DNA of 64,000 bases from Gracilaria domingensis (lineage: Eukaryota; Rhodophyta; Florideophyceae; Gracilariales; Gracilariaceae): positions 90,488 through 154,487 of the forward strand of contig VCMS01000164.1 in assembly GCA_022539475.1 (NCBI GenBank), given 5' to 3'. Below are positions 1-64,000 of this stretch, one piece after another. Position numbers and translations under genes: made by a program. Position 1 is the first letter of the stretch. Every line of letters begins with the position of its first letter. The notes beneath the pieces are model-generated. The model ran no database searches and was not told where the DNA came from. It saw nothing but the letters and a program-made list of their open reading frames with translations.

Positions 1-309
1 ATTGCATTCAACTCCGGTCTTCGGTACTGCAGAAAGCTACATCGCTCAACTGCTACGTCAATCGATAATTAAAACATGCACAAAGAGAAGAATAAACAAT
101 GGAGAATGAAGTGAGCGTTAAGCATGGCGATATCTGGTTTAACTCCTTTAAATTTTATCATTCTTTAGATACGCCGATAGACTTGCGAAAAAAGGGAATT
201 ATCAGTGGTTCATGCATACAATTTGATAGAAGGAAAAAACAAGAGTTAAATTTCTGCGTTGTAGCAAACAGCAATAAGGGTTAATATGGAACTCTGTCTC
301 ATTCTAGAG
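1..309. other. Unassigned flank left of Copia-1
   Basis: This is the flank next to the Copia-1 insertion. The only open stretch is a 61-codon frame at 99-284 on the plus strand. It has no recognisable domain, and I do not call it a gene. Confidence 0.5.
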
Positions 310-314
310 CTAGC

Positions 315-588
315 TGTTGGCAATGGTAATCGACTGCCGCTTTCACCCATCCGGTGTGCGGAGTCCCCTTTTATTGTCATTCGGCCGGTTCAAAACCTCG
401 CTAAACACAACCAGGCCTCACAGTAGCCACTTACGCGAGGAGCTACAAATATCTAGCTATCAAAGTGAGAGCTGACACAAACAGTGTGAATTTCTAAACT
501 GATTATATCTATCACGTCAGCTCTCTGTCACATTCATGTTGATTAGATTCTTCGTGTAGTGTCAATCTTGCGCAATGTACTTCTAACA
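315..588 (-). repeat. 3' LTR of Copia-1
   Basis: The 3' LTR, in element orientation, begins and ends with TGTT/AACA. It matches 4668-4939 almost base for base, differing at a few sites such as the runs near 331-360 and one base near 550. The pol stop codon at 543-545 lies inside this LTR. Confidence 0.95.
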
Positions 589-3338
589 TCCCCTCCTTGC
601 GCAAGATTCACGGTCTTCATTTTCAACTTCTTACAATGGCTGCCATGGTCTTCAGGAGTTAGTGGTTTCGTGAACACATCCGCCATCATGCTGGCCGTTG
701 GGCAATGGTTCAAAGCAATGATTCCGCGATCAGCTGCTTCCTTCGAGAAATGGTAGCGAAGTTCAACATGTCTCGCCTTTCGGTCACCTTTGATCCAGTG
801 CAGAACGCCAGTGTTGTCTTCCATTACCATTGTGGGCCCCTTCGCGACGTCAACACCAAGTTCTGTGAGAAGTGCACGTGCCCAGCAAACCTCCTTGACG
901 CACTCTGAGAGAGCAATGTATTCCGCCTCGGTACTCGACAAGGCAATAGATTTTTGCTTCAGCGTCTTCCAAATTACCGGTGTGCCATAGAGGAAGACGC
1001 AAAATCCTGATGTTGATTTTCTGTCAACGTCATCTCCAGCCCAGTCCGAGTCAACGTAGCAGAACAGAGGAGAACTTTGCCGTTCGATGTCCGAGTGTAT
1101 GTGCATCCCTATGCTTCTTGTGCCATTGAGGTAACGTAGAATTCGTTTCACTCCCCTCCAGTGGTTGATCGTCGGTCTTGACTGTGCCCGTGCGAGCATG
1201 TTCACGGCATAGCAGATGTCGGGTCGCGTTCTCCCAGCAAGATACAGCAGAGCCCCGATTGCCTCCTGGTAGAGAGAAACAAAGGAGATGACGTCACCCT
1301 CAAGAAAGTCGTTAGGTCTGGCAGACTTCGACATAGGTGTGTCGATAGGCCTTGAGTCTGCCAACTCAAAACGGTGCAGTACATCAGATGTAAATGCATG
1401 TTGGTGCAAAGTGATAAACACATCTCCCCGTTCCATATGCACCCCAAGGAAGCTAGCAGCATTGTCCTCACTCTTGATTTGGGAGGTTCGGTTCAAATCT
1501 CCCTTCGCCCTCTGCATAGCATCTGGATTGTTTCCAATGAGTAACATGTCATCCACATAAACGACAATCCAAAGCACCGTTGATCCCTTGTTCATGGTGA
1601 AGAAGCACTCATCAGACTGCAATGGTTTGAAGCCAAGTGACACAAGTTTCGTAGTAAGAAGCCTTCCCCAGATAGAGTTGGACTGCTTCAGGCCATAGAT
1701 AGACCTCTTCAACCTTAGAGCCTCTCCTCGTGCCAGTCCAAGCTGTATGCCTTCCGGTGGCTTCATGTACACTGCGTCCGTTCCCTCCATTGATCCGTTC
1801 AAGAACGCCGACTTCACATCAAGTTGTTCAACCTTGTAGCCAAGCTTGGTCGCAAGTGTTAAGGCAATCCAAACTGTCTCAAAGTTCACCACAGGTGCAT
1901 AGACATGTTCCACTGGTCCCTGTTGACAGCCTTTAGCAACCAGTCTGGCCTTGAAGCGTGCAATAGAGCCATCCTCATTCACCTTCGTTGCAAAAACAAA
2001 ACGCGAACCAATCGTCTTACATCCATCCGGGAGCGTGACAACTTCCCAAGTGTCCATTCGTTCCAGTGTGAGCAGTTCTTCATTGATTGCCTCCCTCCAT
2101 TCAATTGCATTTGTTGAGGATAGTGCTTGGGCGACACTGCTCGGTACTTGGTTCACAGGGGCTTCGCGTCCAAGACGGCCACTATGATGGGTATCAGAGA
2201 AGCGAGTTGGTGCATTACGTTCTCTAGTGGGGTATCTCCGAGTCGGGTAGTGAGTCAAGAACTCCTGCATGCTTGATGTAATCGAGAAATCCTCACTAGG
2301 TGAATCAGGCTCAGGTGCGGGGGCCTGTGATTCTTGTCCTGTCACAGGGTCCCCCTCCTTTCCATCAAGCGACGGTACATCGTCAACAGCGTCGGGAGTG
2401 TTGCTCCCTTCTTGGGGTGGGTGCTGTTCTGAGATAGTATCGTGCTCCTCAGTTGCTTCTTCATTCGTCTGCAATAATTCTTCAGGTGTATCCCCGGCGG
2501 CCCAGTTAGTGCGGAAGATACTTCTACCAGGGAACACGGACTCGTTTATACGCAAGTGACGTGCAAACGAAATGGACCCAGTATCAATGATGTACACCCT
2601 GTGGTTCCTGTGCGACAACGATCGGAGCAGTATACCACGTTTCGCCTTCTTATCCAGCTTCTTCCTGTTCGGGTTATGCACCCATACCTCGCACCCAAAT
2701 GTCCTTACGTGACCTACATAAGGTATTGACCCTTCCAAGGCTTCTCGTGGTGTCCTGTCATTACTGGAAGAATTTGGGATCATGTTGAGGAGTCTTGTAG
2801 CCGTTATTAGTGCCTCAGCCCAGAACCGGTGAGGGAGTCCAGCATGCGAGAGCATGGATCTCACTATTTCCATTATGGTTCTGTTAAACCTCTCTGCCGT
2901 TCCGTTCTGCTGGGGTACGTAGGCAGCACTGTTATCCCAATCTATGCCCTCATCTCTGAGATACTTCCGCAACCCAACATACTCTGGTCCGTTGTCGGAG
3001 TATAATAGCTTCACCTTCCTTTCAGTACGTCTTTCAAAGTTGAGTTGGAAGCAGCGAAACTGTAGTTTCAAGTCTTTCCGGTTCTGCAGCAATCTGACAT
3101 CCTTGTACCCGGAGCAGTGGTCAATGAAAGATACGAAGTACCTCTTTCCTCCCATGCTTGGGGTTTGCATTGGTCCACAGATATCTGAGTAGATGATATC
3201 CCCAATGTCCACTTGGGCTCTCAGTCGGTCTCTGAGGGGTAGTCTTGTCATCTTACCCTCAACACACGATGTGCAGTCTGCATTATTCTCTGGTTTGACA
3301 GTGAGGTCGATTCCATGCACTAGCCTTTCTCTGGCCAT
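543..3338 (-). CDS. Copia-1 pol: integrase, reverse transcriptase, RNase H
   Basis: This 931-codon open frame holds, in order, three domains. The integrase core has catalytic D (SDICGP), D (SDNGPEY) and E in the TAERFNRTIM segment. The copia-type reverse transcriptase has KARLVAKG, LDVKSAFLNG and the YVDDM active site. RNase H has YVDSDWAGD and STEAEYIAL. It would copy the element RNA and integrate it. The usable frame extends upstream of the first Met: residues matching the end of the GAG-pre-integrase zinc region lie between 3339 and about 3370, so the Met at 3338 is not the natural start. The stop lies within the 3' LTR. No internal stop is seen. Confidence 0.93.
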   Translation of the reverse strand: MARERLVHGIDLTVKPENNADCTSCVEGKMTRLPLRDRLRAQVDIGDIIYSDICGPMQTPSMGGKRYFVSFIDHCSGYKDVRLLQNRKDLKLQFRCFQLNFERRTERKVKLLYSDNGPEYVGLRKYLRDEGIDWDNSAAYVPQQNGTAERFNRTIMEIVRSMLSHAGLPHRFWAEALITATRLLNMIPNSSSNDRTPREALEGSIPYVGHVRTFGCEVWVHNPNRKKLDKKAKRGILLRSLSHRNHRVYIIDTGSISFARHLRINESVFPGRSIFRTNWAAGDTPEELLQTNEEATEEHDTISEQHPPQEGSNTPDAVDDVPSLDGKEGDPVTGQESQAPAPEPDSPSEDFSITSSMQEFLTHYPTRRYPTRERNAPTRFSDTHHSGRLGREAPVNQVPSSVAQALSSTNAIEWREAINEELLTLERMDTWEVVTLPDGCKTIGSRFVFATKVNEDGSIARFKARLVAKGCQQGPVEHVYAPVVNFETVWIALTLATKLGYKVEQLDVKSAFLNGSMEGTDAVYMKPPEGIQLGLARGEALRLKRSIYGLKQSNSIWGRLLTTKLVSLGFKPLQSDECFFTMNKGSTVLWIVVYVDDMLLIGNNPDAMQRAKGDLNRTSQIKSEDNAASFLGVHMERGDVFITLHQHAFTSDVLHRFELADSRPIDTPMSKSARPNDFLEGDVISFVSLYQEAIGALLYLAGRTRPDICYAVNMLARAQSRPTINHWRGVKRILRYLNGTRSIGMHIHSDIERQSSPLFCYVDSDWAGDDVDRKSTSGFCVFLYGTPVIWKTLKQKSIALSSTEAEYIALSECVKEVCWARALLTELGVDVAKGPTMVMEDNTGVLHWIKGDRKARHVELRYHFSKEAADRGIIALNHCPTASMMADVFTKPLTPEDHGSHCKKLKMKTVNLAQGGDVRSTLRKIDTTRRI
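589..598 (-). other. Polypurine tract of Copia-1
   Basis: On the minus strand this reads AAGGAGGGGA and abuts the 3' LTR. This is where plus-strand DNA synthesis is primed in LTR elements. Its exact position supports the LTR boundary. Confidence 0.85.
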
Positions 3339-4594
3339 TTTCTGGATAGAGGACTTACCAACGTGGCCAAGCGCTCATGCCATAGCTGGGTGGCACTTCC
3401 ATCTGCTGCGTTAGCTTTGCAGAGTCTGCCACGGAGGGGTGTGCCCAATATCTCATACATTCCTCCATCCTGTTGTACTACTAACGTGAGGTTGCCCCTT
3501 GAGATACAGCATGTTCTGCTGCCAAAAGTTATTGAGAAGCCCTCTTCCGCCAGTCTGTAGCACGACAGCAAGTTGCAGTCAAGCTCTTCAGCGAAGAACA
3601 CATTTCTGAACGTCACTATACTCTCGTTTTCATATGTCGGTGGGCTGAAGGCAACTTCCAGGTCTCCGCAAAATGATGATTGTACCAGCCTTCCATCGCC
3701 AAGGGCAATGGTCCTAGGCGGTACTTTGCGGAAGCTTCCTGAAAGTGTCCTTTCACCGACCATGTGGCACGTAGCCCCAGAGTCAATAACGAACCGAGAT
3801 CCAGCAGGGCGAACAACTAGTCCCCGGTGGGTGACAGTCTCGTCAGAGGTCTGTGGTGATCTGCCTGGACAATCCCTTTTGAAGTGTCCTTTTTTGCCAC
3901 AGCCAAAACATCTGCCTTTCATACCAGCCCGTAACGCTCTCTCAGTGTCCTCCGCTGTCGACTGTTCACTTTCTTCATGGGTTTTCGAAGCCTCAATGGC
4001 ATCAAATTCTTGCAGCAATCGGGCAGTGGCCCTATCCCAGGTGACATCTTGGTGAGACAACGTCTGTAGTGCGGACACGACAGCATCATACTTCGAATTG
4101 TCCATGTTTCGAAAGCTCGAAAGTAATATTGCGACTTGCATGGACTCTTCAACAGGACTGTCTATAGCCTCCAAACGGGCGAACAAGGACTCCAGCTCAT
4201 CGATGTATTCCGACATGGTCCTTTCCGAGGTATAATGTACCTGATGGAGTTTCGTCTGGATCTGGACGCGTGTTGCTGTGTTCGTTGTAGCGTATCTTTC
4301 TCGGAGCTTCTTGTACATAAGATACGGGTTTCTCCTTTCTCCGGAGATTGTGCGTAGTGGCTTGTCGTCTAGAGCCTGGACGAGGTACATTCGCGTCTTT
4401 GCAAGGCGCTTCCTAACATATTCTCCAAGGGTTTCTATGTCCCCGTTCTCTGCACCTTCGGCTGGGTCACATTGGACCAATGACAATAAATCCTTGGATT
4501 CCAGTAACGCCTCAAACCTCAGTGCCCAAAGCGTGAAATCTTCACCGCGTTTAGCGGTAAACTTTGGGAGCCTTTTCAAGCCCTCATCGTCCAT
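3320..4594 (-). CDS. Copia-1 gag and protease (frameshifted 3' end)
   Basis: This 424-residue frame starts at a clear ATG. The N-terminal two thirds is copia-type Gag, with a CCHC zinc knuckle (CFGCGKKGHFKRDC) at about residue 230. The aspartic protease motif VIDSGATCHMV and a GAG-pre-integrase segment (LWHERLA) follow. Just after that motif the frame leaves the homologous track. The continuation is found in the +1 frame that becomes pol. The simplest reading is loss of one C in GGCC(C)AC near 3365-3368. A programmed frameshift is less likely, because copia elements of this type normally have one continuous gag-pol frame. Confidence 0.9.
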   Translation of the reverse strand: MDDEGLKRLPKFTAKRGEDFTLWALRFEALLESKDLLSLVQCDPAEGAENGDIETLGEYVRKRLAKTRMYLVQALDDKPLRTISGERRNPYLMYKKLRERYATTNTATRVQIQTKLHQVHYTSERTMSEYIDELESLFARLEAIDSPVEESMQVAILLSSFRNMDNSKYDAVVSALQTLSHQDVTWDRATARLLQEFDAIEASKTHEESEQSTAEDTERALRAGMKGRCFGCGKKGHFKRDCPGRSPQTSDETVTHRGLVVRPAGSRFVIDSGATCHMVGERTLSGSFRKVPPRTIALGDGRLVQSSFCGDLEVAFSPPTYENESIVTFRNVFFAEELDCNLLSCYRLAEEGFSITFGSRTCCISRGNLTLVVQQDGGMYEILGTPLRGRLCKANAADGSATQLWHERLATLVSPLSRKWPEKG

Positions 4595-4667
4595 ACTGGA
4601 CGACCAATATCCGCGCCGGTCTCGGAGCGGTGAAAGTTGGGTTCGCAGTAGCAGGTGATGCTACTAC

Positions 4668-4939
4668 TGTTGGCAGTGGTAATCGACTCCCTTTCACCCA
4701 TCCGGTGTGCGGAATTCCCTTTTATTGTCATTCGGCCGGTTCAAAACCTCGCTAAACACAACCAGGCCTCACAGTAGCCACTTACGCGAGGAGCTACAAA
4801 TATCTAGCTATCAAAGTGAGAGCTGACACAAACAGTGTGAATTTCTAAACTGATTATATCTATCACGTCAGCTCTCTGTCACATTCATGTTGATTAGATC
4901 CTTCGTGTAGTGTCAATCTTGCGCAATGTACTTCTAACA
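4668..4939 (-). repeat. 5' LTR of Copia-1
   Basis: This 272-bp direct repeat of 315-588 begins TGTTGG and ends CTAACA on the plus strand. It is followed by the target duplication CTAGC. It should carry the element promoter. Confidence 0.95.
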
Positions 4940-4944
4940 CTAGC

Positions 4945-5212
4945 GATCTTTGACACGACCTGTGCACAGTTGATATAATAGTAGGGAGAGAATAAGAGTT
5001 AAAATGCACCGGTGGAGATGAAAGATAAAATTTCCGGGGTCATTTAAGCGTTAATCCCTCCGGGAAAAACTAACAGTTTAGAATATCCCGGACAACTTTT
5101 GCTGTACGCCGTAAAATGTAACGTTCTCGGACATGGAGAACGACCGATCACCGGCCTTGACCGCTGCTCCGTTGAGTTGCATTGTTATTGTGGGCATAAA
5201 AGATTTCTAGAT
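4945..5212. other. Intergenic, 3' side of the SLP2 gene
   Basis: AT-rich sequence between Copia-1 and the stop codon of the stomatin-like gene. It presumably contains the 3' UTR. No coding signal is seen. Confidence 0.4.
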
Positions 5213-6316
5213 TCATTGCTTCTGAAGCGCCATCGTCGCTTGTGCCAACAACGCGGCCACGTCTGCCGGCTTATCATTGATCATAATCGTATTGCTTGTC
5301 TTTCCCATCTCTCCATACATAGAAACGTATTCTCTCGCAACCAGCAGACGAGCTGCATCGATGGCCCCGTCTTCGCGGAACGCTTTCGACATCATCTTCA
5401 AAGCGCTGCTTCTGGCCTCCGCCTCCGCCAAAATGGCCTTTGCTCTTCCCTCTGCTTCCAATCTCAACCGGCTCTGTTCAGCTGTAGCTTCATTCTTAAC
5501 TCTCGTCAGGTTCCCTTCCGATTCGTTCACCAGTCTTATACGTACCCCTTCCGACTTTAACGTAGCCGCTTGTTTCTCGCCTTCTGCTTCCAAAACTTTT
5601 TCCCTCCTCATACGCTCTGCAGCGGCTTGTTTGTCCATCACATCCAGAATATGCTTGTCTGGTTTGACGTCGAGGATTTCATGGCGGGTTACTATAAGAC
5701 CCCAATTGGAAGCGGCGGCTGTGACGGCTTCACTGACGCGTTCATTCACGTATTTTCGGGAATGAAACAAGGCATCCAGTTCTAACTCTCCCACAGCGGC
5801 TCTCATCGCAGATTTGGCGAGTTCCTGAACGGATCTCAAAGGATCAGTTGCCCCATAAGCTGCTTTGAGAGCATCGACGAATCTCACGAAAATTATGGCG
5901 TCGACGCGCACAGTAACGTTATCTTTCGTGACAGCGTTTTGCGGAGGATAATAGATGGTTTGTTCCCTCATATCCACGCAGTAGGCGATTTGGTCAAAGA
6001 TGGGAACTGAAATGAACCACCCAGGTGAATAAACTTTGTGAATGGATCCCAGACGTTCGACCACCATGCGTTGCCCTTCCGGACATATGTTGAGAACAGT
6101 ATTGATCTGAGATACGGGCCAATGATTCGAGTGCGATTCAGTGTCGCTTGTGAACTCCTTGAGCTTTTTAGATGGTGCGGCGGACGATTCAGAAGTGCAG
6201 AACAGACGATGGGTTGGGATGCAGGGCGCCCCGCGAAACAAAGAAGATCGCGACGAAGAAGCGAGACGAAGGATGCGAACGGCTGTGCCGAGCGATGAGG
6301 GATGCAGACGTTGCAT
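5213..6316 (-). CDS. STOML2: Stomatin-like protein 2, mitochondrial (SPFH family)
   Basis: Membrane-associated SPFH/prohibitin-family scaffold of the mitochondrial inner membrane. In animals it binds cardiolipin and prohibitins and organises protease and respiratory complexes. The first ATG of the frame gives 367 residues. The first ~25 residues (MQRLHPSSLGTAVRI...) are basic, Ser/Leu-rich and free of acidic residues, as in a matrix-targeting sequence. The SPFH domain follows, with VVERLG and SPGWFISVPIFDQIAY, then the family-typical DVKPDKHILDVMDKQAAAE region, an Ala/Glu-rich coiled coil (EAEGEKQAATLKSEG) and a C-terminal helix. Length and domain order are normal for SLP2. The frame continues 11 codons upstream from a TTG, but the ATG at 6316 fits the targeting signal better. 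It has no introns and is the only clearly intact housekeeping gene in the window. Confidence 0.93.
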   Translation of the reverse strand: MQRLHPSSLGTAVRILRLASSSRSSLFRGAPCIPTHRLFCTSESSAAPSKKLKEFTSDTESHSNHWPVSQINTVLNICPEGQRMVVERLGSIHKVYSPGWFISVPIFDQIAYCVDMREQTIYYPPQNAVTKDNVTVRVDAIIFVRFVDALKAAYGATDPLRSVQELAKSAMRAAVGELELDALFHSRKYVNERVSEAVTAAASNWGLIVTRHEILDVKPDKHILDVMDKQAAAERMRREKVLEAEGEKQAATLKSEGVRIRLVNESEGNLTRVKNEATAEQSRLRLEAEGRAKAILAEAEARSSALKMMSKAFREDGAIDAARLLVAREYVSMYGEMGKTSNTIMINDKPADVAALLAQATMALQKQ

Positions 6317-7010
6317 GGTAGCACGATGAGTGAATGAAGTCGATGGCAATATCGATGGCGGAGTAGGAGGAGTGGTGGATGGGCAGGGATGACAACTTTA
6401 AAAGGAAGATGTGGGACAGAAATTGAGGTCAGATACGATGCTGCCGATCGATGCAACTCTTTTGTTCGTCTCATGATGAGTCACTCGTGCTCTCCGTGTA
6501 CGTCTGCGATTGGCTGATGTGTTGGGTGCCAACGGCCAACTGCGCGAATGTTTTGCCATGTGCCCCAATGTCCTCAGAGAGCAGCTCGCACGCAGTGGGC
6601 ATCAGTGCACTGCTGTATACGTGTTCCAGTTGTAGTTGCTGTAACATCGCAGAGTAGCGGAGTAGTCATGTAGTTCAAACTGGGAAATGTATTTAAGAGC
6701 AAAAGTAAGATGTTCAGAGACAGATGTGTGATGCGCCGTGTGAGACAAGGAGTACTTTCCAACTTCTACTTAGTCCTAAACTTGTGTTTAAACAGAAATC
6801 TAAATACTATTCTTGAAGGAATAGAACGTGAAGTAAATGGAAGGATTTTCAAATCGTATCTTTAATTTGCGTAGTAAACGGAAGTCTACACATTTGCGGT
6901 GCCATATTTGTACTGCGTGCTGGGCGAAGAGAAGAAGCAGCGCTGTAGTGCTGCCAGCTGCAGATGGCAGTCACAAGGAGTCACGATCACAGGTTCGCGG
7001 TGCACTCACT
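6317..7010. other. Intergenic upstream of SLP2
   Basis: This contains the presumed promoter and 5' UTR of the stomatin-like gene. Several short frames occur on both strands, but none has a recognisable domain. Confidence 0.4.
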
Positions 7011-7106
7011 GGAGCGGCCATAGCTCAGTCGGTAACCACCTTTGTGTGCGATTTGTGTGAGTCTGAGACTAGAACTCATGGGTTCTAGTCCCAGCTCTGC
7101 TTTGCT
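7011..7106 (+). ncRNA. tRNA-like / SINE-like sequence, copy 1
   Basis: Starts GGAGCGGCCATAGCTCAGTC, which contains a Pol III A box (TAGCTCAGTCGG). A B box (GGTTCTAGTCC) follows about 50 bases later and the sequence ends CTCTGCTTTGCTC. A second copy in inverse orientation lies at 14067-14157. The termini can pair GGAGC with GCTCC, and the T arm pairs, but no normal D or anticodon arm forms. The ~95-nt length is long for a tRNA. I read it as a tRNA-derived dispersed repeat or tRNA pseudogene, not a functional tRNA. Confidence 0.55.
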
Positions 7107-8921
7107 CTCTCTGTTCCTGGTCCCCAAGATATGTTCGACCCGGGAAGAGCAAAAGTTGCCACGTGGCAAACAAAATAAATCGTCCAAAAAGCACAAATAT
7201 TGTTAACTTCAGCTGGGAAATGCGGGAAATGAAGAAAATGGTAGAAAATCAAAATAAAACGTGTGCACTGTAATTCAGATATTTGAGATAATGTGTCCCC
7301 AACGAAAGGGAGGTGTGCGCCGTTACGCTAGGAGAAATTCTTTCAAAGGCTTCTCTTACACTATAACATAATTCTGCTTTTTATGAAATGTTCGCACTCT
7401 TGTCTTTGCAAAGAGAAGCAAAGCGTACATGTGTTACATTTTTAGATTTCTATGCTTTTCCCGCAATTCCCTGAATTTGAAATCACTTTTTTCGATTCAA
7501 CCTCCTCTAAAAGCATTGATCTCCATCTTCATCTGTCTAATAGCTGAGGTAGGTCTATTACATGTCGTGCAACCTCCCGAATGCCCGTTCACAAATTTGC
7601 CGTGAACGGTGCGGTGCTTTTCCCTCTCATTGCGCTGCGGCACCGACGGCCCACGCAGCTGCGCAGAATTCGTCAACCCATATCAAACTGTCCCTTGCCA
7701 TGACGAATCAGTAGAGAACGGTCCATTCCGCGCACCGGCGCATCATAATGCTTCTCATGCATCTCCGCAGCTCTTTCTTGAAATGATTCATGTCGGTTGG
7801 CAGCAGCAAAGCTCGCGCCATACAGATCAGCATATCGGCAAACACGAGAAAGTGAGTGTGTATCATAAAGAAGAGATGGCTGAGTGAAGTCTGGCCTTCT
7901 CCGATGGAGGTGTAGGCCGGCTGATGTTCCTTCACTACAGACCTTGTAGTAGTCTAGAGATATCCACGACTATTCCACAAGCTGTCTACTGTCTCGTACT
8001 GGGTCGCAGCACGTGAGCTACAAGCCATGGACGGTGATCAAGATTCGCGGCTGGCTTGAAGACTGTCTTTTGTGTTGCAGAGTGAACGGAATCATGAGCC
8101 CGTTGTTCACTTCAGATTTTTCACAGTGACAGCGAGAGAAGAAAGATCTGCTGTGGAGCGTGAAGAATCGGGCATGAGTTGCCTTCTGCTTGGCTTTTAT
8201 AGCACAAATATGTCCGTCTTCGGCAACGTGTGAGCGTCGAAAAGCCGTCAAGACTGTCACCACTCTATCACAAGTCTTAAAGTTTATTGAATAAAGACTG
8301 CCAAGACACAGCACAGTTTTAAGTTAGTCGGCAAGTCGGTGAAAGCTTTGGAGTTTGCACCACGCAACTGTGGAGTATTAAACCGCCAGAGTTCATCTTC
8401 GCTGATGACATTCACTCGTAAAACGCAACAGTCGTAACTATGACAATGAGCAACCACCTGCGTCCAGTACTAGGCACAAAGATAGGCTGGTGGAGGACAA
8501 AGTACGATCGTGATCAAGCATACAGAGGCGTGCGTGCGATTCGTGGATACAAATTCGAGACCCTCCGGATTCAACCTTTATCCTGTCCATAATAAAAATA
8601 GCGGTCTGCGGTTCTCGGGACTCAAAAATTATTTGAATCGCGAAAATCAGTGGGTACCGTTGTCGACTCTTATGAGCGGACGGAGCGATGCCACACAAAG
8701 CAGAAAGACTTCTGCCTTTCAAGTCAACGTCAGCAAACTCCTCATTCCCGTTCCTTGTTACGATTCTTCCTTCCGCGAACCAAGGGTGCGGTTGGGCATG
8801 AGCGTCTTTCGCAGGCAGTAAATAATTACTTGTGATACCCCAATTTTTATTCTTAATCAATTGTGTATTAACAATTATTCTTCTATTTAGAAGATTGCAA
8901 TTTCATTTCAATTCGCTTCAG
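7107..8921. other. Intergenic, no supported gene
   Basis: Contains short frames on both strands, such as minus-strand frames at 8018-8314 and 8438-8860 (98 and 140 codons). They have no recognisable domain, no signal peptide and no second copy to test conservation, so I do not call them. Confidence 0.4.
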
Positions 8922-9551
8922 CTAGTGGAATTCAGTGTACACCAGAACACATTTGTTAAATATACGAGCTTGTCGAGCGGTCATCTTCACCACCTCCTGA
9001 ACTCGCGGTGGGGAGACCGTGGTGTCCAGGACCTCGTACTCCGTGAGATACATTGGCACGCACGCGCCATTCGGCATAAACCTACTCATCGCAGCTCCCG
9101 GAGCACGCGAAATACCAGTTGCACGACTGCCAGGAATGTTAGCCGTGCTAAACAGCGATCCCGGAATCGTCAAGTAATTGCATTTCGTACGCCAGTTTGG
9201 ACCGTTTGCTTCAGCCTCACAGTGAAACACGTCGCGGAGAGTGTCGACGGATTTGACATATCCTATCGTGGTTCCGTGGTCGTCAAACTTTTTCACAATC
9301 TTCGGCGTGAAAGCTCCGGATACGTGTCCATTCAGAGTGTAGTTGCCCGTGCCCCAGCGCACATGATCATAAACGGGGTCAACGCCGTCAAGAGTAAAGT
9401 CGCAAAGCCAGTAATCACCCATATCACCCTTAACTTCGCACCATTCGTAAGTCAAGTACTGGTCGGTCGCCCATGAAGGGATGACATTTGACCGAATGGG
9501 ACTCACCAAGGTGAGGAGTAGCACAGAGAAGAGAGTTTGTATGGTCTTCAT
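8922..9551 (-). CDS. Putative secreted protein, six cysteines, unknown function
   Basis: I do not recognise the family. The ATG at 9551 gives a 209-residue protein beginning MKTIQTLFSVLLLTLV, a convincing signal peptide with a likely cleavage near residues 18-22. The frame stays open 72 codons upstream, but that part has no signal sequence and the internal Met explains the product better. The mature part has six cysteines in spaced positions (YEWCEV, YWLCDF, FHCEAE, TKCNY, GACVP, NKCVL), suggesting three disulfides. It also has aromatic-rich segments and one N-glycosylation site (GNYTLNG). No transmembrane segment follows. It is intact and stands alone. A cell-wall or secreted defence role is possible but unproven. 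Confidence 0.7.
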   Translation of the reverse strand: MKTIQTLFSVLLLTLVSPIRSNVIPSWATDQYLTYEWCEVKGDMGDYWLCDFTLDGVDPVYDHVRWGTGNYTLNGHVSGAFTPKIVKKFDDHGTTIGYVKSVDTLRDVFHCEAEANGPNWRTKCNYLTIPGSLFSTANIPGSRATGISRAPGAAMSRFMPNGACVPMYLTEYEVLDTTVSPPRVQEVVKMTARQARIFNKCVLVYTEFH

Positions 9552-11112
9552 GATGTACGACTGAGGCGCAAGTGGATTGTTGGACTTGCTGATGAACAAA
9601 GAACTGCGATCTGTACGGTCAGTTGTCTTATACAGAAGACGATTCCTTGTGGCGTACAAGGTTTCCTTTTGTAACCATCTGACGTACTTCCCGTTACACA
9701 AGCGTTCATGTTCGTCACTATGCAGCATGGATACTTCCAATCGTTTATCTGTCCATGGTGAAAGCAAATGGTTTCCGCTGATTCATTTGCTTGTCGCAAA
9801 ACGAGTAAGCAGCTTGGCAGCTGAAGGATGCGTCTGCTCCTCCTGTAACATCGACTGCACAAGGCAGCTGAAGCTTCTCTTCGGTAACGATATTGCTGGC
9901 GACAATAATTATTGAAAAAATTCACGTTGAATGATTGAAAAGATTCTGAGTCTTCAGTTTAGAGTCATTTTCTTATGAAGGCTTACACTGTAAACTCCAA
10001 CGAATAAGCTTAAGATTTAAGTCCTAACTGAACATGTTAATTTCACAAATATTCGAATAACCAGAGATTATTCCCGTTTCCGTTTCTTCGATACAAAAGT
10101 AAAGATCAGCTCGCGCTATTGCTCACTCTCCCATGCGTGCCACGCTTCACTCTACAGCCGCATCAGCCATCAAGTTCAACATCGCTTTTTGCTTCGCCTC
10201 CGTGCTGTGCGGATCGAGCACAAATTGCCACGTGCAAAATTATTAATCCTTCAAGAAGCAACAGAAATGCATTGTACTCGTGGTTTTTGACCTTGCCAAG
10301 AGCAAAAATTGCATCAATTTGAATGCGTGGCCAGCTATAACGCGTGTGAGATTTGTTCCACCACGCTCTCGCCGCCATGTTTGAGCTCTAACACACCCTC
10401 CCACAACCAGTGGCCTGCTTCCCCTAATGCCTCTAACGGCGGTGGTCTTGCTCTTCATCATTGCACTTACTGCATCCTCCAGAATGCCTGGGTCGTGCGC
10501 CAGTGAAAGCGTCGCGACCAATGCGACGGCGGTGTGCCACAGAAAGGGTGTCGATTCAAAGATCATCTTTCGCTCTCGCGCGGCAGATTCGCTCAAATAA
10601 ATCCACTTCTTCGTTCCTCGAAAATCCATGTTTGCTTGCACGCGTGTCAGACGTGGCACAGCTTGCGCCGACTACTTGGGTCCAGTGCGCGAAAAGGTTC
10701 TCTTCTCCTGGAAGTTTGTTACCGTCCTTGACATCGCTTCAGCACCTCATGCGTCTTCATCAACTTGACGCGACGCATGCGAGTGTAGTGAAAGACAGTT
10801 TTGCCGTCATCAAAGTGATGGCACTCGAACTCAAAATGTCTGGAGCAGGTTTCGGGCCCGCCTCGCACTCTTGGATAACGTCTTTAATTGTCTTGGCGTA
10901 TTCTGTAAATGAAGTTAACGGTATGAATGGAAATTGTGTGTGGTGCTGTTTCAGTCCCACAGGCCCTGCGAGATCCGAAATAAAAACGGCATTTTACGAT
11001 TCTAGTTGCGTGATTCTGAGCTACTCTACTCGAGCGTGTTCATGCTCAGCAAGAGGAACACCCTAGAAGTTCGCTTTGTGGTAATTGCTCATCACCACAC
11101 CGCCGTACCAAC
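9552..11112. other. Intergenic with weak degenerate frames
   Basis: Minus-strand frames at 10243-10659 (138 codons) and 10760-10960 (66 codons) lie in series and could be pieces of one decayed gene. No domain can be named and stops separate them. The rest holds no signal I can support. Confidence 0.35.
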
Positions 11113-12063
11113 TCAATTCCCCCCCAAGTACTGTCCAATGGCGTTAATCCAGGGCGGCCAGTCTCTACTGAATTGACCAAACGCCGCATATGCATTCAGT
11201 GCAACTGATGCCCTTGTCCAAAATCCCTGCCTCAGCTCAGTGACTATAGTGTTAACGGATATCTTTAGGTCGTCGATTGTAGCGTTCTCGTCCACGAAAT
11301 CTCGCAAGGTAACTCTGATCACTCGAAGAACACTGATCCATTGGTCAAACACAGTCCTAAACAGAGGTCTGTCGGTGTTTGGTACGAGGTTGACCAACGC
11401 CCTTGCTTGAATTATCAGTTGTTGCAAAGATGAAACTGCTCGATTCATGTTTGTCCTGACGAGGTCAGCTGAGTTGGATATCGACGCACTGCGAAGAGCA
11501 CTAAGAACTTCGCCCATTAATTCAATTAGAAAAGCAATCTGACTCGTCACTGCATTTCTGTTCTGGCGATTTACGCCGTCAAGTTTCGCAACTTTTTTTG
11601 TAAAACTTGCGCTTATCCCAATCGAACGCTCCAGAGCAGCCATGTCGAGTGGAAACTTCTCTACCCGCTTTCCACGCAATTGTTCTGTGGGAGCAGTGGA
11701 CAATTCCCGGTCGACATGGTCGAATGCGCTGCCAGTCAAGGATGCATCATTCGCGATTGCCGCACACACTTTGGACCAGTGCACACCAGGATAGCACTTC
11801 TTACTACCCAGTAGCCCGGTACCGCCCGACACACAAACCTTTTCCGTTGATAGCAAAATGCAAATCTCCTGGCAGAAGTCACAATGACTTGGCGCTCGAC
11901 CAGCCCCACTATGACATCGATACGCCTCGTACTCACAACAACGAGCAACGCTCCTTCCGTTCTTTTTGCATCTGCCTGGTCCCCATCCGTAAGCATCACG
12001 TACCAACGTCAGGGCAAGCAGAACGATAAACGTGGTCTTGAAGCGAAGCTCGGTCATACTCAT
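11113..12063 (-). CDS. Putative secreted cysteine-rich/helical protein, unknown function
   Basis: Not a family I can name. The 316-residue frame starts at ATG 12063, with a second Met two codons on. An N-terminal signal peptide (FIVLLALTLVRDAYG) has a likely cleavage after residue ~26. The next ~90 residues contain ten cysteines (GRCKK, ARCCEY, YRCHS, SHCDFCQEIC, KVCVS, KKCYP, KVCAA), so a disulfide-bonded module is likely. From about residue 120 the protein is cysteine-free and predicted mostly helical, with repeated hydrophobic heptads (LIELMGEVLSALRSASI, LQQLIIQARALVNLV). It has no membrane anchor. The arrangement of a compact Cys module followed by a helical bundle is intact and intron-free. 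It may be lineage-specific. Confidence 0.7.
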   Translation of the reverse strand: MSMTELRFKTTFIVLLALTLVRDAYGWGPGRCKKNGRSVARCCEYEAYRCHSGAGRAPSHCDFCQEICILLSTEKVCVSGGTGLLGSKKCYPGVHWSKVCAAIANDASLTGSAFDHVDRELSTAPTEQLRGKRVEKFPLDMAALERSIGISASFTKKVAKLDGVNRQNRNAVTSQIAFLIELMGEVLSALRSASISNSADLVRTNMNRAVSSLQQLIIQARALVNLVPNTDRPLFRTVFDQWISVLRVIRVTLRDFVDENATIDDLKISVNTIVTELRQGFWTRASVALNAYAAFGQFSRDWPPWINAIGQYLGGN

Positions 12064-14066
12064 ACTTTCGTGGCCTTTTGAAGAAAGGCTCGAAGCAGAA
12101 GAAGTTCTTTCTCGGATTCAAGCTTTTCGATTACCGAAGGACTTCAGGTGAGTTGTAGTACGATCAGGGCGGACAGAAGAAGGTTCTGTTTCTTCTTATA
12201 TCAGTCTGTATCTTGGGTATGGCTGCTTGGTGCCATGCCTGGCTAAGTGATGTTATCTTTTGTCCTCCAGGAACAACGCGAGGAGACATTCATTCTACGT
12301 GAGCCAAAAGGCATATGTCTTTCTGCTGAATTGTAAATTCCAAATGTTCTTACGTAACTCATACGATTCAAACGACATTTTGTGCTTGGGAAAATCGTGG
12401 CTGTTGAGCTTGAAGTAGAAGAGAGCGGTTGGTACTACTCAAGTGCGGGTACCCCTCAAATACAGCTTACAAATATGGGACCACGGTCCTCTCCAAGCTA
12501 TGTATTCAAAGCTCGCACTTGGGGGAAAATGATTCGATCTTATGAAGAAAACAGGTAAGAACTTACATAGCTTTACAAGAGGTATTGGGAATTTCTCCAG
12601 ATGTGGAAAGGGTGTTTATATCAGGCAACAATATTGCCGTGTGGGACTTCATAACCGATGTCTCTACTCAAAACTTCATTCGTCTGTGCTTTGATGAAGT
12701 TGGTCACTTGTTGGAATTCTAACAAAAAAAGAATTTGGACACTCCACTTAACCTTGGGGCGCCAGAAGATAATCATTCTACGATTGGACGATCGTCTCCA
12801 TTTACGTATATCAAATCGATCTCAATGTCGTCGCCGTGGCTGATTCATGATTGGAACTTTGTATCAAAAATTGCTTCTCTTTACGATGAGTTTCCCTATT
12901 GGTACAGACATGTTTGATACATATCTACATGGAGGAACTGGACTGGGTCAAAATATTACGGCTGAATGTTGGAAAAGGGGCTTATTTCCTTCAGAACGTT
13001 CTCTTTAGTAAATAATGTGCGTCAGTTTTAAGTAAGCATCAAAACTGCTCATGTCATTGTGACGTAGCAATCGTGGCCGTATGTTGCTGAGCGATAGCCC
13101 TCCATTTTTTTCGAGGACCATAGTAATTTACAGTTCGAATCGTAGCGAGTAGAGGGGGCACCCGAGAAAAGATAAAACCCTATTTCAGTCCTCTTGCACT
13201 TTGGATATCATTGTAGATCTTTTGGTTTAGGCGGAATGTTAATGTTATTGTAGTGACGACATTTTGGTTGCGAGTCATATGCAAAGAGTCGGTACAACTT
13301 GCCTTGTTTTATCACTGATGCGCTGATATGTGATTCTCCGTTTTTGTTCGCATTCTACTGTGTGTCTTTAGGTCTTCTAGACAGATGAGTCCTATTAGCT
13401 CGCTATGGAGCATATATTTAATACTAAACGCTCGTAACAGAAACCTTTCTAGACTTAACCGTACAACGGATGTGATGGAAGAAAGGAAAGAAAATGACAG
13501 GAAAAGATGATTTAGAACGCAAGTCTCTCGCCGAGAAGCGCTCCCTCCCTTAGGGTGCTTTATCTGCACGACAAAACCTGAGTCTCCAAGAATTGATTTG
13601 ACAACACCCGCAAAGGTTGTTGGCCTTTCTGAAGAGAGAGAAATTTCTGTAGAAAGAACGTTCTATTTCGACCTCTGAAATAAAGAAAAAGAACGCTAGC
13701 GACAAGGATCAACAGTCTCTCGTATGAGCAGTCGCCGGAACCCGACACAGGCGCCGACTGCAATTTGTACATCCTCGTAGACGATGGAAACCAAATGCAT
13801 TCTCTTCTACATTCACATCGCAATAACATAAGTGAGATGGCAGATATCATCAGTAGCGGTGGGGTAGTTGTCGCAGCCGTCATTTTGCGGTTCTTTGCAG
13901 CATATGAAAACAGGATCGAAACCTACTGGGTACTCGAGCTCTGGATTCCTTCAAGAAAGTGAGCTCTATTATCAAGCTATTCGTAGTGACTTGATGGCTC
14001 GGTATGACAAAAGCCAGATAAGTTACGGAGAATTTCAAGAGTGCGAAAGTGTGGTGAACCGTGAGG
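12064..14066. other. Intergenic, nothing recognised
   Basis: About 2 kb with only short frames (the longest is 107 codons, minus, 13560-13883). I see no domain, no repeat and no RNA gene. Confidence 0.4.
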
Positions 14067-14157
14067 GGAGCAAAGCAGAGCTGGGGCTCGAACCCAGGAC
14101 CCCGAGCTCACACAAAAAGCACACGAAGGTGGTTACCGACTGAGCTATGGCCGCTCC
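14067..14157 (-). ncRNA. tRNA-like / SINE-like sequence, copy 2
   Basis: Inverse-oriented copy of 7011-7106, about 85% alike. It starts GGAGCGGCCATAGCTCAGTC and ends GCTTTGCTCC. The A box is the same and the B box is the better GGTTCGAGCCC. The T arm (CTGGG/CCCAG) is perfect. The termini GGAGC/GCTCC pair. The region between the boxes is variable and does not form an anticodon arm. Sequences beyond the 91 nt differ from copy 1, so the repeat unit is just this tRNA-like body. Confidence 0.55.
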
Positions 14158-14722
14158 AGTGCATGTGTTCCACAAGCTGGCACTGCGGAGGTGTTATCGT
14201 AACCCTCTGCAGCACTACAGAAAGGCAGGCAAAGGTGTTTGTTTCTCGTTTGTCACATGGTGTTTGTCTGCACACGTCACGCAGATCTGCCTTGAACATC
14301 ATGTTTTACATGCCAGAACTGGGTTTCTTGCCAGCCCTTCCTCAACGCTGGCGGCGGTTTAATACTCCACAGTTGCGTGATACGAACTCCAAAGCTTTCG
14401 CGGACTTGCAGACTAACTTGAAACCAAGCCCGTGCTTGTGACTGACTAACATGCGTCAAAAAGTAGCTTAGTTAAACTAAGTCGCAGTATTCAATCGGGC
14501 TAGTCATTTAGTCATAGCAAAGCTCCTAGTGCCTTGGGTGCCAGTTTTGCAGATCTAATGTAGAGCTATTCTAAAGAATACTCTAATTTTTTGTGGCAAG
14601 TAAGCTTTGTTTTGGCATTAGTAGGTGACTAGTTGGTCCACGGTCAAATCTTGCGGCTTATATATAAAATGTCGTGTTTTCTTTCAAAGACAGTATAAAA
14701 CACAAGAAAAATAATTTTAAAA

Positions 14723-14747
14723 AATGCGCCGTAAAACACGGCGCATT
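14723..14747. repeat. Perfect 10-bp hairpin
   Basis: AATGCGCCGT and ACGGCGCATT flank a 5-nt loop. It is GC-rich inside an AT-rich block, so the stem should be stable in RNA or single-stranded DNA. Confidence 0.7.
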
Positions 14748-14811
14748 ACGGCTTCTTTTTGGAGCTTCAATATACTTTAAATATCTATCATGCCAACAAA
14801 TCAACGCTTTT

Positions 14812-14841
14812 AGAAGTAAACTTCTCAGAAGTAAACTTCTC
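14812..14841. repeat. Tandem pair of 15-bp near-palindromes
   Basis: The unit AGAAGTAAACTTCTC occurs twice in direct succession. Each unit is itself an inverted repeat (AGAAGT/ACTTCT). This could be a dimeric protein-binding site or a simple slippage product. Confidence 0.6.
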
Positions 14842-16024
14842 AAAAAAAAGACAAAAAGCTCCTCTAGAAAAACTTTTTTGACACACATGAAAACACGGAA
14901 CAATTCTGCACATTATATATCATTCATTATGGTTTCTTTTCGAGCTAACCCATTCTTAGATACTCACAAAAACCACTCTCTCCCTCTTTTACAAATTTTA
15001 GATCTTAACTTTGTACAAGATATTTTTAAATTCTAAAAAGAAACAAAAGTCTTTTTACTGACCACGAATGTCGACTAAGACGGTATTTGTCTGTGCTATC
15101 GCAGAGCTACAGTTTTCGTCGCGAGACGTGAGAAGTTCGCAAGAACTCCGCGTACCAAGGTGTAAATACACAAAATAATACTTTGCAAATAATTGTTTCA
15201 TCCCTTTTTCTTGCTTGGAACAAACCTAAGACACAAACCCAAGTACAATAAAAATGGTGCCAAAGTGAAATAAGCCTCTACCTCTTGCATTCCATTGCAC
15301 TAAAACTGAGCACTAATCAAGCATAAACAATACCAATTAGAATACAAACAATAATAGAATTAGGTCGATCGAGATTCCCTAGCGTCTTGAAGAGCAAAAT
15401 TTCTTCAGAGATACTGTTTCAGTAGTAACAATCATAACTTATTGAGGGCCCTAAATATAAAAAACTCAAGGTTATGAGTATCACGATGAGGTAGATCCGG
15501 ACTTTTTATGTGTACATGTGTACCACTATTTAGTTCTTTGAATGGAGTAAATCTTTTCATAATTTTTAGAAAAACTCCGTGGGTTTTGGTTTGACACTCT
15601 TAAGACCTGCTCGATACGGGAGGTGCACATAAAATGCTTAGATCAATTTAAGTTTTAATCATATTTTGTATCCCTCTACACAGCTGCCAATTCTACTTCT
15701 TAAATAATGGCGCGCCGCCATTACCAACCTAGTAAAGGCAACCCGGGGTGCGATTTGAAATATGTTGCCTGCGCGACGACTTCAATTCTTCCGGGAGCAA
15801 GTTAATGCAGCAAAATCTAGTTATCTCTACGTCCAACTAGAAGATTGCACGCAGTGCATACCATTATTGGTCTTGTTTTTTGCTTTCTTCTCTTGTGACT
15901 CGTGCGGTGCACTTATATTTGTTTACCGACCGGTACCTTCTCTCCGACCCAAAAGTTGGGTTTTTCTATAATTATTTTCTTGCTTTCTGTAGAGCAAACC
16001 CAGAAATGTAAATGATTCACAAGA

Positions 16025-16880
16025 TGTCCGAGTCCTGCTCCCTTTATGGGCAGTCTTAGCAACACAGCTCTTTGTCCATGCTCAAGCGAGAAGCACGCCG
16101 GGTTTAAGACCGGAGACGGTGACTGGCTATACCTGCAGAGGTGAAACAGAGAAAGTAGCGTAGCCAAAGTAGGTAACAAGATAGAGCCCGAGAGCTGAGA
16201 TCACGATCACTCAACCGTGTGGACGATGTATACGGAAACCGACCACGAAGTGGAGCTACGGCCCGTGCCAACCGGGTGGAACAGGGCCGATAGCCGCGCG
16301 ACGACCACACAGTGTTGCCAACTGAATGCACCAGAGCTGGGGCAGAGAATACCTGTACGGGTGTGAAAGCAGTACCTAAACTAGGTGGCGATGTCTAGAG
16401 CGACGCGAGTTCTTGGCGAAGACGCTCGACAGTAGCCGATATCGAAACAGTAACAAGAAACCAACAATAGGTGCAAGCGTAGGCTTTTTAAAGGACCCTG
16501 AGGGGTAGATATGTCGCGACCAGTCGTGGTTACCCTCTGCGAGAAGTAGTGACCCTACGTAGGCGACAATATCTATAGCCCGGTTCTGCGAGATAGGACG
16601 CGACTCAGGTGAGTTTACTTGGTGAGTTCTAGGGCGAACTGGCCGGAGCCTATATAGGAATCTACCAAGAATTAAGCCATTACTATCTACAACTGCGGTG
16701 TGTACCTCTCGAGGTTCGAAAACGTGTACGACCCAGTGTCAGGGTTCCTATGCACACCCCAGCGGTTACACCTTGCGTATCTATTCTACACGTCGGCTAC
16801 GAAGTCCAGCGTCCGCTCGTATCCGTGAGCCAATTTCCACATCTACGTACAAAGGTTCCTGCAGAATTCTTCTGAAATTT
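16025..16880 (+). repeat. Left LTR-like repeat of the decayed element
   Basis: Homologous to 18731-19590 in the same orientation. It starts with TGTCCGAGTCC. The 3' end is approximate. Confidence 0.55.
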
Positions 16881-17470
16881 AACCAAAAAAATGGGGGTGC
16901 CATTCATAGGGTGCGCCACGTCACGCAAGGGGTTCAGTGCTAATTATGAGATGCATCAGGCGCCGATTACCGGATCGTGTTTGCTCCACACTTTTACCAT
17001 TGGTTTGGTCCATTACCACCTATTTCTATTTCTTTGTTCCACCTTTGGATGTCTACATTTGATTACAGATACTGTTATTGGTCACCTACGATCTACACTA
17101 CTGTGTCCGCCTTTTCTGGCTCTTGTTCCCGTTCGGGCATTCTCTTTCAACCCTGTGGTATAGCCTGAAGTCCTCGTAGATTTACATCCACACCAGAGGA
17201 TACGGGATGCGCTGTCGCTGTCCGAATCTCTCTTGAGAGCGAGGATTCGAACTGGCTCTGTGGCTTTTCCCTTTCCGGGATTGCTCCACAAATTGGGCTC
17301 TCGATTTAGAAGCATAAGAACGGGTTAACCACAGTTGGTGATAATTGTTATTGATCGTTCGATTGCTTTCTTGTTGTCCAGTTTGGATATCTTCTTCGCT
17401 TTTGTTGCCATTGTTTGGCTATGGTTTGTTGCTTGTACTGAAGTTATCAGTCGGACCACCTCTGGTTGAT

Positions 17471-18007
17471 ATGGCTGGCCCTCCAGAGGGATCTCGTGAA
17501 GGTTCCAACCGCTCCGCCACTGGCGCGTCGAAGCAAATGTCACGGAATCCTACGCAGGAAGAGCCGACTTCGGCCCAATCGAAACAGACCCCGGATGTCC
17601 CGGCTACCCAGGCTGGTGGGTTGGCTGTGATATCTACCCAGTCGGGTTCTCTCGTACAGGAGGTTGAAGAGCTGAAGACCCATGTGCATGTTCTCCGTAT
17701 ATCGAATACCGATCATCTGCAGGGTATTCAGGATCTCCGAGCACGTGTCGAGGAAGCCCAAGTGAGGGATGTTAGTGCAGAACTACGCACCATGCGTAAG
17801 GATATTAATTCCATGTTGGAAGGTTTCGGTGCTCCGACCATATTCCTGTCGCACATCGACACTCGTTTTGACACTCTCCAGAGTATGATGGAGCGAGACC
17901 AGAGTCGCATCGATACACTCGAGGCTACCTTCCGGGCAGATGAAGAGTTCATTGCTGCCCAAGCAAGGGAAGATGCTTGCCCTCGGGTTTCAATCGGTCA
18001 TTCCTGA
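17471..18007 (+). CDS. Gag-like coiled-coil protein, truncated
   Basis: The ATG at 17471 (MAGPPEGSREGSNRSATG) opens a 178-residue frame. The first 60 residues are Ser/Thr/Pro/Gln-rich and disordered. They are followed by heptad-containing segments (VQEVEELKTHVHVLR, LQGIQDLRARVEEAQ, SMMERDQSRIDTLEATF) that predict a coiled coil. This layout is common in N-terminal Gag of Ty3/gypsy-like elements. After the stop at 18007 another frame (18050 onward) continues with a Ser/Asp/Arg-rich stretch, which suggests a frameshift. No zinc knuckle is visible. Its position between two LTR-like repeats is the main reason for the assignment. Confidence 0.5.
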   Translation: MAGPPEGSREGSNRSATGASKQMSRNPTQEEPTSAQSKQTPDVPATQAGGLAVISTQSGSLVQEVEELKTHVHVLRISNTDHLQGIQDLRARVEEAQVRDVSAELRTMRKDINSMLEGFGAPTIFLSHIDTRFDTLQSMMERDQSRIDTLEATFRADEEFIAAQAREDACPRVSIGHS

Positions 18008-18730
18008 AAGAAGTTCCGAAAGGACTGACCGACTACGTATGAAGACCGTTTGGTTCGTTCTGACTCCCACTCGGACAGGTCCATTACTTCGTCATCTGAC
18101 TCGTCCCATGATGGATATCGTGACCGCCGCGAACGACCGACACGGTCTAAGGTTACTTCGTCTGTGTTCTGCAAAGTGGAATATAGTCTGTTCGCTTTAG
18201 AAACTAAGCTAGTTTTGGGGCTATTTGGGGCGCGCGAGGGCGTGGCAGAGGCTGGCACTCAAAAAATTAAGAAATCTTGGAATATTAAATTCCATCTCGC
18301 GCAGTTTAATTCTTGAGTCTCCTAGTTTTTGTAGAGGTTCCACTTCGCCGCGCCATCCCATCCACTCTTTTTCGCGACCCTCTCTCAAATCTGCGCTCGT
18401 GCTGGTTTGCGTTTCCATTTTCTCTCATGTTGCGATGCCAATCGCAACTCATCCCACCTCAATCATCCCATCATTTTTTCCCCTTGCACACCAGCCCCAC
18501 TCTTTACCTAGTTTTTACCCATCACGCGTTCGCATCCTCCCTCTCCATCACCGCAAACATCATTCTGTAGAAATCAGGTGGGCAACTCTCCCATTCTCGT
18601 ATACCCGCCTCGCCCTAAAACGGCTTCACATCCCTATTATCCTTCTCTCCTCCTGTCCCCTCAGAATCCCCTTCGCCGTCGGTGTAGAGCAAAACCCTGC
18701 GGTAAACGCTATGGGGAATCTCCACTAGGA

Positions 18731-19590
18731 TGTCCGAGTCCTACTCCCTATGTGGGATAGGCTCAGCGATAGAACCCTCTGTCCGTACTCGAGTCGAGTG
18801 ACAAGCCGGGTATAAGACCGGAGACGGTGACTGGCTATACCTACAGAGGTGGAATGCAAAGAACGGTGCAGATCCAGAGATGGAGTGTGATCCAAACCTG
18901 AACAAAGGGAAGAGAAAGGGAACCGTGTAAACGGGGGAAAGCTCACGGTAGAAACCACCGGAGCGGAGCTACGGACCGTGCCAAGCGGCGGGAACAGGTC
19001 CGACAGCGGAGCGAGGCACTCACGGGCGCCAAAAATAAACCCAATACTGGGGCGGAAGCGATACCTGAACCAGGTGAACAAGTGCAAACAGCAAGACTCA
19101 ACAGAGTGGCAACAACAATAATCAACAACAAAAACAAAACAAGAACCAACAAAAGACAACCAACACGACGGTAAAGACAATCAAAGATCCAAAGATGGCG
19201 AGACAAGTGCTTCCGTAGTGACCCCGAGGGGTAGTAGTGCCGACACCAGTCGTGGTCACTCTCCGGTTGGAGTCGTAGACCTACGTAGGCAGCAAGCTAC
19301 TATGGCCCGATCCTGAACAGGATTCGACTTGAGTGTCGACTCAGTTGGCCATTTACTTGGAGGCTCCAGGGTGAGATCACCCGAGCATATATACTATTAC
19401 TACTACGGTATCTACAATGCACACCTCCCGAGGGTCATACACGTAGACGAACCACTGTCAGGGTGCAGGGTATTCCCCAACGGGCGTGGCACAAATATCT
19501 AACTAGCCAGCTTCACCACGTGGCCTACTATCACACCTACTATGCACTTCCCATGCAGGGTCCACCTATTAAGGGTCCAACCAAACCATC
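18731..19590 (+). repeat. Right LTR-like repeat of the decayed element
   Basis: Homologous to 16025-16880 with substantial divergence. It begins TGTCCGAGTCCTACTCCC. The end is approximate. Confidence 0.55.
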
Positions 19591-19642
19591 CCAACAATAC
19601 CCAAAATTAAAGGGAGTTTTCACAACTTAGCCACGTCACCGG

Positions 19643-20490
19643 TCATCGGTACCATCTCATTATGAGCGGCATGATGCATCCGATAGCAGAAAGCCGTTGC
19701 TTCACAGTCGGCGCTACCTCCGACGCACTCTTAAACCCTGTCAACATCAGAACCCCGACTTCTTCCCGCGGCACCTCCTCCACCACCTTCTTCACCTCCT
19801 TACGCCTCTTTTTCAGACGGCTCTTCCCATCCCCAACCCTACCACATTCTGTCTTCGGTGTCACAGGGGACCCCTTTAGCACCGCCACCCTTCTCGCACT
19901 TCCGTTCTCCGTCTTTCCCTCCACACCTCGTTTCACCGTCTCCTCTTCCACCAAACTTCGCCTTTTGCCCAGCTCCTTCACCTCCTTCTCCAGCACGTCC
20001 AACCTCTCGTTCAGAACCCTATTCTCTTCCCGCACAGTCCACTATCCAATACACATGATTTCTCATCTGCACTCCTTATACCGACAACGAATTTTGCAGG
20101 CTCGAAATCGCCTCAACCGAAACACCACCACCAACCCCACTCAGCACCACAGCGCCCATTTCCGTTACAATCTCCACAATCTCATCGTCTAGTCGCTCCT
20201 TCATAACAAACCCCAACATCCCCACCCTAGCCTTCATCTCCCTCACAAACCGCATCTTCCTGTCACCCTCTCTGCCCCCAATCTCTATCTGGTCTCCAAC
20301 TTGTAACTGACTCAGATGCACCCCATCTTACCATTCCGATACCCTTCACCTCCAATTCTACACTCTTCTGCACCTCATCACCATCCGCTGTCCTCGCCTC
20401 ACACATTTTTCCTTCATCGGCCACTTCCTTCTTCTGCGACATCCGACCACCCGCTGTAATCAAGTCTTCTTCCCGCCTTAGTGACGGCAT
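19643..20490 (-). pseudogene. Broken coiled-coil protein, possibly a retroelement ORF1/gag
   Basis: Three minus-strand frames in series (20263-20490, 20076-20321, 19643-20035) together look like one decayed coding region. The first part is Lys/Glu-rich. The middle contains DQIEIGGREGDRKMRFVREM and helical repeats. The last contains a clear coiled coil (NRVLNERLDVLEKEVKELG) followed by a basic Lys/Arg region. Such a coiled coil plus basic tail is typical of ORF1/gag-like proteins, but no diagnostic motif is present. At least two frameshifts or stops interrupt it. Confidence 0.35.
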
Positions 20491-20537
20491 TTCGGAAAGG
20501 CATTTACAAGTTTATTTCTCCGCCAGCGTCGCAAACC

Positions 20538-20618
20538 ATGGCGAGCAAGGAAACATACTTTGTACTGGCGGTGTTAGCGTTAATAGCAACATTTGCATAC
20601 ACAAGACTTTGGAAATGA
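20538..20618 (+). CDS. Possible 26-residue single-pass membrane microprotein
   Basis: An ATG in good eukaryotic context (AACCATGG) opens a 26-codon frame starting MASKETYFVLAVLALIATFA, then YTRLWK and a stop. Nearly the whole product is one hydrophobic helix. It could be a microprotein, or the signal-anchor start of a gene whose remainder is lost by frameshift, since another frame continues at 20593-20886. There is no independent evidence of expression. Confidence 0.25.
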   Translation: MASKETYFVLAVLALIATFAYTRLWK

Positions 20619-21233
20619 CGTAGTTGTGGCCCCGGATGGTGGAGCGTGCCAGCTCGCTGAAGCACTTCATCAACAATTATGGATGGTGAACAGCTATTAC
20701 TACTCACCGAACATACTCGGTTTTAATGCGACAGTCTCTCGTTGTGGTTTATCCTACATTGTACTGCGAGCGCTCACCAATCTGGACTCTACAACGTTCG
20801 GGCGTGCGCGGCCATCTTTGAAAAGTTGGTCTGATTCGACCGAAATGTCCGCAGCGGCAAGAGCATCTTTAAAGTCTTGCTGGTAGGTAACGTGGCCAAA
20901 GTCAATGATGGTGATTGACATAAGCTTTAGTTTGATCCATTCTATCCAAGTATTCTCCTGCAGTTACAAGATTTGTGTGAAGAAGATTCGGCTGTCTTGG
21001 CGATTTTCCAGAAGCTGGATCATCTTCTTGAGAAAATTGACTTGATCTGAAATGATCATGAAGCTGCCACTGAAGTAAATGTGAGTGTACAGTCTTTGAT
21101 CTGGTCGCTCAAAGTTTCTGATGTCTGCTTGGACGACGGAAAGAAGGATGCTTAAAGGACAATCTTTCTAGACAGTGTCTACGTGTAGTATGACAAATGT
21201 AAACTCGCAATAAACGTATGCAATCACCGACGC
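20619..21233. other. Intergenic, nothing firmly recognised
   Basis: Holds a 97-codon plus-strand frame (20593-20886) without a known domain. It is otherwise non-coding up to the FkbM pseudogene. Confidence 0.35.
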
Positions 21234-22142
21234 TCAGTCGGGCTTGCCGAGCCGCACGTCGCGACGCACAAAGATGCAACCCATGCCCAGAAAGCCCTTG
21301 CCCACGGGCGAGATCTCGCTCTCCTTGCCCACAAAATGCCTCACGTAGCCGCGCCGCTCCAGCAGCTTCTCCAAGTCCTCAAACCAGTGCGTCAACTCCA
21401 CGTTGATCCCGTCCCCGCGCGTGCGCTCCCAGTCTATCCCCTGCAGTACGGCCAGCTCGTGGCCCTCCACATCCAGGCTGAGAAAGTCCACGCGCTCAAT
21501 GCCCCCGCGCCGCAGCATCGCCTGCAGCGTCGTTCAACGCAGCAGCATGGAGCCTTTGTCGTTGGCCATGCGGCTGTTGGTGCCAAACTTGTACGAGTCG
21601 TCGGCCACGCCGCCGCGCTCCCTGTTCTGCACGAACGACATCTGCTCGCCGTCCGTCATCCTCGCGCACGTCGTCACTAGCAGGCAGCTGCGCTCGTGAA
21701 ACGTTCGCTCGTTGTACATGGGGCTGCCCTCGATGCACACGCCCTTCCAGCCAAGGCAGCGGTCGAAGAAGAACGAGTGGGACAGCCTGATCGGGTCGTT
21801 GGACGCAACGTCCACGTACACGCCGCGCCGCTTCATGTGCGTGAAGTGGCGCGTGAACAGGTACGCGTCCTGCCCAAACTGCGACAACATCTACACCGAG
21901 CCCAGATTGAACGCGTCCGAATCCGGCTGCCGGTCGCAGCTGCCACCGTCGTTGCCGTGCTGGCCACACAGCATGCGCGCGTTGGCCAGCTTGCGGAAGA
22001 TGGGCACGCACTTCTCCGCGCTCTCACCCGGCGGTCAGTCGTTGCGCAGCGGCGTGCTGACGCTGCCCAGATGCCTGTCGTGCCACTCGCGCGCCGCGGG
22101 TGGGAGCAATAGCATCGGCGCGGGGCGAACCAGCAGCACCAT
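21234..22142 (-). pseudogene. FkbM-family methyltransferase, three in-frame stops
   Basis: A single frame of 303 codons from ATG 22142 reads through with no frameshift but carries stops at 22035-22037 (TGA), 21891-21893 (TAG) and 21534-21536 (TGA). It starts with a hydrophobic anchor (MVLLVRPAPMLLLP). The methyltransferase fold follows: MLSQFGQDAYLFTRHF, GVYVDVASNDPIRLSHSFFF (SAM-binding motif I region), WKGVCIEGSPMYNE, FLSLDVEGHELAVLQGI (the FkbM signature), then a C-terminal strand (GFLGMGCIFVRRD). The family O-methylates sugars or related substrates. The GC content is far above that of the nearby transposons. It abuts the alpha-COP fragment on the same strand. Confidence 0.85.
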
Positions 22143-22169
22143 CAGCGCGACGGCGGCGGTGGGGAGCAC

Positions 22170-23790
22170 AGCCGCCCGCCAGCTCCAGATTCGGCGTGTC
22201 GAACGCCGTCTTCATCGCCACACGCAGCGCCAGCTGCACTTGCGCTGGCGCCAGCCCACACCGCGAGAACAGCCCCGCAGCCTGCACCTGCCGCGCGCTG
22301 TCGCCCTCTGCCTTCGCCGCGCGTCCTGCAGCCTCCAGCTGCAGCCCGATCATGTACTCACGGCACATCGTGAGCGCCGTTTTGGCGTGCTCCGCCTCCC
22401 GCGCGTTCAAAACCCCCACCAACGGCAGTGCGCTCATCACCCCGCTGACAGTTTCGTCGCCTCGCCAAACATACCCTGCAGGAACCGCTGCATTCCGTGT
22501 CGGTACGGTTCCAGCAGCAGCGGTAAGCTTAGATTCATTGCCGCCAACTCGCTGTCATCCGGTCGTGTGATGTACGCAGTCATCAGTCCCGTGTTGGGCA
22601 CCCCATCCACAGCCTCACGGCATCCACCTTATACGCTCATAAACGCGTCCTTCATCCTGCTGAACGATCCAGCTCCAATTTCGTCCTTCATTATAGTCAT
22701 AGCCTGCTTGAATGCACCCGCTGCCACAAGCTCTCCCGCAAGCATCCCATTCTTTTTCCACCGCGATGCCGTTCCAGGTCTTGCCGTGGGAGCTACATAG
22801 TACTCGCTGCCCTTCTTGCCTCCTGGCACATGTGCAAGTCCGTCTTCAAACTCATTCTCCTCTTCGCCACCGCCAAAGTCGTCCACGTCCAGACCTGAGT
22901 CAACGAGATCAAAATCTCCTCCGCACGCGTCATCACCATTCGCCGCCGTGTCTTTGGTAGCCAGTCCAACTGCGAACGGATCTACAGCAGCGTTAGCTGC
23001 TTCTTCTTCCTTGTCTCAGACTACATCTCGTTCGGACGCTTCGAATGCAGCCGTGTCCTCGTAGTAGTCACCAGTTAGTTCTTCAAAGTCCCCTTCCGCC
23101 CAAGGATCCCCGCTAAAGAGGCCTCGTGCCACAGGCAGATGCGATCAAACCTTCTCGTCTGTGCGAACAAAAGTGGAGGGCATAATTAGTTCGCCTTCTG
23201 ACCATGACGAGTCTACAGTAACTTCCAAATCGTCCCAGCTACCCAACTTTTCTAGTTCCTCTACCATGCCATGGCTCTTGGCAGTAAGTATGGCCATCGC
23301 TAGTTGGCCGCAATCTCTCAACACTGAGATTCTGCCCTCTACATCACCCAGATACCTACAGATTTGGAAGCGAGCCGAAAGGTGTCCACGCGCGTCAGCA
23401 ATCTTTCTCACTTTAGCCAGCTTCTCAAATTTGCCCGTCATCACATACAGTAACGCCAGTCTGTCCAAGTCCTTCGTTCTCTGCGAACATAACTCAAACA
23501 CTTCCAATTTTCCCTGTTTCAACGCTGCAGATGCCAATCTGTGAAAGGCGTCATTGTCGCCAATAGCTTCAGCAGCTTCCAGAGCCGTTTCAACCGCGCC
23601 AGATTCCAATGCCAGAGCAAGCCGCGTCTTCTCGCAGTTCACAAAATGTAGACCCACCTCTGGAAATCGCTTCTTCTGCAAATATGAGATAATCGAGTGC
23701 CCCTTCAGTCTGCTCTGGGAAATCATCCTTTTCACATCGTTATATCGCTTGCGCAGAAGGAGAAGTATGAAAGCGTATTCGGTAGAACCA
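22170..23790 (-). pseudogene. COPA: Coatomer subunit alpha (alpha-COP), C-terminal part, broken
   Basis: Alpha-COP is the large scaffold subunit of the COPI coat in Golgi-to-ER transport. Homology starts abruptly at about 23790 with the helical domain (YNDVKRMISQSRLKGHSIIS, YLQKKRFPEVGLHFVNCEKT, ALAALESG-like repeats, LALLYVMTGKFEKLAKV). It continues through an acidic linker (EGDFEELTGDYYEDTAAF, GLDVDDFGGGEEENEFEDG) and ends in the C-terminal domain (LPLVGVLNAREAEHAKTALT, MCREYMIGL). Three stops interrupt one frame (23145-23147 TGA, about 23022 TGA, about 22629 TAA), and a frameshift lies near 22455. The N-terminal WD40 half and the final ~100 residues are missing. The TGA at 23145 sits where homologues carry a conserved Trp. 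Confidence 0.9.
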
Positions 23791-24036
23791 ATCGGCAGAA
23801 TTCCCGGAGTAGCATATTGGCGGAGGGCGGGCGCTGGCTGTTGGGGGCGGGCGCGCGCGGGTGGGCGGGCGCTCGAGGCGAATCTCGCTAAGACGCCCTG
23901 GTGCAGCCCGGCGCAGCCCGGCAGAAGCGATTGCGCGCGGGTCGTCGGCGCGCGCACGCTGCCACGCGTAGCATGTGCGCGGCGCGACGCGGGCGAGCGT
24001 GCGGCGCGCCTGCGCCGGCGGCGCCTATTTGGTGAT

Positions 24037-25125
24037 TAGCGGGCGCGCGCGTGGCGACGGCAGCCAGCCGCGAGGCCACCGCGCCTACGTGCGTGGCGTT
24101 GGTGGCGCACGCGCCGGCCAGCCCCATGAGCGGCCCGTCGGCGCGGCGGAAATTTCGAATGAACCGCTTGCGCGCGCCCAGCAGCGCGACGCGCTGGGAC
24201 GGGTACGGCTGGCGCGCCGCCACGTCGCCGTCCAACCAGCGCGGGTGCTGCGCGCGCTTGCCGTGCGCCCACAGCACGGAGCGCAGCGCGTGCGGCACGA
24301 CGTGCCGTCGCAGAGCCGGGTGCGCGGTGGCCAGCGTCGCGAAGAAGTGCTCAGTGGCGCCGGCCGACACGGCGAAAGCGGCCAGCAGCCGGGGCCCCAG
24401 GGGCGCGGCCGTGGCGACGGCGCGCACAGCGGCGCGACGCCACCATCGACGCCTCGCCGGACGCGTACGGCAGCCCGCTCCAGCGCGCGGCCGGGCTGAC
24501 CGCGCCGGGCAGCGCGCGCAGCCGCGCGGCGGCGGCGGCGGCGTCGAACGACAGCACGTGGTCGAAGTGCAAGCGGTGCAGGCGCGCGGCGCGCGGGCGC
24601 GCCCACCACGCGCGCAACATCTACGCCGTGCACATCGATGCCTAGGTGCGGCGCGCGGCGCACAGCGCGCGAGCGCAGCAGCGGGTAGTCGGCGGCGCTG
24701 AGGTTGATGAGGAAGCGCCAGCGGCGGCGCCGCGCCAGCAGCAGCTGCATGGCGTTGAGCGTGTTGAGCACCATGAAGATGCCGCCGTACGTCACGGGCT
24801 GCGCGCGCATGATCAGCACTTTGCGCGCCTAGCTCGCGTTGCACGCCAGAAGCGCGACGCGCGCGCGCCAACACGCCGCGCGCGGCACCTTGGCGTCGAT
24901 GTGCACGGCGTGGACGTTGCGCGCGTGGTGGATGCGCCACAGCAGCCGCGGCAGCAGCTCCAGATTGGCGTTGATCACCTGGATGAAGAACGCCAGTTCC
25001 GTCTCTGCTGCTGCTGCCACTGTGGCTGCCGCCGCCGCCGCGGTTGGCGGCCGCAGCAGCGACAGCAGCAGGAGCGCGGCTGTCGCCTTCGCCATCGCCG
25101 TCGCCGTCGCCGTTGCTGTCGCCAT
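24037..25125 (-). pseudogene. GT14 family glycosyltransferase (core-2/xylosyltransferase-like), broken
   Basis: GT14 enzymes are type II Golgi membrane proteins that add GlcNAc or xylose. The ATG near 25125 is followed by a hydrophobic Ala/Leu anchor, then ELAFFIQVINANLELLPRLL, HHARNVHAVHIDAK, a TAG stop near 24831, MRAQPVTYGGIFMVLNTLNA and RWRFLINLSAADYPL. This matches the family order (donor-binding region and NLSxxDYPL). A second frame holds EHFFATLATAHPALRRHVV and FIRNFRRADGPLMGL, which match the family C-terminus (FF-T, W near HP, ARKF). At least two frameshifts and one stop break it. GC is extreme (CGCG-rich). It is on the same strand as the alpha-COP and FkbM remnants. Confidence 0.8.
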
Positions 25126-25346
25126 GGTGGTGGTGGTGATGGTGGTGGAGGAGCGGACGGAGAGGATGAGAGCCGCGGCGTTATGGCGCTTTAAGAGAGC
25201 GCGAGATGCAGAGCGCGTGAGCGCGTCCATCTGTCGGCCCTTGCGCGTCACGTGCGACCAAACGGCGCGCGAGGGCTCGACTAGTGGCGCCCATTGGCTG
25301 TATGCCGCGCAGTGCCGTGTCACGCGCCCGCGTCGCTGCTGCCGCT

Positions 25347-25664
25347 TATAGAATGTGAGAAGACAGTACAGCTGTATTCACATTTGCGTTATTGCGTCGC
25401 ATTCGGAATACAAGGCCGCATATGCATGGTGACAAAGCAACATCAACCAGATGACTATGACATGCGTTTGAGTGCGTTGTTGTACGTACACGTACTGATA
25501 TCTACAGTGAGTACAGACATATGCGTAGAACGTCTTAGAGTATTAATAGACGTTAGATAGCGTGGCCCACTCGACCAAGCGAAGGAGCAAGCACCAGACC
25601 TGCTCCTAGCTAGACAACCTGCAAAGAGTACTATTATATCTGCATCCAAAACTGTCCTTACCTA
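25347..25664 (+). repeat. 5' LTR of Copia-2
   Basis: Direct repeat of 30215-30532, from TATAGAATGTGAG to CTTACCTA. The target duplication fixes its ends. The terminal dinucleotides are TA and TA, not the usual TG and CA. Confidence 0.93.
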
Positions 25665-25677
25665 GTTATGGGCCCAG
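25665..25677 (+). other. Primer-binding site, internal initiator tRNA-Met type
   Basis: GTTATGGGCCCAG directly follows the 5' LTR. It is complementary to the anticodon stem-loop of eukaryotic initiator tRNA-Met (TGGGCCCATAAC). Drosophila copia and yeast Ty5 prime from this internal half-tRNA site, not from the tRNA 3' end. Confidence 0.85.
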
Positions 25678-28438
25678 AAAGCTCAACTCAACTACCGTCC
25701 AGACCCCGCTTTCTTGGGATATTCGCAACGTCCCTTGGACTGATGGACGCGGGAACCAGCAGCAGTACGTCGACGCCGTGTCGCTTTGGCAAGCGTTTCA
25801 GGACACATTGTCGGACTCGAACAGTAACAAGGTTCCGAAGGAGGCGCAAGGAATTATGCTGCAAGCACAGCTCTATGGAAGAGCTAGAGATCTGTGTAAG
25901 GCTATTTCGGAGGCTACAATCCGATCCAAGAATGGCCCGCAAGCCATTGTCGAAGCTTTGCACAAAAGAGACCCACTTGCAGTAGTATCAGAGGTGTTTC
26001 AAGACTTTCTTTCGCTTTTGAACACAAAGCGAAACGCGAACGAGACGTTCAAGAATTTCGAGTCTCGTTTTCAGGCGCAAGTGTCACGGTTGAATTCGCA
26101 TGGCAGTGAAGCGAAGCTCTCGGAATCACTGGTCGCTTTTGCACTGCTTGCAAACGCAGATGTTGATGCCAATCAGAGAGTATCCGTCCTCGCAAACGGA
26201 GCCCCACGGGACGTGAAACTCACTGCGACAGCTTCTACGAATGACTTTCTGTCAGCTGTATCGTACGAATCAATCGCATCTGTGCTGCGACAATGCGACA
26301 GAATGAGAGGCTCTGGAGGAGAATCAGCTTCAAGCTCACTCTCGAGTCATTCCGCAAGCTACTCTGCGCCACCGCCTGGTAATCGTAGGCAAGGTATGAG
26401 ATACCGTCGAACTCCAGAACAGCTTTCGGAGCTGAAAGGCCGTACCAGGTGTAGAACGTGCAAGAAGTTTGGTCATTGGATGAAGGACCATAACGCAGAT
26501 GGTTCGTTGAAGCCTGGATTTAAGGCAACTGATGCACCAGTAGGAAATTACTCTGCCCCCAGCAAGGTTCTTACGTTCAACATGGCAAGTTTAAGTACTG
26601 TAGGCGACTCGGAAGGTGCCGATGAAGAGTTTATCGGACCACTTCTCGACAACGCGGCGCCCTACAGTGGCATTGGTCAGGTCGAATTGAATTTAATCCG
26701 CCCATATATATGTCCACGACGGGACGGCGACCTTGAACCTATACCTGATTCAGTTGCTGACCGACCGTTTTGGCAGTACGGCAAGGGCAAGCACCGAAGT
26801 CCAGCAAAGAAGATACTTGGATCTGTGGTACTCACCGCTCGGACAGATGAAGGCTCGTTAGTCAACATAAGACATCTTGTGATCGACGGCTCTTCTCAAT
26901 GGGTGGTCGGGAGAAATGTTACGAATTACTGCGACATTCTCCGTGTGAACCAGAACCTTCTCAAACTTCCCTCAGGCGCTGATGGAAATTCAGGAGGCAG
27001 TTTCGCCTTGGTCGATCATGATATGCACACCTTCATGCCGCACCAAGCGTTTACCTACTGCATGAACCAACCGACTACTAGCAGCCAAACCACTCTGTAC
27101 TGCGCTGCAGCTCATTTCGGTAGTACCCATGAGCAGAGACCTTGGTCTGATTTACAGAAAATTGTTGACCGAGTCCATAAGCATGTATGTGGTCACTCCA
27201 CGTATTCAGACATTCGTATCCTTCTGGAAAGGAATGGTCTTTGGACCCCGGCGGTTGACAAGTATTTGCAGACAACCCTAGAAAGGTGCCCGGCTTGCCG
27301 AGCCACGGCTAGACCTAGTGCGTCGCGCAAGGTGTCACTCAGCTCCATGACAAAGTCTTTCAACGACGTTGTGTGTGTTGATCACCTGTTTCTCGAACAG
27401 AACTGTGTTATGCATGTGATGGACACCGCGTCGCGCTATTCTGTAGGGTGTACCGTGGAAGATACATCCATGGAAAAGGCAATGGTTGTTTTCGATTCTC
27501 AATGGCTCACACCCTTTTGGGCACCAGACATAGTCGCATTTGACCCCGGCTTCAGAAGTAATGCTTTCAGTCGGTACCTTCAGCAACACAACATCGACGC
27601 ACGTCCATTGCCGCCAAGAAGACACAATAAGAATGTCCTCGAATCCAAGCATCGGATTATTCGGGACGTGTTCATCCGTTTGAAGCAGGCAGCTTCAGTA
27701 GATATCGAAGATTGGCAGATACCGCTCATCATCCAACAAGCGATACGAGTTTCTAACGACCTCTACGGTAGCGACGTTCTATCCGCCCAAGAATTGGCCA
27801 AAGGATATCCCCGACCATTAGAGAATGGGGCTCATCCCAAGTTATTGCCACAGGAACTCGTTGACGCCCACCAAACGTTATTGGCCAAGCGTAAGCTTAC
27901 TCGTATTCTGCGTTCTAAGACCTTCGAAGAACAACCGGTGGCCGTCGGGGACCTTGTTCAAGTATTCGTAAAACGTCAGAATGAAAAACGTGGAAAGTGG
28001 TCCAGCGATAAACCCGTGCTCACGTTTGATATTCGCACTCGTACCGTTACAGTTCCCGGCTCAAAGGGTAGAACGATTCAAGCTGCTATCGAAGACGTAA
28101 GACCATCCGTACATGACAATGAGCTTGCTACCGCTGTTCAGAATGCCATTGATGACCTGGACAGGAATTTGGACGACCTAGTGGAGCAGATCGAAGAACC
28201 TGGAATCCAGTACAGCACGGCGACCGGGAGGAAGAAGATATGGGTCTGTCTCAGGAACAAGGTAATGCCGTTGTGGAAGAACAAGATGCTATTGGACCTA
28301 ATTTGCCTAGCGTCGGCGATAAGATCGAAGTCTTTTGGCCTATTGATCAAGCTTTCTATCCCGGAACTGTCGAGGAATATGATTCTGCGACCAATAAGTT
28401 TTCCGTTCACTACCTTGATGGAGACAAAGAACAACTGA
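25676..28438 (+). CDS. Copia-2 gag-protease-integrase
   Basis: Open frame of about 920 codons. There is no in-frame ATG near its 5' end; the nearest ATG lies in the primer-binding site in another frame, so an early indel or unusual initiation is likely. Gag includes QTPLSWDIRNVPWTDGRN and a zinc knuckle CRTCKKFGHWMKDH, where the last Cys is His. The protease region is DNAAPYSGIGQVEL followed by SQWVVGRNVT. The integrase zinc region is HVCG...CPACRA, and its core has VDHLF, FDPGF and ESKHR for the D-D-E triad. The last ~70 codons after about 28230 are out of frame: the real continuation is in the next ORF. The indel lies in the purine run near 28226-28238. Confidence 0.9.
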   Translation, partial: RKLNSTTVQTPLSWDIRNVPWTDGRGNQQQYVDAVSLWQAFQDTLSDSNSNKVPKEAQGIMLQAQLYGRARDLCKAISEATIRSKNGPQAIVEALHKRDPLAVVSEVFQDFLSLLNTKRNANETFKNFESRFQAQVSRLNSHGSEAKLSESLVAFALLANADVDANQRVSVLANGAPRDVKLTATASTNDFLSAVSYESIASVLRQCDRMRGSGGESASSSLSSHSASYSAPPPGNRRQGMRYRRTPEQLSELKGRTRCRTCKKFGHWMKDHNADGSLKPGFKATDAPVGNYSAPSKVLTFNMASLSTVGDSEGADEEFIGPLLDNAAPYSGIGQVELNLIRPYICPRRDGDLEPIPDSVADRPFWQYGKGKHRSPAKKILGSVVLTARTDEGSLVNIRHLVIDGSSQWVVGRNVTNYCDILRVNQNLLKLPSGADGNSGGSFALVDHDMHTFMPHQAFTYCMNQPTTSSQTTLYCAAAHFGSTHEQRPWSDLQKIVDRVHKHVCGHSTYSDIRILLERNGLWTPAVDKYLQTTLERCPACRATARPSASRKVSLSSMTKSFNDVVCVDHLFLEQNCVMHVMDTASRYSVGCTVEDTSMEKAMVVFDSQWLTPFWAPDIVAFDPGFRSNAFSRYLQQHNIDARPLPPRRHNKNVLESKHRIIRDVFIRLKQAASVDIEDWQIPLIIQQAIRVSNDLYGSDVLSAQELAKGYPRPLENGAHPKLLPQELVDAHQTLLAKRKLTRILRSKTFEEQPVAVGDLVQVFVKRQNEKRGKWSSDKPVLTFDIRTRTVTVPGSKGRTIQAAIEDVRPSVHDNELATAVQNAIDDLDRNLDDLVEQIEEPGIQYSTATGRKKIWVCLRNKVMPLWKNKMLLDLICLASAIRSKSFGLLIKLSIPELSRNMILRPISFPFTTLMETKNN

Positions 28439-30192
28439 AGCTCCAGGATGAACTCTGGAATTACTTGCCGGCAGAAACGTCTACCTCTGATAAACAAGTC
28501 AATAGCGATGAAGGCCCTGCTGTTGGTGCTGCCGAAGTGGAGCTGACTCCTGGTCAAGAGCTTGAAAGCGAAGAACAGCAGATGGTCAAGACCTATCACG
28601 ATGCGTTTGGTACAGTAGAATTTATGTTACACCAAGCCCAAGGACTTCCCTCGTCCGCGATCCAAAACGCGTATGAAAAGGAAGAGAAATCTTTCAAGCG
28701 AATTGTTCGAGATGTTGCAATTTCCGATGTACCGAAGAAAGCTAATGTCGTCACGAGCCACGTGTTTTATAAGGTGAAGAGATGCGACGATGACTCTTAT
28801 ACCTTGAAGGCCAGAATTGCGGTTCACGGTAATAAGGACAGAGATAAGCATCTCCTTAAGACTGACTCTGCTACCTGCCCTCCAGTCGGTATTAGGATTC
28901 TGCTTTCACTTGTCACCATATTTGCTTGGACCCTGGCTAAGATTGATTTTAAGAGCGCTTTCTTACAGACAACGGCCAATCGTGATGTATATGTGGTTCC
29001 TCCTAGAGAGTGTAAGACTAGACACCAGCACTACTGGCTGCTGCTTTCTGCTGCATACGGATTGGCAAATGCAGGTGCAAAGTGGCAACAACTTAGCGAC
29101 AATGTCTTGAGAAAATTTGGATTCCTGCAGTTGATCTATGTGCCGCAATTGTTCTACCGACTCGACTCTGGGAAGCTCGCCGTTGTAGCCGTTAAGGTTG
29201 TGGACGACATTCTGTTTGGAGGGGTGAGACGTAAGGTTGCTGCAGTCATCGACAGGATAAAGGCCCAACACACTCTTGGAACGATTGTGTATGGACCTGG
29301 AAAGATTCAGTTTTACGGACTTCAGGTGACACAGTTTGAAGACATGACCGTTTCGGTTGATGGAGACGAGAAGCTACAAGGATATCAACCTGGCATCATC
29401 AGCCGCTTGAGGCGCAAGCAACAGGACGATTCTCTCAACAGCATTGAACTGGCTTCGTTCCGATCACTCAACAGCTGCATTGGCTGGCTTGGAGTCGCTG
29501 CTTCGCCCTTCTGTGCCTTCGTCTCCAGTTACCTCCAGCAGAAAGGCCCCATTCCGACTGTCAAGGATTTGGTTACGCAAACCAATCTGCTGCGATCGCT
29601 GCAGAGGAAAGGAACGACAGTGAGGTTTGTCCGACCTCCTGCTTCTACCTCATGTGAGGTTTCTGTTGTTGTGTTTTCTGATGCAAGCCGATCGAATGAT
29701 TACGGACAGTTAGGATTCGTTGCTGGTCTACTATTTGGAAACTTGGAACAGAACGCTGTAGTACACGTGATATCGTGGAGTTCGCACAAGTCTAGAAGAC
29801 CAGTTAAGTCCGTAGGCTCTGCCGAGACTCTGGCAGCGGGTGAGGCAATTGACGAAAGCAAAATGTTACGCAACGCGTTTAGGGCACTGCTTAACGTCGA
29901 CGTCGGACTCTGGATCATAGTGGATTCGAAGGATCTCTACGGAACTTTGTCAACTTGCCGCAATGCCTCCGACCGATCTATTCGTGGAGATATCAGCGTA
30001 ATTCGTTACGAGTTCGAAACTCGAAATGTCAGTCGAATGATACGGGTACCTGGAAATATTAACTACTCCGATCCGTTGACGAAAACAGACAGCCCCATGA
30101 GCCTTTCGCTAGAATTGCTGTTGTACAATGGGCTCATTGATATCGATTTCGCATCGGCGCTGTCTTCCAGCTCCAGCAAATCCACTGGTTGA
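28240..30192 (+). CDS. Copia-2 reverse transcriptase and RNase H
   Basis: 650-codon frame overlapping the previous ORF by 199 bases in a different frame. It starts with an acidic linker and a Tudor/chromo-like segment (KIEVFWPIDQAFYPGTVEEY). The reverse transcriptase follows, with LKARIAVHGNKDRDKH, AKIDFKSAFLQT and the active-site motif VKVVDDILFGG, which has V-V-D-D in place of the common YVDD. RNase H carries VVFSDASRSNDYGQLGFVAG, SAETLAAGEAID and IVDSKDLYGTL. Its stop is 9 bases before the polypurine tract. The upstream reading (EEED) in this frame joins smoothly to the integrase ORF, so the two were one protein before a one-base indel. Confidence 0.9.
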   Translation: MGLSQEQGNAVVEEQDAIGPNLPSVGDKIEVFWPIDQAFYPGTVEEYDSATNKFSVHYLDGDKEQLKLQDELWNYLPAETSTSDKQVNSDEGPAVGAAEVELTPGQELESEEQQMVKTYHDAFGTVEFMLHQAQGLPSSAIQNAYEKEEKSFKRIVRDVAISDVPKKANVVTSHVFYKVKRCDDDSYTLKARIAVHGNKDRDKHLLKTDSATCPPVGIRILLSLVTIFAWTLAKIDFKSAFLQTTANRDVYVVPPRECKTRHQHYWLLLSAAYGLANAGAKWQQLSDNVLRKFGFLQLIYVPQLFYRLDSGKLAVVAVKVVDDILFGGVRRKVAAVIDRIKAQHTLGTIVYGPGKIQFYGLQVTQFEDMTVSVDGDEKLQGYQPGIISRLRRKQQDDSLNSIELASFRSLNSCIGWLGVAASPFCAFVSSYLQQKGPIPTVKDLVTQTNLLRSLQRKGTTVRFVRPPASTSCEVSVVVFSDASRSNDYGQLGFVAGLLFGNLEQNAVVHVISWSSHKSRRPVKSVGSAETLAAGEAIDESKMLRNAFRALLNVDVGLWIIVDSKDLYGTLSTCRNASDRSIRGDISVIRYEFETRNVSRMIRVPGNINYSDPLTKTDSPMSLSLELLLYNGLIDIDFASALSSSSSKSTG

Positions 30193-30201
30193 CGAAGACT
30201 T

Positions 30202-30214
30202 GAAAGGGAAGGAG
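30202..30214 (+). other. Polypurine tract of Copia-2
   Basis: GAAAGGGAAGGAG abuts the 3' LTR and supports the TATAG start of the LTR. Confidence 0.85.
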
Positions 30215-30532
30215 TATAGAATGTGAGAAGACAGTACAGCTGTATTCACATTTGCGTTATTGCGTCGCATTCGGAATACAAGGCCGCATATGCATGGTGA
30301 CAAAGCAACATCAACCAGATGACTATGACATGCGTTTGAGTGCGTTGTTGTACGTACACGTACTGATATCTACAGTGAGTACAGACATATGCGTAGAACG
30401 TCTTAGAGTATTAATAGACGTTAGATAGCGTGGCCCACTCGACCAAGCGAAGGAGCAAGCACCAGACCTGCTCCTAGCTAGACAACCTGCAAAGAGTACC
30501 ATTATATCTGCATCCAAAACTGTCCTTACCTA
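30215..30532 (+). repeat. 3' LTR of Copia-2
   Basis: 318 bp, identical to 25347-25664 except for one base (GAGTACC versus GAGTACT). It is followed by the target duplication CCGCT. Confidence 0.93.
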
Positions 30533-30537
30533 CCGCT

Positions 30538-33075
30538 GCTGTACGAATCGGTGGCGGTGAGCAGCGACTCGCCGCGCGAGGCGATCGTCCTCCAGAGAGC
30601 CGATGGAGCCCGTCTCACCGCGCACCGCGAACCGCAGCCCGCCGTGCACCGCCGCGCCTACAGTTCCGTCCGACCCACTGTCGCTCGCCGCCCCGCCGAC
30701 GCCACGCGCGCGCGCCGGCAGCAGCAGCGCCGTGGCCGCCGCCGTGGCCCACAGCGGCACGCCCGCCAGCGGCAACCACAGTGCCAGCCGCGCCGCGCGC
30801 GCGAGTCCGTCCACCACGCCCTCGGCGCGGTCGCGGCCAGCCGCCACTCGTTCAGGCGCAGCCGCATGCGCAGCGCGCGCTGCACCACGGCGCTCAGCCA
30901 CTGTCAGACAGGCCGCGACTCATTGGCCTCGCGCGTGGACATTTGTCGCTTTTATCTCTTCATACCAACCGTACAGTCGGCATACAATTGGCATTATACC
31001 TGTCGGTAACGTCGGTACTCACGCGCGCGCCACCTCGTTCGCTCCAGCCGTCCCCGCCGCCCCGGCCGCCCCCGGCGCACCCGCTGCCGCTGTTCGGTCC
31101 ACCAGGTACATCGTACCGCGCCCGTAGACGTCGCGCTCCACGAACGTTGCGTCCGCGTCCACCGGCACAGCGGCCGCCGCGGGCTCCAGCCACGCCGCCA
31201 CCATCCCCACCCCCAGCACGGCCGCACTCAACAGCGTCAGCACTAACAACAGCATCTCCACTACCTGCATCACTATCGTAAGCAGCTTCTCCAGCGACAA
31301 GATGCAGATGCCACGTCGCTACCGTCACCACCCCCGTGTCTGACAGCGTCTACCGCGCCGCCCACAACCACGCCGCTGCGTTTCCCAGCTCGATCGCTGT
31401 GCTGATGTTGGTTAACACCGGCGCGTACAGCTTCAGAGAAACTTTTTCGTCCCACGTTTCGCTGGGTCGCAGCAGCACCCTCTACGGCACCTGATCGTCG
31501 GCCGTTTACTTCTCTACGGCCGCGACTTCGTGCACAATCGAAACTTGCAGCCCAAAGCAGTCCTTGATGTCCAGCGACGCGCCCACCATAGTGTTCTTGC
31601 TGATTACACCCGCCACCCTGCCGAACAATCCTTCCGTTAGTGTCACATGCTGCCGGAGTTGTGAGAGGTATACGTAGTCTGGACTCTTCATCACGGCAAA
31701 GTACAGCCCCTTGATCGAATTCTCATGCAGCCATTTGCACCACGAAAACTCCACGGGAGGCTGCTCCATTCTAACGTCCAACGCTAACCCTAAGCCATGT
31801 TTCGAATTGCAAAAGTGCAGTAGTTGCATCCGAACTTCACTAAGCCCGCCTTGCGTCGGGTTTACGTGGGCTGCCGCAGTGCTCAGGCTCGAGTTCTCCT
31901 GTGACATCGCTTGCTGTCTCGCCCGCAGTGCACCTCTTCCCTTTGCGCTTATGCCGGTTCGCACCTCTTCTTCGCATCCACACGGAAATTTCCTTAACAC
32001 CGCTAGCACCAACTGCTCTTTCATCACTTCGCACACGTCCAACCAGATTCCGATGATTTCTTCTTCGCTCAGTTCCACGCTCTGTGGCAGCCTTGTCCGC
32101 GAGGGGCCCTCCGAATACGACGCCATAATCAGATTTGGAGTGAGGTCATAGGAGTCTAACAGGTCCTGCAACTGCTGCAGAGCCTCTGTATCTGGCGTCC
32201 GTTGAGCTCCGCTGATCGTTATATTAACGAGCAAGTACAGCGTCTCAGTATTGTAGATCACCCGAAGCTCTGGCGTGAGACTGGCAAGTGCCGCTGCCGT
32301 ACGACGCACCCCGCACTCTGGATGGCAGATGGTGCAGAATTCGCCGCAATCTGATTCAATACTGCGGTGGGGTTTGCCAGTGCGTCAAAGTCCGTACTGG
32401 ATGAACTAACTACGGCTGACAGGATGAACTTCACCATGTCAATTCCTACCTGTTGGTAGTCCGAATGGTCAACAGCAACAAAAGCGTCCTTCGCATGGGC
32501 AGCCAATGAGGAAAGATTCGCTTCATTGTCAGCACTACTTGTGACCAAGATGCTTCCCCCAGCCATTGAGGCAAGCACGGTGAAACCAAGCGAATCATAC
32601 AAGTCGCATCGCACGCTGTAGTTTCCAACCGTTACAAACTGGAAGCTCACGAACTCTGTGCCTTGGCACCCACACATGCAACTTTCGAATCCAAACTCAG
32701 CAGTTACCAGGAAGAAGAACTTGAAGTACCCGTCATAGTTAGTATACGCAGATGATGTAAATGTGTCGTTTGTAGTACCGGACGATCTCAGAAGCTTTCC
32801 TAGTGACCACGGCTTGCTCAACTGTATTTAACGAGATGTTCTGCTCGTGTACACCAAAGCCAGCGCGGATCAGAAACGAGTATTACGTGTTTGAAGAAAG
32901 CCCGCAATAGCGCTTGATACGACCACGTAGTTTCATTCGTGCCTGACACAGGCGTTATGACAACATCTTTGTAGTACTTCACATTCTTTGAGCCCACAGC
33001 AGTAGAGAGGTTGTTAATAACAGCAGTATCAGAGAGGAATTCATAATTCTGACGCACGTCTTCGGAAAGGATCAT
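30538..33075 (-). pseudogene. Decayed membrane or secreted protein gene, unknown family
   Basis: Four minus-strand frames in series (32818-33075, 32258-32821, 31506-32309, then 31019-31300 and 30530-30901) behave as one broken gene of perhaps 800 codons. Visible features are a Ser/Thr-rich extracellular-looking region with cysteines (FESCMCGCQG), a long region with SVELSEEEIIGIWLDVCEVM and HVTLTEGLFGRVAGVISKNT, and a strong transmembrane segment (EMLLLVLTLLSAAVLGVGMV). A GC-rich Arg/Ala tail follows. Frameshifts lie near 32820, 32280 and 31300. Stops TAA, TAG and TAG follow 31508, and two of these could replace Trp codons. The frame near 30538 meets the Copia-2 3' edge. I cannot name a function. 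Confidence 0.55.
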
Positions 33076-33364
33076 GGTTGACGTGTGAATCTCGGAGTTT
33101 CTCTCAAGTACAGCCGCGGTGGCGTTTTGAGATGTCTTTCACACCTGAAAGGAATACTCGATGTGCATTAGACCTGAATTGCTCTGCACGGTCTGCAGCG
33201 CACTGGATGGATCGTCGGTGTTCCCGGAACGCTGGTTTAGGCGCCTGTTCCGCTAGACTTTGCACCTGGTCCGCTAGTTAGTCTTTTGAAAAATTCCCTG
33301 TATCTCCTATTACAAAACAGCTAGATGCTGCTCTTGTTCCTCTAGATTTTTTGTGAAAATTTTA

Positions 33365-33590
33365 CTTGCAGCTATTACAACTGTGCTAGTTGGCGCGCGG
33401 ACGATAAACTAGGCTGTATTACATCTGTGCTAGTTGGTGCGTGCATGATAAACTACGCTCTTTTATATCTGTGCTAGTTGGCGCGTGCATGGAGAACTAC
33501 TATGTATTACATCTTTGCTAGTTCATCTATGGATGTTATCCTGGCCACTATTACATCTCCGCTAGTTTAGAAATGCAGTTTTAACTCCCT
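33365..33590. repeat. Degenerate minisatellite, ~44-bp unit, about five units
   Basis: Each unit contains a variant of ATTACATCTGTGCTAGTTGG followed by a GCGTGCATGATAAACTA-like half. The last two units are more diverged. Unit starts are near 33365, 33417, 33463, 33506 and 33550. Confidence 0.65.
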
Positions 33591-33840
33591 CGTTTTCCTT
33601 TCTTGCGAGTTTAGCCCCTAGTTTCTACTACCATAGCCCGTAGTTCAGACTCGTGCCCTTTTCCATTCTCGCTAGTTTACGGCCTCTTCTGCAGTGAATC
33701 GTGCCCTTTACTAATGGTTCATATGCGCCTATTCTATATACTATTTCCATCCTAATTTACGCTCGCACATCGCACTCGTAGCATCTCATACCCTTCCCAG
33801 CACCTGCAGGGTGTGTGCAACGGTATACGCTTATACAAAA

Positions 33841-33904
33841 TACTCTCGACTGCATGGCTTGTCGCTACTCGTAGGAGTGGCGACAAGCCGTGCCTTCCAG
33901 AGTA
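33841..33904. repeat. Long hairpin, 19-bp inner stem plus 6-bp outer stem
   Basis: The inner arms 33852-33870 and 33875-33893 pair along 19 positions with two G-U pairs and a GTAG loop. After a small asymmetric bulge, TACTCT (33841-33846) pairs with AGAGTA (33899-33904). It could be a small MITE core, a hairpin RNA precursor or an inverted duplication. Confidence 0.6.
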
Positions 33905-34019
33905 CTCTGAAACAGTACACTGGATGACACAACTCGTCGCGACGCGCATGACTCGCAACCGCCACCATGCAAACCAAGGCAACACACTTCACATCAAACA
34001 TTAACACAGAACCAAAACA

Positions 34020-34815
34020 GAACAGAGAGAAAAAGCTTCATCAGATACTTGTCATCAACCAAAACCTCAAAAACAGTTAGCACTTACCCGTACAACCACG
34101 CCAAGCCACCATCTAGACTTCTGTACGCAATAGTTACAACAACATAAACACCAGTCAGCAATCCCATACTTCAGGTAGCGCGCAACAAAACATCAGCTTC
34201 ACGCACCCTCTTCCCCCGCACCACTCCAGATCCTTATGAACCGAAACCAAAACAAAGGAAAAAAACTTAGTTAGTACGCATCTGGCCGCCAACAGGAAAA
34301 CGATGCGGAAGAATAGTAGAGGCATCATGCGGCACATTTTCGCACTGAACAAAGTAGTCATACTGCCAAGTAGAATGACTACCTTGTTGAGGGAGCAAAC
34401 GTGTCGCAGGACACATACTATACTCGCAACCCGAGTCTGCTGAAATGTATAGCAAAAGGAAAACCAGAAACTCCAGTTGGTAGTCACTAAGTGGAGTGAA
34501 GAACATCTGGTGAGACAACACTATTCCTCCAAAACAAATCTGCCAAACCTGTACAAAAGAAAGCAGAAATCCCTGCAGTTAGTGACCCACTCGTTATAGA
34601 AAGCAACAAAAGTTCTTCACTCACCTCTCTTCAATTACCCAAAACTCTAACAAACCAAATACTTAAACTCTTTGCACCATCAGAGAGACAAAACAAACGT
34701 TAGTCATCACAAATCAAGTCAACACGATGATCGAACAGGTCGTAGCACTTACCATGTACATCTCACCCAGCCTCACTTCGACCTCGCCCCACATTCCCAA
34801 AAACATCACGCATGA
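34020..34815 (-). CDS. Probable intron-containing gene or remnant, unknown function
   Basis: This is the only place in the window with convincing spliceosomal introns. On the minus strand, 34752-34670 has donor ATG|GTAAGT, branch GACTAAC and acceptor CAAAG. 34624-34549 has donor GTGAGT, branch CACTAAC, a pyrimidine tract and acceptor TACAG (76 nt). Further CTAAC-plus-pyrimidine signals end near 34233 (CATAAG) and 34048. The upstream exon can encode MFLGMWGEVEVRLGEMYM. The large exon near 34267-34548 has open frames with a hydrophobic stretch (LEFLVFLLLYISA). I could not connect all exons in one open frame, so it may be a pseudogene or a spliced non-coding RNA. Confidence 0.35.
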
Positions 34816-35194
34816 AAAACCCCTGCGCACGATCTGAAAACGAACCCTCGGGCGGAGAAACACCAGAAGGGCGACGAGACAGTGACGCAGGGCAACCGCT
34901 CAAATAGACAGCCGCTGTCGATCTCCCGTCGTCCTCTAATATGTGTACACCTGTTGAATAAAAATTTTAAACCTTTCGAACAGCCCTGTCTTTGAGTTTG
35001 AACGCAGAGCGTCGTGGTTACCTTTCCACAGCATGCTCCATGCACCCCGCACTGGCGCACGCAATAATTCCCCCCAACCGCCTCTCCGTTTCTCACCCTT
35101 CACTTTCTCTTTCACCAACTCGGCAACAAACTTCTCCTTTCTCCTTGACGAGCTGCTCCCTTCCTTTTCCTCTTTTCTTCCAAGCGAGCCAGGC
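34816..35194. other. Leader region before Plavaka-like copy 0
   Basis: Pyrimidine-rich near 35090-35190, directly before the ATG of the C2HC-finger ORF. No separate gene is seen. Confidence 0.35.
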
Positions 35195-36580
35195 ATGACT
35201 TACCGATGCCGCGCCCCAGGGTGCCCTTACAGGGCAAGGGGCATTCTGTCTCTGCGTCAGCACATCGCCAACTGCCCCCAACGACGACTTTTACAGAGAC
35301 GGCAAGCCCCCTCACCCCAACCAGAAGTACGACGCTCCAAGCGTCAGAAAGCCACCCATATCCCCCTGCCTCCATCATCACCGTCTCCTCCAGACTCTCA
35401 TACCGACGATGCGCCTCTTTTCATCCCGTCCACCGCTATCGAAGCTCATTCCGAAACCGTTCCCAACATACCCGTTCCCCACACGGATTCCCAGCCTCCT
35501 GGCTCACTATCACAACCACGTGTGGCATCTTCCCCTCTCCGCCTCCAACCGAAAGCTCGTTGCAAGAGCTACACATGGACTATCTCGTAGTCTGTCTTGC
35601 CTCCGTTGCGTCGAACCTAGGCCATAGGGCTGCGGACGAGCTCATATCCCTTCTTCGTAATCCTCGTTTCTCCCAAGAGAGGTTCAATGAAACAATCACT
35701 TCCTCCAAGCGTTGTACGGAGCTGAAGCACTCCATATCTCAACGATACGCCACTGCAGACGGGTTGAGGAGCGCTTCGTTACCACCTCTGACGGTAAGTT
35801 CCGAGCCAAACTGTACTCCAAGGACCCATTGAACGTCTTGTTGCAACAACTCAGACTGGCTAACTCTGAGAACACTTTCTTCCAGCCACCGCAGGTCGAG
35901 CGCTTCTCGCATGGCACCCTTTCACACCCCATGACTGCCCGCCTCGCAAGAGACGTATACCGCCATCTTAGCTCTCATATCATGGCCTCCTCCGATGTTG
36001 AGCACGTGTGGTATAGAATCGAAGATAGCGGAATTGAGTCATTTGTTGCTCTACTACAGCTTTACACTGATAAATCTTCTACCTCTCTGAAGCAATCTTC
36101 CGTTACCTCCTATCCCCTTCACTTAACGCTACCCAACCTCTCAGATACACTCCGTCAGAAGTGCATCTCCGAGGACTTGACTATTGTTGCCTACATACCA
36201 ACAGAACTAGAGGAGGTACGAAGCGATTCGTCGTTTGATGGCATGCCTTCTGAAAGCCGGTGTGCAGGCGGCTGAGCTTGCGTCTCTGCGAGCAAAGGCG
36301 GAGTTGGAGATCTCCTGGAGCTGAAACTGGTTCGCTTTCGGGAACGGGGGGTGAGGGAGCGATGCAGGCGGTCTGCGCGCGCGACGACGCGGATGTTCTC
36401 AGTGGGGCGGGGGGTACAGAAGCGGGAGTGGTGTGCGAAACGAGAGGGATGGGAGGCAGTAGCGCGAGGAAATCGGTGGCGGATGGGGTTTGCGGCGGCG
36501 TCGCGGTGGGAACGCGAACGCGTGGAAGGAGGTTCGCTTGCGTCGGATATTTGCATACGCGCGTCGTCAGAAATGTCATA
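35195..36580 (+). pseudogene. Plavaka-like transposase ORF, copy 0 (diverged, frameshifted)
   Basis: From ATG 35195 the product begins MTYRCRAPGCPYRARG and continues with a C2HC finger (LRQHIANCPQ), a Ser/Pro-rich linker, then the conserved MDYLVVCLASVASNLGHRAA block, FSQERFNETITSSKRCTELK and the core LLQLYTDKSSTSLKQSS. YPLHLTLPNLSDTLRQKCI and LTIVAYIPT follow. The order D-K-S/T, YPL..L.N, R, V-A-P resembles the N-terminal catalytic segment of Plavaka/KDZ transposases. Frameshifts occur near 35575 and 35790, and probably near 36235, where a coiled coil (AELASLRAKAELEIS) continues in another frame. It is a distinct subfamily from copies 1 and 2, about half identical. Confidence 0.65.
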
Positions 36581-36615
36581 ATGTCATTCCGTCGTACTGG
36601 CAGCCGGCGAGGACA

Positions 36616-37030
36616 AGTTGTGTTAGGGTCCCTACCCTAACACAACTAGACCACACTGCCCGCGGGCACGTTACCTTTTGGCTGGCGTTGCGTGCCTTGT
36701 GTGTTTTGCGAGGTGTGTGGTCGTTACCAGAATGGGGCGAAAACGTGCCCGCAAGCGAGGGGAGGTCGGTCGTGTTAGGGTAGATACCCTAACATGACCG
36801 GACCTCCCCGCCCGCGGGCATAAAATCGCACATTTTTCAAAAAATCGGCCAAAACGTGCCCGCGGGCCGGGGGGGTCGGTTGTGTTGGGGTGGCTACCCC
36901 AACACAACCGGACCCCCACCGACCGCGGGCATAAAAAAGCACATTTTTTAAAAAATCGGCTAAAACGTGCGCACGGGCGGGCGGGTCCGGTTGTGTTAGG
37001 CTAGCCACCCTAACACAACCGACCCCCCTC
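36616..37030. repeat. Array of four palindromes, Plavaka-like copy 1
   Basis: Palindromes at 36616-36647 (perfect 14-bp arms, CCCT loop), 36763-36807, 36870-36917 and 36982-37027 all have the core GGT(C/T)GTGTTAGGGT and its complement. They are separated by GC-rich spacers containing CCCGCGGGCA and ATTTTT(C/T)AAAAAATCGGC. The same array is at 57371-57634. Confidence 0.85.
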
Positions 37031-37057
37031 CGCCCCCCCGCCGCGGACACGTTCTGG

Positions 37058-37957
37058 CCACATTTTGCCATCATGCCGAGACCTCCCAGAACACCTTCCT
37101 TGACACTTTCCGCACTCATTACGATGCACCCGCTCACTAACACGTTGGCACCGCTGTCCACGTGGATTGGCGGGGAAGCAATGGGCTGTACATAAATGAG
37201 AATGCACTTTGAGAATTAGAAGCGCTTCAAAACGCAGGACCGGAGAGCTCGATTATTGCTTTCATAACTCTAAATCCAGTAAAAAAAACCCCTATCGCGG
37301 GCACATTTTCAGGCAATTTTCCAGGATTCCAACACGTCCCAAAACCCATTATGCCCCATTCCTTGCAGTCGTTTTCTTACGAGCTAACTAAACATCCATT
37401 AGGCAAGCTTCAACTCGTCTCTATCACCCAATTGTTCTTCAACTAGAAACACAATACATAAACTTGTGTTCGCTACAATTTGTGTATTCACTGACACAGT
37501 ACACTATTTACACTGCTCAAAGCAGCGAAGAGACGATATAAAAAGCCCGCCCAGACCCGCACGCACAAAAATGATAATGCACCGCGATTACATGCAGAAA
37601 ACCACAGTGACGACAGTAGTTGGCTACTTAAATACTCACCACCATTGTTTCCGGTTAGGATACAAATTCTACCGATGATGATGATGAGGTATTATCTTAT
37701 AGCATCAGAGCTCTGGCTCTGGCGTTTCATGCATATATCTAAATTTAATTGGTTCGTTCAAACATGCTGCCAATCAGCGATGAAAGTCTTCAACGACCAT
37801 AGAATACCAAATTTATAGGGGTGGTGGAGCTCTCTGCGGAACACGAAAAAGAACTAAATAGAGTCCTGATTGGCTCAATACTCTATTTTCTTCAGCGCTA
37901 TAGAGAACGGGAGCTGCAACATCTCGAATATGCTCAATTCATTCAGTATAAAGATCT
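37058..37957. other. Internal non-coding part of copy 1
   Basis: Homologous to 56430-57360 of copy 2 (inverted), so it belongs to the transposon. No ORF is conserved between the two copies here. It includes a short GATGATGATGATGAGG run near 37676. Confidence 0.45.
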
Positions 37958-38272
37958 ATGGAAGTAGAAAGTGACGAGAGTCGTAAGTTGAAAGCAAAAC
38001 AGATGGTGCTCATGAAAACCGTTCAGCCCGGCTTCCTTCACCTCGTAGCACATGACAATAGTTCCAATGTTGAAATCGTATCAACTTATCTTCCGTTACC
38101 AAAGCCAGTCATCAACAATACAATAAAAAGCATAAGTCGAACTGTTGTGGAGATGCCGTCACATACAACTAATGGTGTTAGTTCTTCTTCTGTTAAGAGC
38201 CGTGATAGAACTTCAGAGTTCTACTTCTGGAGCTTTGAATTGCAGCCCACGTCTTTGTCGAAAGGCGTTTAA
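37958..38272 (+). CDS. Second ORF of Plavaka-like element, opposite strand
   Basis: 104-residue frame starting MEVESDESRKLKAKQMVLMK. The matching stretch of copy 2 (about 56200-56440, minus strand) keeps the same reading frame for about 55 codons, with replacements such as LKAKHMVVMRTLQPGMLGLV and an identical LVAHDNSSN core. It then hits a TAA. Conservation of the frame between two diverged copies argues that it was coding. The family is not recognised. It is divergent from the transposase-like ORF. Confidence 0.45.
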   Translation: MEVESDESRKLKAKQMVLMKTVQPGFLHLVAHDNSSNVEIVSTYLPLPKPVINNTIKSISRTVVEMPSHTTNGVSSSSVKSRDRTSEFYFWSFELQPTSLSKGV

Positions 38273-38450
38273 ATGCTTCAATCTGCGATCGAAGAGACGG
38301 AATAGAGCTTTTATTACATCATGCGTCACGATTGCATCTTTAAATAGTCCAAGCAGCGTCTGAGTACTGATAGAGAATTGTTCTCCTTGGGGCGGTATCC
38401 GGCGCCCCCCATCATATTTTGAAGACTTCCGCCATGAAAGAAAAAACATG

Positions 38451-38738
38451 TCAAGGTCTTTTTATCCTTTGGCCTCCATCATTCCAAGGAGATCTACTTT
38501 GGTGAAGGTTCCATTCAGTGACCTGCTTCTCTTCGGCGTGGACAAATCTAGATACAAACCTCTGGCAGAAAAATTGCATTGCATGGGAGATAGATTTGCG
38601 TTTGTGAAGTTGAGGAGTTAAGTACGTATCGTTCGAAATGGACGTGACGCGGATAATTCTATTGCGGTGTTTAGGGTCTCTGACTACAGGTTCTCGATTT
38701 TGTGGAGTATTAATCAGCTTCAATATGCCGAGATGCAA
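38451..38738 (-). pseudogene. Conserved downstream segment of the Plavaka-like gene
   Basis: 95-codon frame containing RDPKHRNRIIRVTSISNDTY and EEKQVTEWNLHQSRSP. The same segment is conserved at 55714-55947 in copy 2 (EERQVTEWNLHQGRSP). It lies downstream of the transposase-like ORF on the same strand, separated by stops, and may be the remains of the C-terminal half of the transposase or a second exon. Confidence 0.4.
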
Positions 38739-39212
38739 GTTGCGTAACTATTCGAAGGGAGCTCTCCTTGTTCCCAACATACTGCATAGAAACAACATCT
38801 GGATCAATCCTACGGTCAAGGTGGTTTCGATGAACGACAAAAGAAGAGATATGTAATCAGAACGCTTGAGAGTATCCGCCTGGGATATACTCTCCCTCGT
38901 ACGACATATACTTCTTCCTGCCTCGTCTTTATTGGCATATTCTAGAATAAATGAGTATGTATTTCTAACGCTTTGGTGTGGTTTTGAGAGGGTCCAGTGA
39001 ATGAGGTAAGAATATTACTGCATAAAGATGAGGAAGGGGCCTTGAATATATGAAAGGGGCTCCCCGTTTTGGTCCCAAGAAGAATTGACAGAATCTTCTT
39101 AGCTCAAGAAAATCCGCACAAAAACTTGCAGAGCATGCCACACTTGGCTTAGTTTGTCTTCGCCAACGAACGGAAAACTTTTCTACATTAGATTTACAAT
39201 GGGCTGCAGAAT

Positions 39213-40322
39213 TTAACGAAGAGGTTCATGAAGGACTTGCATCCTGGACTCACGTAGAGACTTGCTAGAAACGAATGGCATTGCGTCTGCTTCAGATGCG
39301 GAAACCTCGATCAGTGTGGTAGGGAAGTATGCCACTACTGTGAGGTCATCACGGATGCACTTACGGCGTAGCTCGTTAAAGAAGTTGAGAAATATGAGGT
39401 GAAGAGGATAGGCTGTAACCGATGTTTCCTTTAAAGTTGTTGAAGACTTATCGGTGTATACCTGCAGAAGACCCACGAAAGATTCACTGTAACTTATTTC
39501 TTGGGACCACCACACTATTCTACTATCCAAAGAGCCCATGACCATTTCCTTAAGTTTTGAAGTGGCGTCTCTTGCGAGAGAGCCGGACATGGGGTGAGAT
39601 ATTTTCGTGGAGTGGGTCTGAGGTATAGGGTGGAAAAATGTGTTTTCGTTGCTAGCCAACTGGAGCTGTTTCACAAGCGTCTGAACGAAGTCTCTCGTGT
39701 AGAGGGTGGCGCTGAACTTACATCCTTCTGGCGCGACAGTTCTTCGATTGAAACCGTCTTTTGAGGCGTATCGTTCGAAAATGGCGTTCTTCAGTTCTGT
39801 ACAGCGCTTGGAACTTGTTATGGTCTCGTTGAATCGCTTTTGCGAGAATCGCGGGTCCCGAAGTAGCCCAATTAGCTCGTCTGCTTCACGATGACCAAGG
39901 TTGGAAGCTACTGAAGCCAGACAAACCGTGAGATAATCCATATGCAAATCACCGAGGGCCTCCTCAGAAGGCACTGGGCGGGAACTGTTTCCGTGTTCTC
40001 GCTCTAATGACGCGGGACCTGGGGAAGGAGAAACACAATGCGAAGTGTCCGGGATGGGAGGGGCGGACGGAGTGCGGTCAACGATGTCCTCGGACACCGG
40101 AGGCTCGGGAAGGCGACAAGGGGCAGTGACCGTTTCGGAAGATGCGGGCGCGGGGGCGGAAAGCTTGAGACGCTTGCTTCTTCGAATGGCCGGCCTATTT
40201 TCGTCTTACAGCGCGGCTTTCAGACGAAACGGGCAATGGTTGACATTTTGTTGAAGAGATAACACTCCTCGGCGAGTAACAAACGGGCACCCACGCTTCT
40301 TATGTGTACAGTAGTAGACCAT
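39213..40322 (-). pseudogene. Plavaka-like transposase ORF, copy 1 (one stop)
   Basis: From ATG 40322 a single 370-codon frame runs to 39213, interrupted by one TAA at 40206-40208 where copy 2 has Glu. It starts MVYYCTHKKRGCPFVTRRGV and then QQNVNHCPF, a C2HC zinc finger. A basic stretch (RRSKRLKLS) and a Pro/Ser linker follow. The main domain has MDYLTVCLASVASNLGHREA, FSQKRFNETITSSKRCTELK, ISHPMSGSLARDATSKLK, LLQVYTDKSSTTLKETSV, YPLHLIFLNFFNELRRKCI and LTVVAYFPTT. The TDKS and YPL..L.N blocks resemble the catalytic core start of Plavaka transposases. It is short compared with full Plavaka proteins (~1000 residues). Confidence 0.65.
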
Positions 40323-40934
40323 GGGAAGAAGAAATGAAGGAGAGAGGAGGACAAAGACGGCAAAAGAAGGTCGTCCAAAGGGAGAAGGAGGTCGGGCGAC
40401 AGTCAAGATCGACGTCATGCTGAGAACGGAGAATATATTTTGAGTTTCAATCACGTGCTTTCGTTCAAAAAGAAACGTAGGTTCACGTCGACCTCAACAC
40501 AAGGGTGTACTTCTCGTATTATCTACCACTGGTTATAAACCTGTGTTTTCGCAACGTTGTACGCTGTACACCTGTCCAATCTCGCACAGAAAAATAAATC
40601 TCTTCCCTCCGCCGCCGCCGCCGCGCCTCCGGCGTCCGACCTACCGTTATGTGGATAGCACGGATCACGAACGACACTCCGTCGTACCTTTCTCCGCCGT
40701 AGCACTTGCTACGAAGTAGAGGGCGGGGAAGAGAATGAGGTACGCTTCATGTCCGCCCAATGGACGCCTCCATAAAGCGGACATCATCTGTATCTTACGG
40801 ATGTATTCCGTGCAGTCTTTCCGTACGTGCTTCCATATCCTTCTACGTATCTTTGTTCTAAACTAACCAATCCTCACCACATCTCTTCGCGCTCTGCGAC
40901 ATGTAAACGGCAGGAAAAAGGCTTTGGGTTACTT

Positions 40935-41450
40935 TTGCGAGTTACTAGGTCCCTCGACTTTTCTAGCGCAACGTTTCTGTTTTGCTTTATCAATGGTACA
41001 TTCTATCGCATTTCAAATGTATCCAACCGAGCATTGACTAACTTATGGATACTTTCTGCCTACGTATACAGGTAAATAACTTTTGATGCGGACGTTGCTC
41101 ACGAGTGGCACGTGCAGGTTTTTAGGGGGAACTGCGTTATGTTTGCTGCATGAGCATTCTTGATGTCGTTGCTTGTGAGTTCTCGCTTCGAGACCATTCG
41201 CGTTTTACGATGAATGAATTGCTGGTAATCTAACCGATCATGTTCCTCTTCTTCTTCCTTTTGCGAGTTACTAGGTCCCTCGACTTTTCTAGCGCAACGT
41301 TTCTGCTTTGGTTTATCAATGGTAAGTTCTATAGCATTTCAAATGTATCCAATGGAGCATTGACTAACTTATGGATACTTTCTGCTTGCGCATACAGGTA
41401 AATGACTTTTGATTCCGACGTAGCTCACGAGTTTCAGGTGCAGGTTCCTT
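40935..41450. repeat. Tandem ~326-bp units at the right end of copy 1
   Basis: TTGCGAGTTACTAGGTCCCT occurs at 40935 and 41261, and the segment to CATACAGGTAAAT is repeated. The same units, three of them, are at 52498-53330 in copy 2. Confidence 0.8.
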
Positions 41451-41452
41451 AA

Positions 41453-41486
41453 GTAGGGAACCATGCATCTGGGCATGGTTCCCTAC
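41453..41486. repeat. Perfect 14-bp hairpin at the edge of copy 1
   Basis: GTAGGGAACCATGC and GCATGGTTCCCTAC around a 6-nt loop (ATCTGG). The identical hairpin is at 52457-52490. Homology between the two transposon copies stops a few bases beyond it, so it marks or nearly marks the element end. Confidence 0.85.
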
Positions 41487-42893
41487 ATGAGCGCTTCTCG
41501 AGCGAAAGCTCTCATGGTCGCTCCGATTGACCCTGGCTCGGATACAAAATTAGATTGGTCCACACTGAAGGAGATCAAAGAAGAGCAGTCACCAGCGTCG
41601 GATACACCACCGCGTCGGTTCAAAGACGGCCCCGACGGCGTTCGGAATGATCATGTCATGTGGATACCAGGGGACAGCAGCCTAACGAAGCTCACGGTAA
41701 TTCTTGCCGCCCACACCGGACACGGTGGACACAGAAGTGCAAACGTGACACTCGCTACCACGAAAGCATATTTTTATTGGAAAGATATGGACAAGGACTT
41801 GAAGTCTTTCGTCAGCACCTGTCTGCACTGTCTCTCCACCGATTCGGCAAAGTCCATCCCACGTCCACTTGGCCTTGCCCTACACGCTGACCGCCCGAAT
41901 AAGCTTCTACATTTCGATATCTGTTACATTTATCGTGCAGAAGACGATTTTCTTTACGTACTTGTGCCCAAGGACGACCACAGTGGGTATGTGTGGTTAT
42001 TGCCGACTACGGAAACTACTGCTGGAGTCGTCGCAGAAAGTCTTATCAAGTGGTTTGCGGCGTTCGGTGCACTGCGACAGTGGGTCTCCGACCGGGGCTC
42101 ACATTTCAAGAATGAAGTTGTAAGAATTCTCCCCGAACGCACCAAGTCTGCTCATCATTTCACTCTCGCGTACTGTCCTTGGTCGAACGGAACCGTCGAG
42201 GTAGTATGTCGAGAGCGTCTTCGAGCCACCCGCGCCCTACCATCAAAGTACCAACTGCCGCACAACTGCTGGCCAAGCATAATGCCAGTCGTGCAGTCTG
42301 TGCTCAACAATTCTCTACTTGCATGCCTGGGTGATCGTTGTACTCTAAAAGTGTTGACTGGACACGAGCAGGACACAACACTCGCTGCTTTCACACGCAA
42401 AGTAGGCGATGACACAAAAGTCTTTGACCTAGCCGAAATCAGGGCCACACAGTTACGAAACATCGAGAATGTACAGAGCGCTCTCGAACGTATGCACAAA
42501 GACGTGGCCTTGCGTGCCTCAAAGAAGCGGCGACAGGCAGTGGAGTCTCATAATCGGAAGACAAATGTGCGTCCGATCAACTTTACTGTCGGAGACTTCG
42601 TACTGAGAGGTGTCTTGCAGCGCGACCGCACGCGCAAAACATCTTTGAAATGGATGGGGCCATACCGTCTTTTAGAGTGCCGCTCGGAATACATATTCCT
42701 GATTGAAGATTTGTTGGATACCCCGAAGCAAGAAGTGCATGGCCGCAGGTTGAAGATGTTTCGTAACAAGGACTTTCAGGTCACCCAAGAACTAATAAAT
42801 TATTTGTGCTATCAGCAAGGAGAGTTGCTTGTGATCGACCGCTTCAATGATATTCGCGGCAAGCAGGGACGCATCGGGCTTCAGGTAAAATAG
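41463..42893 (+). pseudogene. Ty3/gypsy (chromovirus-type) integrase, 5'-truncated
   Basis: 476-codon frame whose first ATG lies within the transposon-edge hairpin. Gypsy homology begins near residue 70. The HHCC zinc domain (HTGHGGHRSANVTLATTKAY then CLHCLS) is followed by the integrase core with FDICYIY, VSDRGSHFKN and SNGTVEVVCRE (D-D-E), then the GPY/F-like module (WMGPYRLLECRSEYIFLIED). A stop TAG at 42891-42893 falls where a chromodomain Trp is expected: the same frame continues with RGFSAEEMDWVGLESLQQE to about 42978. The reverse transcriptase half is missing, cut off at the Plavaka-like boundary. Confidence 0.85.
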
Positions 42894-42980
42894 CGCGGAT
42901 TCTCTGCGGAAGAGATGGACTGGGTCGGCCTTGAATCCTTGCAACAAGAGGTCCCTAAGTTGATTCAGGAATACTTGTAG

Positions 42981-43883
42981 GACGTTGGGAAGTCGAGAAC
43001 TCAGCTCCAACGCAATCTTGCTGCTTCTCTCTCAGTAATCTTCTATAGTTTGCACATAGAACATTACGGGGCGCTGTTGTATGATGTCAGCAGCTCTATT
43101 GAGCATGCGCGCAAATGCCCGTGTACATTTGCGCATTTGCTCTGTTACTGTGTACTCGTGTACAGTGCAGTGTATTTAACGCTTTAGTGATAGTCTTGCG
43201 TGATGAACGTATTGCGTGTCTACGCGCTGACGCAGGTTTCTGTCCTGAGATAGCAACCACTTGTTGACTCAGCTGACAACTGAGTCAACAACGAGCAAAC
43301 ATAAAAGCTCCCCACTTCGTAGGGACAACTCGAAAAAGATGAAGGCAAGATCTGACGGGTGTGCCATCCACAATCCTGCGTGAGTCTTTCGCTGCGCGAT
43401 TCAGCGGTGTCTAACAGTGAACAACACTGGCACGGCTTATCTTTTGAGACAAAAAGACATTTTCTGCTACATTTTATAAAACAAAATGTTAGATTCTAAA
43501 AATAAACGACGAAAAGGATAAGTGTACTAAAAATGATTTAATGTGCTAAAAATATATTGTTAGCTAGTTTCTTTATAATTTTCAGCTCAGATTAGATCAA
43601 ATTTATTTATAGAAAGGATAGCGGCGCCAACAGTAAGAGCTTTGCGATGATAATTTCAATTCTTTTGATGTATTTCACAATCAATGATTGGTGCAAAATT
43701 TCACTTCTGTTAGTCCGAAAATTTTGCCATTTCTTGTTCTCTTTTGAATGTGTTTTCGTGGCATCATATGACACGCGACGCTTGCATATAAAACGTTTGT
43801 TACACGGCGCATTTTGTTTTTGGTGATTCACTCACCCACCTCATACAAGTAGCAGACAGACAAAATATGTCTGCCTGCTATGC
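42981..43883. other. Sequence 3' of the gypsy fragment
   Basis: May include the 3' LTR of the gypsy element (for example around 43080-43420, with TATTTAA and repeated GTGTAC motifs), but there is no second copy in the window to define it. 43440-43830 is AT-rich and shows no gene. Confidence 0.35.
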
Positions 43884-44193
43884 TTAACCCTTTCAACCCG
43901 GAACGTTCTTATGTCTCTTTAGATAGACATAAGGACTAGCCAATGAAAATCAGAAGAGAGTGTAGCATGTGTGGAACCTCGTCATGACACACGTTGATTG
44001 AAATGAACCCATGCTGCAATCAACTACGGTAGTGCACTCCAAAGTACTCTGGGTTGAACTTCATGACCTTCGAAAAAGAATCTATGGCTCTATCATCCAA
44101 ACGTGCCGCTACACTTTCTTTACTTCCACAATAGCTCCTTTATCGCTCGTAGGCATCTTCTCACCTACTCCGCATTCTTTACAGTCTTTTACT

Positions 44194-44561
44194 TCCATGG
44201 ACGGCTCGGCAGAACCAAAGGCATCCCCATCCAACGCAAAACAATCAACCAATACACACATTCGGCACATAACGCCTTACAACGAAGACGTTACCTGTTC
44301 AACATGCGGAGGAACTCCGTGCTACTGGATTCAACATGGTACATCAATAGTGTACACCGTAACAGAAACTCTTTCTGCTTCAAAACCAGTGAGCACTTCC
44401 AACGCGAAGCTCGAAAAGGCGCCTATAAGGCGTATGTTTTTCAGCGCTACGGGTTCCTTGGAAAAGTAAATCGCGTCCAAGTTCCTCATTGTGTTATGCA
44501 GAGAATTCGAAGCCTTTCGCCAGATGACAATGGCGCTTACATGGGATTTAAAGAAGCATAG
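44194..44561 (+). pseudogene. Accessory ORF of the piggyBac-like element (Cys-motif small protein)
   Basis: Two overlapping plus-strand frames make one product. The first has MDGSAEPKASPSNAKQST and then VTCSTCGGTPCYWIQHG, a CxxC...C motif. After a frameshift near 44405 the second has ARKGAYKAYVFQRYGFLGKV, NRVQVPHCVMQRIRSLSPDD and NGAYMGFKEA. I recall small proteins with this CxxCG..PC.W and R.Y..YV..hG.LG...R..IP.CV...IR..FP pattern in oomycete and algal genomes. I cannot verify this here. It lies inside the transposon, tail to tail with the transposase (the 3' ends overlap by 25 bases), so an accessory role in transposition is plausible. Confidence 0.5.
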
Positions 44562-46713
44562 TGAAACACAATTAACATCTTAAACAATAACTTTGCCGTT
44601 TTGAAAGTTTCTGTCGTACGATTGATTCTGTTACGTCCTCTCTTTGATGCAAGTGCTTTCCGTGCTTCTTGAATTGCTTGGTAAACATCGGGTCGTGTTG
44701 TTCGAAGTTTCTCCCTTTGATGGTAGAGAGTGAAGCAATTCACATGAAAATCGTGCATGCACTTTGTGCAGGAGTACATCTTGTAACATCTTTTTCTCTC
44801 CTTCGATAATAGATTGCATAAGAGGCAGCGTACACTTTTTTTTCCTTCTGTCTCAAGCAGTAAATGCAGAGATTCGAATGAGGCATTGCTTAGAGCCCTG
44901 CTAGTGTTCGAGTTTCGTGACGAAACACGTTTTCCTAGAGTTTCTCTTTGCTGCTTGTACCTCACATGATCTTCCACCATCTGTATGATTAGCCTCTGCC
45001 TTACTGTAGAAATGTCAATTAGAGCCTCTTCGGAAGTTTTAACGGCCTTCGAAAGAGCGTTTGCGTTTAGGATACTCGCGTCTAGAATGAACGTAAGAAG
45101 GCTCATTGTATCCCACTGCTCTTTTCTGACCGTCGCCGCAGTAGATCGGAATTGGCCAAATCTGTGCGCGCCGTTCATGAACAGGTTGTTGGCAACGACC
45201 ATTGCTGGGACTTGAAAAGTTGTGCGCTGGAGTGATTCGTTCCGTGTCCATCGCTTTAGATTTGCCAGTCCATGGACGCATTTGACTGCGTGATCGTCCG
45301 GAGATTGAATTGGTTTTGTCGGGGTGTCAAGCAAATCGTTCGAATAGAAAGTAACTACAGTGCGGTCTTTGAAAATAATAAAGCCAGCGTTGTCTGCGAC
45401 CTGAACAGTATCGTTTTCTGTCTGAATCTTTTGGTACATTTCCACAAGACGCCAGTCTCCCCTTTTCGCATGCTTGAGGACTTCGATCGCTTCTTTCAAC
45501 CTCGGTCTGCTTATACCGTCGACATTGTTGAAGCGCACTGTTCCTAATATTAGACACTCCTCATCGCTCAAACGATGTACTTTTGGAGTTAGCAGATGAC
45601 GTGTGTAGAAGTTGTCCATGACTACCACACGTCGAAGAGTTTGTTGTGGATGCAGTTGGGTCTGATGGGCCATCTGGGCGCACCAAAGTGCCGACGCGCT
45701 TGATTTCTTTACCAACGAGCTATCCACAGTGCGATCGACAGCACCGAATAGTTTGCGAAACAATGTTGTATATCTTTGCAGTGGCGTTTGACCCGTTTTG
45801 TTGCCGGAACTGTTGTCCTGGAAACTGTGAAGGTAAGCATGTGACCATCCAACAACTGCATAAAATCGTATACCGAATCTGACGGGTTTGCTCTTCATGT
45901 AAGAACGAGCTGCCGTGCGTCCTTTACATCAGACAGTGTTCTCGCCCAAGAACTGACGCCAACGGGTATGGCGAGAGTAGCAGCGTTGCGTGCGAAATAT
46001 TCCAAAAGTTGGCGACTATGCCATAAAGGGTCAGAGAGGGCCACTTCGTGCTCATAAGAAGCATATATTTGCAGTGATTCTCGTATGTTCATGAACGTAT
46101 CCCGACTCAATACTTTTTTGAAGAATGGGATGCCAAGCAGATCTGATGTCGACCAGTAGTCACGGAGGCGATTGAAACGATGCAAAGAAGTAGCGAGCTC
46201 CAGACCCAGATAGGCATACAGCTCGTCCATTCGTAGAGGCTTCATTCTTCTTCCCTGATTGATAAGTGCTCTACTAGTCCAGGCTCTCACGCATTCCAGA
46301 TACGACTTGTTCATGAACAAACTGAAGAGACCACGTTCCTTCTTGTCGGCATACGTTCTCCTTATTAGCGCCTCTTTGGCCAGGTACAGCCCACTTTTCT
46401 CGCGCCATTTTGCACAGTATGGAACGGTCTTGTAGAGATCCATTTCCTCGGCCGCTCCAAGAGCTGTCACTGCAAACTCTTCCTCATCATTCTCATCCCA
46501 ACAGAATTCCCCCACACCTTCAGCGTTACACTCCCATGCGTTTGAAAATACTCCAGAGTCATCATTGGTTTCAAGAATGGCTGCATAAGAAGACATCTTG
46601 GATGAGCTAATGAAGATATCCAAAGAACATGCCGTCCAACATCGACTATTTGGAGAGAAATCATCGAAGAGGGCGAGCTTTTTGGCGAGTACTTCGGCCT
46701 TCGCAAACCTCAA
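44537..46713 (-). pseudogene. piggyBac-like transposase, broken in two frames
   Basis: The N-terminal frame (46713-45895, first ATG 46596) has the piggyBac domain start: MDELYAYLGLELATSLHRFN, RDYWSTSDLLGIPFFKKVL and SRDTFMNIRESL. The C-terminal frame (45898-44537) has MKSKPVRFGIRFYAVVGWSH, VVMDNFYTRHLL (second catalytic Asp) and NNLFMNGAHRFGQFR (the GGVD-type region, here with H). It ends with a cysteine-rich zinc domain (CLLCNLL...CTKCMHDFHVNCF). Between them the expected LDE...KGR segment is recoverable in the second frame upstream of 45898. It needs one base restored in TTC TTGG near 45950, and a TGA stands where Arg is expected. The protein is therefore non-functional. The domestication-like C-terminal finger is intact. 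Confidence 0.85.
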
Positions 46714-46740
46714 CCAGCGCTTCTGTCAATAATCCCAGAT

Positions 46741-49207
46741 CTCATTGGACATACAAGGTTGCGCGGGATGAATGACCGGCCGTATCTCGCAGCGCAAATT
46801 TGCGCACCACAGCTCTTTTTCAAAACTGATTTGGTGACGTAAGGGAGCGATACCCTTGCCACGTCGTTGTGATGCTACAAGCGCAAATTTACGATCGGTT
46901 CACAGAGACCCTGAAATGGATGGGCTTATAAGGCGTAGCGATAACCGTCACGTGAAAACGTCGGGGGCACAAGCAAAAAGCCATTGAGTATGGTAGATTC
47001 TCTACAGCTCCGAGAAGGTCCTGATCCTCCAGAAGCTGTTCCCCGTGAACGGTAAGCGAACGTTCATGAAGTCTAGTGATTCGAGACTGCTTGAAGAATA
47101 TGGGATACGCGTTAGGATCGTCAGACACGGAGGCTGCCACAGCAGTGCTGGCTGCGACCGCGGCATATCGACGAGGGCTGCTGCTCGGCCTCTGCAGCGG
47201 GTAAAAGGCGGCCGGAGCCGTTGGGGCAGTTGGCGGTGGTGGCAGAGACGGTAGTAGTGGCGAAATCACTATTTGGCGGCGGAAAGGATTGAAGGCACGA
47301 CAACACCTGGCGTCGTCGTGGTGCGGGGCAGCTTGGTGCGGTTCTCGGTTCCAAACGGGCTTCTGCTCATACGTATACAACAACGTCTCATACTCGATGC
47401 GCAGGATGAAAGCTACTGATGTGCACGTCTTCCGCAGCACTAAGGCATGGCCACCATCTTGAAGGCGCGTGTGCAGATGACGGCATTTAAGCCATCACGT
47501 TCTAGTGTGCATGTGCATCGTTTGTGGAGGCCTAAAAGCACCAAAACCCGCCCAAAAAGAGTTCAGCTGGTGCCCACTATATGGAAGCGCGTGTCTGCGC
47601 ACACCTGCGTCCTCCACTGTTGCATAGTGGCGCGCTTGGCGCCCTTCATCGGATGACGCGGTGCCTTCTGCGAGCGTTTTACGCAGTAAATGAAAACGCC
47701 ATCAACGTTTTCCTCTTCCTCTCTACCCTTCGTAGGTTTTACAGTCCGTGACGATCGCGATGCGCGAGACCGGCGGCTCAGTGCGGTGCGTACGCATCGC
47801 GTGATAGGTGGAGCGGAGAAGACGGGATCCGACAAAATGACGGCGATGGCTGCACAAGTAACGTAGTGCGGCAGGCGGTCGGTTTATAGACCACATTGAA
47901 CAAATTGGTCACAAGAGCAACGGAGAGCAGAGTATGAACCGACGCTGTGGCAGCGCGAAGAGTGGAGGCACCGATCGAAAGTTGCTCGTGGACATTGCGG
48001 CGGAAGGGAAGGCGGTGGTGCCAAACGGTGGTTGGCGAAAATAAACGAACAGACTTGCTTTTCATCGTGTGTTGGAGAGATAAGAAGAGAAACCGAACAC
48101 CTGAGATCAAATTCTTTTGTTTCCAATCGTTGATTTCGCGCAGCGTAGAACAAAAAAGACCTCTATGACATAGTTGCTGACAAAATTTGCTGTAGAAAAG
48201 GTTCTTAAAACTGATGAAAGACTGCTGCTCGGAAGAGGGAGTGAGAGACAAGGGAAAGCTTTACGGAATCGATCCTTGTCATGCGCAATAAAGTGTTGAG
48301 GGAAGCGGTGGAAGGGCGCCGAGTGAATAAATCTTATGAGAAGGGAAAGCGGCTTGGAGACTTAAAGTGTTGCGCATGGCGAGGACTAGTATTGAGAGTG
48401 GCGATGCAGGGGCGACGGCGGTGTGACGTTGATTTGAACCATGTCCCGCGATGTGCGACATGTTACAAATGCTGTTGAACGCTTTGAGTCAATGTATTGG
48501 TATACCAAAATAGTGTTAAATGGAGGGAATCATTTTTGAGTTGTGCCTCGCTCCGCGGCACGACCGAAACGCCATTTGACGCGAAGAGGTGTGCTAGCCC
48601 CGTTCCAGCAGGGTGAGGAAATTTCATCACCTTTTTTTTGGGTGAGATTCAGGTGAAACAGTCCCATCTCACCCGTGCTGAGTGAGCGTGTCCCGCCGTC
48701 GGGTGAGCATCACCCATTTTCCAGGGGAATCGGCCGTGCAACTCACCCACCGGGACCACGCCATCACCCAGCGGGACTGCCTCACCCGAATCAAGACCGT
48801 AATCGGGCACCATTCTCTCTTTGTTCGAACTCGGTTCCAAATGCATAGCAATCAACAGCGTTTGCTTTTCCCTTGCTTTTACAAGCGCCAGCGCTGCTTC
48901 GTCAGAACCACCTTGTACTCAATCGACGCAAACAGCCAATGATCTACGATTTCAATTAGTTCAGACTAATAAAACAAAGTGGCTGAGCACAGGTACTTCC
49001 TTCATATTAGTGCGCTTCGGGTTCGCTTTCACAGAAACCAAAAGACAGGCGTATTTGGCAGATCACGCACTTAGATATTAAGAACGGCGATGAGGCAACG
49101 CAAACTGCCCGTGCTTTAAGAAAGAACCTTTTTCGTGAAGTCTACAGTACAATTCGCTACAAACTAAGGAAGCCACGTGAATGCAGGTACGCTTTAAAAT
49201 GTTAAGC
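46741..49207. other. Region between the two piggyBac-related genes
   Basis: Contains minus-strand frames at 46889-47440 (183 codons, Pro/Ala-rich centre) and 47778-48251 (157 codons). Neither has a recognisable domain and both could be chance. A cluster of GGGTGA motifs (48599-48790) is listed separately. No RNA gene is seen. Confidence 0.35.
48599..48790. repeat. Cluster of GGGTGA / TCACCC motifs
   Basis: About ten copies of GGTGA(G) or its complement TCACC(C) lie within 190 bp in both orientations, several as inverted pairs around short spacers (for example GGGTGAGCATCACCC at 48700-48714). Such density is unusual. It may be a binding-site cluster or the stem of a complex hairpin. Confidence 0.5.
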
Positions 49208-50881
49208 TTACTCCTGGATGTTGTTATTACCATTAGTTTTAACCTCTAGCTCTTCCCGGTCTTCTTCCGAAATTTGAGCCCGAATCAAAACAGTCTGAGT
49301 GTGCCAAGTTTCCCAGCACTGCGAGCAAATGGCCTGTCGACAAATTACGCACCACTGGCGCTGTCGTGAACCACCTTTCTTGCGGTACTGCTTTCCTTTC
49401 TTTGTGATAGTGTGACTATACGAGCACAACGCGCAGTATGTATCCTTTCCTTTCACAATCCTGTGAAGCGATCTTTGTTCTAATCTTCGCCCTCTGTTTT
49501 CATCTCGATTATACATTTCTACTACATTTCTGCGGTATAGCGGTGCAATGGGGCGTTCGATAGTGAGCAATGGATCATAGTTCAAATTTTCATTTGTACT
49601 TGCACATGTTAGAGTAGCTGTTGGAGACGCTCCCGCAATCACACAGTATTCCTTAGCCAATTGCCTCGCAAATTCAGAAAACGAAGCACACTTTGAAACG
49701 TTCTTTCGTATTTGGCGGTATCCATATCCGACTTTGTCTTTAAATCTCTCTGGTAGCTTTCCTTTCCTCTTCGCCATAGAAAGCCGATGCAAAACTGCCG
49801 CATTATTAACTTGAGCGCACAAAAGACGCCCAATGATGCTGACAATTGGATTCTCTGCTTCGTTGGTGTAGCAAAGGCTGGTCATCGCACGACTAAACTC
49901 ATCGACCCCCCCTTTCAAGTAGTTCCAATAAACGAACGCAGTTGGACGAATCATCCTTGCTGGGGGGAGAGTTCCAGACATTCGAACGAGACTACGGTAT
50001 GCGTCACTTAGAGAATAATATGACGCAAAAGAATATAAGTCCGAGGCATGTGAGGTTTGTAGCAGATCATCATACTCCTTTGGAATAAAGTCCGAGCCCT
50101 TTCCGACCCAGTCAAAAGCACCGACCCGCAACGCAGAATTAGTAAAGCCATAATTATTCTTCAAGGACTCGTGAAAGTCCACAATCGAGACATAAATGAC
50201 TTTTCCAATACCGCAGTTACTACCCTTTGCCTGCACAAACATAACTGACTTCAGGTTCAAGGTAAGAGCATGATGCAGGCACTGAACTCGGTACTCCGTA
50301 GTTGGTAAAAGCTCATGGAATTGCTTCAAAGAATCCTCGTTTCGACCAATATCTTTGATCATAGTTATCGCAGAAAACTTTTGTTTCCGCTTTCGAGCTT
50401 CCTCAATCGTGTTCAGAGTAGTCAAAGTCTTGATTTCTACTGCGCAAACTTGACATTCCCCTTCACTGTCTTTGAAACTTAAAATTGCATCTGGACTGTC
50501 TGCCTGCATGGCCTCTGACTTGGACGCAACCAGGCCAACGGTTCGAATGTATTCAATTCTGATTCGGTGTGCACTGTACTGCGCATCATTGGAAGTAAAG
50601 AAAGAACCTATTGTCACGCTATTCTTCTCAAAAAAGACTAAGAGAGAGTTCAGTACTTGCTGCTCATTGAAACTCCCTTCCTTCATTCCTGCAGTACTCA
50701 CGAGAGGCTTCATCACCCAAGACGTCAATGACCTTCTGTATAACCGATCAAGAAGCTTCTTCTTTTTAGCTTCTTGTCTCTGGGAAGGTGTTAGGGTGCT
50801 TTCTGTTTGATTGGAAAGAGTGTCAGTAGTACTGCACATTAAGTGGCACCCATTTACATAGATTAGCACCCGTTTAAGCAT
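49208..50881 (-). CDS. PD-(D/E)XK nuclease fused to piggyBac transposase C-terminus
   Basis: Intact 557-residue frame from ATG 50881. Residues ~60-220 look like a YqaJ/lambda-exonuclease-type PD-(D/E)XK nuclease: E73 in FNEQQVLNSL, D131 in QADSPDAILSF, E149-x-K151 in CAVEIKTLT, and a Gln motif Y197-R-V-Q200 (YRVQCLHHAL). Residues ~310-480 match the C-terminal part of piggyBac transposases, with VYWNYLKGGVDEFSRAM (last catalytic Asp, D327), RLLCAQVNNAAVLHRLSMAK and a linker. Residues 483-527 form the cysteine-rich finger (YCALC, CVIC, CSQCWETWH). The first two transposase catalytic segments are absent: the nuclease occupies their place. The neighbouring piggyBac-like element (44.5-46.7 kb) is a separate gene. 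The first ~30 residues lie in a 146-bp sequence duplicated upstream, so the start could be an acquired one. Confidence 0.75.
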   Translation of the reverse strand: MLKRVLIYVNGCHLMCSTTDTLSNQTESTLTPSQRQEAKKKKLLDRLYRRSLTSWVMKPLVSTAGMKEGSFNEQQVLNSLLVFFEKNSVTIGSFFTSNDAQYSAHRIRIEYIRTVGLVASKSEAMQADSPDAILSFKDSEGECQVCAVEIKTLTTLNTIEEARKRKQKFSAITMIKDIGRNEDSLKQFHELLPTTEYRVQCLHHALTLNLKSVMFVQAKGSNCGIGKVIYVSIVDFHESLKNNYGFTNSALRVGAFDWVGKGSDFIPKEYDDLLQTSHASDLYSFASYYSLSDAYRSLVRMSGTLPPARMIRPTAFVYWNYLKGGVDEFSRAMTSLCYTNEAENPIVSIIGRLLCAQVNNAAVLHRLSMAKRKGKLPERFKDKVGYGYRQIRKNVSKCASFSEFARQLAKEYCVIAGASPTATLTCASTNENLNYDPLLTIERPIAPLYRRNVVEMYNRDENRGRRLEQRSLHRIVKGKDTYCALCSYSHTITKKGKQYRKKGGSRQRQWCVICRQAICSQCWETWHTQTVLIRAQISEEDREELEVKTNGNNNIQE

Positions 50882-50966
50882 CTGCTCCTTTCACTATTAA
50901 AGCAGTGCTGAGGAGAACCAGACACACAGTCTTGTTCTCCAACGCCTCACTACGCATTCGCTCTCA
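50822..50966. repeat. 146-bp direct repeat, copy a
   Basis: Near-identical to 51616-51765, starting GTCAGTAGTACTGCACATTA and ending ACTACGCATTCGCTC. It covers the 5' end of the nuclease-piggyBac ORF. Confidence 0.9.
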
Positions 50967-51615
50967 CAGGTTAATGGGCCTACGGGCAGGCTGCCCTCGC
51001 ATCTACGATGCTTTTATTGTATTCTAGTCATTGAACAGAGTACATTTTCATGCCGAATCTTTCTTTTTCGCACATTTCACATCCGTAACCGCAATTTAAG
51101 CACATCTTTTTTTCTTTTCTCGTGCTGAACTTTATCAAAAGGAGCAGCACTACTTAAGATGGCAGTCGGTTCCTGACAAATTAATATAGAAATGATGCCG
51201 GAGGCTGAAGAAGATAGTAAGAGATTTGGTTTCTTTAATTGAATGGATAACTACCGCGACAAATTACGTGGACACCATTCAAGTTTTTCAACCGCCTTTA
51301 ATGTCGGTACTTATTGGAAGCGCTTTCAATGCGAACCAAGGATGATTGTGTTGAGCCACGCACTAAACATTTACACCAGGCCATAAGGAACTGGGTGTGG
51401 TGAACAAAGCACAACAAATATAATTTTTATGGTGGAACAGAAATATCACTGTAACCACTATATTTATTTTGCTGGATTACTTCAATGATTGTAATTCTTG
51501 GCCTATTTCTTAACACTGAACAGAACAGTTCAAATCTGGGGCACACCTACTGTAGATTTCGACCGCCTACCGCTTCACAGTCCTACCACTGTAAACCCGT
51601 ACCGATCGAGGGGGG

Positions 51616-51765
51616 GTGTCAGTAGTACTGCACATTAAGTGGCACCCATTTACATAGATTAGCACCCGTTTAAGCATCTGCTTCTTTCACTATTAAAGCA
51701 GTGCTGAGGAGAACCAGACACACAGTCTTGTTCTCCAACGCCTCACTACGCATTCGCTCCCACAA
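51616..51765. repeat. 146-bp direct repeat, copy b
   Basis: Second copy of 50822-50966, with only one or two differences. About 650 bp of unrelated non-coding sequence lies between the copies. A duplication during an insertion or repair event would explain the arrangement. Confidence 0.9.
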
Positions 51766-51896
51766 AGAGAAACTGTTCCACTGCGAACGTTGTTCTGTAG
51801 ACTTAGCACTTTCTCAATCAGCAATGCCTTTAACAATGACTGTGATTGCCGATGACCAATTGAGGCCATCATAGACAGTATTTCATTTTTAGTCAT
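51693..51896 (-). CDS. Short frame upstream of the nuclease-piggyBac gene
   Basis: 67 codons from an ATG at 51896, starting MTKNEILSMMASIGHRQSQS, then LLKALLIEKVLSLQNNV. Amphipathic helices are likely. It runs into duplicated copy b. It could be the displaced original N-terminus of the nuclease-piggyBac protein, or chance. Confidence 0.25.
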   Translation of the reverse strand: MTKNEILSMMASIGHRQSQSLLKALLIEKVLSLQNNVRSGTVSLCGSECVVRRWRTRLCVWFSSALL

Positions 51897-51946
51897 TGCA
51901 TTGAGAGATTCAGTACTACTGTCTCTTGCAGATGCTAGTTTTTGGC

Positions 51947-52048
51947 GAGGGTCGTCCAGAAAGTGGCAAGGGTCGTCCAGTAAATTTTTTGAAAAAATAT
52001 CGAGATCAATTATTTCAAAATTTGAAGATAATTGCTTGGGTCGTCCAG
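51947..52048. repeat. Three GGGTCGTCCAG(A/T) motifs
   Basis: The 12-mer occurs near 51949, 51970 and 52037 in the same orientation. An AT-rich stretch separates the last. Possible protein-binding repeats; function unknown. Confidence 0.45.
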
Positions 52049-52413
52049 AATCGCTGTGCAGTAAATACTGGTGGGTTTTCCACTCGTGCTAGTTCTTTAG
52101 TCGAGGGCTACCTGAACGGTATTTCGCGAAGTCTAGGTTCAGTTTCCATTAAGGTGCACATTACACGATACCTTCTGCAGAATGATACCCTGCAACGCAT
52201 GGAATACTGCTGCTAGTACAGATGATGTCTATTATGAAATCATACCGTTTTATTCGTATCTATTTTTCTATCGACCGCTTTTGCTAACCACTACTTCGCT
52301 ATATTGCATGTACCATTTCCCCATGATGAAGCGGGTGTAGGCGCAATCTGCGGTAGATGCCGCAGAGGGCACCTGCACCAAATTGCGGTATCGGTAGAAC
52401 ACATACGCACTCC

Positions 52414-52446
52414 GAGAGGATGAGGCGCGAAGCGCCTCATCCTCTC
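52414..52446. repeat. Perfect 15-bp hairpin with GAA loop
   Basis: GAGAGGATGAGGCGC and GCGCCTCATCCTCTC separated by GAA. It lies ten bases from the 14-bp hairpin that marks the edge of Plavaka-like copy 2 and has no counterpart at copy 1. Confidence 0.85.
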
Positions 52447-52497
52447 CGTTCCTCATGTAGGGAACCATGCCCAGATGCATGGTTCCCTACTTGAGGA

Positions 52498-53330
52498 ACC
52501 TGCACCTGTAACTCGTGAGCTACGTACGCATCAAAACTCATTTACCTGTATGCGCAAGCAGAAAGTATCCATAAGTTAGTCAATGCTCGGTTGGATACAT
52601 TTGAAATGCAATGGAACGTACCATTGATAAACTAAAACAGAAACGTTGCCCTAGAAAATTCGAGGGACCTAGTAAGCCGCAATAGGAAGAAGAAGAAGGA
52701 AAGGGATCGGTTAGATTACCAGCAATCCATTCATCGTAAAACGCGAAAGGTGTCGAAGCGAAAACTCCCGAGCAACGACACCAAGAATGCCCATGCAGCA
52801 AACATACCGCAATTCCCCCTAAAAACGTGCACCTGCAACTCGTGAGCAACGTCCGCATCAAAAGTCATTTACCTGTATACGTAAGCAGAAAGTATCCATA
52901 AGTTAGTCAATGCTCCATTGGATACATTTGAAATGCGATGGAACGTACCATTGATAGTGCAAAACAGAAACGTTGCGCTAGAAAAGTCGACGGACCTAGT
53001 AAATCGCAAAAGGAAGAAGAAGAAGAAAAGGGATCGGTTAGATTACCAGCAATCCATTCATCGTAAAACGCGAAAGGTGTCGAAGCGAGAACTCACAAGC
53101 AACGACACTAAGAATGCCCATGCAGTAAACATACCGCAAGATGCGATAAACGAGAATGCAGCCTATGTCCCAACCAAGTACCAGAATCGCCTATCCCGAA
53201 CAGTGAGGCAGGTAAACGACCAATTCCATTTCCTCTTTCAAGATCAAGTTAGTCAATGCTCCGTTGGATACATTTGAAATGCGATGGAACGTACCATTGA
53301 TAAAGCAAAACAGAAACGATGCGCTAGAGA
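52498..53330. repeat. Three tandem ~327-bp units, left end of copy 2
   Basis: AGTTAGTCAATGCTC occurs at 52574, 52901 and 53247. The first two units are complete and 327 bp apart. The third is partial at its start. They are equivalent to 40935-41450. Confidence 0.85.
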
Positions 53331-53632
53331 AGTCGAGGGACCTAGTAACTCGCGAAAGTAACCCAAAGCTTATTTTCTGCCGTGTACATGTCGCAGAGCG
53401 CGAAGAGACGTGGTGAGGATTGGTTAGTTTAGAACAAAGATACGTAGAAGGATATGGAAGCACGTACAAAAAGATTGCACGGAAAGACTGCACGGAATAC
53501 ATCCGTGAGATACGGATGATGTCTGCTTTATGGAGGCGTCCATTAGGCGGACATGAAGCGTACCTCATTCTCTTCCCCGCACTCTACTTCGAAGCGAGTG
53601 CGAGGGCGGAGAAAGGTACGACGGAGCGCCGC

Positions 53633-53711
53633 TCGTGATCCGTGCCATCCACATCCTCGCGTTCTACTCCGCCGGAGTAGAACGCGAGGATGTGGATGGC
53701 ACGGATCACGA
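53633..53711. repeat. Perfect 79-bp palindrome (39-bp arms, 1-nt centre)
   Basis: Positions 53633-53671 are the exact reverse complement of 53673-53711, with a single C between. The sister copy has only one arm-equivalent (about 40660-40690), so the second arm was added in copy 2 by a templated inverted duplication. Confidence 0.95.
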
Positions 53712-54041
53712 CGGTAACGATAGGTCGGACGGCGGAGGCGCGGCGGCGGCGGCGGAGGGAAGAGATTTATTTTTCTGTGCGAGATTGGACAGGTGTACAG
53801 CGTACAACGTTGCGAAACCTCAGGTTTATAACCAGTGGTAGATAATACGAGAAGTACACCCTTGTGTTGAGGTCGACGTGTACCTACGTTCCTTTTTGAA
53901 CGAAAGCACGTGATTTAAACTCAAATTATATTCTCCATTCTCAGCTTGACGTCGATCTTGACTGTCGCCTGACCTCCTTCTCCCCTCCAATGACCTTCTT
54001 TTGCCGTCTTTGTCGTCGTTTCTCCTTCATTTCTTCTTCCC

Positions 54042-55161
54042 ATGATCTACTACTGTACACATAAGAAGCGTGGGTGCCCGTTCGTTACTCGCCGAGGAGT
54101 GCTATCTCTTCAACAGCATGTTAACCGTTGCCCGTTTCGTCTGAAAGCCGCGCTGGAAGATGAAAATAGGCGGCCCATTCGGAGAAGCAAGCGTCTCAAG
54201 CTTTCCGCGCCCGCGCCCGCATCTTCCGAAACGGTCACTGCCCCTTGTCGCCTTCCCGAGCCTCCGGTGTCCGAGGACAGCGTTGACCCCACTCCGTGCG
54301 CCCCTCTCATTCCGGACACTTTGCATTGTGTTTCTCCTTCCCCGGGTCCCGCGGCATTAGAGCCAGAACACGGAAGCAGTCCACGCCCAGTGCCTTCTGA
54401 GGAGGCCCTCGGTGATTTGCATATGGATTATCTCACGGTTTGTCTGGCTTCAGTAGCTTCCAACCTTGGTCATCGTGAAGCAAACGAGCTGATTGGGCTA
54501 CTTCGCGACCCGCGATTCTCGCAAAAGCGATTCAACGAGACCATAACAAGTTCTAAGCGCTGTACAGAACTGAAGAACGCCATTTTCGAACGATACGCCT
54601 CAAAAGACGGTTTCAATCGAAGAACTGTCTCGCCAGAAGGATGTAAGTTCAGCGCCACCATCTACACGAGAGACCCCCGTTCAGACACTTGTGAAACAGC
54701 TCCAGTTGGCTAACAACGAAAACACATTCTTCCACCATATACCTCAGACCCACTCTACGAAAATATCTCACCCCATGTCCGGCTCTCTCGCAAGAGACGC
54801 CACCTCGGAACTTAAGGAAATGGTCATGCGCTCTTTGGATAGTAGAATAGTGTGGTACTCCCAAGAAATAAGTTACAGGGAATCTTTCGTAGGTATTCTG
54901 CATGTATACACCGATAAGTCTTCAACAACTCTAAAGCAAACATCGGTTACCGCCTGTACTCTTCACCTCATATTTCTCAACTTCTCCGACGAGCTACGCC
55001 GTAAGCGCATCCGTGATGACCTCACAGTAGTGGCATACTTTCCTACAACACTGGTACAGGTTTTCGCATCTGAAGCAGACGCAATGCCATTCGTTTCTAG
55101 CAAGTCTCTACGCGATTCCAGGATGCACATCCTTCAAGAATCTCTTCGTCAAGTCCTGTAG
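54042..55161 (+). pseudogene. Plavaka-like transposase ORF, copy 2 (one frameshift)
   Basis: Starts MIYYCTHKKRGCPFVTRRGV with the C2HC finger (QQHVNRCPF), and is in one frame to about 54690. A one-base shift then moves the product to the frame 54691-55161 (QLQLANNENTFFHHIPQT to LRQVL-stop). It has the same domain order as copy 1, including HVYTDKSSTTLKQTSV and LTVVAYFPTTL. Here the codon that is TAA in copy 1 is GAA. Each of the two copies is broken at a different place, so both derive from an intact ~372-residue ORF. Confidence 0.65.
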
Positions 55162-56600
55162 CAAATTATACATCTAATGCAAAAAGGTTTTCAGTTCATC
55201 GGCGAAGACGCAGTATATCGAGTGTGCCATCCTCAGCAAGTTTTTGTGCGGATATTCTGAGGCTAAGGACATTCTGTCTACTCTTCATAGGAGCCAAACG
55301 GAAAGCCCTTGTCATAGATGCAAAGCCCCTCCCTCATCTTTAGGCGGTAATGTTCTTACGTCATTCACTGGACTCTCCCAAAACCACACTAAAAGCGTCA
55401 GAAAGACATACTCAGTTATTCTCGAATATGCAAAGAAAGGCGAAGGAGAAAGAAACTTACGTCGTACAAGGGAGACGAGATCCAAGTCGGATATTTTCAT
55501 GCGTTCCAATTCCATATCTCTCATTCTCTCGTCCATCAAAATCGCCTTGACCGTAAGATTCATCCAGGGGTTATTTCTATGCAGTCTGTTCGAAACAAGG
55601 AGAGCTCGCTTCGAACAGTTACGCAACTTGCATCTCGGCATATTGAAACTGATTAATATTCCAGAAATCGAGAGACTGTAGTCAGAGACCCTAAGCACTG
55701 CAATAGAATCATCATGTTTCTATTGCAGTGCTTAGAGCGGATGATCCGCGTCACGTTCATTTCGAACGATACGTACTCAAATCCAGAAGTTTACAAACGC
55801 AAATCTATCTTCCATGCAATGCAACTTTTCTGTCAGAAGTTTGCCTTTAGATTTGTCCACGACGAAGAAAGGCAGGTTACTGAATGGAACCTTCACCAAG
55901 GCAGATCTCCTTTGAATGATGGAGGCCAAAGCATACAAAGACATTGACATATTTTTCCTTTCATGATGGAATTCTTTGAAATCTGATGGGGAGCGCAGGG
56001 CACGGCCCCAATCAGAAAAATTTTCTCTCAGTACTCGGACGTTGCTTGGAATAATTATAGGTGCATTAGTGGGCCATGATGTAATGAAAGCTCTATTTCG
56101 TCTCTTCGGTGGCAGATTGAAGCCTCCAAATGCTGCTCGACAACGTAGTCGGCAGCAATTCATAGCTCTGGAAGTGGAACTCTGAAGTTATAACGGCTCT
56201 TAACAGAAGAAGAACTAACACCTTTGGCAGCATTTTACGGTATCTCCACAACACGTCGATTTATATCTTCTCTTGTATTGTTGCTGACAGGCCTTGTTAC
56301 CGAGAGGCGAAGCGATAGGAGTTCAATATTGGAACTATTGTCATGTGCTACAAGCCCAAGCATGCCGGGCTGAAGGGTTCTCATAACTACCATATGTTTT
56401 GCTTTCAACTACCACTCTGGTTGCGTTTTTCTTCCATAGATTTTTATACTGAATGAATTTAGCATATAGGAGCTGCTACAGCCCCCGTTCTCTAAACCTG
56501 TGAGGATCATGTAGTAGTTAGCTGATCAAAACTCCATTTGGTTCTTTTAGTGTTCCGCAGAGAAATCCACTACGACTATAATTCAGGGATTCTATGATCG
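55162..56600 (+). other. Downstream part of copy 2 with decayed coding segments
   Basis: Includes the segment conserved with 38451-38738 (55714-55947, EERQVTEWNLHQGRSP). On the minus strand it also has the counterpart of the copy 1 second ORF (about 56200-56440), closed by a TAA. Many stops separate them. Confidence 0.45.
55691..55735. repeat. Perfect 18-bp hairpin
   Basis: CTAAGCACTGCAATAGAA and its exact complement TTCTATTGCAGTGCTTAG flank a 9-nt loop. The sister copy near 38690 has only the left arm followed directly by the downstream sequence, so the right arm is an inverted insertion. Confidence 0.9.
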
Positions 56601-57370
56601 TTGAAGGCCTTCTTTGCTGTTTACCAGCCCGTCAGAACGAACCAATTAAATTTCGATATTAGCGTAAAAAGCCAGAGCCGATGGGCTCATGCTAGACGAT
56701 ATTACCTCATCTACATCATCGGTGGATTTGTATCTTCACCGAAAACAAGAGTGGCGAGTATTTTAAGTAGCTACCTACTGTCATCACTCTGTTTATCTGC
56801 AGCTCATCCCGGCGCATTACCACTTTCGTGCCTGAAAGTGTTGAGGCGCTTTTGTAGTTCGTCACCGTGCTGCTCTGAGCAGTGTAAATAGTGTAGTTTG
56901 TCAATAAGTACACAACTTGTAGCAAACACATGGTCGTGAGTTTTTTTTACTAGATGAGCATCATTTGGATACGAAAACTAGTTGAGTCTTGTCTAATGAA
57001 TGTATATTGTGCTTGCAACAAAAACACTGTGAGTAATGCATCAAACTGTGTTTTGGGAGGTTTGGAAACGCTGCAAAACGGTTTAAAAATTTGTCTGTGA
57101 ACAGGTGGTTGTAGTGGATTTAGACTTATGCGAGTAATCGCTCGAATTGTGCTTTTTAAGAGCTTATAATACTCGAGATATACTCTCATTGATGTATAGC
57201 CGGCGTTGTATATACAGCTCTTTTACCTCCCGCCAATCCACGTGGCCAGCAGCGTTCACGTGTTGGCGGGCAGGTGCACCGTAATGAGTGCGGGAGGTGT
57301 GGAGGAAGGTGTTTTGGGAGGTCTCTGCATGGTGCCAAAATATGGCCAGAACGTGCGCGTGGGCGTGGGG

Positions 57371-57634
57371 GGGGGTCGGTTGGGTTAGGGTGGCTACCCT
57401 AACACAACCGGACCCCCCCGTCCGCGGGCACGTTTTGGCCGGTTTTCTAAAAAATGTGCTTTTTTATGCCTGCGGGCGGGGGGGGTCGGTCGTGTTAGGG
57501 TAGGTACCCTAACACGACCGGACCCCCCCGCCCGCGGGCACGTTTTGGCCGATTTTTTGAAAAATGTACGATTTTATGCCCGCGGGCGGGGGGGTCCGGT
57601 CGTGTTAGGGTACCTACCCTAACACGACCGACCC
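57371..57634. repeat. Array of three palindromes, copy 2
   Basis: Palindromes at 57371-57418, 57481-57530 and 57591-57634. The middle one has 16-bp perfect arms (CGGTCGTGTTAGGGTA) around GG. Spacers carry CCCGCGGGCACGTTTTGGCC. Period about 110-118 bp. Confidence 0.85.
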
Positions 57635-57726
57635 CATCCACCCGCGGGCACGTTCTCGCCTCATTCTGGTAGCGTCCACAGACCTTCTAAAACACACACC
57701 GCACGCAACGCCAGCCAAAACGTAGC

Positions 57727-58097
57727 GCATGCTGTTCGAGCTGAAGCGCCTCGCTGACGCGCGCGAGGGCGCGCATTCCCGTGCGCGGCGCACTCCGCGC
57801 GCGGCTGTCTCGCGCCGCAGAGCTGTGCGTCGTCGATGTGACGTGGCGCGCGACGCCTTCCAATGTGCGCATGTTGCGCGCTTCAGTCATTTTATGCGCG
57901 CTGTACGTGCAGTACAATTGCGCTAGGCTCCTTCGCGCTCCACCCCCGCGTGCACTTCCGCGTGGGGATCGCTGCCGTTGCCCGTCATCACTGGCACCCT
58001 GCCATACCGCCCGTAAACCACGCCCTCCGTTCGCTCACGGACCTCGCTTCCAGCCTCCCGAACTTTCGCGCGCGCCACTCGTTCACCGTCGCCGCCA
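57727..58097. other. GC-rich sequence, no gene recognised
   Basis: Begins exactly where Plavaka-like homology stops. It is CG-rich, like the other pseudogene blocks. No domain is found. Confidence 0.35.
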
Positions 58098-59703
58098 TCC
58101 CGCCGTGAGTCGTCGTCGACGCCGCGTCTCGCGCCGATTTGCGTGCTGCTACTGCTGGCTGCCAGAGCCCTCGCGTTGCCGTCGCTGCTGTAGTGACAGC
58201 AGCAAAACCCGCAGCTATTCCAGTTTCTCTACCTGGGCGCGGGAGGCCCGGACCTCTCCTTTCGGCACCCGAACGAGGCCCATCGCCGCCGGTGACCCCG
58301 TCTCCGACGGGTTTCAGCTGGGCACGACCATGATCACGCGCAGCCGCACCGGTCGCGACGTGGTCCTCCTCATGTCGGCGAGCCAGTCAAATTAAGCGCT
58401 GTTCTACAACGACATTGCCACCGATACGCAAAACGTCAACGGCTACTTCGACGTGGAGTTGGATACCGTGCGCGATTCGCATGACCCTGCCAATGGTATG
58501 GACTTCTTCTTTTTGTGGGACCGCCCGAGGTTAGGCTATGCCATGGTATTGCGCATACATTTGTGGGGCTTGGCATCATTATCGACACCTTTTCCAACTC
58601 TCGAACGCGAAATGTGGCCCATATGTACGTTTATGTGTCGGACGGAACCAAGCAATGGAAGCCTGACACCGATGGCGCGGATACCGAGCTTTTCGAGGGC
58701 TGCTCGCTTGAGATGAACCACCCGATTCGCGTGTATGTCCAGCTGCTCGGTGGCAATCTTCACGTGGGCGTCGCTATGAACCCACGCGCCCCACAACGCT
58801 GGCATACGTGCTTCAAGGTTTGGGGTGTGAAGCTGCCATTCTCTGGTGGTGGCTTCCTCGCACTCCCTGCTGAGACCGGCCATTTCTTTGCCAATCATGA
58901 GGTCCACGACGCCGTCTTCATTCATGAATCCGCTCAGGTTGCCCACACTTATCGATCCGACTACTATTCGCAGCAGTATGGCGCCGGTTCTGCTTCCGGA
59001 ACTACGGACCGACCACCGTGGTCTGTGACAGCAACAACAGCGGAAACAGCATCAACAACAGCAGCAGAGCGATAATTCGCGCGGCTACGTGCCGCCGGCT
59101 TTCAATGGTAGCTCCAGTGGTGTAGCAATGACAGCACCGCCCCTGCTCCGCCTCCGCATCGCACCGATCTGAACCCTACCGCGCGCATGCACCGCAGAGA
59201 GGACGCCACCTCGTCGATCTCAGGCTCTTCAGACCTGCAGGTGTACGAGGTGTACAACTCTATGACGTCCATTTTCAAGGGCCTCGGCGACGAGAATGCG
59301 CAAGAAAGAAAGCTTCGACTGGAGGGTGTGCGCCAAATCATTGCGCAACTCATTCGCGAGATGGAGAAACAAAAGGGCGACATGTGGCAGTTGGTGGCCG
59401 TTTTGAAACCTCTTAAGGCTACTGCAGGCTACTTGTCGCGTGCTTCGGGCAGGTTTTCTAGCCAGTTGCAAGGCCTTCATAACTCGCGGCGTGCGCTTAA
59501 GTAGAAGACGCATAACATTTCTGATTCGCATGATGATCTGAACGAGGAGTTGGTGGATCATCACGAGAGCATCACCGAGCAGTCTCCTGGCGGAAGTGGT
59601 ACCCTTATCATGTTCGTACTCATTCAAGCGCTTTTGAGAGTTGGCGTATACCATGTCAATAAGATGTCGTTGGCCGTGCGGAAAGTGCATCGAATGGTCT
59701 AAC
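58098..59703 (+). pseudogene. L-type (ERGIC-53/VIP36-like) lectin, broken
   Basis: L-type lectins are cargo receptors for high-mannose glycoproteins between ER and Golgi. A signal-like run (ICVLLLLAARALALPSLL) at about 58130-58186 is followed by lectin-domain pieces in changing frames: GFQLGTTMITRSRTGRDVVL, a TAA near 58393, then NGMDFFFLWDRPR. Next are GLGIIIDTFSNSRTRNVAHM, VYVQLLGGNLHVGVAMN, CFKVWGVKLPF and FFANHEVHDAVFIHE, which match the family metal/sugar-binding core (G-I-DTF-N, DDHDV-type loop). A Gln-rich linker, a coiled-coil stalk (LRLEGVRQIIAQLIREMEKQ), an in-frame TAG near 59504 and a membrane helix (GTLIMFVLIQALLRVGVY) complete the ERGIC-53-like layout. At least three frameshifts are present. 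Confidence 0.8.
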
Positions 59704-60595
59704 ACCACGAGAAAATCTTACAGCCAGCCTTTGGGCGACATCATTGGCACGTCGAGGGAAACAAGATTATCCTGAAAAGCCGTCACTGATGCACTCTATC
59801 GTCGTCATCAGAATGTGTTCGCCGGTTCCGAGTTCAGACCATTAGCTTTCTGTTCTTCTTTTATACACATGCACCCCGGGTGATGATGCAGAGTTAACGC
59901 GCTTTCATTCGGCATGAACAGATGGAACACATGCGTCTGGTGCTCACCCAAGGTCTCAAGCACAGCATCCCCTAACGAGTAACTACCGACGCGTACACCG
60001 CACGCATGTAAAGGCGATTATAACTAGCTTCAGTTGCGTTCAAAACTTACTTGGATTACCTAGAATGAGCTAAAAGGGACCGCGCTTCCAAGTGAGTGGC
60101 ACGCGATTGAGTTATTCATAGTCGTTGGACGGTCACCAGGTAGATACGTAAACACACAGATTAGCCGAACCTCTTTGCCTAACTGCCTAAGCTCTACTTT
60201 TCAACCTCAAAAGCCCCAGCCTAAACTATGATCACGAAATGCCAACGCCGTGCATAGTTTAATTGCAACGGATCGCACCCAAGGCTCGGAATCTTCGTTC
60301 CGAGACCTCTGGATCGCAATTAGCGTGTCTTCTACAATCACACCCTTCATTGCCGTAGAATCCTTGGAAACGTTGACCAGTGATCAAGAATTGTTAACCC
60401 ACTATTTCTTAGCACTTTATACTTGGGTTCGTGAATGCCGTTTTTGCTGAGGTTTACTAATCGTTTAATCAATGCCTCAGTGCGCTCCAGGGAGTTCTCT
60501 AAAATTGGCAGTTCAATGTTTGGAGAAACGTTCGGACAAACTTCTCAAATGCTTTGAAGTTACAGTTAGTAGGAATGTCCCCGAATCGTTCTGCA
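59704..60595. other. Intergenic, nothing recognised
   Basis: No frame over 70 codons has recognisable features. No repeats are noted. Confidence 0.4.
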
Positions 60596-61168
60596 TCAGT
60601 TCTTCAAACACACACAGCAAATTAAGTACGTGGTTTCTTCTAGCTTTCTCAACGCCCCCCACCCGCTGTGATTGAGATTGCAGGCACTGAATCGGCTGCT
60701 TTGCACAATAGCTTTTTGCGACTTCCGCGCTTTGTTCCAAGCATCAAAGCATTCCTGCAATCGAGACCCCAGTCTTCCCGACACCAAATTAGTAGACACA
60801 TTTTGGTACGAGCTACGGCGTTTTAACATCCCCGAACCCGAGTTTGGAGACACGAGCTCTGGACAAGTGGGTCCCTGACTTTCTTCGGTACATGCAAGAC
60901 GGTTTCTGCAGATGTTAACGCAGCACCTTCCGTCGCCGGCATCAAAATTGCGCAATTCGATTAATCGCTTCTTCCCTCGATCAATTCGGGGACAGCAACA
61001 GCCTGCACAAAGTCTACGCTCTCCTCCGCACGACTCCACAAAGATGCGCTTGAACAGAAAATCTGCCAAAAGACCCAAGGCCTCAATTTCAACATGCTGT
61101 CCCTTTCGCAAAATATGAAACCTGGGAAGCAGAACACTTAACAAACGTTTTTGTGCGCTTCGCGACAT
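60596..61168 (-). CDS. Hypothetical frame, 190 codons, unknown
   Basis: Starts MSRSAQKRLLSVLLPRFHIL, with a Leu-rich helical N-terminus (ALGLLADFLFKRIFVES), a Cys cluster (LCAGCCCPRIDRGKK) and a Ser/Lys-rich C-terminus. It has no known motif and no second copy. The length and codon pattern make it possible but not convincing. Confidence 0.25.
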   Translation of the reverse strand: MSRSAQKRLLSVLLPRFHILRKGQHVEIEALGLLADFLFKRIFVESCGGERRLCAGCCCPRIDRGKKRLIELRNFDAGDGRCCVNICRNRLACTEESQGPTCPELVSPNSGSGMLKRRSSYQNVSTNLVSGRLGSRLQECFDAWNKARKSQKAIVQSSRFSACNLNHSGWGALRKLEETTYLICCVCLKN

Positions 61169-61199
61169 GTATACTGTACATCGAAATGAATCATTTGAA

Positions 61200-64000
61200 G
61201 CGTTACGCTGAGGTCCCCTAAAGCGTGGCTTGCGGCGTTTCCTTTGTCACCGCGGTACTGAGCAGAAGTGAGATAGCCGTTTGCTCAATATTTCAATCGC
61301 CTTTGCGGTACAAACGGAAGCCGCGGGCCTGAAGTACTTTGGCGAGAGCACCTTTTATTCCAGGGCGTCCTTTTCCAGCTTCTTTGCTGTCATCTCCTGC
61401 GTCGTCGTCTGTTTCAAGGGCGTCCCCATGTATGCGAAGGGCCGTATAGAGCTTGCGTGCTGGCTGGGTTCGTATCGGGCGCCCATCCGACACAACCCAG
61501 CAGCGAGAGACGAGGCAAGCGCGGCGGATCCGCGAGGATACTCCGATGTGGCTTCTTCTAATTTTGTTTGGCAATACTTTGCAACTTCATTTTCGACGGG
61601 GCACAGACTTTGAACCTCTGCCAGCGGCCTTGGCAACCATGCCTTTCAAGTTCGAAGCATTGCGGTTGCGTCTCAATGCCCGCAGCGCTTGCCGCTGAAA
61701 ACTGGAAGCTTTGCAGCATAATGGTTCCATGACCACTGCTCTGGATTGCAGAACGCTCGACCATCAAAACCTTGCACGGTCGCTGCACGCGTAGGAATTC
61801 CCACTCCTACGCGGGAGCCCAATCAATGCCAGATTCGGAACCACCTCCCGCCGCGATTGTCGTCGTCACTGCCCTACTGAGCCTTTCAAGCGACTCGATC
61901 AAAAGAGGGACGAGGAACATGACTCGCTGCAGAGACCAAGAGCCGTTTTGCAGCTCCTCCGGCTGAGGCGCTACTGATACTCCGCGTTTAGTTTAAGATT
62001 TGCGGCTCGAGCTTCTGTCGCAAACGTCCAACAAGATTCGCGAGATCAAATCCGGCAAGACGACCGCAAGGCCGTTTCCTCCATGTCGTGTGATCTCGAC
62101 AGAGTCTTTGACACGGAGCGCCTCTCACCTCCTCGCGCTGTGTGTGAAGGAACGTCATAGCACGTGACCAGTACAACGTCAACCAGGCTTGAAGCCGATT
62201 CCCTCATTCACCCAAATAGTTGGTTACGTAGAGTATATCTGAAAGTTTCCGAAGAAGTGCCCTTCCAGTGCCTTGAGCACTCTTCGCACACTGTTCCTTC
62301 ATGACTCATTCCATAGCCCTCAGTGGTGTTAGTCCAGAAAATCCTTAAAGAGTCCTTCACCTGCCTCCCATGTGCGGGAGGCAAGAAACGTTCGCGGGGA
62401 GCGCGGCGCACCCCGCTTCTTCGCGAACGCCCATTGCCCGGGAACGATGTGACTTGATGCAGTGGTCCGTCACTGCAAGCAGTTCGCCTTGATACGGATC
62501 GGCGCACTGGAGCCGTGACCAGAGAGCCTTGTTTTACCACCGCGGAATATAATTGAGCGCATAGCAATGCGAACGCTCTATATGCCGGGTGGTGAGTACA
62601 CTACAAGCGCAGCAAAAGACTCTTCACGTGCAGTCGAAGCGTTCGGTCGGTCGATATCCATGATTGGTAGTAGGGAACTGCAGTGCCTGGCGCGCTTGGA
62701 CCTGTTCGCAGGTTGACCATGTCCTTGAGCCGGCTAACAGAGCTCCATCGCTTGGTTAAACAGCAGCGCGCGGCACAGCCGTGGTTTGATTTCGCACTTC
62801 CACGCCGGCTGAAACTCCGAGAAAACACTCCTTGATTGCCCGGACGAGTCACCTTGCAGCCCGCTCGCCGGCGGTCAGAGACCGGACGAGGTTTCCCAAC
62901 AAATATCTGCTGACCCTTGGGGGAAGTATACCGATATTGGCAGAGCGCGTCGCAGCAGGACGGCGACGAGAAGCGCAGCAAATACATCTCCCCTAAGGGC
63001 AGAACTGGGGGGCAATGGCGAGAACAAGTCCTGCAAGCTCAATGCGTAGACGCGCGTGCCACCTGCCTCCGCCCAGTCGGGGGCGCGTTCGAAGCCCCAG
63101 CAGCACCACCGCCCAGCCGCGGCTGCAGGCAGCCGCTGCCTGCGCGTGCTGCAGCGGCGGCTCGCCCAGCGACGTGCAGAACGCGGTCCGCGTCGCCGGG
63201 CGCAACAGCACGTGCAGGATTGGCCGGCGGGCAGGAGCTGCCAAACCGGCGTGCCGGCGCGAGCTGCTGCACTAGGCACGGCGCAGCGGGCAAAAGCAGA
63301 TAATGCCGCCAACGGAGCAGCTACGCGGCTAGTGGCGCTTCGCAAATGCGCTCCGTTACACTTGCGATAATGGGCGCAAGCGCGGGGGTGGCTCCCGCCG
63401 CGCTAGCGGCGGGCGGTGGCGCGCGAGTTGCCGCGGCCGCATGCCCGGCAGCGGCGAGTTGCATAAGACGCGTGGGCTTGGCGTTGGAGGCGGCGGAAGG
63501 ACTTCGCATGAAGGCGCGGCGGTGCGTGTCAGCTCAGGAGAGATTGTCTTCAGCGCAGTGGTAACGGCGGTGGCGGCCAACGCCGGCTAATCACAGCGGG
63601 CGCGCGTCGAGCATGGCGGGCATGAGCCGCGCACAGCGCGGGGCGCGAAATGGCGACGAGTCGCGCGAGTGCTCAGCGACACGAAAAAGCGACAGCGTGA
63701 CGAGCGCCTACTCGGCGCGGTGTGCGCACCGGCGGCGGCGGGCGCAAGCGCGCTCGGGCAGCTGGAGGAGGAAGCGGCGGGGGGCGGGCTTGTGATGGTC
63801 GGCCAGCAGCAGCGACGGATGCCGCAGAGCGCTTAGGTAGAAACAGCGGCGGTGTAGCCGATGGCGGTTCGCAGCGCGTCGCCGAGGAGGCGGCGCGCCT
63901 TTGGGTGCAGGCACCACCGCACCGTGGCAAGCGTACGGCGTAGAGAGCTGTTTGTGACTCAGCGCCGGTAAGCGAGGCGCGCGCCAGGACGTGAAGCTGA
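61200..64000. other. GC-rich terminal region, no gene recognised
   Basis: Becomes strongly CG-rich after 62.9 kb, like the pseudogene blocks at 21-25, 30.5-31.4 and 57.7-59 kb. Many overlapping Ala/Arg/Pro-rich frames on both strands are a by-product of base composition. I could not find a domain in any frame. Small hairpins are at 61788-61813 (9-bp arms), 62362-62383 (8 bp) and 62389-62429 (8 bp). Confidence 0.4.

Follow-up and report, generated by a model that had tools for sequence, protein, structure and literature searches.

A putative lambda-exonuclease/YqaJ-type nuclease joined to a piggyBac-like C-terminal part, encoded by a gene split by an LTR element in the red alga Gracilaria domingensis

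Introduction

Can a lambda-exonuclease/YqaJ-type nuclease and the C-terminal part of a piggyBac transposase reside in one protein? The question is raised by an open reading frame, P0001, found in the window, that is, the whole 64,000-nucleotide stretch of Gracilaria domingensis contig VCMS01000164.1 analyzed here. An initial annotation of the DNA read P0001 as such a fusion. A nuclease fused to a piggyBac end-binding tail would suggest nuclease action at transposon ends, and a single protein carrying both parts could be purified and tested. We examined the frame itself, each of its two halves and the surrounding DNA, and weighed the fusion reading against four other explanations. The features discussed below are listed in Table 1.

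Table 1. Features of the locus, with positions numbered from the first base of the window
Feature	Position	Strand	Remark
P0001 ORF	49208-50881	-	Codons 1-20 LTR-derived; codon 21 straddles the junction
Native part of P0001	49208-50818	-	Codons 22-557
YqaJ/lambda-exonuclease-like region, about residues 35-245	50147-50779	-	Profiles against shuffles, motif order
PD-(D/E)XK core (putative), residues 129-151 (SPD...VEIK)	50429-50497	-	Aligned to the SPDG and E-x-K columns
piggyBac-like segment, residues 312-380, including GGVD	49742-49948	-	Similarity to piggyBac
Cys-rich zinc-binding segment (predicted), residues 483-527	49301-49435	-	Sequence pattern; profile stretch 474-532
LTR element, 944 bp, TRIM-like	50821-51764	+	LTRs 50821-50968 and 51617-51764
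Target-site duplication AAGAG, gene-body side	50816-50820		
Target-site duplication AAGAG, upstream side	51765-51769		
Displaced 5' part of the frame	51765-52088	-	Open to the stop at 52089-52091
Neighboring piggyBac transposase, decayed	44537-46713	-	DDE_Tnp_1_7, E 7.9e-15, first of two overlapping frames
piggyBac-like left terminus TTAA-CCCTTTCAACCCGG	43884-43901	+	Beyond the 3' end of the decayed piggyBac

The reading frame and the LTR element that splits it

P0001 was found to be a single uninterrupted ORF of 557 codons on the minus strand, as the initial annotation had it, and the motif residues named there (E73, D131, E149-x-K151, Q200 and D327) stand exactly at the positions given. Judged by the frequency of stop codons in the window and counted from one given place, 536 open codons are expected with a p of about 4e-9, a value uncorrected for how many places the window offers. 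A codon-preference measure derived from eight other window ORFs, which comprise retrotransposon and piggyBac frames and one Band_7 gene, was positive in 20 of the 21 sub-windows of the P0001 frame and mostly negative in the five other frames across it. The sole negative sub-window (residues 276-325; -0.02) sits just behind the junction of the nuclease-like and piggyBac-like halves. Since the sub-windows spanning that junction (residues 226-275 and 251-300) were positive, we take P0001 as a single coding sequence, not two pseudogenes read jointly.

A 149-bp direct repeat, identical at 147 positions between its two copies, occurs at 50820-50968 and 51616-51764. The repeats contain a 148-bp LTR unit of the form TGTCAG...CACA, the polypurine run GAGGGGGGG stands directly before the right copy (51608-51616), and AAGAG is found outside both ends; the segment between is therefore a small LTR retrotransposon inserted in the 5' part of the P0001 gene. 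We term it TRIM-like from its small size and LTR anatomy, its coding capacity being judged by size alone. The element is antisense to the gene it splits, with its orientation judged from the polypurine run. When the empty site was rebuilt by joining about 30 bases of each flank, the original frame read straight through. The displaced 5' part of that frame has its first in-frame ATG at 51892-51894 and showed a positive codon preference in three of four windows, the fourth of which contains the stop; if this ATG was the start, the protein before the insertion comprised about 580 residues.

Because the ORF starts inside the left LTR, residues 1-20 of P0001 are LTR sequence. The protein had been described as intact and as the only undamaged transposon-related gene in its cluster, and both descriptions have to be withdrawn, as the LTR element divides the gene. 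The copy in this window is probably broken, and its product would be devoid of the native N-terminus. The insertion looks fairly recent, as the repeats differ at only 2 of 149 positions, and this recency could be the reason why the remaining frame is still open. Apart from the LTR element, three copies of GGGTCGTCCAG were noticed at 51949-52048, close upstream of the ATG at 51892-51894. A search found four matches, including a one-mismatch copy elsewhere, against 0.83 expected, with as many in 2 of 100 shuffles. They are possibly regulatory or subterminal repeats.

The N-terminal half and its likeness to lambda exonuclease and YqaJ

The N-terminal half of P0001 carries G69-x3-E73, S129-P130-D131, E149-I150-K151 and Y197-x2-Q200, in this order. 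We compared residues 22-250 with profiles of increasing breadth. The smallest was built from 9 sequences (lambda exonuclease and eight phage relatives), and the second, of 11, included the Laribacter exonuclease and Mimivirus R354 as well. The largest comprised 62 sequences, namely 51 IMG/VR proteins added to the 11 of the second profile. The 51 were drawn from 80 IMG/VR loci after omission of L090-L117, which are 92-100% identical to the query, and of the fragment L161; a further 80 near-identical lambda loci were left out of the profiles. Own shuffles scored better than the native residues in 2 of 500 cases with the 9-sequence profile, in none of 2000 with the 11-sequence profile (1 of 5000 on a rerun) and in 1 of 5000 with the 62-sequence profile. 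R354 had joined the profiles after its spacing was seen to resemble that of P0001, so the runs without it are cleaner; with the resulting 61-sequence profile, 2 of 5000 shuffles scored better. P0001 ranked top among the 1323 stop-to-stop ORFs of the window with the 11-, 62- and 61-sequence profiles, in a ranking that favors long ORFs.

In the profile alignment, D131 coincided with the Asp of the exonuclease SPDG motif and E149-x-K151 with E-x-K, and the 62-sequence profile placed G69-x3-E73 on the conserved G-x3-E in a second stretch of negative score. A pattern of the four motifs occurred in 60 of the 62 exonucleases, in 1 of 100,000 shuffles and in one of the 1323 window ORFs, namely P0001, although its spacing limits had been widened after P0001 was seen, so as to include it. 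Three looser forms matched 38, 45 and 145 per 100,000 shuffles. The first motif pattern, fitted to P0001, was dropped, as it matched 0 of the 62 true exonucleases.

Curated libraries and structure prediction gave a different picture. The Pfam search proposed in the initial annotation returned neither YqaJ (up to E 10) nor DDE_Tnp_1_7 for P0001, and PHROGs yielded weak unknowns alone. phmmer with the whole of P0001, the only form in which the N-terminal half was compared with PDB sequences, found none up to E 1 in a set that includes piggyBac and lambda exonuclease. hhalign against the 9-sequence profile reported a probability of 3%, pairing SPD and leaving E-x-K unpaired. The single-sequence AlphaFold2 model of residues 46-234 was unusable (pLDDT 44.3); a fold search with it gave no match at E 0.001 (best 0.84, an unrelated protein), and the resemblance of its strand order to a PD-(D/E)XK core is given no weight. 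Altogether, the claim of a YqaJ-type nuclease stands on motif order and on profile scores near the top of the shuffles but not on any Pfam match, and we regard such a domain in the N-terminal half as likely but unproven. Its limits, at about residues 35 and 245, were set by inference.

The piggyBac-like tail and the missing catalytic core

In the C-terminal half, D327 of G324-G-V-D327 corresponds to piggyBac's third catalytic Asp, in a stretch that is weak alone (5.0 bits). Further downstream, C483, C486, C511, C514, C519, C522 and H527 form the pattern C-x2-C-x24-C-x2-C-x4-C-x2-C-x4-H, which we take to be of the piggyBac Cys-rich domain type. Against a profile of Trichoplusia ni (T. ni) piggyBac (PDB 6x67), piggyBat (9c0f) and the window's own piggyBac copy, residues 236-557 reached a total score of 12.2 bits, while the best of 1000 shuffles reached 8.1. 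Two stretches in collinear order make up the match, one at residues 312-366 and one at 474-532 (6.2 bits for the latter); when only the best stretch counted, 3 of 1000 shuffles equaled or beat it. Among window ORFs outside the training set of this profile, P0001 was the best (E 0.021; next 0.62). When T. ni piggyBac was the only reference, a single shuffle of 500 was as good as residues 236-557 and none of 500 was as good as residues 250-400, and the core of the alignment pairs RPTAFVYWNYLKGGVDEF of P0001 with KPQMVMYYNQTKGGVDTL.

The comparison of the tail with the window's own piggyBac copy was not significant, 59 of 500 and 25 of 500 shuffles being as good. With residues 236-557 as query, phmmer retrieved neither piggyBac nor any other PDB sequence up to E 10, and Pfam reported no piggyBac zinc ribbon in P0001, leaving the Cys-rich domain uncalled; the sole Pfam matches of the tail were weak and of IBR/B-box type. 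AlphaFold2 again gave an unusable model (residues 250-557; pLDDT 35.6), with which a fold search produced no match at E 0.001 (best 0.022, an unrelated protein). Thus, the retention of GGVD and the zinc finger, as annotated, is borne out by the two collinear profile stretches but finds no Pfam or phmmer match.

The first two catalytic blocks of piggyBac had been annotated as absent, and we likewise found neither D1 nor D2 in P0001 or in the frames of 47001-51952. DDE_Tnp_1_7 was detected by Pfam neither in P0001 nor in the six frames of 47001-51952. Residues 22-249 were no closer to T. ni piggyBac than shuffled sequence was: 354 of 500 shuffles scored as well, in a comparison with a piece that begins after D1. 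Nor did they resemble the second frame of the window's piggyBac, for which 100 of 500 shuffles were equally good. The stretch before GGVD carries SPD-x17-E-x-K. Judged by its sequence, in which neither catalytic block turned up, P0001 is probably not a DDE transposase by itself.

Surroundings and relatives

A decayed piggyBac transposase lies 2.5 kb from P0001 on the same strand, split by a frameshift and reading NGAH where GGVD is expected. The piggyBac-like left terminus beyond its 3' end has no right partner at TTAA within the window. A search for this terminus allowing up to 3 mismatches found 9 matches against 4.2 expected, a number equaled by 4 of 100 shuffles. The scattered other matches carry 2-3 mismatches, and only the terminus at 43884 itself stands at TTAA with at least 10 of 16 bases matching. 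Searching the window, we found no TTAA-flanked pair of inverted termini that encloses the P0001 gene. A single element may have spanned P0001 and the neighboring piggyBac, but this reading was set aside because no right terminus turned up. A 15-bp inverted repeat (49138/51790) was dismissed as a pair of termini, since one of its arms falls within the displaced frame.

On a larger scale, imperfect inverted arms of about 4.9 kb (36669-41491 and 52452-57727; 83% identical overall, rising to 95% in the best 960 nt) flank the piggyBac and nuclease-like genes on both sides. The arms carry Plavaka-like fragments, namely 39213-40097 (E 5.9e-6, just below Pfam's cut-off) and its counterpart 54042-54713, for which Pfam gave no match, and 110-bp tandem units with internal palindromes lie at their outer ends. 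The arms may be the long inverted ends of one giant element, or they may represent two facing copies; En/Spm elements of 16-20 kb are mentioned for Chondrus crispus in the relevant passage of PMC6431247. Elsewhere in the window, two regions, 340-4939 and 25347-30514, are bounded by near-identical direct repeats (249 nt, 99%, and 300 nt, 100%), contain retrotransposon-like ORFs and look like two Copia-type LTR retrotransposons, the family being assigned by inspection of the ORFs. An Rfam search of 34000-60000 gave no match.

No relative of P0001 was found in the viral or prokaryotic genome collections. tblastn against phages returned only two records of one phage at E 1, which are not credible. 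Queries with R354 and with Vibrio-phage exonuclease led to no relative either, and the second frame of the window's piggyBac had no relative in viral contigs.

Weighing the explanations

The sequence evidence behind both domain assignments is weak but consistent. The explanation that we favor, at about even confidence, is that the gene encoded a YqaJ-type PD-(D/E)XK nuclease followed by the C-terminal part of piggyBac, and that the product assisted a piggyBac-type transposon as an accessory nuclease. Of piggyBac, the protein would retain the GGVD helix with the segment that follows and the Cys-rich DNA-binding domain, but neither D1 nor D2. Such a tail may target the protein to the ends of the transposon or onto a transposase dimer, where the putative nuclease could trim or resect DNA ends or intermediates. 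We infer the folding of P0001, its nuclease activity, its binding to ends and its partnership with a transposase. The fusion put forward in the initial annotation is favored by most sequence tests, but neither half has a Pfam or PDB-sequence match, the N-terminal half having met PDB sequences as part of the whole protein.

P0001 could instead be the YqaJ-type second protein of an ISL2EU- or KolobokE-like transposon, its tail being a generic zinc finger and its piggyBac likeness a short convergent motif. The sections of PMC9587614 that deal with KolobokE describe a lambda-exonuclease-like nuclease and record Kolobok in rhodophytes, and the Pfam and phmmer results for the tail, with IBR/B-box and without piggyBac, would suit this idea. 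The tail, however, outscores 499 of 500 shuffles in one comparison with T. ni piggyBac, 500 of 500 in the other, and 1000 of 1000 by total profile score, with GGVD and the Cys-rich segment in order; the ISL2EU families treated in the relevant part of PMC4482050 are all from animals; no THAP domain was detected in nine scanned window proteins or the six frames of 47001-51952, and the transposase pieces in the same scans were of piggyBac, Plavaka and integrase only. We consider this explanation unlikely. Two observations favor a piggyBac-derived host gene or self-limiting factor, either domesticated or acting as a repressor that occupies the ends and competes with the transposase: neither D1 nor D2 was found, which makes a stand-alone DDE transposase unlikely, and the frame remained open next to a decayed piggyBac gene. 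Yet that frame is interrupted by an LTR element with 2 mismatches between its 149-bp repeats; the copy for this reason does not look maintained, and we hold domestication or repression to be improbable.

Still less probable, in our judgment, is that one or both resemblances arose by chance and that P0001 is an orphan transposon-associated protein of undefined fold. Each similarity is weak singly and was tested after the initial annotation had named it, and neither half matches a curated library or a PDB sequence, but both halves lie at or near the top of the shuffles and of the 1323 window ORFs, and their motifs are collinear. Least probable of all is a diverged complete piggyBac transposase with an unrecognizable N-terminal half. 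The piggyBac look of the C-terminal half is what speaks for it, whereas residues 22-249 behave as shuffled sequence does in both comparisons and SPD-x17-E-x-K precedes GGVD in place of a DDE core. The initial annotation had reasoned that a full DDE domain upstream would reduce the N-terminus to a diverged piggyBac domain; Pfam detects none in the six frames of 47001-51952, and as residues 22-249 bear no piggyBac similarity either, that reduction is unsupported.

Returning to the nuclease-piggyBac fusion, we propose only tentatively, and lean against it, that P0001 stands for an undescribed piggyBac-derived class whose DDE core gave way to a lambda-exonuclease-type nuclease and whose end-binding tail persisted. 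The weight of the finding is bounded by its basis, one disrupted copy with no relatives in the collections searched. If the replacement is true, a nuclease would be addressed to transposon ends, with or instead of the normal transposase, and the chemistry of excision or repair would be altered.

Comparison with known systems

Among proteins of known type, T. ni piggyBac (PDB 6x67 and 5lme) shares with P0001 the GGVD segment, the region following it and the C-terminal Cys-rich domain. It differs in that P0001 has a nuclease-like domain in front, with neither D1/D2 nor the N-terminal half of piggyBac found, another spacing of the zinc ligands and no phmmer match. Lambda exonuclease and YqaJ (PDB 1avq, 3syy and 5yet) have G-x3-E, (S)PD, E-x-K and Q in the same order, and Mimivirus R354 likewise has a long spacer between SPDG and E-x-K. 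On the other hand, P0001 reads SPD-Ala, not SPD-Gly, separates E73 from the GL strand by a longer stretch than the phage exonucleases do, and matches no curated profile.

DNA transposons that encode a comparable nuclease have been described. ORF2 of ISL2EU, of the PHIS/Harbinger-like superfamily, is a YqaJ exonuclease-domain protein with a DNA-binding part, according to the portions of PMC4482050 and PMC9179366 concerned with it, and P0001 would resemble it in combining a putative YqaJ-type domain with a predicted DNA-binding part and in probably stemming from a DNA transposon. The ISL2EU protein is separate and stands beside a THAP/HTH DDE transposase, whereas the nuclease-like part of P0001 is fused to a piggyBac-type tail. 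ISL2EU elements are recognized by that transposase partner and a 2-bp AT target duplication; no THAP/HTH DDE transposase was seen among the window proteins scanned. KolobokE, of the Kolobok superfamily with TTAA target sites, has a lambda-exonuclease-like nuclease downstream of the Kolobok transposase domain in the account of PMC9587614, as far as it covers this family; in P0001 the nuclease-like part precedes a partial piggyBac in which D1 and D2 were not found. Pfam, which may not include a Kolobok model, detected no transposase domain in the six frames of 47001-51952. For the DEDDh exonuclease of KolobokD, a passage of the same source proposes the degradation of intermediates, a role comparable to that envisaged here, and the functions of additional transposon ORFs such as the ISL2EU YqaJ protein are called unknown in the passage of PMC4482050 that mentions them. 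Teratorn, in which piggyBac and a fish herpesvirus are combined, also joins piggyBac machinery with foreign gene content, but whole elements are fused there, not the parts of one protein, as outlined in a section of PMC6431247.

Among the open full-text papers listed in our searches, and in the passages of PMC4482050, PMC9179366, PMC9587614 and PMC6431247, we met no piggyBac protein fused to such a nuclease. The description of P0001 as a new architecture would apply to the piggyBac fusion but not to the nuclease, since ISL2EU and KolobokE carry comparable ones: we rate transposon-carried lambda-exonuclease-type nucleases as already known and the fusion as the new part. P0001, as a candidate for the same association on a piggyBac background, bears on the question of why DNA transposons as unrelated as ISL2EU and KolobokE carry a lambda-exonuclease-like nuclease.
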